Part shown: one piece after another, positions 1-40,639 of the stretch | How the letters are laid out: each line of letters starts with the position of its first letter | Position numbering within the stretch: position 1 is the first letter of the stretch | Assembly (NCBI GenBank): GCA_026693065.1 | Contig: JAPLNA010000244.1 | Location: 1 to 40,639 of the forward strand | DNA from: Planctomycetota bacterium | GTDB taxonomy: Bacteria; Planctomycetota; Phycisphaerae; SM23-33 | Direction: 5' to 3' | Length of the DNA: 40,639 nt | Translations under genes and position numbers: made by a program | Notes under the pieces: generated by a model | Database searches by the model: none | What the model saw: the letters and a program-made list of their open reading frames with translations, nothing else | What the model was told of the DNA's origin: nothing

Positions 1-1
1 C

Positions 2-649
2 AAGCGGGTCGTGATCTCGGGCTCGGGCAACGTCGCGATCTACGCGACGCAGAAGGTGCAGCAGTTGGGCGGCAAAGTGATTGCGATGTCCGACAGCAAC
101 GGGTACATCGTGGACGAGGCCGGCATTAAGCTCGACACCGTCAAACGGATCAAGGAACTCGAACGCGGGCGGATCAAGGAATACGTCGGCGAGCATAAGT
201 CGGCCTCCTACAAGGACGGCTGGGAAGGTATCTGGTCGGTGAAGTGTGATGTGGCCCTGCCGTCGGCGACGCAGAACGAGATCGACGAGAAGGCCGCCCA
301 GACTCTCGTGAAGAACGGGTGCATCGCGGTGGGCGAAGGCGCCAACATGCCCTCGACCGCCGAGGCCGTCCAGGTCTTCCTCGATGCCCGCGTGGCCTTC
401 ATCCCCGCCAAGGCCGCCAATGCCGGCGGCGTGGCCACCAGTGCGCTGGAGATGAGCCAGAATTCCATGCGGATCAACTGGAGCTTCGACGAGGTCGATG
501 CGAAGCTCAAGGGCATCATGAATGCCGTGTACGACCAATGCGTGCAGGCCTCCGAGGCCTTCGGCATGAAGGGCAACCTGGTTGCCGGCGCCAACATCGC
601 CGGCTTCCTGAAGGTCGGCGAGGCCATGCTGGCCCAGGGCATCGTCTGA
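2..649 (+). CDS. gdhA: NADP-type glutamate dehydrogenase, C-terminal part (5' end outside window)
   Basis: Reading frame open from base 2. Translation SGSGNVAIYATQKVQQLGGKVIAMSDSNGYI...GEGANMPSTAEAV...AKAANAGGVATSALEMSQNS is typical of the Glu/Leu dehydrogenase NAD(P) domain; stop TGA at 647-649. Confidence 0.95.
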   Translation, partial: KRVVISGSGNVAIYATQKVQQLGGKVIAMSDSNGYIVDEAGIKLDTVKRIKELERGRIKEYVGEHKSASYKDGWEGIWSVKCDVALPSATQNEIDEKAAQTLVKNGCIAVGEGANMPSTAEAVQVFLDARVAFIPAKAANAGGVATSALEMSQNSMRINWSFDEVDAKLKGIMNAVYDQCVQASEAFGMKGNLVAGANIAGFLKVGEAMLAQGIV

Positions 650-678
650 TCGGACGAGGCGACAACGGAAACACCCAA

Positions 679-709
679 CGCCCATCCCCGCGAGGATGGG
701 CGTTTCTTT
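679..709 (+). terminator. Rho-independent terminator downstream of gdhA
   Basis: Perfect 9-bp stem cgcccatcc / ggatgggcg with 6-nt loop ccgcga, followed by tttcttt. Confidence 0.85.
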
Positions 710-818
710 GTGGCGTGCAGGAGGGGGAGATGAGGGTTTTCGGCGGGGCCGGGTATACGCCGCCGGCCGGGTATGGTATGCTGATACGGCTCCTTTCGCC
801 CTGAGGGCGGACACAACC

Positions 819-3416
819 ATGACACAAGTCGATTCCAGACTGAGCACGGGGTTGCCCGGCATGGACCGGATCCTTCGCGGCCTGATCCCGGGCGACAACA
901 TCGTATGGCAGGTCGACTCGATCGATGACTTCCTGCCGTTCGTGAAGCCCTATTGCCGCTGGGCGGTCGAGAACGGACGTCGGCTCATCTACTTCCGTTT
1001 CGCCGATCACGCCCCGCTGGTCGAGCCTGCCCCTGGGGTGGAGATCCACACCCTTCGCGCCGAGGACGGGTTCGAGCAGTTCATTTCCCAGATACACAAC
1101 GCGATCCGGGATGCGGGCAAAGGGGCGTATTACCTCTTCGACTGCCTGTCCGACCTGGCCGCCGACTGGTACAGCGACCAGATGCTGGGCAATTTCTTCA
1201 TGCTCACCTGTCCGTACCTGTTTGACCTGGAGACGGTCACCTACTTCCCGCTGCTGCGGAACTACCACTCCTTCTACGCCACCACGCCCATCTCGGAAAC
1301 GACGCAGTTGTGGCTGGACGTCCTCCGTCACGAGGGGCGGCTGTACCTGCGACCGATCAAGGTGCAGCAACGATACTCTCCCACGATGCACATGCTGCAC
1401 GTCTGGGAGGGCGCGACATTCGAGCCCGTCCGCCAAAGCGCGATGATCGCGGACATCTCGCGATCCAGTTCGTGGCGGGGACCGGGCACGTGGCAATACC
1501 GGCTGGACGTGTGGAACCGCGCCTTCCTGGAGGCCGAGGAAACCCTCGCGGCCGTCCGCTACGGCGAGGCGCCTCCCGAACGGCTCGACGACCACCGGCG
1601 CCGTCTGTTGCGTATGGCCGTCTGCCGCCAGGGGCGCATGCTCGAGCTGGGCGAGAAGTATTTCACGCTCTCGGACCTTCTCGAGATCGGGCGCCGCATG
1701 ATCGGCTCGGGGCTCATCGGCGGCAAGAGCGTCGGCATGCTTCTGTCCCGGGCCATCCTCAAGCAGTCCGACCGCCGGTGGGAGGGCGTGCTCGAATCGC
1801 ACGACTCGTTCTTCATCGGCGCCAACGTGTTCTACACCTTCCTGGTGACCAACGGTCTATGGTGGGTCCGCCGGCTCAACCAGGATCCGGCCGCCCTGCT
1901 GGAGGGCGCCCAGGCCGCCCGCCACGGCATCCTCGTCGGAACCTTTCCCGACCACATCGAAAGCCAGATTGCCGACATGCTCGACTATTTCGGGCAGTCT
2001 CCGATTATCGTCCGGTCCAGCAGCCTGCTGGAAGACGATTTCGGCAACGCTTTCGCCGGCAAGTACGAGAGCGTCTTCTGCGTCAACCAGGGCTCCCGAG
2101 AGAAACGCCTGGCCGATTTCCTTTCCGCCGTCCGCAGTATCTACGCCAGCACGATGAGCGAGAAGGCTCTTTCCTACCGCGCCCACCGCGGGCTGCTGGG
2201 CCACGACGAGCAGATGGCCCTGCTGATCCAGCGCGTCTCCGGAGCCGTTCACGGCAACTTCTATTACCCTCACATGGCCGGCGTGGCCCTGTCGTTCAAC
2301 CCGTATGTCTGGAACCGCCAGATCGACCCCAACAGCGGGGTGTTGCGGCTGGTTTTCGGGCTGGGCACGCGGGCGGTCGACCGCCACGACGACGACTACA
2401 CTCGGGTCGTTGCCCTCAATGCTCCCGACAAGCGGCCCGAGGCGGACTTCAAGGAGGCACGGCAATACAGCCAGAAACGCGTGGACGTCCTTGACCTGGA
2501 GGCCAACCAGCTCGAGAGCCGCCGCTTCGACGACGTGGTCCGCCAGAGCCACGACCTGCCCGTGGACATGTTCAGTTCCTCCGAAGAGCCCGCTGGCGAC
2601 GCCGCCGGCGCGCTGACGTTCTCCGGGTTGCTCCAGCGCACCCGCTTCGTCGACGACATGCGCGACATGCTCCAGACGATCCAGATCGCCTACGACTACC
2701 CGGTGGACGTGGAGTTTACCGCCAACTTCCTCGACCAGGAACACTACCGCATCGACCTGGTCCAATGCCGCCCCTTCCAGTACAAGGGCGGCGGGACCGT
2801 TACCCGTCTTCCCGAACACCTTACCCCGCGAGACCTCGTTCTCACCGCCCGCGGGGCCGTGATCGGGCAGAGCCGCGACATCGAGGTCGGCCGCCTCATC
2901 TACGTCGTTCCCGAGGCGTACGGCGAGCTCACCATCAGCGACCGCCACAACATCGCCCGGCTGATCGGGCGCATTGCTCACGCCTGCCAGGGGGGCCCGT
3001 CGCCCGAGAACACCATGCTCCTGGGCCCCGGGCGATGGGGAACCACCACGCCTTCTCTGGGCGTGCCCATCCGCTTCTCCGACATCAGCTCCGTCTCCAT
3101 CCTCTGCGAGATCGTCACCATGCGCGAGGGCGTCGTACCCGAAGTGTCCCTGGGCACGCACCTCTTCAACGAAATGGTCGAGATGGACATGCTCTACCTG
3201 GCCCTGTTTCCCACGAGCGAGGGCAACAGCATCAATAGCGAGGTATTCAACATCCGCACCGACCGCCTGGCCGCCCTCGTGCCCGGGGCGGAGAAATGGA
3301 ACGAGGTGGTCCGCGTCATCCACCCGGAAGACATCGGCCCGGACGTTCACATCCGCCTCAACGCCAACACGATCGACCAGGAAGTGGTCTGCTACCTGGA
3401 ACGAAGCCCTCGCTAG
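819..3416 (+). CDS. PEP/pyruvate-binding (PPDK N-terminal ATP-grasp-like) protein with degenerate KaiC-like N-terminal region
   Basis: Long ORF (track 696..3416; ATG at 819 starts the plausible protein MTQVDSRLSTGLPGMDRILRGLIPGDNIVWQVD). Contains GGKSVGM and IVRSSSLLEDDFGNAFAGKYESVF, typical of the PPDK N-terminal family. Confidence 0.85.
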   Translation: MTQVDSRLSTGLPGMDRILRGLIPGDNIVWQVDSIDDFLPFVKPYCRWAVENGRRLIYFRFADHAPLVEPAPGVEIHTLRAEDGFEQFISQIHNAIRDAGKGAYYLFDCLSDLAADWYSDQMLGNFFMLTCPYLFDLETVTYFPLLRNYHSFYATTPISETTQLWLDVLRHEGRLYLRPIKVQQRYSPTMHMLHVWEGATFEPVRQSAMIADISRSSSWRGPGTWQYRLDVWNRAFLEAEETLAAVRYGEAPPERLDDHRRRLLRMAVCRQGRMLELGEKYFTLSDLLEIGRRMIGSGLIGGKSVGMLLSRAILKQSDRRWEGVLESHDSFFIGANVFYTFLVTNGLWWVRRLNQDPAALLEGAQAARHGILVGTFPDHIESQIADMLDYFGQSPIIVRSSSLLEDDFGNAFAGKYESVFCVNQGSREKRLADFLSAVRSIYASTMSEKALSYRAHRGLLGHDEQMALLIQRVSGAVHGNFYYPHMAGVALSFNPYVWNRQIDPNSGVLRLVFGLGTRAVDRHDDDYTRVVALNAPDKRPEADFKEARQYSQKRVDVLDLEANQLESRRFDDVVRQSHDLPVDMFSSSEEPAGDAAGALTFSGLLQRTRFVDDMRDMLQTIQIAYDYPVDVEFTANFLDQEHYRIDLVQCRPFQYKGGGTVTRLPEHLTPRDLVLTARGAVIGQSRDIEVGRLIYVVPEAYGELTISDRHNIARLIGRIAHACQGGPSPENTMLLGPGRWGTTTPSLGVPIRFSDISSVSILCEIVTMREGVVPEVSLGTHLFNEMVEMDMLYLALFPTSEGNSINSEVFNIRTDRLAALVPGAEKWNEVVRVIHPEDIGPDVHIRLNANTIDQEVVCYLERSPR

Positions 3417-5818
3417 GCCTTCCGGATGATGGCGCGCTCGCCCGCCCGCGTGTGGAACACGAGCAGGGGGCCGGACATCCGCGCCGGTTTGCCCCGCCCC
3501 CGGCGGAGGGCAACCTCGGCCTCAGGCCCGCACGGGTTGCGGAGGCGGCAGGGGCCGCCGTGACGGGACTCGATTTCAACGGGGCCGATCTGGCCGCCGT
3601 GAATCGAGGAGGAAACCATGAATCCCCCGCGGATCAGGAGGCGGAAGTCGCCCTCCCACTGGGCGGGCCAGGCGGGGAAGAGGCTCAGAACCGGCTCGCC
3701 GCCCGGGCCGGGGGGCACGCACTGGCAGGCGGCCAGTTGAAGCGCCTCGGACGCCCGGCCCAGCCGCTGGGCCTCCAGGGCCTGGAAGCCCTCGGCCAGG
3801 CCCAGGCGATTGCGGAGGATCACCCCGCGCGGATCGCGGAGCACCTGGTTGGGGATGAGGGTTCTCACCGCGTCGGCCCGGCCCAGGCGGGCGGCGGCGA
3901 TGCCCTCGTGGTGGAACTGCCCGTGCCCCGCGTCGGCGGGAACGCCCTCGGGGAAGAACGCCGCCTCGGCCAGGGAGTGTTTCTCCACATCCGGCGTCTC
4001 CCGCGTCACCAGGTCGAAGAACACCACCGGGTTGAGCCCCGCGTAGCATCGCCTGCCGTCGCCCAGGCGGCGGGTGGGCAGGGGGGCCAGCTTCGCCAGC
4101 AGCTCCGACGCCCGGATCGCCACCGGCAGGCTGCCGTGCATGGCCGTCAGTTCCTCGATGGTGTCGGTGGAGTCCCAGTTGGCCTCGTGGTTGTTGACGT
4201 GGTGGATGTGGTATCGCCCGTCGCGGCCTTTGCGGAGGTTGGGGAAGGTGCGGTAGAACTCGGCGGCCCCGCGGATCATCGGGTACGCCCGCTCGTCCAG
4301 CCATCGCCGGTCCATCGTGTGCTCGTACACCAGCCAGTACTGGTAGGCGAGCTTGGCGGTGGTGGAGAAGATGTGCGTGACGTGCCCGAAGGGTCCGCGG
4401 CCTTTGTCGGTCCAGGTCCATCGCCCGTCCACCCACCGGCCCTCGTGCGTCTTCCAGTTCCAGACGGCAGGGAATGATTGACGCATCTCCACATATTCGC
4501 GGAAGCGGTCGGAGCGGCGGGCCCAGGGCTTCCGCATCAGGTACAGGTCGGCCATCTCGGTCGCCAGGTCGTCGGGAACCGGGGCCGGGCCGTCGAACCA
4601 CGTCGTCTCCGGGATGAACAGCCCCTCGCTGTCCCACACCTGTCGGGCCGCCAGGGCGCAACGCGGGGCCATGCCGGTGTACATGTTGAACACGGGCGTC
4701 ATCAGGTCCATGCAGTCGGCCTGGGGCAGGGCGCGGTAGTAGCAACTCGTGTTGTGCCACCAGTGGCACGAGCCCCACGCCCGCGGGTCGCCCCCCGTGC
4801 TCCAGAGCATCCCCCCGAAGTTGGGGGGCAGCTTTCCGCGAGACGTGGCCGCCATGAGGTACAGGTAGAACGTGTAGCCCTTCTCCACTTCGTCGGCGGC
4901 GCCGTCGCGGCTGTGACAGCTCACGTGGGAGCGGCTCCAGAAGTTCCGCCACCACGTGCGGCTGGACCGCAGCACGCCGGCGAACCCGGCGGCCGCCGCG
5001 GCGTCGAGGGCCTCGAGAGCCCCGGCGGCGACGTCTTCGGCGCGGTCGAACGTCGCGGCGCTGGCGATGAAAACGGTGAACGTGCCCGCCCCCGGCCGCG
5101 CCGTCAGCCGCAGCGTCGTCTCGTTGGCCTGCCGGGCCTGGGCCTTTCGGCCCACGATCGCGATAGCGACGGCCGAGGCGCAGTAGTAGTCGCCCTCTTC
5201 GAACTGCTGGACGAGCACGATCCGCCCATCCCGGACCAGCAGCCGCGAGGCCGCGGTGTGGTGGGCCGTGCGAACCTCCGAACTGCTCTTGTCGACGAAC
5301 ATCCCCTCGTACAGCGGGATCTGGTTGTCCGGGTCGACGTGCAGGAGGTACTGCGGATTGTAGCGGAGCATGCGGAGGTTCACGCCGACGGCCTCCGGGC
5401 GCGGGCGGGTGTCGGTCACCTGCACCGCCATCACATCCCGCTCGGTCCACGCGTGGACGCGGGCGTTGACGCCCCGGCCTTCGAGGCTCGCCAGGCCCTC
5501 GAACACGGACAGGTGCTGGCGGGTGCGGCCCGGGGGAAAAACGTCCGGGCCGAAGTCCGCGAAGTCCACGTCCACGAAGCCGCAGGCGTAGGCGTAGTCG
5601 GTGTCGCCGATGGGGAAGCTGTCGGTGGCGGCCCCGGCGGCGTAGACGTCGGGTCGGTTGATCTGCAGGTGGAGCGAGGAGGGCGTCGTCCAGACCAGGC
5701 TGCCCATGCGGCCGTTGCCGACGGGCAGGCCTTCCTCGCTGTGGGCGTCGTCGTCGTCGAACCGCAGGTCCGCCCGGGCCACCCGGCGACGCTGCGCGGC
5801 CAATGACTCTCGCGGCAT
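3413..5818 (-). CDS. DUF5703/GH95-like (alpha/alpha)6 glycoside hydrolase-like protein
   Basis: Minus ORF; start ATG at 5818 (MPRESLAAQRRRV). EEGLPVGNGRMGSLVWTTPSSLHLQINRPDVYA resembles the N-terminus of GH95-like proteins; the C-terminal region resembles a catalytic helical barrel. Confidence 0.75.
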   Translation of the reverse strand: MPRESLAAQRRRVARADLRFDDDDAHSEEGLPVGNGRMGSLVWTTPSSLHLQINRPDVYAAGAATDSFPIGDTDYAYACGFVDVDFADFGPDVFPPGRTRQHLSVFEGLASLEGRGVNARVHAWTERDVMAVQVTDTRPRPEAVGVNLRMLRYNPQYLLHVDPDNQIPLYEGMFVDKSSSEVRTAHHTAASRLLVRDGRIVLVQQFEEGDYYCASAVAIAIVGRKAQARQANETTLRLTARPGAGTFTVFIASAATFDRAEDVAAGALEALDAAAAAGFAGVLRSSRTWWRNFWSRSHVSCHSRDGAADEVEKGYTFYLYLMAATSRGKLPPNFGGMLWSTGGDPRAWGSCHWWHNTSCYYRALPQADCMDLMTPVFNMYTGMAPRCALAARQVWDSEGLFIPETTWFDGPAPVPDDLATEMADLYLMRKPWARRSDRFREYVEMRQSFPAVWNWKTHEGRWVDGRWTWTDKGRGPFGHVTHIFSTTAKLAYQYWLVYEHTMDRRWLDERAYPMIRGAAEFYRTFPNLRKGRDGRYHIHHVNNHEANWDSTDTIEELTAMHGSLPVAIRASELLAKLAPLPTRRLGDGRRCYAGLNPVVFFDLVTRETPDVEKHSLAEAAFFPEGVPADAGHGQFHHEGIAAARLGRADAVRTLIPNQVLRDPRGVILRNRLGLAEGFQALEAQRLGRASEALQLAACQCVPPGPGGEPVLSLFPAWPAQWEGDFRLLIRGGFMVSSSIHGGQIGPVEIESRHGGPCRLRNPCGPEAEVALRRGRGKPARMSGPLLVFHTRAGERAIIRKA

Positions 5819-5847
5819 GGTTTCTTCCTCCGCCCGGGCGCGGGCGT

Positions 5848-7128
5848 TTACTTCGTGACTTCGACCCGGTAGACGGCCTCCTGGCCGGGGGCGAGCCAGT
5901 GCCAGGCGACCAGCCCGTCGGGTTCCATGATCGGCCCGCCTTCGCAGGCGTAGGCCCCGCCGGGGCGCTCCTGGCCGTCGACGCCCCAGGAGAACAGCTT
6001 CACGTTCTTGCGGAAGGTGATCTTGACGCGGTCGATGGCCTTGCGGCTGTTGTTGACGAACATGACGTAGCGGCGGTTCTGGGCGTCGACGAACTCGCCC
6101 ACGAGGATCGGCGTGCTCTCGTCGTACGCCGGCCAGATGTTCGCCACGATGTCGTCGGGCGCCCACGCCACACCGCCGCCGAAGGGCTTGGGGTAGAAGC
6201 CCACCTTCGTGCACGCCAGGCGGTTGAACAGGTCGCCGTAGTACCGGTGGAACGTCCGCTGCACGCGGCGGAGGTCGTAGAACGTCTGGGTCTTTTCCCA
6301 GAGCTCGTCCACCGGGGCCAGGCGGTAGTTGCCGAACAACTGCGGCTGGTAGTGGAAGAACCAGATGATGCCGTGGGCGCCGCAGCAGACGGAGGTGTTG
6401 AACTGCCAGCGGATGTCGTTGTAGTCCGGGCAGGTGTACTGGTTGTGCCCGATGGACAGCGGGGTGTTCCAGAACGGCACGCCGTTGCGAAGGGCCGCCT
6501 CGCGGTAGAGGCGCAGGTTGCGGAAGTAGTCGTCGATCAGCGGCGTGCCCATCGTCATCTGGGCGTAGCAGTCGTAGCTGAGCAGGTCGGCGTGGCACTT
6601 GGCGACGAACTCGTCGAGGTACCCCGCCCAGCCGGGCTCGGTGTTGAATCCCGGGAAGTGCGGCAGGAGGTTGTAGTACGGGTTCAGGTGCGGGGCGAGC
6701 TCCTTCTGGATGCGGTGGCACTCGTACATGCCGTCGTTGGTGCCCTCGTCGCCGACGTAGAAGCCGAAGTTCGCCGGGTGGTCGCCGAAGTCCTTGATCG
6801 CCGCCTTCGCCCGCTCGCGGAAGCCCTCCTTGGGCAGTTTCCCCGTCGGGTCGCTCTCGGCCATGCAGCGGGGGTCGCGCGGGATGAGCTTCATGTCCCG
6901 CTCCGCCGCCCAGTCGAGCAGGCGGCGGGTCTGGGCGACCTCGGCCGGGTTGGACGGGTCCAGGTTGGGCGTCTGCGTCAGGGTGAACCCGCCGTCGACG
7001 AGCGAGTCCATCTCCCGTTCGTCGAAGTGCTCGCCGTGCTCGCGGAGGTTGGTGTAGTTCCAGAACCCGACGGGGTATTTCTTCAGTCCGAACGACTCGA
7101 TCTTCTTCAGCAGTTCCTTCGTCTTCAC
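5848..7128 (-). CDS. Putative TIM-barrel glycoside hydrolase-like protein, no signal peptide
   Basis: 426-aa ORF, GTG start at 7128 with upstream AGGAGA; clear paralog of 10072..11421. Confidence 0.75.
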   Translation of the reverse strand: MKTKELLKKIESFGLKKYPVGFWNYTNLREHGEHFDEREMDSLVDGGFTLTQTPNLDPSNPAEVAQTRRLLDWAAERDMKLIPRDPRCMAESDPTGKLPKEGFRERAKAAIKDFGDHPANFGFYVGDEGTNDGMYECHRIQKELAPHLNPYYNLLPHFPGFNTEPGWAGYLDEFVAKCHADLLSYDCYAQMTMGTPLIDDYFRNLRLYREAALRNGVPFWNTPLSIGHNQYTCPDYNDIRWQFNTSVCCGAHGIIWFFHYQPQLFGNYRLAPVDELWEKTQTFYDLRRVQRTFHRYYGDLFNRLACTKVGFYPKPFGGGVAWAPDDIVANIWPAYDESTPILVGEFVDAQNRRYVMFVNNSRKAIDRVKITFRKNVKLFSWGVDGQERPGGAYACEGGPIMEPDGLVAWHWLAPGQEAVYRVEVTK

Positions 7129-7228
7129 GGCGGTGTTCTCCTGGGCCTGGCCGGTTGGGGTTTCTTCGCAGGGGGCATGTTCCCACTCCGGCCCGCGTAG
7201 GTCAAGGTTCTGCCGCCGCGTGTAGTTG

Positions 7229-7258
7229 TTGCCAGCGACGGGCCCGGGCGGCTAGAAT
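7229..7258 (+). promoter_or_regulatory. Candidate sigma70-type promoter (TTGCCA-18-TAGAAT)
   Basis: -35-like TTGCCA at 7229-7234 and -10-like TAGAAT at 7253-7258, upstream of the CDS at 7286. Confidence 0.5.
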
Positions 7259-7285
7259 GCCCGCCTCAACAGGAAGGACGCGACA

Positions 7286-8278
7286 ATGACCCCACGCGAA
7301 CGATTTCTGAAGACGTTGAACTTCGAGACGCCCGGCGATCGCCTGCCCATGGTCGAGTGGGCCGCCTGGTGGGACCGCACGTTTGACCGCTGGAAGACCG
7401 AAGGCCTGCCCGCCGACATCAGTTGGGAGGCCTCGCTGGAATACTTCAACCTGGACAAGATGGTCTGCCTGGCCGTCGGGGGCTGGGCGAACGAGGCCTG
7501 CCCGCCGAGCGTCTGCCGCACCGTCACCGACGAGGCGTCCTACGACGCCCTCCGCCCATACATGTACGGCGACGCGGCGATCGCCGCCCTGCTGGACTCG
7601 ACTCGTCCCTGGAAGGAAAAGCACGACCGCGGCGAGGTGATCATCCGCCTGTGGCTGGACGGGTTCTTCTGGTTCCCGCGCGGGCTGATGGGCATCGAGA
7701 AGCACCTGCTGGCCTTCTACGACCAGCCGAAGGTGATGCACCGGGTCAACAGCGACCTGGCGGACTTCAACATTCGGGCCGTCGAGGCCCTCCTGCCCGT
7801 CCTGAAGCCCGACTTCGTCGGCTTCGCCGAGGACATGTCCTACAACCTGGGCCCGATGCTCTCCCGCGACTGCTTCAACGAATTCCTCGCGCCCTACTAC
7901 CGGCGGCTCATCCCGCACATCAAGAAGTTCGACGTGAAGGTGCTGGTCGACACCGACGGCGACGTGACGAGCATGATCCCCTGGCTGCAGGAAGTGGGGA
8001 TCGAGGGCGTCTACCCGCTGGAGCGACAGGCCGGCGTGGACGTCGCCCGCATCCGCCGCGAGTTCCCGAAGTTCATCATGCTGGGCGGGTACGACAAGAT
8101 GGTCATGACCAAGGGCGAGGCGGCCATACGGGGCGAGTTCGAACGCCTCCTGCCCGTCATGCGGTCGGGCGGGTTCGTGCCCTCGATGGACCACCAGACC
8201 CCCCCGGGCGTCTCGCTGGAGAACTACCGGATTTACATCCGCCTGTTCCAGGAATACTGCCGGAAAGCCGCCCGATAA
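7286..8278 (+). CDS. Uroporphyrinogen decarboxylase (URO-D) family protein, methyltransferase-like
   Basis: MTPRERFLKTLNFETPGDRLPMVEW...GFAEDMSYNLGPMLSRDCFNEFLAPYYRRL...VDTDGDV is typical of URO-D family methyltransferase-like proteins. Confidence 0.85.
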   Translation: MTPRERFLKTLNFETPGDRLPMVEWAAWWDRTFDRWKTEGLPADISWEASLEYFNLDKMVCLAVGGWANEACPPSVCRTVTDEASYDALRPYMYGDAAIAALLDSTRPWKEKHDRGEVIIRLWLDGFFWFPRGLMGIEKHLLAFYDQPKVMHRVNSDLADFNIRAVEALLPVLKPDFVGFAEDMSYNLGPMLSRDCFNEFLAPYYRRLIPHIKKFDVKVLVDTDGDVTSMIPWLQEVGIEGVYPLERQAGVDVARIRREFPKFIMLGGYDKMVMTKGEAAIRGEFERLLPVMRSGGFVPSMDHQTPPGVSLENYRIYIRLFQEYCRKAAR

Positions 8279-8319
8279 ACCCACGCGCCGGCCCGGCGCG
8301 GCGTGAAGGAGCACCGCCC

Positions 8320-10047
8320 TTGCGCCGACTCCTGCCTCTCGTCGTCTGCCTGCTCGCCGCCCGCGTCGCCGCCGCGGGCGAGGTCGTGGTCAAGGCCGCC
8401 CCCAACGACGGCCGGGACCACACGCGGGAATTCCTCGCCGCCATCGCCGCCTGCCCGAAGAAACACGCCCGCCTGGTCATCCCGCCGGGCAAGTACGACC
8501 TGTTCGCCGGCAAGAACCCCGCCGACGCGAACACGCTTATGGTCTTCGATGGATTCGAGGATCTCTCCGTCGACGGGCAGGGGGCCGAGCTGATCTTCCA
8601 CGGGCAAACCTCCTGCCTGGGCTTCCGGAATTGCCGCGCCGTCACTCTGCGGAACCTGGTCATCGACTGGGCCCGCCCGCCGCACTCGGTGGGGACCGTG
8701 ACGGCCGCGGGGGACAAGAGCTTCGACGTCCAGGTCGCCCCGGAATTCCCCGTCGCCGGCGGAGAGCCCATCGGGGCGTACATGGACTTCGACCCCGCCA
8801 CCCGCCTGCCCGCCCGCCACGGGCTGGACGAGTACGGCACGGTCGAGTCGACCGAGCTGATCGGCCCCCAGCGGCTGCGGGTCCACCTCAAGGGCCAGGC
8901 CCGCATCAAGCCGGGCGTCCTGGCCGTCCTGCGGCACCAAGTGTACGGCGGCACAGCCGTCGCCATGAACCGCTGCAAGGACGCCCGCGTCGAGAACCTC
9001 ACCATGTATTCCGTGCCCGGCATGGGCGTCGTCGCCGGCGTGACGGAGAACGTCACGCTCGATCGCGTGCGGGTGATGCTCAGGCCCGGGACGGGGCGGC
9101 TGGTCTCGGCGACGGCCGACGCGACCCACTTCGGCGGCTGCAAGGGCACGGTCGAGCTCCGCGACTGCCTCTTCGAAGGCATGGGCGACGACGCCGTCAA
9201 CGTCAAGTCGGGCCTGTACCTCACGGTGCGGGAGAAACTCGACGCCCGCACGGTGATCGCCCAGCACAACCTGAAGATGACCGACCTGCCCGACCCGGGC
9301 GACGCGGTCGAGTTCTCCCACGTCGATACCCTCCTGCCCTACGCGACCGGCGTCGTCAAGTCCGCCCGGCTCCTCGGGGCCGACGGGCTGCATCGCGTCG
9401 AGTTCGCCGCCCCGCTGCCGGGCGAGCTGAAACCCGGCGACGTCGTGGGCAACGTCTCCCGCGCCCCGCGGGTCCGCGTCGCCCGTTGCGTCGTCCGCAA
9501 CAACCGGGCGCGGGGCATGCTCATCCAGACACGGGACGCCCTCGTCGAGAACTGCCGGTTCGAAAACTGCACCTCCGGCGGCGTGTGGGTGATGACGGAG
9601 GTAGTGTACTTCTTCGAGTCCATCGGCACGCGGGACGTGGTCGTGCGGAACAACACGTTTATCAACTGCAACTACGGCGGGCCGCTGGGCGAGGGCGTGC
9701 TGATGGCCACGGCGTATCTGAAGGACTTCCAATACCCCCCGCGGTCGGGCGTTCACCGCCGCGTGCTCTTCGAGGGCAACACCATCCGCGGGGCCGACAA
9801 CGCGGGGATCTTCGCCGCCGGCGTGGACGGGCTGACCGTCAAAGGCAACACGATCGAGGATGTCTGCCGCATGCCCACGCGGGATGAAGGGCGCGACGCC
9901 ATCGCCGTCCGCAGCAGCACGAACGTGCGGATCGAGGGCAACACCGTCGAGCCGGGCAAGCAGGGCGCGGCTTTCCGATCGGCCCTGGGCGTGGGCCCGG
10001 GCGTCCCGGCGGGGGGACTCTCCCAGGCGGGCAACAAGGGTTTCTGA
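8320..10047 (+). CDS. Secreted right-handed parallel beta-helix protein
   Basis: Likely TTG start at 8320 with SD gaagga at 8305-8310. Signal peptide LRRLLPLVVCLLAARVAAAGE, then repeated short beta-strand units (NCRAVTLRNLVIDW, ENVTLDRVRVML, VENCRFENCTSGG, VRNNTFINCNYGG). The track calls it only as part of 7423..10047. Confidence 0.8.
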   Translation: MRRLLPLVVCLLAARVAAAGEVVVKAAPNDGRDHTREFLAAIAACPKKHARLVIPPGKYDLFAGKNPADANTLMVFDGFEDLSVDGQGAELIFHGQTSCLGFRNCRAVTLRNLVIDWARPPHSVGTVTAAGDKSFDVQVAPEFPVAGGEPIGAYMDFDPATRLPARHGLDEYGTVESTELIGPQRLRVHLKGQARIKPGVLAVLRHQVYGGTAVAMNRCKDARVENLTMYSVPGMGVVAGVTENVTLDRVRVMLRPGTGRLVSATADATHFGGCKGTVELRDCLFEGMGDDAVNVKSGLYLTVREKLDARTVIAQHNLKMTDLPDPGDAVEFSHVDTLLPYATGVVKSARLLGADGLHRVEFAAPLPGELKPGDVVGNVSRAPRVRVARCVVRNNRARGMLIQTRDALVENCRFENCTSGGVWVMTEVVYFFESIGTRDVVVRNNTFINCNYGGPLGEGVLMATAYLKDFQYPPRSGVHRRVLFEGNTIRGADNAGIFAAGVDGLTVKGNTIEDVCRMPTRDEGRDAIAVRSSTNVRIEGNTVEPGKQGAAFRSALGVGPGVPAGGLSQAGNKGF

Positions 10048-10071
10048 CGAAAACCCCCCGGCCCGGGAGTG

Positions 10072-11421
10072 TCACTTGGCCAGCTCGACCCGGAAGAGCG
10101 TCTCCTGGCCCGGCGCCAGCCAGGTCCAGGCCTCCACGTGACCGTCCTTGGGCTCGGTGCCGTCGCTGAAGAGGTATTCCTTGCCCTCGCTGCCGTAGCG
10201 GTAGGAGTACAGTTTGGCCTTCAGGGGGAACTTCACCAGCACGCGTTCGCTGCGGGTCTGGCTGTTGTTGACGACCATCACATAGCGCCGCCCCTGGGCG
10301 TCGGTGAACTCGCCGATCAGCACGGGGTGGTCGCCCTCGTACGCCGGCCAGAGGCCCTGCACCAGGTCGTTGGGCTTCCATGCTTCCCCGCCGCCCATCG
10401 CCTCGGGGTAGAAGCTCACCCGCGTGGACACCAGGCGGTTGAACAGGTCGCCGTAGGTCTTGTGGAAGTTCTGCTGGACGCGGCGAATGTGCTTATAGGC
10501 ATCCGTCTTCTCCCAGAACTCGTCCATCGGCGCCAGCCGGTAGTTCTCCCCTGGCTCGGACAGATACCAGAAGAACCACACGATCCCGTTGGCCCCGCTG
10601 GCCAGCGTCGTGTTGAACTGCCAGCGGAATTCGTCCAGGTTGGGCACTTTGTACAGGTAGTGCCCCGTGCTCAGCAACGTGTTCCAGAACGGCACGCCGT
10701 GCCGTAGCGAGGCCTCGCGATAGACGCGGAGGCTTTCGTAGTACGTGTTGATCCCGGCCTGGACGTCCACGGAGTTCATCTGGGTGTAGCGGTCGTAACC
10801 GATGATGTCGGTGTTGCTCAGCCTTACGTACTGGTCCAGGAACTTGCCCCAGTCTGGTCCCATCGCCGGCAGGTGGTTCAGGAACGAGTGCAGGTGCGGG
10901 GCCAGTTGTTTCTGGATCCGCTGGCACTCGGCGAGCGCCTCCATGCCCTCGCCGCTGGGCTCGTCGCCGATGAAGTACCCGAACAGGCCCGGGTGTTTGC
11001 CGAAGTCCGCCAGGGCCTTCTTGACGCCCTCGGCGTAATTCGCCGGCGGCTTGCCCGCCTTCTCGTGCATGCCCAGGCACCGCGGGTCGCAGACGATCAG
11101 CTTCATGTCTCGCTTGGCTGCCCAGTCCAGCATCTTCAGCATCTGGGCCTTCTCGGCCGGCTTGTCGGGATCGAAGTACGGGCTCTGCGGCACGGTCAGG
11201 CCCGCGTCGGCCAGGCTCTGCATCTCGGCCTCGGTGAAATGCTCGCCCTGTTTGGCGAGGCTCTGGTAATTCCACATGCTGATGGGATACTTCTTCAGGC
11301 CGAACGACTCATTCTTCTTGAGCAGTTCCTTCATCTTCTCCGTCACCGGATAAACCGGCTGGGCCAGGCACGCGCCCACGAAAACCGCCTGCACCGCCGC
11401 CGCAACGATCCACGTCCGCAT
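10072..11421 (-). CDS. Secreted TIM-barrel glycoside hydrolase-like protein, paralog of 5848..7128
   Basis: [55 protein letters not shown] aligns with [30 protein letters not shown]-like GGAGA upstream. Confidence 0.75.
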
Positions 11422-11435
11422 TGTCGTCTCCATTC

Positions 11436-13997
11436 TCACTTTGTCGCCCCGGCCGGGTTGACCAGGATTTCGTCGAGCATCATGTGGCAGGGCACGTTGG
11501 GCACGGCGTGCCAGGCCGGGTCCAGGCCGAGGTTCTTGCAGAAGACCTTCACGTAGCGCCCGGTGGCGGCGCCGGTGACGGAGAGGACCTTGATCGCCGA
11601 GCCGCGGCTGTCGGGGTTGACGGGCACGTCGAAGGTCGCCGCCGGGCCCAGGGGTTTGAAGGCCACGCCGTCGGCGGAGACGGAGGCCTCGACCCGGACG
11701 GCCGGGAATATGCCCGCCTCCTGCATGTGGATGAACCGGACGGAGACGGTTTTGACGGCCGTCTGGGCGCCCAGGTCGATCACCACGTCGAGGTCTTTGG
11801 GGCCCAGGCGGAGGACCTCGGGGGCCGTCCAGTCGGCCTGGCGGCTGAGGAAGCCGTCGGTCAGGAGTTTGGCCTGGGTGTCGCGGTTCTCCAGGTCGGC
11901 CGGGGCGAGCATCTTGACGGGCTTGCCCAGGGCGGCGTGCTGGGCGGTTTCGAGTTTTTGATACGTTGCGGCGGCCACCGCGCCGCGGCCGACGTTGGCC
12001 TCGTCGAACCACCGGGCCTTGATCGTGGTTGTCTCGGAGAGTTCGACGGGGGCGGCGTAGGCCTTCGAGCCCGGCTGCGGGTCCGAACCGTCCAGGGTGC
12101 AGCGGATCGTGCCGGTCTTCATCGTGCCGGTCACGCTGACGGTCATCGAGCCGGCGAACCACCGGCTGGGCTTGCCGGCGGAGTCGTTGACCAGCCCCCG
12201 GCCGGTGAGGGTCAGCGGCTCGAAGCTGTAGGGCTGGGACCAGACGGCGGCGGCGGGTGCGCCCGCCGCGTCGAAGAGCCGGGCCTTGAGCACCAGGTTG
12301 TCGGCGATGCGGACCGGGCCGGTGTACGCCGGCGAGAGGGCCGTCGGCTCGCTGCCGTCGGTGGTGTAGTGCACCTTGCCCGCGGCGGCGTGGGCCTCCA
12401 GGGCCAGCGAGGTCGGCAAGGTCACGCGGGTCTGGAACAGTTCAGCGGCCACCGCGGCGTCGTGGCGGATAGCGAAGCCGTACAGCATGCGGTCCAGCAC
12501 GCGGTCGGTATGTTCCAGGCGCCGCGCGAAGCCGGCGTCGGTGAAGGTGTTGTCTGGCCCCCAGGTTCGCTCGGCCCGGCCGGGCAGGCCGCGAAGCCAT
12601 CGGACGTGCACCTCGCCCTTCTGCTCCCAGGCCGGCAGGGAGGCCCCCAAGACGGAATCGCCCGGCTTGAGCACGCAGCCGTTGGAGTGGTACATGGTCC
12701 AGTCGGCGGGTTTGACGCCCGCGAAATTCCAGGGCACAGTGATGGTGGTGAAGCCCGCGGCGGTCAGTTGGCTGGCCGCGGGAGAGTTGGCGCACCAGGT
12801 CATCACGACGATGTCCTTGGAGGCCCCGCTGCAGGGGCCTTCCCAGAGGATGGCCTTCTTGCCCCGCTTCTTGAGCATCTCGTCGACCTGCACGACAAAA
12901 TACTGATGCAGCTCGGACGCGTTGGCGAGGTTGTGGGCCTTCATGAACTCCCGCGCCTGCGGCGTGCCCGTCACATCCCCCGAGACCTCGTCGTAGCCGA
13001 TGTGGAAGTAGGGCGAGCCGGCGAAGACCTCGCACATCTCGCCGATGATCGTGTCCAGGGCCTCGTAGAGCTTCGGGTTGGCGAGGTTCATCATGCCCTG
13101 GTCGACCGCTTTGCCGGTGGCCGGATCGACGTAGCCGAAGATCTCCGGCATCGTGCCGCGGGCGTTGCCCGAGTGCCCGGGCATCTCGAGCTCGCCCAAG
13201 AGGGTCACGCCGCGGTCGCGGGCGTATTGGACCAGGCCCTTGAGTTCGTCCAGTTTGTACACCTCGCACCGCGGGCCCCCGTGGGCCGAGCCGTTCAGCG
13301 TGCCCAGCTTGGGGTAGGCCTTCGAGGGGAATGTCCAGGCCTGGTCGTCGGTCAGGTGCAGTTGGAGGTATCGGGTCTTGTAGGCGCGGCAGACTTCGAC
13401 CATCAGTTGGAGATCCTGGATGGTGTTGTCCTGGCGGGCGACGTCCACCATCGCCCCGGTGTAATCGGCGTGGGGCCAGTCGTCGACGGTCATCGCGGGC
13501 AGGGAGACGGCGGCGCCTTTGACGGCGAAGGCCTGCAGGAGGGTGGCCGTGCCTTCGGCGACGGCGCGATAGTCGAAACCCTCGATGCTGACGCGATCTT
13601 TGACGGTGAGGCGGTAGGCGCCCTCCCGCGTGCGGACGACCTGGCGGGCCTTGACCATGAGGATGTCCTGGCCGGCCTGGAGGTTCTTGTTGATCGTCAG
13701 CACGACGTCGCCGGGCCGGGCGGGGCCCGGGGCGACCTTGAAGTCCAGCCCGGTGACAGCCAGCAGTTCTGCGCGCAACACGGCGGCCAGGGGGGCCAGG
13801 GCCGGGTCGTCGGCGACGATTCGCCCGCCGGGCTTGAGGGCCAACTCGCCGCCGGCCAGTTGGACGGACTTAGGCCAGGGCAGCAGTTTCAGGGGGGATT
13901 TCTCGGACGAGGCCGACGTGACGTTCGTCGCCGCCACGGCGCCGAGGGTGCATGTGGCCGCCACCGCCGCGGCCGCCAGCCATTGCCTGATACGCAT
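11436..13997 (-). CDS. GH20 beta-N-acetylhexosaminidase, secreted, with C-terminal chitobiase-like and discoidin-like regions
   Basis: [23 protein letters not shown] signal; [57 protein letters not shown] repeat. Confidence 0.92.
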
Positions 13998-14092
13998 AGT
14001 GGTTCTTCCTTTGGTCCGGCCTCGCCGCGCGAGGGCATGCCCGGCCACCGCATCTTACCGATCGCCGGCGGCGCAGTCCACGAGCACGGCGA

Positions 14093-14122
14093 TTCCCGCC
14101 CGGACGGGTGGGGGAGTATAAT
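14093..14122 (+). promoter_or_regulatory. Candidate promoter upstream of the PPK2 locus (TTCCCG-18-TATAAT)
   Basis: Perfect TATAAT at 14117-14122, about 47 nt upstream of the start codon; the -35 is weak. Confidence 0.45.
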
Positions 14123-14168
14123 GCCTCATCGTCGGCGCTGCCGGCCGGGCCTTGATGGGAGAATGCAG

Positions 14169-14968
14169 ATGAAGATTGATTGCGACGAGTACCGCGTGCG
14201 GCCGGGAGACAAGGTCAAACTCAACAAGTGGGCCACGGAGGGCAAGCCGATCTGCTCGTCGAAGGAGCAGTATCAGGAGTTGCTGGCCGAGCACATCAAG
14301 GAGCTCGATTCGCTGCAGGACCTTCATTACGCTTCCGGGCGTTATGCGTTGTTGCTGATTTTCCAGGGGATGGACGCGGCGGGCAAGGACGGGGTCATCC
14401 GGCACGTGATGGCGGGGGTGAACCCGCAGGGCTGTCAGGTGTTCAGTTTCAAGCAGCCCAGCGCGGAGGAACTCCAGCACGATTTCCTGTGGCGGACGAC
14501 CTGCCGGTTGCCCGAGCGAGGGCGGATCGGCATTTTCAACCGGTCGTACTACGAGGAGCCGGGACGATCTGGCAGAGGCGGTATCGCTCCATCGCCAACT
14601 TCGAGGAGCACCTGCACGCCAACGGCACGCGGATCGTGAAGGTGTTCCTCCACCTCTCCAAGGAGGAGCAGCGGAAGCGGTTCCTCGAACGCATCGACGA
14701 GCCGGAGAAGAACTGGAAGTTCAGCCTCGCGGACATTCACGAGAGGGGCTTCTGGAAGCAGTACATGAAGGCGTACGAGGAATGCCTCGCCGCCACCAGC
14801 ACGCGCCACGCGCCCTGGTACGTCGTGCCCGCCGACGACAAGAAGAACGCCCGGCTGATCGTCTCGCAGATCGTCCTGGATTCGCTCAAGGGCCTGAAGA
14901 TGGCGTATCCCCCAACCACCCCCCAGCGCCGGCGGGAACTGCAGGCCATCCGCAAGCGACTGTCATGA
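14169..14968 (+). pseudogene. Polyphosphate kinase 2 (PPK2) family, disrupted by internal deletion plus frameshift
   Basis: N-terminal frame [21 protein letters not shown]...[36 protein letters not shown]...[13 protein letters not shown] runs into junk and stops at 14639. The C-terminal part [63 protein letters not shown]...IRKRLS continues in another frame to TGA at 14968. Confidence 0.85.
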
Positions 14969-17872
14969 CGGCCCGGGCAACGCCGGGCCGGTCATCAGCA
15001 TCGGACCGAACGCCGGACGCGGGAAGATCCAGCCGGACACCGGCGCCATCGATCCGATGAGAAAGCCCCATCGGGGGTGATAGGCCATGGCCGCAAAGCC
15101 CTGGGCCAGGCCGGTCGTGTGGGGCACCGCCTGCCATTGCCCCGGCGATTCCTCTCGCCAGATCAGGAGATCGTATTGGTTCGAGCATTCCGGAACGGCC
15201 CACGTGCTCACGACGGCCTCCACGGCCGCGCCTTTGGGCCGCGTCAGGTAGTACCCATCCGCCCGCAAGCCCATCACCTGCTGATCGTCCCACCAATAGA
15301 AAGCCCTGCTGTGCTCGTTGGACCATGTCTGGGCCCCTGAGCAGAGCAGCACGGTCCGCCCATCGGCCGGGTGCAGAACCGAAACGTAAGGGTGGTCCGG
15401 CATGGGCAGCGTTCCGACGACGACCTCGTCGTGAGCGTTGCCGTCGGGGTCGATGAGGAGGCGGCTGATCTGGCCGGTTGTGTGGCCGAAATCCACCGCC
15501 TTCGGGGCGCTGTCCCAATACAGTTCCAGCGTTCCATCGGCAGCCTGGGCAAGTTGGAGGACGAGGCTGGGGTTGTGCTTCGATTTCGGGTGCACCGACG
15601 TCGACCTCGTCCATAGATAGGCGTCACGGCTGGTAAATACGTCGAACCCCTTCGATTCATGGACCCATAGGGCCATCACGAACTGTCCGTCCCGATTCCG
15701 GCAGATGTTGGAGGACAGTCGGTTGTCGGCCATCGAAACGGCTACAGGATCGCTCCAGTGCTCCATGTCGCGGCTCCACGTGACGTAGGGCAGCGTGACG
15801 TGCCGGCCGTTTCGGTCCGAACGGAACGTCAGGAGAAACCGCCCGTCCTCGCCTCGTTGGAGATCGGGAGAATCCTCCCACCAGCCGCCGGAGACAGGCA
15901 TGGGCAGGCGACGGGGCGACGTGAACGTGCGACCGTCAAGGCTGATCGACCACCACAGGTCGCCGTCACGGGCCCAGACCATCCGGATGGCCTCGCCGTC
16001 AACCTGGAGGCTGGGCACGCCGGTGCGATCCCGTGGGGTCAACATGGGGACGGAGTAGGTGTGTGCGACCCCTTGGCTGAAACTCCACTTGGCCCACGGT
16101 CCGGTCGGGCGCCAGGGCAACGTCATTCGGAGACGCTCGCATTGATCCGGCCGGACCGTGACCTGGCCGCTCCAGGAATCGTACGGGCTGGAGGGATCGG
16201 TCGGGCGGACGACCACCGTGTGCGGGCCTGGCTTGAGCGAGCCGGCCACTCCGGCGAAGGTGCGGGCGAATCGCCCGTCGATCTCCACGCGGATATTGGT
16301 GGCGTTCTCGCACGTGACGTCGATGGCGCCGTGGCCCTCGACGGGCTGGAACTGGGCCGTCGCACGCAACCGGGCGAGCGAGCCGCCTTGAACCGACATG
16401 AGCATGTAGAACAGGCCGGCCGGGGGCAGGTTGTCCACGAGCAGGCCGTCCTTCTGCGCCTGGGCGACGGAGCAACGCCACTGGCCCACGTCGCCGTCAT
16501 GGTCCTTGCCGATGGACACTTCGATCGTGCCCTGGGCCTGCCCTTTGGGCTCAACGTACAGTCGCACGGATTTCAGGGGGCGCTGGTCCGGGGCCACCAG
16601 GAAGTACTCCTTCCCTGTGCCGAAGGGCTTGGGGCTGAACAGGACATCCTGTTTTCCGTGGGCGTGCGTGAACCAGCCCTCCGCATGGGGCGCCTGGACG
16701 TCGAGGGCGGCCTGGCCGTCCTTGTCGAACTGCAGCAGAGCATCGCCCCGGACGTCCCAGTTCAACAGCCACTCGGGCGTCCAGGACCTGCCCGTCAGGG
16801 CATTGTGGACCCGGAGGTTGTAGTTCGCGATCCAGGAGGAGGTCCCGCCCCATTCGGACGCGTCGGCCACGTGGGCCGCCCGGGCGTAGTTCCCCTGGTG
16901 CGACAACGCGGCCGCCGTTCGCAGCCGCAGCCACTTGTCGTTGCGGATCATGCCCGTGATGGCCACGTGGTCGTGGATCATGGCCTCGGGATAGCGGCCG
17001 CGAAGCTCCACGTACAGATCGATCATCTGCTCGGGCGAGGCGCCCCGTTTCTCGAACGTGTCGATGTACTCGCGGATGGCGTCGCCCACGCGAGGATGGA
17101 CCTCGTCCATGTAGACGAACCGCTCGAAGGCCCGCCAGGCATGTTCGTGGCGGCCCATGAAGTAGTACATCTTGCCCACCCAGTACTGGGCCTCCACGTA
17201 GCCCGGGTCTTCGCGGGCGGCCTGGCGGAACCGAAGCCAGGCTTCGCCGAACCGGCCCTGGTCGTACAGGTCCACGCCCTCGTACAGGGCGCGGCTGGCC
17301 GGCAGGCTCCGCGTCCAGACAGGCAGGGCCTTGAGCATCTCCGCCGCCGGGCGGCGATCCAGCACCGAAGCGACCTCCGCACTGAGTTGGCGGATCAGCG
17401 TCAGGGCCTCCTGGGGCTTGCCGGAGACCGACCGCCGGGCCACCTCGTTTCGTCGCACGACGTCCACGATCTGGGCGGCGATCGTGAGCTTGTCACCGGC
17501 CACCTCGTATACGCCCGACACGATGTATTCGATGCGGGCGGCGTTGCGGATCGAATCGAGCGCCTTGACGTCGAGCATCATCTCCGGCTGCCACCGCAAC
17601 TGCTCGCTCAACTGCTGCATGCGGTCCCGCTCGACGAGGCAGAGGCTCTCCAGTTGGAACAGGTCGGTCGCCAGGCGTTCGCCCAGCCCCTTGGCGAGCC
17701 ACTCCCACTCGGGCGTGGCCGAGGTCATCTGGAAATTGAAGACGGCGACGTTCGTGACCGCCCCGGCCGGGCGGGCGAACGCCAGAATCGCCGCGGCCAG
17801 GATCAGCACGCCGGCTGGGAAGCGGCAGGGGAGGGGGCCTTCGCGGCCCGGGCTAATCGCCGGCAGATTCAT
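14963..17872 (-). CDS. CsgG/TolB-N-like + TPR + sialidase-like propeller protein, paralog 1
   Basis: 969-aa [38 protein letters not shown]...[79 protein letters not shown]...[13 protein letters not shown]. Confidence 0.8.
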
Positions 17873-19686
17873 TCCGACTTCTCGCTTATCGCCTTGAGAA
17901 TCTCCTGCGCCTGGCGGCTCCAGGGCGTGTTGGGATACGTTTCCATGACACGGGTGGCATACGAGCGGGCGTTATCCAGTCGCCCGGCCTCCAGGAAGTT
18001 CCTGGCCATGTTCAACCAGGCGGCCGCTTGTTTGTCCTCCGGACGCGAGGTCGCCCTCGTCGCCGGGGGGGCGTTTGTCGCGGGGGCCGAGGCGGCCAAT
18101 CCGCCGGCGACAGGAACGATCCTCGCCTCCAGCCGGAAGACCTCCCCGGCCTCCGTCGTCGCGCCGATGACGAAGCGGTCGGGGGCTGTGAAATGGATCG
18201 GCCCGGCAAAGTGGGCCACGTCGACCGGACTGGCTACGCCGTCGACCACCAGTTCCATCCGCCCGTTCTCCTTCACCGCGTAGGCCAGGTGGGTTCCGTC
18301 CGGGCTCCAGGCGTATTTCGGGCTCTGGAGTTCGAAGGGCCCGAGCACCTCGCCGTCGCGCACGACGATTCCACGGCCCTCCAGATTGGTGGCCCCATAG
18401 GCCACGTGCTTGGAGTCGCTGCTGAAGACCGGGGGGGCGGCCATGCGCCCGGCCGGATAGATCTGCCCGTCGACGATCATCGCCCAGGCCTTCTCGTGCA
18501 TGGCGCGATAGGCGAACCGGCGCCCGTCCGGACTGAAGAGGATGTCCGGCGAGACCCGGTCGAACACCTTCTGTCCCACGCCGTCGATCACGTAGCGAAG
18601 CTGGGCCGCCGGCGGGGGATCGTGGCTCAGATCCTCGATGAAGGCCGTGCGCGCCCCGGTCGGGCTGGCGAGCAGGCTCCCGGCGATGTAGCTTTCCCAG
18701 GTCGACTCGCCCGGCACGCCGTCGACGATGAGCCGTGAGCCGATCTTGCGGCTGAATCCGATGCAGGCCAACCGATTGTCCGAACGGAACACCGGCTCGG
18801 CGACGCCGTCGAAGCCGCCCCCGAATTCCTTGCCGTCCAGGATGTATCGGGCCTGGCCGCCGGAGTAGGCGCCGAACGCCGCGTGTTGGCTGTCCGGACT
18901 GAACACCGCGTCGGTCGCGTTGTCGTAGGGGCCATACTCCGTCCCGTCAATGACGACGAACTGCTTGTTGCCCGCGCCGGCCCTGTAGGCCCATCGCTTG
19001 GAGTCCGCGCTGTACACCATGCCGCCCTTGAAGACCGATTCGTACCGCTTCTGCTCCTTGCCGTCGATGACCTTGAAGAACCCGCCTTTCTCCAGGGCCG
19101 TGTAGGACCAATGCCCGCTGTCGGGCGAGAACGTGGGAAAGTAGACGTTCTGGTACAGTTTCTGCCGGACGCCGTCGTAGACGACGGAGAACCCTTCCTT
19201 GTCCTCGGCGACGAAGAGGAAATGCCGGCTGTCCGGGCTGAACCGCCAGTACTCGTGGAATCGTTGAGCGGGGTGGATCTTTCCCTCGAGCTCTTCCCCG
19301 GTGGGCACGCGGTCATAGAGCATCTCGACGGCGATGCCGTCGACGAAGATCCGCGTTCGCCCCGGCTCGGGCCCCTCGCCGACCACGTAGGCCGCCCGAC
19401 GCCCGTCCGGAGAGAACCCCAGCTTGGCAAAGCCCGGATAGCTCTTGGCACTGACGAGCTTGTCCACGACGGGGCGACAGTCTTTCCGGCCCAAGTCGCG
19501 CGCGGCCCAGACGAAGCGGGTCACGTCCTGGTTGATCATCAGTTGGCCGTCCTCCGGGTGCGGGATCGGCGTTCCGGACAGCAGCACCTTTCGGACCTCC
19601 AGTCGTACACCATCCCCGGCCCCCTCCGCCAACAGAGGGGCCGCCAGGAGCAGGACCAACGTCACCAGTATCGCTCGTCGATTCAT
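17869..19686 (-). CDS. Secreted PD40/TolB-like beta-propeller protein with C-terminal TPR-like segment
   Basis: Signal peptide MNRRAILVTLVLLLAAPLLAEGAG; repeated FSPDGRRAAYV / FSPDSRHFLFVA / FSPDSGHWSYTA / YSADSKRWAYRA units; C-term AWLNMARNFLEAGRLDNARSYATRVMETYPNTPW. ATGA overlap with the next gene. Confidence 0.8.
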   Translation of the reverse strand: MNRRAILVTLVLLLAAPLLAEGAGDGVRLEVRKVLLSGTPIPHPEDGQLMINQDVTRFVWAARDLGRKDCRPVVDKLVSAKSYPGFAKLGFSPDGRRAAYVVGEGPEPGRTRIFVDGIAVEMLYDRVPTGEELEGKIHPAQRFHEYWRFSPDSRHFLFVAEDKEGFSVVYDGVRQKLYQNVYFPTFSPDSGHWSYTALEKGGFFKVIDGKEQKRYESVFKGGMVYSADSKRWAYRAGAGNKQFVVIDGTEYGPYDNATDAVFSPDSQHAAFGAYSGGQARYILDGKEFGGGFDGVAEPVFRSDNRLACIGFSRKIGSRLIVDGVPGESTWESYIAGSLLASPTGARTAFIEDLSHDPPPAAQLRYVIDGVGQKVFDRVSPDILFSPDGRRFAYRAMHEKAWAMIVDGQIYPAGRMAAPPVFSSDSKHVAYGATNLEGRGIVVRDGEVLGPFELQSPKYAWSPDGTHLAYAVKENGRMELVVDGVASPVDVAHFAGPIHFTAPDRFVIGATTEAGEVFRLEARIVPVAGGLAASAPATNAPPATRATSRPEDKQAAAWLNMARNFLEAGRLDNARSYATRVMETYPNTPWSRQAQEILKAISEKSE

Positions 19687-19737
19687 TCTTACCTTCCTTG
19701 TCCGCCGGGTGGGCAGGCCCGGGGTCGCTTTTGTACG

Positions 19738-22728
19738 CTACTTGAGTTCGATCGTGGTGGGCGTGACCTTGCACTCGAACGCCCCGCCGACGTTGGGCGG
19801 GGCCGGTTCGAATGCCGTCGTTTCCATGCCGGAGGCCTGGGGGGGAATATCGCGGTATCGCAGGACGCCCACGGGGATCTCGGGCTCTTTCGGGGCGTTC
19901 CCGGGGAGAGGCTCGGGCTTGGCGGGCCGCGTAGTGCCCATGGCGGCCGGCAGGTCGGACCCTCGGAAGATGAACGGGCCGCTGGCGGCGTCGGGAGGAC
20001 GTAAGTCTGAACTCCACGGTGACATGAAACCGATTACAAATCCCCAGTGCGGGTGAAACGCGGCGGCGGCGTGCCCGTAGATCAGCCCGGATACCGGCCT
20101 GGATTTGCTCCATGTGCCGTCGGCTGTCTCGGTCAGCAACAGAGTCCTGGCCGTGGAAATCGCATTGTCCTTCTTTGGTAGCGTAACCAGGACGCAATCT
20201 CGTCCGTGGGCCTGGAACGCCGCCATACCGGGACTCGCCAGGTTGCCATGGTCGGAGTTGAAGGGCGACGACCAAATCACGGTCTTTCGCTGCCATTGGC
20301 CCGGCAAGGCTCCTTCGTAGCAGGTGACTTCGATCGAGTCATCCTTAGACGGCCCAAAAGTCAGCATTCGATATGAGCCGTCTGGGCGACACGTGAGCTT
20401 GACGTCCCACGTGCTGTACTCGTCGACAAACGGGCCGGGGAGTTTGTCCCAATGCACCAGGTCGTCGCTGGCCATGACTACCAGCCCGCTCTGGTCCGGG
20501 TCGACTCGGCACATGGTCAGCAGGTATCGCCCCGTTCTATCCTGACAAAGATCCCACCCCACAAGGTCCGCAACTACCCCGATGTCGATCCGGACCGGCG
20601 CGGACCAGTTCTCGAAGTCGCGAGACCATGTGACGTAGTGCCAGAAACCGTGCTGCGAGGTTCGCTCCGATCTGAATACCATCACGTAGCGCCCGGATTC
20701 GTCCCGGAAGCAGGAGGGCGCTTCCTCGACCCACCCGCTGGAGATCGGCATGCCGATGCGCCGCGGCGGGCTGAACGTCCGCCCGTCGGTGCTGACCGTG
20801 TGCCAGATATCTCCGCGCCGCGCCCAGAGAAAGTGAATCCCCTTTTCATCGACCACCATGTTCGGACTGGGCCGACCGTCGAATTCCACTCCGAAATCGC
20901 CCCCCCCCGCATAGGGGGAAACCAGCCCGGCCGTCCACGCGGTCCATGGGCCCGTCGCCTTCCAGGGCAGGCGACCGACGACGCGGGTCGTCTTGCCCTT
21001 CTCAACAACGACGTTGACATTGACGGCCTCGAATGGCGAGTCCGCCCGTGGCGGACGGAAGGTCAGGACATGTTCGCCGACGGATACCGGACTGATCATT
21101 CCCTCGCCGGGCTGGGCCAACTTGCCGTCTATATCCACGATGAACAGGGGGGTGGTGGCGCACGCGACATCAATGGTCCCCCATGGGTTTACGGGCTCCA
21201 TCTCCACCACGAGTCGGAAGCCGCCGACATAGACCGGGGGCCCCTTGACCGGATCCTTCACCGCCACCATGTATTCCGGCTTGACCCACGCCCTGGGCCC
21301 CATTCCCCCCCAGCCGATGCCATCCTTCCTCGCTTCCGCCACCGGCCTGGACTTTGCCCAGACGAACCCCCGGGATCTGACCGCGGGCCGGGCCTCATTG
21401 TAATCCCACATTGTGAGCGTGAAAACCGCCTCATCGCCCTTCACGTACGGGTAGGCCCGTACCGACTTGATCGAGTATCCCGCCGGCGCCAGCAATACTC
21501 GACTATCGCCAGTCTCCACGTCGCCCATGAGCGGTTCCTCGGATGGGTCACGACTCCTCCCGAAGATCACGCTCTTTCTCTGCCACAGATCCAGCACCTC
21601 CTGCACGAGCTGGGGTTTCAGATACACGAGGCCCTCTTTGCCAAAGAATTCCTTGGTATAGGCCGCCGGGAGTTCCTTTCCGGTTGCCATGTGGTGGGCC
21701 AGGACGATCGGCTCGCCATTGGCTCTGTCGGGTCGTCCCCTCTGGTACCCCGGGAACGACACCTGCAGGCTTCGTTCGTACTGTCCCAACTGAGACAGGA
21801 TCAGCGCCGACCGCACCATCAGGCCGAAATCCAGATCGTGGGGCTGCGTGTTCGAGTAGAAATTGACAATCTCCGCGTTGGGGTACTTGCGGCGGAGGCC
21901 GTCGTAAAGGGGCAGCAGTTCCTCCACCGGCGTGTTCCGGGCTTCGTACGTGTGCAGGAGTTCCACCACGGCGTCCCCCACCCGCGGATGCACCGGGTCG
22001 CGGTAGACGAACGCCTCCAGCGAACGGCGGGCGTGCTCGTAGCGGTCCATGAAGTAGTACATCTTGCCGACCCAGTAGTCGGCCTCCACGTAGGCCGGGT
22101 CGGCCCGGTTGGCCTGGCGAAAGTAAAGCCACGCCTCCGCGTACCGCCCCTGATCGTAGAGGTTCATCCCCTCGTACAGGGCCTTCAACGCCGGCAGGCT
22201 TCGCGTCCAGACGGTCAGCATCGGCAGCACCTGGGCCGGCGGGCGTTTCTGGAACCACCCGATGGCCTCGGCCGACAACTGCTTCTGCACCTCGACAAGA
22301 TTGCCGACGGGCCCGGAGGCGGTCTTGCGGAAGACCTCCTTGGCGGCCTCGACGTGCACGATCTGCAGCGTGATCTCCACCCGTCCATCCTTCACGCCGC
22401 ACACGCCCGTGACCACGTATTCGATCTTCAGTTCCTTCTGGACCGTCCCTCTGCCGGTCGGATCGAAGATCGTCTTCTGGGCGATCCATCCGACCTTCTG
22501 GGCCACGTCCTGCATGCGGTCGCGCGCGACGGTATTGACCTGGCCGGCCGCGACGAAGTCCGTGGTGACCTGATCGGCCAGGAATTTCTCCAACCAGATC
22601 CAGTCGGGCGTGTCGGAGGTCATCTGGAAATTGAACACTGCGACCTGAAGCCCCTCGGCCGCCGCGGCCCCGCGCAGGGCGTAGAGCAACGCGGCGGCGA
22701 CGAAGAACTGTCGCGCGCGGGGGTTCAT
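19738..22728 (-). CDS. CsgG/TolB-N-like + TPR + sialidase-like propeller protein, paralog 2
   Basis: Start MNPRARQFFVAAALLYALRGAAAAEG at 22728 (the track ORF is over-extended to 22881); [78 protein letters not shown]; sialidase-like C-terminus. Confidence 0.82.
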   Translation of the reverse strand: MNPRARQFFVAAALLYALRGAAAAEGLQVAVFNFQMTSDTPDWIWLEKFLADQVTTDFVAAGQVNTVARDRMQDVAQKVGWIAQKTIFDPTGRGTVQKELKIEYVVTGVCGVKDGRVEITLQIVHVEAAKEVFRKTASGPVGNLVEVQKQLSAEAIGWFQKRPPAQVLPMLTVWTRSLPALKALYEGMNLYDQGRYAEAWLYFRQANRADPAYVEADYWVGKMYYFMDRYEHARRSLEAFVYRDPVHPRVGDAVVELLHTYEARNTPVEELLPLYDGLRRKYPNAEIVNFYSNTQPHDLDFGLMVRSALILSQLGQYERSLQVSFPGYQRGRPDRANGEPIVLAHHMATGKELPAAYTKEFFGKEGLVYLKPQLVQEVLDLWQRKSVIFGRSRDPSEEPLMGDVETGDSRVLLAPAGYSIKSVRAYPYVKGDEAVFTLTMWDYNEARPAVRSRGFVWAKSRPVAEARKDGIGWGGMGPRAWVKPEYMVAVKDPVKGPPVYVGGFRLVVEMEPVNPWGTIDVACATTPLFIVDIDGKLAQPGEGMISPVSVGEHVLTFRPPRADSPFEAVNVNVVVEKGKTTRVVGRLPWKATGPWTAWTAGLVSPYAGGGDFGVEFDGRPSPNMVVDEKGIHFLWARRGDIWHTVSTDGRTFSPPRRIGMPISSGWVEEAPSCFRDESGRYVMVFRSERTSQHGFWHYVTWSRDFENWSAPVRIDIGVVADLVGWDLCQDRTGRYLLTMCRVDPDQSGLVVMASDDLVHWDKLPGPFVDEYSTWDVKLTCRPDGSYRMLTFGPSKDDSIEVTCYEGALPGQWQRKTVIWSSPFNSDHGNLASPGMAAFQAHGRDCVLVTLPKKDNAISTARTLLLTETADGTWSKSRPVSGLIYGHAAAAFHPHWGFVIGFMSPWSSDLRPPDAASGPFIFRGSDLPAAMGTTRPAKPEPLPGNAPKEPEIPVGVLRYRDIPPQASGMETTAFEPAPPNVGGAFECKVTPTTIELK

Positions 22729-23618
22729 TTTCCGGCCTCGCGGGTCGCCGGCCGGGGGGCGGTTGTCGGGGCCAGGCGGGGCGGGGCGGTTTCGGCGTCT
22801 CGTTTCTTCGACTCCGCCAGCAGCTTGCGGACCTGCGGGGCCAGGGGAGATTCGCCCTGGCGCTCGAGGTACTTCTCCCACTCGATGACGGCGTGGCCGA
22901 ATTCGTTCTGGCGGTAGTAGGCCAGCCCGCTCCAGTAATGGGCCTCGACGTAGTCGGGGTCCAGGTCCATCGTGCGCATGAACTGCATGATGGCCGCGTC
23001 CATGTTGCCCGCGTAAAAGTGCCCCAGGGCCTTGGCGAAGTGCAGCGAGGCGATGGGGCTCTTGTCGATCTTCGCCAGGTCGATGTCGGGTAGGGGCAGT
23101 TGCATCTGGGCGGCGAGTTTGCGGGCGATCTGCAGGGCCGCCTCGGGCAGGTCGTTCGGGCGGCAGGAGAACTGGTCCGCCGCCAGCACGCGCTCGGAGG
23201 CGATGTCGATCGCCTGCACGCTCACGGTGAGCTTGTCCTGCAACAGGAACAGCCGCCCGACCAGGACGGTGTCGGCGTGGAGGAGTTTTCCGGCGGCGAG
23301 GGCGGCCTTGGAGCCGGTGAGCCCCTTGAGGGCCAGGGTCTGCTCGGCCGTCAGGGCCAGCAGTCGCTGTCGCTCGACGACGGCGATCTCGGGCTGTTCG
23401 GCGAGCATGACGGCGACCATGTCGGCCAGCCCGGCGGCGGCGGGGTCGTACTGCTCCTGGTTGGTGACGTTCTCGAAGGGCCAGGCGAAGACCGTCCGCT
23501 GGGTCTTCTTGGCGGGCCTGCTGGCCGGGCGGGTGGCGAGGGAGGGGGCCTCCGCGGCCCAGCCGGCGGCGCAGAATGCCGCGAGGACCGACACAACAAC
23601 GCCGACGGATCGACTCAT
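22725..23618 (-). CDS. Secreted CsgG/TolB-N-like domain + TPR protein
   Basis: Signal peptide; RTVFAWPFENVTNQEQYDPAAAGLADMVAVMLAEQPEIAVVERQRL; TPR-like MDLDPDYVEAHYWSGLAYYRQNEFGHAVIEWEKYL. Confidence 0.78.
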   Translation of the reverse strand: MSRSVGVVVSVLAAFCAAGWAAEAPSLATRPASRPAKKTQRTVFAWPFENVTNQEQYDPAAAGLADMVAVMLAEQPEIAVVERQRLLALTAEQTLALKGLTGSKAALAAGKLLHADTVLVGRLFLLQDKLTVSVQAIDIASERVLAADQFSCRPNDLPEAALQIARKLAAQMQLPLPDIDLAKIDKSPIASLHFAKALGHFYAGNMDAAIMQFMRTMDLDPDYVEAHYWSGLAYYRQNEFGHAVIEWEKYLERQGESPLAPQVRKLLAESKKRDAETAPPRLAPTTAPRPATREAGK

Positions 23619-24700
23619 TTACCTTCTCCCACGGGTTTGGCGCCGGGCGAGGCGGGGGGCGACAGAATGGTGACGAACTCGTTCAACACCCGCAGGCCCA
23701 GTATTCGCCCGACGTTTTGCAGGGCGGTCTTGCCGGCCAGGGCCTCGGCCAGGTCCACGGCGCGGGCGTCCGCCCGGTCGGGCAGCACGATCCGCCCGGT
23801 CTTGCGTTCGATGACGTTGATCTCGCCCCGGGCGGCGCAGGTGACCAGATCGCCCGTGCGAACGGCGAACTCGCTGAAGGCCTCGCCGACGATGACGTAG
23901 TCGACCTTGTCCAGGGCGCTGGGCCAGGGAGAGTCCTTGGCCTTGACCATCCCGCGAGCCCAGTCGGCCAGGGCGTTTTGCCCGGTGTCCAGCACGGTAA
24001 AGCCCGCCCCCGCGAGCATCTTCTTGATCTCCGTCTCCACGGCTGGGTCGGGCGTCCGGGGGGCGCGGCTGACGTGCGACTCGGGAATGATCACCGCCAC
24101 GATGGGCAGGGCCAGCCCCTTGAGCTTCTCCTTCAGGGCCGGCAGCGGATCTTGCAACTGCATCTTGGGGGGCAGGAGCTTGGTCGCCCCGGTGCGGATG
24201 CGGGTGGCGATCTCGTCGGCCTCGGCGAGGATGGCCGGCAGGAGGGGCTTAGTCACGTCGAGGGTCTGGTAGCGGCCGATCACACGCCCGGTCTCCACGC
24301 CGACGACCTTGGTGACGATGACGACCTGTTTGTCCATCACGAAAGCCTTGCCCATGATGAGCAGTTGAGCGCCGGTGAGGCGCCCGACCTGGGCGGCCGA
24401 GTCGGCCTCCACCAGCCCCACGAGCTTGAGCTTCTGCTCGGCGAGAACCTTCTCGAGGTTCTTGCGTTCGACGAAGACCAGCCCGGGCTCACCGCCCATG
24501 CGGGTGGCGAGGATCTCGGCGATCTGCGGGCCCAGGTCCGTGTTGCCCGGGACGGTCACCTCGTAGTCCAGGACGGCGACGCTCACGTCGGCGGCCTCCC
24601 CGGCCGGCGCGGCGGCCGGGCGGGTGGCCGGGGTGTCAGCTGCCAACGCCGTCGCCGCTGTCAACGCCATCGCCAACAGCCAGGATAGTCTGGTAGTCAT
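23615..24700 (-). CDS. Secreted CsgG-like protein
   Basis: MTTRLSWLLAMALTAATALA signal; VSVAVLDYEV...LGPQIAEILATRMGGEPGLVFVERKNLEKVLAEQKL; ATGA overlaps on both sides. Confidence 0.78.
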   Translation of the reverse strand: MTTRLSWLLAMALTAATALAADTPATRPAAAPAGEAADVSVAVLDYEVTVPGNTDLGPQIAEILATRMGGEPGLVFVERKNLEKVLAEQKLKLVGLVEADSAAQVGRLTGAQLLIMGKAFVMDKQVVIVTKVVGVETGRVIGRYQTLDVTKPLLPAILAEADEIATRIRTGATKLLPPKMQLQDPLPALKEKLKGLALPIVAVIIPESHVSRAPRTPDPAVETEIKKMLAGAGFTVLDTGQNALADWARGMVKAKDSPWPSALDKVDYVIVGEAFSEFAVRTGDLVTCAARGEINVIERKTGRIVLPDRADARAVDLAEALAGKTALQNVGRILGLRVLNEFVTILSPPASPGAKPVGEGK

Positions 24701-25732
24701 TTGGGCTGCTCCTTTCCCGCCTCGGCCTGCCAGGCCAAAACGCGGAGGATCATCTCATTCAACCTACACCGCCCGACCGGGTCAGTGTAAGGGTTTGTCA
24801 ACGGCGGCCATTGGGCGACGACCAGCCGCCCCAACCCCACCGGCGTGGTGGCCAGCAGGGCGCGGACCGAGGGGGCCTCCCCCGGCGGGGGAGGGCACGG
24901 CGCCAGCCAGGCCAGCGGCGTGGTGCGATCGTCGAGCCGAAGGCACAGGGGCCAGGGCCCGCGGCCCAGCCTGGAGAACGGTGCAGACCCCCTTGGCCAG
25001 GGCGACGGGGCCGCTGGCGGCGGGGGAGAGTTTCTGGACGGCCAGGCCCCATCGCGACCACCCCTCGGGCGGGTTGATCAACAGGAGAGTCATGCCGGCC
25101 TGGATTCTCGCGGCGAGCCGGCGGCAGGCCTCCTCCAGCCGCGGGCCGGCCAGAACCACCAGTTCGCCCGCGAAAACGTCGGCGGCCAGGTCGGTGGCGA
25201 GGTTCTGGCAGGTGGCGCCCTCGGCCCGGAGGGCGTGGGCCAGGCCGCCCGTCGGGTCGATCAGCCCGATGCGAAGTTCGCTCAGCCGGGCGGCGCTGGC
25301 GGCGAGCATGCCGCCGGGCAGGACGACGATCGGCCTGGAGACGGCCCGCCCGGCGGCGAGGCGGACGTGGAGGGTGCAGGCGGCGCGGACGCGGACGTCG
25401 GGGGCCTCGAAGGCCGCCTCGCCCCCCGCGTCCGGGCCGGCCAGCACGTCGCCGGAGGCCAGCGACTCGCGCCCGTAGGCCAGCGCCCAGCGGGCCTTCG
25501 AGGCCTCCGGGGCGATCAGCCGAATCTGGAGCCGCTGTCGGCCCATGAGGTGGAGGGTCGGCTGGACCTTTTCGTGGAGTTCCATCGTCGCGTGAACGGC
25601 CGGCTCGGGCGCCGGCGCCGAGGCCTGTCGCTCCCCCGCGGTCGCCAGGGCCCAGGGCCACAGCAGCAGGGCCGCCCCCAGCGGGCCCAGTGGCCATTGG
25701 CATCGCTCGTTCTGACGTGTCCGTTGGTTCAT
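24697..25732 (-). CDS. Secreted protein of unknown function, apparently frameshifted near 24988-24992
   Basis: Signal peptide MNQRTRQNERCQWPLGPLGAALLLWPWALATAG. Main frame is good to ...SPAASGPVALAKG; a different frame then gives SAPFSRLGRGPWPLCLRLDDRTTPLAWLAP...GLGRLVVAQWPPLTNPYTDPVGRCRLNEMILRVLAWQAEAGKEQPK* ending in an ATGA overlap at 24697-24700. Confidence 0.65.
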
Positions 25733-25753
25733 CGTTACCTCCCCCTTGTCGGG

Positions 25754-26620
25754 TCAACTCAGGCGGATGGCCTGAAGAAAGACCTTCACTTCCCGCTCGC
25801 CCAGGCGGAACTCGCCGATCTGGACGGGCCCTTGCCCGGTCTTGACGGTGCCCTGCACCCCCACGGGCCGGCCGGCCTTGTCGTCAACCTTCACGTGGAG
25901 GGCGACCCAGCCAACCCCGGCCGAGACGTCGCAGACGACAGGCCGACCGGCTAACCGCGCGGCTTCCCCGACCGCCAGCGGAGAGACGGTGCTCGCCGGC
26001 ACGAGGATCTGGAAATCGTCGAGGATCGTTCCGTCGCTGCCGGCGAAGACGCAGCGGACGGAGACGGCGCCACCCTCGGCCGGGGCGCCCGAGGAGGGCT
26101 CCTGCCCGAAATTGTCCCCGCCGTTCCGCACGAGGATCCAGGTGGCCGAGTCGCCCGAGGCGATGGCCCCCCACAGTCCGCGAAGGCGGGCCAACTGGGC
26201 CGGCGTGGACTCGGGAATGACCGGTCCGGCGGCCTGCATGGTCTGAATGGTTGGGCCGGCCGGGGCGTTCTGTCGCATCGCCCACAGCCCTATCCCCGCC
26301 GCCAGCAGGAGCGACGCCGCCGTCGCCAGAGGCCAGCCGAGCATCCGGCGGCGCTGGGGGCGGGCCGTCCCGGCCGGACGCGGCAGCCGGGACAACACCT
26401 GCGACATCCCCTCGGCGATCTTGCCCTCGATGCCGTCGTACCCGAACGCCTGCCGGGCGCGGCGGCGGCAGTCGAGCATGTCGGCCAGCAGCCGCCGGGC
26501 GGATTCATCCGTCGCGACACGGTCGAGGGTCTCCTGACGTTCCGGCTCGGCCAGCTCGCCGCGGATCAGGGCGTCCAGGCGAATCTCCAGGTCCAGTGGG
26601 TCGTTGTTGTTCATTGTCAT
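25754..26620 (-). CDS. Anti-sigma factor-like / FecR-like single-pass membrane protein
   Basis: DLEIRLDALIRGELAEPERQETLDRVATDESARRLLADMLD, then TM segment MLGWPLATAASLLLAAGIGLWAM, then a C-terminal extracytoplasmic part; translationally coupled (ATGA, 26617-26620) to the ECF sigma gene. Confidence 0.7.
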   Translation of the reverse strand: MTMNNNDPLDLEIRLDALIRGELAEPERQETLDRVATDESARRLLADMLDCRRRARQAFGYDGIEGKIAEGMSQVLSRLPRPAGTARPQRRRMLGWPLATAASLLLAAGIGLWAMRQNAPAGPTIQTMQAAGPVIPESTPAQLARLRGLWGAIASGDSATWILVRNGGDNFGQEPSSGAPAEGGAVSVRCVFAGSDGTILDDFQILVPASTVSPLAVGEAARLAGRPVVCDVSAGVGWVALHVKVDDKAGRPVGVQGTVKTGQGPVQIGEFRLGEREVKVFLQAIRLS

Positions 26621-27120
26621 GCCTCCGGAAACCGCTGCCGCATGGTCTGGGAAAGTTCCGTCCGGGCCGCATTCACGCGCGAGGCGACCGTGCCGACGGG
26701 GACGCCCAACAGTTCGGCGGCCTCGCGGTAGGAGTAGCCATCCAACACGGTGGCCACAAACGCCTGCCGCATGGGTTGGGCCAGAGCCCCGATCGCCTTG
26801 CGAAGAATCATGAGTTGCTCATTCCTTGCCGCCGTTTCGGGCACGCCGGGCCCGTCGGGGTCTTCGATCAGCGGCGCCCATTCGTCCAGGGGCGCCGCCC
26901 GACGTGTCGTCTCCCGCCGCGACCAGTCCTTCATGCCGTTGACGAGAATCCGGTACATCCACGTCAAGGGGCTGCAGTTGTGCTGAAAGCTGTCCCAATG
27001 CTCGATCGCCCGGCAAAAGGCCTGCTGCGTCAGGTCCGCGGCGTCCGTAACGCTCCCCGTCAGGCGCAAGGCCGTGCGGAACAGCACCGGATACCATGCC
27101 GCTATCTTCTTCTCGTCCAA
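26617..27120 (-). CDS. ECF RNA polymerase sigma factor (sigma-1 of this window)
   Basis: YPVLFRTALRLTGSVTDAADLTQQAFCRAIEHWDSF...TWMYRILVNGMKDWSRR (sigma2) and AFVATVLDGYSYREAAELLGVPVGTVASRVNAAR (sigma4). Confidence 0.93.
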   Translation of the reverse strand: MDEKKIAAWYPVLFRTALRLTGSVTDAADLTQQAFCRAIEHWDSFQHNCSPLTWMYRILVNGMKDWSRRETTRRAAPLDEWAPLIEDPDGPGVPETAARNEQLMILRKAIGALAQPMRQAFVATVLDGYSYREAAELLGVPVGTVASRVNAARTELSQTMRQRFPEA

Positions 27121-27170
27121 CGCCTCGCCTTTACTGGCCGCCGGGCCGCCTCACCCGACCCGCCACATGA

Positions 27171-27197
27171 TTAGACGGCCCCGTGCGGAAAAACTTC
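27171..27197 (-). promoter_or_regulatory. Bipartite promoter-like motif, copy 1 (GAAGTTTTTCCGCACGGGGCCGTCTAA)
   Basis: Minus-strand GAAGTTT (27197-27191) and GTCTAA (27176-27171), 51 nt upstream of the sigma-1 ATG; same spacing as copies 2 and 3. Confidence 0.65.
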
Positions 27198-27253
27198 GGC
27201 CTTTTTCGCCCCGCGCGGGGTTTTCTTTTGCCCGGGAAGATACTCGGGACTTG

Positions 27254-30046
27254 TCATTTCCTCTCCAACAGGGGGTCGATTGTGGGCCCGCGAAGGAGGA
27301 AGGGCCCGGCCGGTTCGGAGGGGAACTGGAGGGTGGGCACGCCCTGCCAGGCGAGCAGGAACCCCCACGCGGGGCTCCAGGCGATCGCGCCACCCAATGC
27401 CCCCAGGCCCGGCTGGGGCGGCGACCCGGCCCACGTGCCGTCGGGGGCCTCCCGAAAGAACTCCAGATGGGACGAGATCTCTTCGCGGAACACGGCCAAC
27501 ACCGTGCCCGACGGGGTTCCGACCGCCGACAAGGACGTGCCCCGCCCGATGCCCATCTGGGTCACCCGTTGGGGGGCCGACCATGTCGCTCCGTCAGGGC
27601 TGCACAACCGCAAGACGGTGGTCATCCCGGTTTCACGGGCCGCCCGTTCGCCTTGCTGCTCCCGGAATTCCGTCGAGGCCACGATCAGCTCGTACGTTCC
27701 GTCGGCGCGACAGAGGAGGCGAACGTCGTCAGGCCTGCCTTTCCAGGGAATGCGGGCGGCGGTCTCCCAGGCGAAGGCGTCGGGCGATCGAAGGACGCGG
27801 ATGTCGTTCTTCTCGGCGGCGACCCAGAGGAACGTCCCGTCGACGCCCTGGGTGATGTCGTAGCTCGAGAGGGTGCGGTCGATCACCATGGCCGGACTGG
27901 ACCAGTTGACCCCGTTGCGCGACCAGCAGAGGTAGGCCCGGCGGTTGTGTTGGGCCTCGCGGTCGGAGAGGAAGGCCAGAAGGACCCGTCCGGATTCATC
28001 TCGTATGACGCGAGGCGAGCCCTCGTACCATCCGCTGGAGACGGGTAGCCCCAGCCGTTGCGGGGGAGTGAACGTCTTGGCGTCGGTGCTCCAGGCCGTC
28101 CAGAGATCGCCCTCGAACGACCAGTAGAGGCGGATGCCGTCGGGGCCCGGCAGGATCGAGAGCGACCCGCCGTCGCTGTTCAGGGCCGCCACGCGAGGCG
28201 GGTAGTCTCGCCCCACGAGCACGCCGCCCGACCACTCTCGCCAGGGGCCTTTGGGGTCCCAATCCAGGGGGACATCTACCCGTTGGGTCTGCCCGGCGAC
28301 CACGTTGACCTCGACCTTGCGTGGCTGCTGGGCGCCCGTGCCCTGCACCTCCAGCACCTGAGGGCCCGGGGGCAGCAGGCCGATCAGTCCCGGGCCCACT
28401 CGCCCCAGCCGCCCGTCCTGCAAGTACACCCGGAAGTACTCCAGACTGGTGCAGCGGACGTCGAGGGCCCCGTGGGCGGCGACCTTGTCGAACTCGGCCA
28501 CCACCCGCATGCCGCGGTAGTCATAGTGCGGGTCGCGATAGCGATCGTTGGCGGTGAAGAAGGTGTGGATCTGGAAGATCCCGCTGGGCGGAAGGCCCTC
28601 GAACACGAAGCCGTCCCGGGCGGCCTGGGGGGCCTGGGCACGCCTGGCCGCGCCGACGTCCGTGAAGTAATGCTTGTGCAGGCAGCAGCCCATCACGCCG
28701 TCGCCCTGGACGATCGGATAGGCTGTGATCTTCCGGAAGACGTATCCGTCGGGGGCCAGGAGGAAATGCCATTGGAACACGTCGGGATAGTACTTCCGCC
28801 CATTGTCCTCATTGATGGAATACCCCGTGTTGGGCTCGGTGGCCAGGTAGCTGGCCTCCCGCTGCCCCGGGGCGAACCGAACGACGCACGTGTTGGCCCC
28901 ATAGCGATGATGGGCCAGAAGCCCCTCCGGCACCAGCACCTGTGCGGTCTGGAGGTTGTGGCGATAGGCGTTGTCCATCGCAATGGCGCAGGCGCCGTTG
29001 ACCACCGTGCCCAGGTAATTCTGCCCCGCCCGGATCTCCCCGTCCGCCGCCGAGCTCAACTCCGTCGCCTCGGCATGCCGCCCCAGGCTGCCCAGAATGC
29101 ACGCGGACCGCGCCCGCAGCCACGCCCGCGTGCTGATCGCCCCCGGCAGATCGAGCACGTTGTATACCAGGCGGTCCCCGAAGCGGCGGAGGAAGTCGGC
29201 GTAGAGGGCCAGCATCGTCTCGGGGGGAGTGTTGAGCTTCTCGTAGGTGTGCAGGTATTCCCGGATCGCGTCCCCGATCCGCGGGTGCGCGGCGTCCATG
29301 TACACGAACTTCTCGTACGCCCGCCGGGCGTGCTCGTAGCGGTCCATGAAATAATACATCCGCCCGACCCAGTAGTGGGCCTCCAGGTACGTCGGGTCCG
29401 TCCGCCAGGCCTGGCGGAACTTCAGCCACGCCTCCGCGTACCGCCCCTGGTCGTACAGGTGAAGCCCTTCGTACAACCCCCGCGTGGCCTCGATGCTCGT
29501 CGTCCAGACCGGCAGGTGGGGCAGGATCTCCTCCGGCGGCACGTCGGAGAACCACCCCAGAAGTTGGGCCGACAGGTTCCTCTGAAGCGACAGCACGTCC
29601 GAGGCCCGGCCTGCGAGGGTCCGCCGGGTGAGTTCCTTGCGTGTCTGGACGTCGATGACCTGGGCGGTCAGTTCGATCTTCTCCCCGTCGAATGTGAACG
29701 TGCCGGTGATCAGCCGGTCGATCTTCAGTTGCTTGCGGGCCTGCGCCATCGCGTCGGGGTTTCCGGTGGCCAGTTCGGGCGTCCACTTCAACTGGGCGGC
29801 CAGGATCTGCATTTCATCCCGCGCCACCACCGTGAGGCGTTGGCTCTGGGTGAAGTCGGTGGTGATCTGATCGGCCAGCCCCTTCTCCAGCCAGACCCAC
29901 TCGGGGGTGTCGGATTTCATCTGGAAGTTGAACACGGCCACGTTGAGCTTGGCGGCGAGGGCGGCCCGCCCGCCCGTCAAGAGCAGGACGATCGCCGCCA
30001 GCCACCAGGGGGCCGTCAGGCCAACATGTTCTTGCGGGCGTCTCAT
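27254..30046 (-). CDS. CsgG/TolB-N-like + TPR + sialidase-like propeller protein, paralog 3
   Basis: [32 protein letters not shown]...VVARDEMQIL; LYDQGRYAEAWLKFRQAWRTDPTYLEAHYWVGRMYYFMDRYEHARRAYEKFVYMDAAHPRIGDAIREYLHTYEK; sialidase-like C-terminus. Confidence 0.82.
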   Translation of the reverse strand: MRRPQEHVGLTAPWWLAAIVLLLTGGRAALAAKLNVAVFNFQMKSDTPEWVWLEKGLADQITTDFTQSQRLTVVARDEMQILAAQLKWTPELATGNPDAMAQARKQLKIDRLITGTFTFDGEKIELTAQVIDVQTRKELTRRTLAGRASDVLSLQRNLSAQLLGWFSDVPPEEILPHLPVWTTSIEATRGLYEGLHLYDQGRYAEAWLKFRQAWRTDPTYLEAHYWVGRMYYFMDRYEHARRAYEKFVYMDAAHPRIGDAIREYLHTYEKLNTPPETMLALYADFLRRFGDRLVYNVLDLPGAISTRAWLRARSACILGSLGRHAEATELSSAADGEIRAGQNYLGTVVNGACAIAMDNAYRHNLQTAQVLVPEGLLAHHRYGANTCVVRFAPGQREASYLATEPNTGYSINEDNGRKYYPDVFQWHFLLAPDGYVFRKITAYPIVQGDGVMGCCLHKHYFTDVGAARRAQAPQAARDGFVFEGLPPSGIFQIHTFFTANDRYRDPHYDYRGMRVVAEFDKVAAHGALDVRCTSLEYFRVYLQDGRLGRVGPGLIGLLPPGPQVLEVQGTGAQQPRKVEVNVVAGQTQRVDVPLDWDPKGPWREWSGGVLVGRDYPPRVAALNSDGGSLSILPGPDGIRLYWSFEGDLWTAWSTDAKTFTPPQRLGLPVSSGWYEGSPRVIRDESGRVLLAFLSDREAQHNRRAYLCWSRNGVNWSSPAMVIDRTLSSYDITQGVDGTFLWVAAEKNDIRVLRSPDAFAWETAARIPWKGRPDDVRLLCRADGTYELIVASTEFREQQGERAARETGMTTVLRLCSPDGATWSAPQRVTQMGIGRGTSLSAVGTPSGTVLAVFREEISSHLEFFREAPDGTWAGSPPQPGLGALGGAIAWSPAWGFLLAWQGVPTLQFPSEPAGPFLLRGPTIDPLLERK

Positions 30047-30049
30047 GCC

Positions 30050-32473
30050 TTACCAGTTCCTCGGTTTCGTAGTTGTCGCCTCGTCGGCCCGGGGCAACCG
30101 GGCCGGGGCGTCGAGGGGTTTGTCCTTGGGCAGGGCACGCACGCGGAGATCCTGGAAGCGGATCTGCCCCTGCGGCGTGCCCGTGCCCTTCCACAGCAGC
30201 AGCACCCCCGGGCCGCTCCGCTCGATGTTCTCGACGGTCAGGTCCGGCTTGGCCCCGTCCCGCAGGAACAATGCCACCTTGTTCCCCCGCGTGCGGAGGC
30301 AGAAGGGCAGGGGGGTGGAGAAGTCGACTCCCTCGGCCCGGACGCAATGGCTGTCGTCCAGGAAGCCGATCGCCACGGTTCGGTAACGGGGATAGAACCA
30401 CACCGTGGGCATCGCGCCGCCAAACTGCCCCCACCAACCCAGCGTGGCACGCGGGTCACGATCGACGTCGCCGAACGCGACCGTCCCGACGATCTCCAGG
30501 TCGTCGGGCAAAGTCAGGTCCAGGGCGGCCCCGTGGGACTTACCGGCCGGCGCCCACCCGACCAGCGTCGAGCCCTCCAGCCGCCTTCCCCGCCCAGACC
30601 CGTCGTCGGGTTTATCCTTCACCAGATCCCTCTGGCAGAGCGACAGTCCATCCTTGGAGAGCATGGCCTCCAACTGCTTGCGGCGGGTCTCCAGGCTTGC
30701 GGTGAGGTACTCCCGGGCCTCGGGCGACGGGGCCGCCGCCTCCAGCAGTTGCTTCTGCAACGCCGCGACCTTCACGGCGTCGGAGGCCCGGCAGGCCTGT
30801 TCGTGAGCCCGGAGCAAGGCCAGCATCGCCTGGTTGTCGACCGCCGTGGCGGAATACATGTACCAGGTCAACTCCCGCATCGAGATCGTGCAGTCGCTCC
30901 AGAATATCCGTGCCTGGCAAGGCCCGCGATCGTCCCCCGACGGCGGGCCGGCGTACATCGCCACGTCGTTCACGCTCACGCGAAGCCCCTCGGGCCCCGC
31001 CGCCAGGCTCAGCCGATTCCACGCCTTGGGATCGTAGATCTGCGGGCCGTCGTATCCACTGGGCATCCCGGCCGCCGGGTCGCGCACTGACACCCCCCCG
31101 CATCGGTCCATCCGAACCACCGACCGGGCGCCGGGCCATTCAATGAACAACGCTGCCAACGACCGCGTTTCGGGGCGGGCCAGGCCATGGGAGACAATCT
31201 TCACCTGCGCGTCCAGCCGCCCGAGCCCTTTGCCGGCGAACGCGAATTCGTCGTCGTATCCCCCTTGCTCGGCCGACAGGGGCCCGTACCACGGCTTGTA
31301 GTCCACCAGCACGGCATGCCGCCGAGCGGGGGCCTTCTCCGGCTCGGCCGCCAGCACCTTCCGCCACCGCTCCGGAACGGCCGACAGCGGCATCCGGCCG
31401 GCCAACTCCCTCGCCTTGGCCATCCCCATCTGGGCCGCCACGGCCTGGAGGACCCATTCCTCCTCCTCGCTCATAACACCGGGCACGCGCCGGATCGTCT
31501 GGCGGTTCTTTTCCCAGAACGCCAGGCACGCCGCCGCGTCGTCGCTGAGCAGTTCCAACTGAGGCCAATGGAGCGATTCGATGGCCCACCACGCGTTGGC
31601 TCGCTCGGCCTGCTCGATCGCCTCGGCGGTCACGCGTCGCGCCGAGGCCCGATCTCCCAGCAGCAGGTGAGCGCGGGCCAGCTGGTTGGGCAGGATGCCA
31701 TACGTCCCCAAGCCGCCGGGTGTGGTGTCTTTGGCCTCGCCCGCCAGCCGGGCAGCCAGCGCCAGCGACTCACGCGCCTGCCCCGCCCAACGCAACTCCA
31801 ACGCCCACCCGCACAGAACCAGCACGTCGCGGCAGCCCAACTTCCAGGCCTCCTCGAAGGCCTTCACCGCCGGTTCGTGCCGCCCGTTCTGCGAGTGCTC
31901 CAGGGCCTCGAGCACCTTGCCGTCCCACACTCCCGACTGCCCGAACCGCGTATACAGGCCCGGCAGGTCCGTCAGTTCCGAGAACCCCTGGACAGACCAA
32001 TCCCCCCGCGCCACCGACAGCTTGCTCTTGCCCTTGCCCTTATGCCAGACCTCGACGGTGCGCGGCGGCCGCTCGCCTTCCCCCAACTGCTGCACGTGGA
32101 AGATCCGCCGCCCGTCGATCCGGAAGACCACATCCCCGGGCTCGATCCCTTCGGGCGCCGGTTGGTTTGTCCGGATCGGCCAGAGGGCCCCCATGGCCGG
32201 GCGCTCCATGTCGTCCAACAGGAACTCGACGCGGCTCCTGGCCTCCGCCCCCAGCGCGGGGTTCTTCAGGGCCGCGCGCAACGCCTCGCCCGCCGGCTCG
32301 CCGATCATCATCAATTCCTTGTGCGCCTCCGCCCGAACCTGCAGGTCCGGGGAGTTCAACTTCCCGACCCATTCTTTTGCCCCCGCCCCTTGCTGCCCCC
32401 GCGCCGCCCCCGCCAGCAGCAGGCACGCCGCCATCGTCCAAGCCCATTCCGCCGCGTCGGTTCGGCCAGCCAT
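30050..32473 (-). CDS. Secreted mosaic protein: HEAT-like + PDZ-like + TPR-like + laminin/DUF1080-like C-terminus
   Basis: Signal MAACLLLAGAARGQ; SPDLQVRAEAHKELMMIGEPAGEALRAALKN (HEAT-like); GIEPGDVVFRIDGRRIFHVQQL (PDZ-like); helical repeats; C-terminal VDYKPWYGPLSAEQGGYDDEFAFAGKGLG... Confidence 0.6.
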   Translation of the reverse strand: MAGRTDAAEWAWTMAACLLLAGAARGQQGAGAKEWVGKLNSPDLQVRAEAHKELMMIGEPAGEALRAALKNPALGAEARSRVEFLLDDMERPAMGALWPIRTNQPAPEGIEPGDVVFRIDGRRIFHVQQLGEGERPPRTVEVWHKGKGKSKLSVARGDWSVQGFSELTDLPGLYTRFGQSGVWDGKVLEALEHSQNGRHEPAVKAFEEAWKLGCRDVLVLCGWALELRWAGQARESLALAARLAGEAKDTTPGGLGTYGILPNQLARAHLLLGDRASARRVTAEAIEQAERANAWWAIESLHWPQLELLSDDAAACLAFWEKNRQTIRRVPGVMSEEEEWVLQAVAAQMGMAKARELAGRMPLSAVPERWRKVLAAEPEKAPARRHAVLVDYKPWYGPLSAEQGGYDDEFAFAGKGLGRLDAQVKIVSHGLARPETRSLAALFIEWPGARSVVRMDRCGGVSVRDPAAGMPSGYDGPQIYDPKAWNRLSLAAGPEGLRVSVNDVAMYAGPPSGDDRGPCQARIFWSDCTISMRELTWYMYSATAVDNQAMLALLRAHEQACRASDAVKVAALQKQLLEAAAPSPEAREYLTASLETRRKQLEAMLSKDGLSLCQRDLVKDKPDDGSGRGRRLEGSTLVGWAPAGKSHGAALDLTLPDDLEIVGTVAFGDVDRDPRATLGWWGQFGGAMPTVWFYPRYRTVAIGFLDDSHCVRAEGVDFSTPLPFCLRTRGNKVALFLRDGAKPDLTVENIERSGPGVLLLWKGTGTPQGQIRFQDLRVRALPKDKPLDAPARLPRADEATTTKPRNW

Positions 32474-32739
32474 TCCAGTTTCTCCCGTCGGTCGTCAACA
32501 TCCTACCGGATACAGGATACCGCGCCGATCCGCTCCCGGCAGCAACTCTCCGTCCCCCTTTTGACGCCCGACCCCCGCCCCCGCTTCACCGAATTTTCCT
32601 CCGGGCCGTCCCGTTTCCCAATCCAACGGCACGGCCCGGCCGGCGCGAAAGGGTCGACCGGGCCGCTGGGCATACGCCCTACCATACAGCGTATCGTATT
32701 GTCGCCGAATCGGGTCTGGCGGGGTTGCGGTCGGCATGC

Positions 32740-33819
32740 TCAAAGCATGTGCCTTCGCTTCCGTATGACCGCCAATCCGCCCAGGGCCACCAGGGCCAGC
32801 GTGGTCGGTTCGGGAACCAGGGCGACCCGGAATCCGGTGTTGTTGGGATTGTAGTTGCCAACGCCCGACGGATACCCGTTGCAATAAGAGAAGGACCGCC
32901 CTGACGCATACATGTCCATGTCGGTGAAGTAGTACGCTCCACCCCGCAGGCCGCGTCGGTCGCCGTACAGATTCGCCTCGTTCCACTCGAAGACGTTCCC
33001 GCCCTGATCGAACGTGCCGTGGGGCCCCGAGGAGTTCTGGAACTCGCCGGCCACCGTGGTGTAATACATGTCCGTGTCAATGGGATAGATATACGGCGTC
33101 GTGAAGTAGTTGGCGTTGTTGCCGGAGACGTCGTCCAGATCAGCCGTTGGGCTCTTGTTGGACCTCGTCGGATAGTTCCAGTAGCCGGCGCTGGTCGAGC
33201 CTCCCTTGTAGTAGGCCGCCTTGTACCACTCGTCTTCGGTGGGAATCACGTATTTGGCATTAGCCTTCCGCGTCACGGCCATAAGGGCTGCGTTGGTCCT
33301 GGCCCCATTGAGATAGTACGAGCCATCCTCTGTGGTGGAGGCGTCCTGTGCCCCCGTGGGCCGGCCGTTGGTCAGCCAGTTGGCGAACCGTGCGGCGTTT
33401 CCCCAGTTTATGTAGTTTACGGGCCGGTTCGCCCATTCATCGCCGATGCTGTACGTGTAGCTGCCGGATAACCCGTTCTGCCGGATGTTGCATCCATGGT
33501 AGAGCGGCCTACCCATCTGCAGGTTGTACAGTCCGAACGTATCGGTAGCGGCCACGGCGTTCAGGAAAGCCGTGTATTGGCCAGCCGTCACCTCGAACTT
33601 GCCGATGCTGTAGGTGTAGGCCACTGCGCCGTAGCCTTCGGGTCTATCGGACAGGTTGTATCTCATGTCCGCCGCGTTGCCACGATCGCCGACGGCGCAC
33701 CAGAGCGCCGGATCGTTCCAGTTATTCCAGTCTGCCGGCCAGGGGGCGTGCGTCTGGGCTCCGGCCGCCGCACCCAACATGAACACGGTCGTCGTCACGA
33801 GTATGGTTGTCTTTCGCAT
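32740..33819 (-). CDS. SUMF1/FGE-like PEP-CTERM protein, tandem copy 1
   Basis: QTHAPWPADWNNWNDPALWCAVGD...YSIGKFEVTAGQYTAFLNAV...VIPTEDEWYKAAYYKGG...GTFDQGGNVFEWNEAN...RGLRGGAYY...GFRVALVPEPTTLALVALGGLAVIRKRRHML. Confidence 0.9.
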   Translation of the reverse strand: MRKTTILVTTTVFMLGAAAGAQTHAPWPADWNNWNDPALWCAVGDRGNAADMRYNLSDRPEGYGAVAYTYSIGKFEVTAGQYTAFLNAVAATDTFGLYNLQMGRPLYHGCNIRQNGLSGSYTYSIGDEWANRPVNYINWGNAARFANWLTNGRPTGAQDASTTEDGSYYLNGARTNAALMAVTRKANAKYVIPTEDEWYKAAYYKGGSTSAGYWNYPTRSNKSPTADLDDVSGNNANYFTTPYIYPIDTDMYYTTVAGEFQNSSGPHGTFDQGGNVFEWNEANLYGDRRGLRGGAYYFTDMDMYASGRSFSYCNGYPSGVGNYNPNNTGFRVALVPEPTTLALVALGGLAVIRKRRHML

Positions 33820-33867
33820 GGTTCTTCTCCCTGGTTCTAGGGTTACGAGCCCTTTTGTTCGGATTGG

Positions 33868-34926
33868 CTACTTTCTTCGCTTCCGTCCCGACAGAATCGG
33901 AACCGCGCCGAAGAGAATGAAGAACGTAACCGGCTCGGGGACGGCGGCAACCCGGAACCCGATGTTGATCTGCTGGTACGTCGGGACGTGGTAGGCCTTG
34001 TTAATGACATGCATGTAGTTCGAGTCGCCGTTGAAAAGCCCGCCCCGCTGGCCACGATAGATCCCGCCGGCGGCCGTCTCGTTCAATTCCTCAACATTGC
34101 CCCCCTGGTCGAACGTGCCGTAGGGGCCGGGAGAGTTCTGGAACTCGCCCACTTCCGTGGTGTTCTTTCCGGAGTCAATCGGCTGGTCCCAACTGTGGCC
34201 GTAGTTCGCGTTGTTTCCGGCGGCGTCGGCCATACTGGCGCCGGGGGCGGCGTTGCTTCTCGTGGGATAGGTCCAGTAACCGGCGTTGGTCGAGCCGCCC
34301 TTGTAGTAGGCCGCCTTGTACCACTCGTCCTCGGTGGGAATCACGTACTTGGCATTGGTCTTCCGCGTCACGGCCATCAGGTCTGCATTCAGCGTTGCCC
34401 CGTTGAGGTAGTACGAGCCATCTTCCGTGGTGGAGGCGTCCTGCGCTCCTGCAAGCTGGCCATTGGTCAGCCAGTTAACGAATCGCGCCGCATCGCCCCA
34501 CGACACGAAATTCACCGGCCGGTTGGCGTAATCCGGGGCCACGTTGTAGGTGAAGCTGCCCGAAGACCCGGTTCGTTTGATGTTGCATCCGTAGGGATAG
34601 ACCGCCGTGTCCATGTTCGAGTTGTACAGGGCGTAGGTGTCCCTCGCCGCCACCGCGTTGAGGAACGCCGTGTACTGTCCCGCTGTCACCTCGAACTTGC
34701 CGATCTTGTACGTGTAGGGCACGGCACCGTAGCTTGGGATCCCGAATGTCGTGTCGGGATACCGCGTATCCCCCACATTCCCCGGATCGCCCACGGTACA
34801 CCACAAGGCCGGATCGTTCCAGTTGTTCCAGTCCGTCGGCCAAGGGGCGTGCGTCTGCCCCTGCACCACTCCGGCCAGCGTCATCGCCGCTGCCGTCACG
34901 CCCGCGATTATCGTTGTCCTTCGCAT
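33868..34926 (-). CDS. SUMF1/FGE-like PEP-CTERM protein, tandem copy 2
   Basis: MRRTTIIAGVTAAAMTLAGVVQGQTHAPWPTDWNNWNDPALWCTVGD...IGFRVAAVPEPVTFFILFGAVPILSGRKRRK; SD ggagag upstream. Confidence 0.9.
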   Translation of the reverse strand: MRRTTIIAGVTAAAMTLAGVVQGQTHAPWPTDWNNWNDPALWCTVGDPGNVGDTRYPDTTFGIPSYGAVPYTYKIGKFEVTAGQYTAFLNAVAARDTYALYNSNMDTAVYPYGCNIKRTGSSGSFTYNVAPDYANRPVNFVSWGDAARFVNWLTNGQLAGAQDASTTEDGSYYLNGATLNADLMAVTRKTNAKYVIPTEDEWYKAAYYKGGSTNAGYWTYPTRSNAAPGASMADAAGNNANYGHSWDQPIDSGKNTTEVGEFQNSPGPYGTFDQGGNVEELNETAAGGIYRGQRGGLFNGDSNYMHVINKAYHVPTYQQINIGFRVAAVPEPVTFFILFGAVPILSGRKRRK

Positions 34927-34969
34927 CGTTTCTCTCCTTTGGGCTCGCAAACACGTGAGTTCTGTTGGG

Positions 34970-36019
34970 CTATTTCCTTCGTTTTCGCAGCTCCGCCAGC
35001 CCGGCTATCCCCAGCAGGGCCATCATGCCCGGTTCGGGAACCTGGACGAGGCGGAACCCGACGGCCGGGGCCTCCAGCGACGGGCTGTCGAGGTCGTCCC
35101 GGTTCGCCGCTTGCAGGTGGTAGTCGGCACTGCCGGCCGACCCGCCCCGCAAACCGCGGTATTCGCCGTACTGGACCGACTCGTTCCACTCCCAGACATT
35201 GCCCCCCTGGTCGAACGTGCCGTAGGGACTGGGGGAGTTCTGGAACTCGCCGGCGAGGGTGGTGTAGTGGTCAGGGTCGATGAGATTGGGGCTCTGGCCG
35301 AGGTAGTTGGCGCTGTTGCCCGAAGCGTCGGCTGTGTCCCGCCCCGGGGCGGTGTTGCTGGCGGTGGGGTAGTCCCAGTAGCCCGCGTTGATCGAGCCGC
35401 CTTTGTAGTAGGCGGCCTTGTACCACTCGTCCTCCGAGGGAATGGCCCATGTGGCGCCGGGCTTTCGCGTTACCGCCATCAGGGCCGCGTTGCTCGTCGC
35501 GCCGTTGAGATAGTACGCCCCGTCCTCCGTCGTGGCGAGGCCCTGCGGGCCGCGGGGCCGCCCGTTGTGCAGCCAGTTGGCGAACCGCGCCGCGTCGGCC
35601 CAGGAAACGTAGTTCGCCGGCCGGCTGACGTGGTCGGAATCCACGCTGTAAACGTAACTGCCCGGCGCGCCGCTCCGCGCGATCCCGCTGCCGTAGGTGG
35701 TATTGGCCATGCCCGCGTTGTACAGGCCGTAGGCATCGGTCTCGGCCACGGCGCTCAGGAATGCCGTGTACTGACCGGCCGTGACCTCGAACGTGCAGAT
35801 CTTGTACGTGCAGTCCACCTGCCCGCAGATGCGGTTGTGCCCGGTCCCGCCCGCGCCGGCGCCGGAGAGTTCCCCGGCGTTCCCCGGATCGCCCACGGTG
35901 ACCATCAGGGCCGGGTCGTTCCAGTTGTTCCAGTCCGCCGGCCAGGGGGCGTGGGTTTGTCCCATCGCCGCCGCCGCCAGCATCATCACCGTTGCCGGAA
36001 TTATCGTTGCCGTTCGCAT
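34970..36019 (-). CDS. SUMF1/FGE-like PEP-CTERM protein, tandem copy 3
   Basis: MRTATIIPATVMMLAAAAMGQTHAPWPADWNNWNDPALMVTVGD...GTFDQGGNVWEWNES...RGLRGGSAG...VGFRLVQVPEPGMMALLGIAGLAELRKRRK. Confidence 0.9.
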   Translation of the reverse strand: MRTATIIPATVMMLAAAAMGQTHAPWPADWNNWNDPALMVTVGDPGNAGELSGAGAGGTGHNRICGQVDCTYKICTFEVTAGQYTAFLSAVAETDAYGLYNAGMANTTYGSGIARSGAPGSYVYSVDSDHVSRPANYVSWADAARFANWLHNGRPRGPQGLATTEDGAYYLNGATSNAALMAVTRKPGATWAIPSEDEWYKAAYYKGGSINAGYWDYPTASNTAPGRDTADASGNSANYLGQSPNLIDPDHYTTLAGEFQNSPSPYGTFDQGGNVWEWNESVQYGEYRGLRGGSAGSADYHLQAANRDDLDSPSLEAPAVGFRLVQVPEPGMMALLGIAGLAELRKRRK

Positions 36020-36079
36020 GGTTTCTCTCCTGTTTGGCTCTCTTGTCTTTCCGTCAAAGATCACTCTTGCCCCACGTGG

Positions 36080-38233
36080 TTACTTCCGCCGTTTCCGAAT
36101 CACGACCAGCGTTCCCACGGCCAGCAGGCTCAGCGTGGCCGGTTCGGGGGTCGGGGTCAGCAGGAGGATGGTGCGCCCGGAGCGGGCAAGGATCTGGCCC
36201 TGATCGTTGATATCGACCGCATTGGTGATCTGCCAACCGGTCACCAGGTCGGACAATTGGTACATGGTCGAGTCCTGGTAGAGGAACCCATACCCGGCCG
36301 AGTCGTTGAGCCCGACGATCTGGTTGCGGTTATTGACGGCGTTGGCGTAGGTACGGGAGGTGGTGGCCAGGCGGGTGATCTGCCCGGAAGAGTCCCACAT
36401 CACCGGATAGGGCACTCCGTTGGCGGCCTCAGCGTATCCGACGACGGTGCCCTGCTCGTTGATATCATAGGCCAGGCTGTTGTTCCCGCCCAGCGTCGAC
36501 AAGGCTCGAACCGTCCCGTTCTCCCAGACTGTCGCCCGATACGGGGAGGACTGGGCCGTCAGGCACGAGTCGCCGACGGCGACTCCGGCGTCGTTGAGGG
36601 CATGCAGTTCACTGGTGCCGCCCAGAGACGGCAGATCGGTCCGCTGCCCGTTGGCTTGCCAAAGGCAGGCCACCTTGCCTCCCGTGCTCGGGTAGTAGTA
36701 CCCGCCGATCTGCCCACCGGTGTTGATGTCCAATGCGAACCCGGTGGCCGAGGCATAGTCCAGGTCCTCGATGCCCCCGTTGCGCCACACGCAGGGGATA
36801 ATCGCGTGGTTGCTCTGCACTTCGTAGTAGCCCACAACCGTTCCGGCATCGTTGACGTTGACGGCCCAGCAGTGCCGGTATCCGTCCGACGGCCCGATGG
36901 TGGTGAGCTTGCCACCCTCTTTCTTCCACGCCGACCCTTGCGAGTATCCGACCACCGTGCCCTGCTGGTTGACCGCATAGCCATAGGGGACGTACCCGGG
37001 GGTGTCGAGCACGACGGAGACGTCATAGCGGCTGGGGACGGCCATGGCCGTTCCGGCCGCTCCCAGCACCAGCAGCGGCAGGGCCGCCCGGAAGAACCAG
37101 CCGCCGCGGCGGCGTGGCGAGTTCCGGGCTTCCGGGGTCACGCGAGAAGCAGGCACGTTGTGTGTTCGCCTGCGCCGCCACAGTCCCAGGGCGGCAAGGG
37201 CCATCAACGACACGCTGGCCGGCTCGGGGACTGCCTCCACGCTGCGGTAAACGAAGGACGGGGTCGTGGCCCACGTGCTGACGTACAGATGATGGTCGGT
37301 CCCCTCGACGACGGTCTTGGGGCACCCCGCCGCCGGAGGCCAGGCCATCGCCTGCCAACTGGCGCCGTGGTCCGCGCTGCGGTACACGCCCCCGGCCGTT
37401 ACGCTATCGTCGACCGCGTAGATCGCCCCGTCGGAGGCCTCGATGACCGCGGTGACGTCGTAGATGTTCGACCAACTGGCCGTGGGCGTCCAGGTCTGGC
37501 CCCCATCGCTCGACCGGGCGACCATGCCCGGCGAGCGGGTTCCAGCGTAAAGGTAACCGTCCCGGGCCGCCACCATCGAGTTGACGATCCCGACGCCCTT
37601 GCCCGGGAACGCCCCGCCGGTAAGCCACTGCTGGCCGTCGGTGCTGCGGAAGACCTTCGAGTGGGTGGCGGCATAGAGAGTGCCGTCGGGCCCCTGGCAG
37701 AAGTCAAAGATGCTGTAGGTGGACTCCAGGGTCGCTGCCAGGCCCCATGTCGTCCCACCGTTGGTGCTGCGGTAGACCACCCCGCTGTTGGTAGTGCCGG
37801 CGTACACCGACCCGTTGACGGCCCCCAGGACGCTATAACAACTCATGTCCGGCAAGGAGGTGGTCACCCGGGTCCACGTGGTCCCGCCGTTGGCCGTCCG
37901 GTAGATGCCACCGGGCCATGTGCCGCCATAGACCGCGGCGTAGATATCCCCGTTGGGGGTCCGGCTCAGGTCGTACACACGGCCGGTGTTGGCCAGGCTC
38001 GCGGTGGGCGTCCATGTCAGCCCGCCGTCAGCGGTCTTGTACACGCCGGCCCCGCTGCCGGTGCCCGCGTACACGGTCCCGTCGGGGCACGCAAGGAGAG
38101 TGTCGATATAGCCGGCACCTTGAAAGACGCCTCGCCGGACGAAGTCCCAACTGCCCCATGTCAACTCGGTGGACCCGCACACGGCCAGAATTGCCGCGGT
38201 CGCCGCCGCGATCCTCTTCATCCTCTCACTCAT
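36080..38233 (-). CDS. Fused protein: BNR/YCF48-like repeats + internal PEP-CTERM + second signal-like segment + HAF repeats + terminal PEP-CTERM
   Basis: Likely start MSERMKRIAAATAAILAVCGS at 38233. BNR-like YKTADGGLTWTPT / YRTANGGTTWTRV repeats; internal VPEPASVSLMALAALGLWRRRR; then RRRGGWFFRAALPLLVLGAAGTAMA; HAF-like AVNQQGTVVGY / VNVNDAGTVVGY / YDINEQGTVVGY; C-term TPEPATLSLLAVGTLVVIRKRRK. No in-frame stop between the halves. Confidence 0.82.
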   Translation of the reverse strand: MSERMKRIAAATAAILAVCGSTELTWGSWDFVRRGVFQGAGYIDTLLACPDGTVYAGTGSGAGVYKTADGGLTWTPTASLANTGRVYDLSRTPNGDIYAAVYGGTWPGGIYRTANGGTTWTRVTTSLPDMSCYSVLGAVNGSVYAGTTNSGVVYRSTNGGTTWGLAATLESTYSIFDFCQGPDGTLYAATHSKVFRSTDGQQWLTGGAFPGKGVGIVNSMVAARDGYLYAGTRSPGMVARSSDGGQTWTPTASWSNIYDVTAVIEASDGAIYAVDDSVTAGGVYRSADHGASWQAMAWPPAAGCPKTVVEGTDHHLYVSTWATTPSFVYRSVEAVPEPASVSLMALAALGLWRRRRTHNVPASRVTPEARNSPRRRGGWFFRAALPLLVLGAAGTAMAVPSRYDVSVVLDTPGYVPYGYAVNQQGTVVGYSQGSAWKKEGGKLTTIGPSDGYRHCWAVNVNDAGTVVGYYEVQSNHAIIPCVWRNGGIEDLDYASATGFALDINTGGQIGGYYYPSTGGKVACLWQANGQRTDLPSLGGTSELHALNDAGVAVGDSCLTAQSSPYRATVWENGTVRALSTLGGNNSLAYDINEQGTVVGYAEAANGVPYPVMWDSSGQITRLATTSRTYANAVNNRNQIVGLNDSAGYGFLYQDSTMYQLSDLVTGWQITNAVDINDQGQILARSGRTILLLTPTPEPATLSLLAVGTLVVIRKRRK

Positions 38234-38709
38234 GGCTCTTCTCGCTTTCTTGCCCACGCCAGGGCGTTCGTTCCCATGGGAATACTCCCGCCGGTGGCGG
38301 GCAGACTTGGCGCTACGCCCCTCGAGCCAAGCATTGTCCATGCGGCAAACCACGCTGAGAATCAAGGCGAGCGACTCGTCTCTCAGCACTCACGGAGGCT
38401 CGCCGCGAGCACTTTTCCCAAAAAGCCAACCACCGACAAGTCGGATCCGATGGACCGTTGAGCGTGCCCGCCGAAGTTGAGCAACCTCGGTCGAAGGCGG
38501 ATGGTGGTCCAACCGTTCCTACACCGAACTAACCACTGTGCCGGCCCCAAATGTCGCCGGGCCAAAGCCCCTTGGCGATCCCGTAGCCGACGGAACACAT
38601 CGTGCTGCAAAAGAAACACTTGCCACTAGGTTGCCGGGCACAAACCACCCGCCCGGCCCGCTGATTCACCCTCACGGCTCTACTCGCGCGGGTTCACCAC
38701 GCTATCCTA

Positions 38710-38736
38710 TTAGACGGCCCCCCGGCCGGAAACTTC
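38710..38736 (-). promoter_or_regulatory. Bipartite promoter-like motif, copy 2 (GAAGTTTCCGGCCGGGGGGCCGTCTAA)
   Basis: Minus-strand GAAGTTT (38736-38730) and GTCTAA (38715-38710); intergenic, upstream of the PEP-CTERM block. Confidence 0.6.
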
Positions 38737-38785
38737 GGTGGATTCTGAAACTTTTTCACCGAAACCCCGCCGGGCCGGGGCACGG

Positions 38786-39559
38786 CTAGTGGTCTGTCCC
38801 CGGCTCGTGAAGGGCAGGCGGGCAGGAAGGATCGAGGGCTTCCAGGCCTTTGACCTTCAGGACGACGGATTCATCGACCTCCGCGATGACTTTGGCTTCA
38901 TGATCGGCGAAACGGATGACCCGGTAGCGATACGCCTCCGGCGCTCCGGTGCCGTTGCACTCATCCGTGGCAATGAATAGCTCCACGTCTCCATCGCCGT
39001 CAAAGTCCCCCAGGCACGCAGGCAAACGCGAGCCGTCTTCCAGGATCGTGCTGAAATGATGGCTCTGGACCCCGCCAAAGCCATAGCTGGCATCCCAGAC
39101 AAAGGCCATGACCGCCCTGGCCATAGTGCCCGCGCAGGAACAGGAGAACACGAAAACCGACTGCCCGGTCTTGGGATAGTACAACCATTTGCCGTGCACG
39201 TTCTCGACCGCACAATCCACGGCAAACCGGGCGTACCGGGAGAGATTGGCGGTTGTCAGGTTCTGGCCCGGAGGCAAGGCCCCCAGGTACAACGTGCCCG
39301 TATCCATGACTCCGCCAACGTAACCTTTCGGAGTGAACGATGTCACCACAGCGAACGTCTGCCACCACTTGGGTCGCTCATCCTCCCCCGGGGGCTGGAA
39401 TGTGGCATGCTCCGGCTCGGGCCACACCGCCACAAAGGGCAGGACCTTGTCCCATTCCATATCAACGCCGGCCGGGTTCTGCGCACATCCATGAAGGGCG
39501 CCAAGCAGCCCAACCATAACGGCGGCCATCCTGCCCCGGCTTCGCTTGTCGCGTCGCAT
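38786..39559 (-). CDS. Lipoprotein with FG-GAP/VCBS-like motif
   Basis: SD aggaga and ATG at 39559; MRRDKRSRGRMAAVMVGLLGALHGCAQNPAG (lipobox LHGC); LGDFDGDGDVELFIATDE. Confidence 0.75.
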   Translation of the reverse strand: MRRDKRSRGRMAAVMVGLLGALHGCAQNPAGVDMEWDKVLPFVAVWPEPEHATFQPPGEDERPKWWQTFAVVTSFTPKGYVGGVMDTGTLYLGALPPGQNLTTANLSRYARFAVDCAVENVHGKWLYYPKTGQSVFVFSCSCAGTMARAVMAFVWDASYGFGGVQSHHFSTILEDGSRLPACLGDFDGDGDVELFIATDECNGTGAPEAYRYRVIRFADHEAKVIAEVDESVVLKVKGLEALDPSCPPALHEPGTDH

Positions 39560-39708
39560 GATGATTCTCCTCTGGCGAATCCCATCTTTTCCCATGACCG
39601 GCGTTTCCGATTTGTCGCCTGTCTTCGTCGACGGGCGTGGGCCTCTTGTGGAGTCCCTGGCCGACGAGACATATCTTACTGCAAAAGGGGACACGGCCAG
39701 TAGAAGGG

Positions 39709-40239
39709 CTATTTCGCATCGTCGGGGAAGGCCTTTCGCATGGCCTGGGCCAGGCGGGCGCGGGCGGCGTTGACGCGGGAGGCGATCGTGCCCTCGGGCA
39801 CGTCGAGGGTCTCGGCGGCGTCTTCGTAGGAAAGCCCGTCCATCACGGTAAGGACGAAGGCCCTCCGGAGCCGATCGGGAAGGGTCTCGATGGCTTGCCG
39901 GAGGGCCTCCGTGTGTTCCTGGGCCTTCCGCTGGAGGAGGGCCGCCTCGGCCGCGTCTCCAATAGACACGGCCTCCCACTGATCGAACGCCACTTGGCGG
40001 TCTGCCGATTTCCTCCGCGCCCAGTCCCGCACGCAATTGACCAGGATTCCGTACAGCCACGTTGTCCGCCGCGCCCGTCCGCCGAAGGCGTCCCAATTCG
40101 CCACGGCCTTGCAGATCGCCTCCTGGGTCATTTCGGTGGCGTCATGTTCGTTGCCGGTCAATCGCAAGGCCGTCCGGAAGAGCACCGGATAGGCCTGTTG
40201 AATCTGTTCGTCCCGATCGAGGTTTTCCATTCCGGCCAT
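39709..40239 (-). CDS. ECF RNA polymerase sigma factor (sigma-2 of this window)
   Basis: YPVLFRTALRLTGNEHDATEMTQEAICKAVANWDAF...TTWLYGILVNCVRDWARRK; AFVLTVMDGLSYEDAAETLDVPEGTIASRVNAARARL. Start could also be MENL at 40230. Confidence 0.93.
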   Translation of the reverse strand: MAGMENLDRDEQIQQAYPVLFRTALRLTGNEHDATEMTQEAICKAVANWDAFGGRARRTTWLYGILVNCVRDWARRKSADRQVAFDQWEAVSIGDAAEAALLQRKAQEHTEALRQAIETLPDRLRRAFVLTVMDGLSYEDAAETLDVPEGTIASRVNAARARLAQAMRKAFPDDAK

Positions 40240-40282
40240 GTTCCCTTGGGGTTTCGCCGGTCGGCGTCGGGGGGAATAACGT

Positions 40283-40314
40283 GGCCCGGGCGCCGCTGAG
40301 GCGACGCCCGGGCC
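40283..40314 (-). other. Strong inverted repeat in the presumed 5' leader of the sigma-2 transcript
   Basis: Plus strand ggcccgggcg cCGC tgag GCGa cgcccgggcc: 10-bp perfect outer stem plus 3 inner pairs, one mismatch, 4-nt loop. Confidence 0.6.
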
Positions 40315-40394
40315 GCTCGGAATGCCCCCGGCATGGCTATGTAGTTGTGCATCCGGCCGGCCGATCTTCGCCGGTTTACAGCCGTTCTGCTTTG

Positions 40395-40421
40395 TTAGAC
40401 TTGCCCCGGCCGGAAAACTTC
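40395..40421 (-). promoter_or_regulatory. Bipartite promoter-like motif, copy 3 (GAAGTTTTCCGGCCGGGGCAAGTCTAA)
   Basis: Minus-strand GAAGTTT (40421-40415) and GTCTAA (40400-40395), upstream of sigma-2; A-tracts immediately upstream on the minus strand. Confidence 0.65.
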
Positions 40422-40475
40422 ACCGGATTTTTTCTTTTTTCGATTTTCCCCCGAACGGCGCCCCCACTGGCTGCC

Positions 40476-40503
40476 TTGCCGTGGGGGGCACGCCTGCTAT
40501 AAT
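40476..40503 (+). promoter_or_regulatory. sigma70-type promoter TTGCCG-16-TATAAT
   Basis: TTGCCG at 40476-40481, perfect TATAAT at 40498-40503, then SD aaggag at 40513-40518 and a GTG start at 40525. Confidence 0.6.
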
Positions 40504-40524
40504 GGCCCCTCCAAGGAGACGCTC

Positions 40525-40639
40525 GTGAGTCCAACCAACAGGGTGGCGGTTCTGTTCGCACTGGGCCTGGCGGCCGTCACGAGCGCCGCCGGCTGCAAAG
40601 CGAGGGAGGGTCGATCCACCGCTGGTTCGGCGTCGGCGC
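40525..40639 (+). CDS. Putative lipoprotein, N-terminus only (runs off window)
   Basis: GTG start with SD aaggag; VSPTNRVAVLFALGLAAVTSAAGCKAREG with lipobox SAAGC. Confidence 0.6.
   Translation, partial: MSPTNRVAVLFALGLAAVTSAAGCKAREGRSTAGSASA

Follow-up and report, generated by a model that had tools for sequence, protein, structure and literature searches.

A putative ECF sigma factor regulon reaching PEP-CTERM gene clusters in an uncultured planctomycete

Autoregulation is common among ECF sigma factors, as is an anti-sigma gene encoded alongside (PMC8103513), and the core of the system described here is therefore ordinary. As in RpoE-RseA, AlgU-MucA and SigK-RskA, the gene of a two-domain sigma factor is preceded by a putative sigma-type promoter and adjoins that of a membrane anti-sigma factor with four N-terminal helices, which are predicted in our case. 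Unlike in these systems, the -35 box contains AAG rather than AAC, the anti-sigma factor matches no Pfam model, and an orphan second paralog lies under the same promoter.

The only regulation of PEP-CTERM/exosortase proteins that we found described is that of Proteobacteria, where PEP-CTERM genes have been tied to sigma-54 (RpoN) with PrsK/PrsR (PMC1569441; PMC9850573). The planctomycete locus resembles this system in that an alternative sigma factor and a conserved upstream element seem to serve a subset of PEP-CTERM genes, and differs from it in that the sigma factor is of the ECF type and not sigma-54. No sigma-54 -24/-12 element (TGGCAC-N5-TTGC, up to one mismatch) was found in the window, by which we mean the whole stretch of 40,639 nucleotides that was analyzed (bases 1-40639 of contig C244). 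Haft et al. list the planctomycete Rhodopirellula baltica with PEP-CTERM and EpsH and no Prs proteins (PMC1569441). A limited literature search returned no paper linking PEP-CTERM, ECF sigma factors and Planctomycetes.

The window belongs to the assembly of an uncultured planctomycete (Planctomycetota bacterium; 441 contigs, 5.68 Mb, 93% complete), the nearest relatives of which, judged by the sigma gene, are metagenome-assembled genomes of Phycisphaerae/Planctomycetales. Two sigma factors are encoded in it, which we call EcfC (for its conserved operon) and EcfU (Table 1).

Motif copies in the window and in the genome

An earlier note on this DNA had reported three copies of GAAGTTT-N14-GTCTAA. 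We found them at the coordinates and on the strand given there, with exactly 21 nt from GAAG to GTCTAA in 3/3. The window holds exactly these three copies, shuffled windows gave 0 matches, and the relaxed motif GAA-N18-GTCTAA recovered only the same sites (0.05 expected). As the note had also stated, all three are intergenic and directed into the next minus-strand gene. Its list of the blocks that they head was mis-ordered with respect to the coordinates: the site at 27171 heads EcfC with the anti-sigma-like and CsgG-like operon, the site at 38710 heads the PEP-CTERM block, and the site at 40395 heads the pair of EcfU and a lipoprotein-like gene. AT-rich, UP-like sequence, which had been claimed upstream of all copies, precedes two of the three (top 0.5% of 30-mers); at the site ending at 27197 this does not hold, as 42% of the 30-mers in the window are equally AT-rich. 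Both additional genomic sites introduced below are clearly AT-rich upstream, bringing the total to 4/5 sites.

Table 1. Features of the window, with the evidence for each.
Feature	Coordinates	Strand	Evidence and remarks
Putative ECF promoter P-ecfU, GAAGTTT-N14-GTCTAA	40395..40421	-	Exact match; AT-rich stretch upstream
EcfU, ECF sigma factor, 176 aa	39709..40239	-	Pfam Sigma70_r2 and r4_2; no adjacent anti-sigma gene, next gene lipoprotein-like
Lipoprotein-like FG-GAP protein after ecfU	38786..39559	-	FG-GAP similarity weak, under the Pfam cut-off; sequence inspection shows a signal peptide with Cys
Putative ECF promoter of PEP-CTERM block	38710..38736	-	Exact match
Conserved leader directly after promoter: 6-bp stem GCGTGG/CCGCGC, then GAGCCGTGAGG	38650..38709	-	Common to C336 and C355
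Single ORF with two PEP-CTERM proteins (BNR propeller, then HAF-repeat)	36080..38233	-	Two PEP-CTERM matches
FGE-sulfatase-domain PEP-CTERM protein 1	34970..36064	-	Domain matches
FGE-sulfatase-domain protein 2, weak PEP-CTERM	33868..34950	-	Domain matches
FGE-sulfatase-domain PEP-CTERM protein 3	32740..33819	-	Domain matches
807-aa protein	30050..32473	-	No Pfam family match; preceded by 266-nt gap
CsgG-like/TPR/propeller paralog, 930 aa	27254..30046	-	35% identical to the 19738-22881 and 14963-17872 proteins; TPR below cut-off
Putative ECF promoter P-ecfC, GAAGTTT-N14-GTCTAA	27171..27197	-	Exact match
EcfC, ECF sigma factor, conserved operon	26617..27120	-	Pfam; relatives 50-57% identical in syntenic operons
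Predicted class I-type anti-sigma factor with four N-terminal helices, a TM-like helix and a beta domain	25754..26620	-	N-terminal model versus PDB
Conserved operon gene, no family assigned	24782..25732	-	Homologs in six relatives
CsgG-family protein	23615..24700	-	Pfam CsgG over cut-off; homologs in six relatives
CsgG/TPR protein	22725..23618	-	Pfam CsgG over cut-off; homologs in four relatives
CsgG-like/TPR/propeller protein, end of conserved operon part	19738..22881	-	Homologs in the same place in three relatives

In the whole genome (5.68 Mb), with spacers of 13-15 allowed, the window copies were the sole exact matches, and the reversed control gave 0. At up to two mismatches the motif had 22 matches, the majority in probable coding sequence; we regard these as background because the reversed control had 39, and claim no further regulon members from the two-mismatch scans. 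Single-mismatch matches on C148 and C152 lay inside probable coding sequence, and a site on C253 (two mismatches) was intergenic but had no clear gene downstream and was dropped. The form GAAG-N17-GTCTAA had seven matches genome-wide, five of them with a CCG..CGGG spacer and heading sigma or PEP-CTERM blocks, while the matches on C171 and C247 lacked the CGGG spacer and lay within ORFs. What remained of the genome-wide scan, which the earlier note had proposed, were nearly all real-looking intergenic sites.

The EcfC operon and the upstream regions of related sigma genes

EcfC and EcfU (167 and 176 aa) both match Pfam PF04542 and PF08281 over cut-off. ECF sigma factors have only sigma2 and sigma4 domains, with a short linker, and both proteins fit this definition. 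Six relatives have the same gene order of sigma, anti-sigma, 24782 gene and CsgG gene (23615). Both of the following genes (22725 and 19738) are also present in G032, G024 and G046; in G027 the counterpart of 22725 is present, after which the contig ends, and in G010 and G020 neither counterpart was found within the stretch fetched. No other regulator was recognizable in the conserved operon.

The model of the N-terminal domain of the anti-sigma-like protein has four helices (residues 8-19, 25-37, 39-59 and 61-77); in the protein these are followed by a TM-like helix (97-117) and, at the C-terminus, a beta domain. When this model was compared with the PDB, the best 12 of 26 matches were short chains from complexes of anti-sigma with sigma factors (RslA, MucA, RsiW), and RskA and ChrR ranked lower. 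The matches are individually weak (E-values 0.9 and higher), and nothing else competes. The N-terminal domain model alone gave matches; the full-length model yielded no useful match in the PDB. The zinc motif Hx3Cx2C is absent from the alignment of the anti-sigma protein, which is not disqualifying, because about 44% of class I anti-sigma factors lack it (PMC7406223). By its predicted fold and its place beside the sigma gene in six relatives, the protein looks like a class I-type anti-sigma factor.

Sigma homologs were gathered from relatives in the family and class; scans of GTDB for the sigma factor added one distant protein to these relatives and nothing more. Their upstream regions were scanned with a matrix built from the five sites of the host only. 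A GAA/GTC pair was found upstream of most of the 11 homologous sigma genes, at 20-22 nt, mostly 21. The forms were GAATTTC-N14-GTCTAA (G046), GAATTTC-N14-GTCCAA (G032, where a run of N separates site and sigma gene), GAAACAx-N14-GTCTAA (G019, G028 and the second copy in G024), GAACTTT-N14-GTCTAA (G053), CAAATTA-N15-GTCTAA (G024, G027), and AAAATTC or AAATTCT before GTCTCA (G020). Against dinucleotide shuffles, the combined p over the 11 homologs, treated as independent, was about 9e-9, a value that is optimistic because some upstream regions are near-duplicates (G024/G027, G019/G024b). The scan was not individually significant upstream of the G010 (p 0.58) and G051 (p 0.16) sigma genes.

This recurrence at homologous sigma genes, with differing spacers, lends good support to the reading of the earlier note, which had suggested ECF promoters with autoregulation and a comparison of orthologous upstream regions. 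The paired elements stand at a fixed spacing upstream of sigma genes in relatives, as would -35 and -10 boxes of ECF promoters, and the window motifs are very probably promoters of autoregulated ECF sigma factors. Counting against this is the AAG of the host -35 box, since the canonical ECF box is AAC (PMC8103513). Bipartite motifs with a fixed gap would also suit a dimeric DNA-binding regulator, for which the motif would be an operator and not a promoter. We consider this hardly credible: the halves form neither inverted nor direct repeats, each box looks like its ECF counterpart at -35 or -10, the motif lies upstream of sigma genes in relatives, and the conserved operon contains no other recognizable regulator.

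PEP-CTERM clusters on three contigs

With the leader downstream of the 38710 site as query, two more places were found in the genome, C355:2423-2506 and C336:8518-8603. At either place GAAG-N17-GTCTAA is present with the GC-rich CCG..CGGG spacer and heads a PEP-CTERM cluster with FGE-sulfatase, HAF-repeat and propeller domains. The self-contained regulon that the earlier note had proposed is not supported, because sites of the same form on other contigs head PEP-CTERM clusters.

The three PEP-CTERM sites are alike from just upstream of the -35 box to about 85 bp downstream of the promoter start, including ATAGCGTGG..CC(A/G)CGCGA..GAGCCGTGAGG, so these three do stem from a single copied segment. 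Identical boxes might then reflect recent DNA duplication, the promoter having been copied with its gene block, and would have little bearing on a common regulator. For the set of sites as a whole this is improbable: the two sigma promoters resemble one another, and the PEP-CTERM sites, in the boxes and a GC-rich spacer alone, and boxes at about the same spacing recur at sigma genes of other genomes, whose spacers differ.

The leader was found nowhere else in the host genome or in 397 other genomes of the class (up to three mismatches), and an Rfam search gave no match in the window or in the leader. Its 6-bp stem would lie at the predicted 5' end of the RNA. Among the three sequences the stem has a single one-sided change (U-A to U-G) and no two-sided changes, which is insufficient proof of a function as RNA. 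That stem and GAGCCGTGAGG constitute a cis-regulatory RNA, a second control point acting jointly with the sigma factor on exosortase cargo, seems rather doubtful. Between ecfU and the lipoprotein gene, 61 bp (39687-39627) match part of the PEP-CTERM-block leader (38613-38553) at 72% identity, both on the minus strand.

Co-transcription of the 807-aa protein gene with the PEP-CTERM block is uncertain due to the 266-nt gap before it. A weak GAAGCGG-N15-GTCAAA in this gap (32587) was unremarkable among the window scores. Two PEP-CTERM proteins joined in one ORF were seen independently in two clusters, in the window (36080-38233, minus strand) and in another (L050 2791-5022, plus strand); in both, an internal PEP-CTERM motif is followed by a signal-peptide-like stretch. 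At a further locus (L051 1945-2953, plus strand), transposase-like ORFs interrupt an FGE-sulfatase/PEP-CTERM gene, the halves of which lie at 3512-2982 and 1872-1342.

The genome has 125 PEP-CTERM matches over cut-off and one full-length, strong exosortase match (C372), and the three clusters are accordingly a minority of the exosortase cargo. Most PEP-CTERM genes in the genome are without an ECF site, and no new GAA-N18-GTC[TC]AA was found in 30 loci at other PEP-CTERM matches, which extend about 1.5 kb to either side and represent only part of the 125. PEP-CTERM genes without an ECF site (the first gene of C355, and C167) have TTGACA-N17-TACAAT followed by a recurrent sequence, which in C355 and C336 is found again after the ECF leader. 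In the corresponding place C336 has an intact TTGACA-N17-TAGGAT and C355 a decayed CCGACA..CGGGAT. It therefore seems that the ECF module was set in front of a housekeeping promoter, adding an inducible start for some clusters, and that the regulon supplements basal PEP-CTERM expression. A 5' region that includes a hairpin around GGCAGGGCGAGAAATCGCTCTCTCGGTCATCCTGCC recurs at some PEP-CTERM genes without an ECF site (L050 454-703, L100 2566-2800 on the minus strand, L087 275-321).

EcfU and the proposed regulon

EcfC and EcfU are 48% identical and have identical promoter boxes, so that sharing or cross-recognition of promoters, as the earlier note had proposed, is plausible. The two grounds for pairing EcfU with these promoters are its own promoter and this identity. 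The five sites could instead be ECF promoters for EcfC alone, EcfU having diverged to other promoters or being in decay. EcfC is the conserved sigma factor, whereas EcfU has no anti-sigma gene, a long branch (1.01 versus 0.4 for EcfC), and no clear ortholog or operon counterpart of its own among 398 genomes of the class. EcfU nevertheless has an intact reading frame and matches over cut-off to both Sigma70_r2 and r4_2, and its promoter boxes equal those of EcfC. We regard restriction of the sites to EcfC as a serious possibility that we do not favor. Beyond ecfU (L037, C244 40500-45811) lie molybdate-transport-like genes and an FdhD-like gene, the first one divergent from ecfU.

Taken together, the motif is very probably the promoter of an autoregulated ECF sigma regulon that recruited some of the about 125 PEP-CTERM loci. 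EcfC would be held at the membrane by the neighboring anti-sigma factor, whose extracytoplasmic beta domain may sense an envelope or matrix signal. On release by this signal, EcfC with RNA polymerase would read GAAG-N17-GTCTAA promoters, raising its own operon (the anti-sigma factor and CsgG-like/TPR envelope proteins), EcfU, and the three PEP-CTERM surface-protein clusters (window, C336, C355). EcfU, which has no adjacent anti-sigma factor, would probably lengthen or strengthen the response, acting through the same promoters.

The genome is rich in PEP-CTERM/exosortase surface proteins, and in this host a switch of a kind common among bacteria appears to govern surface proteins sorted by exosortase. 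If an ECF regulon switches subsets of PEP-CTERM proteins together with CsgG-like envelope proteins, the timing and cause of surface change in this planctomycete would become testable via a few promoters.
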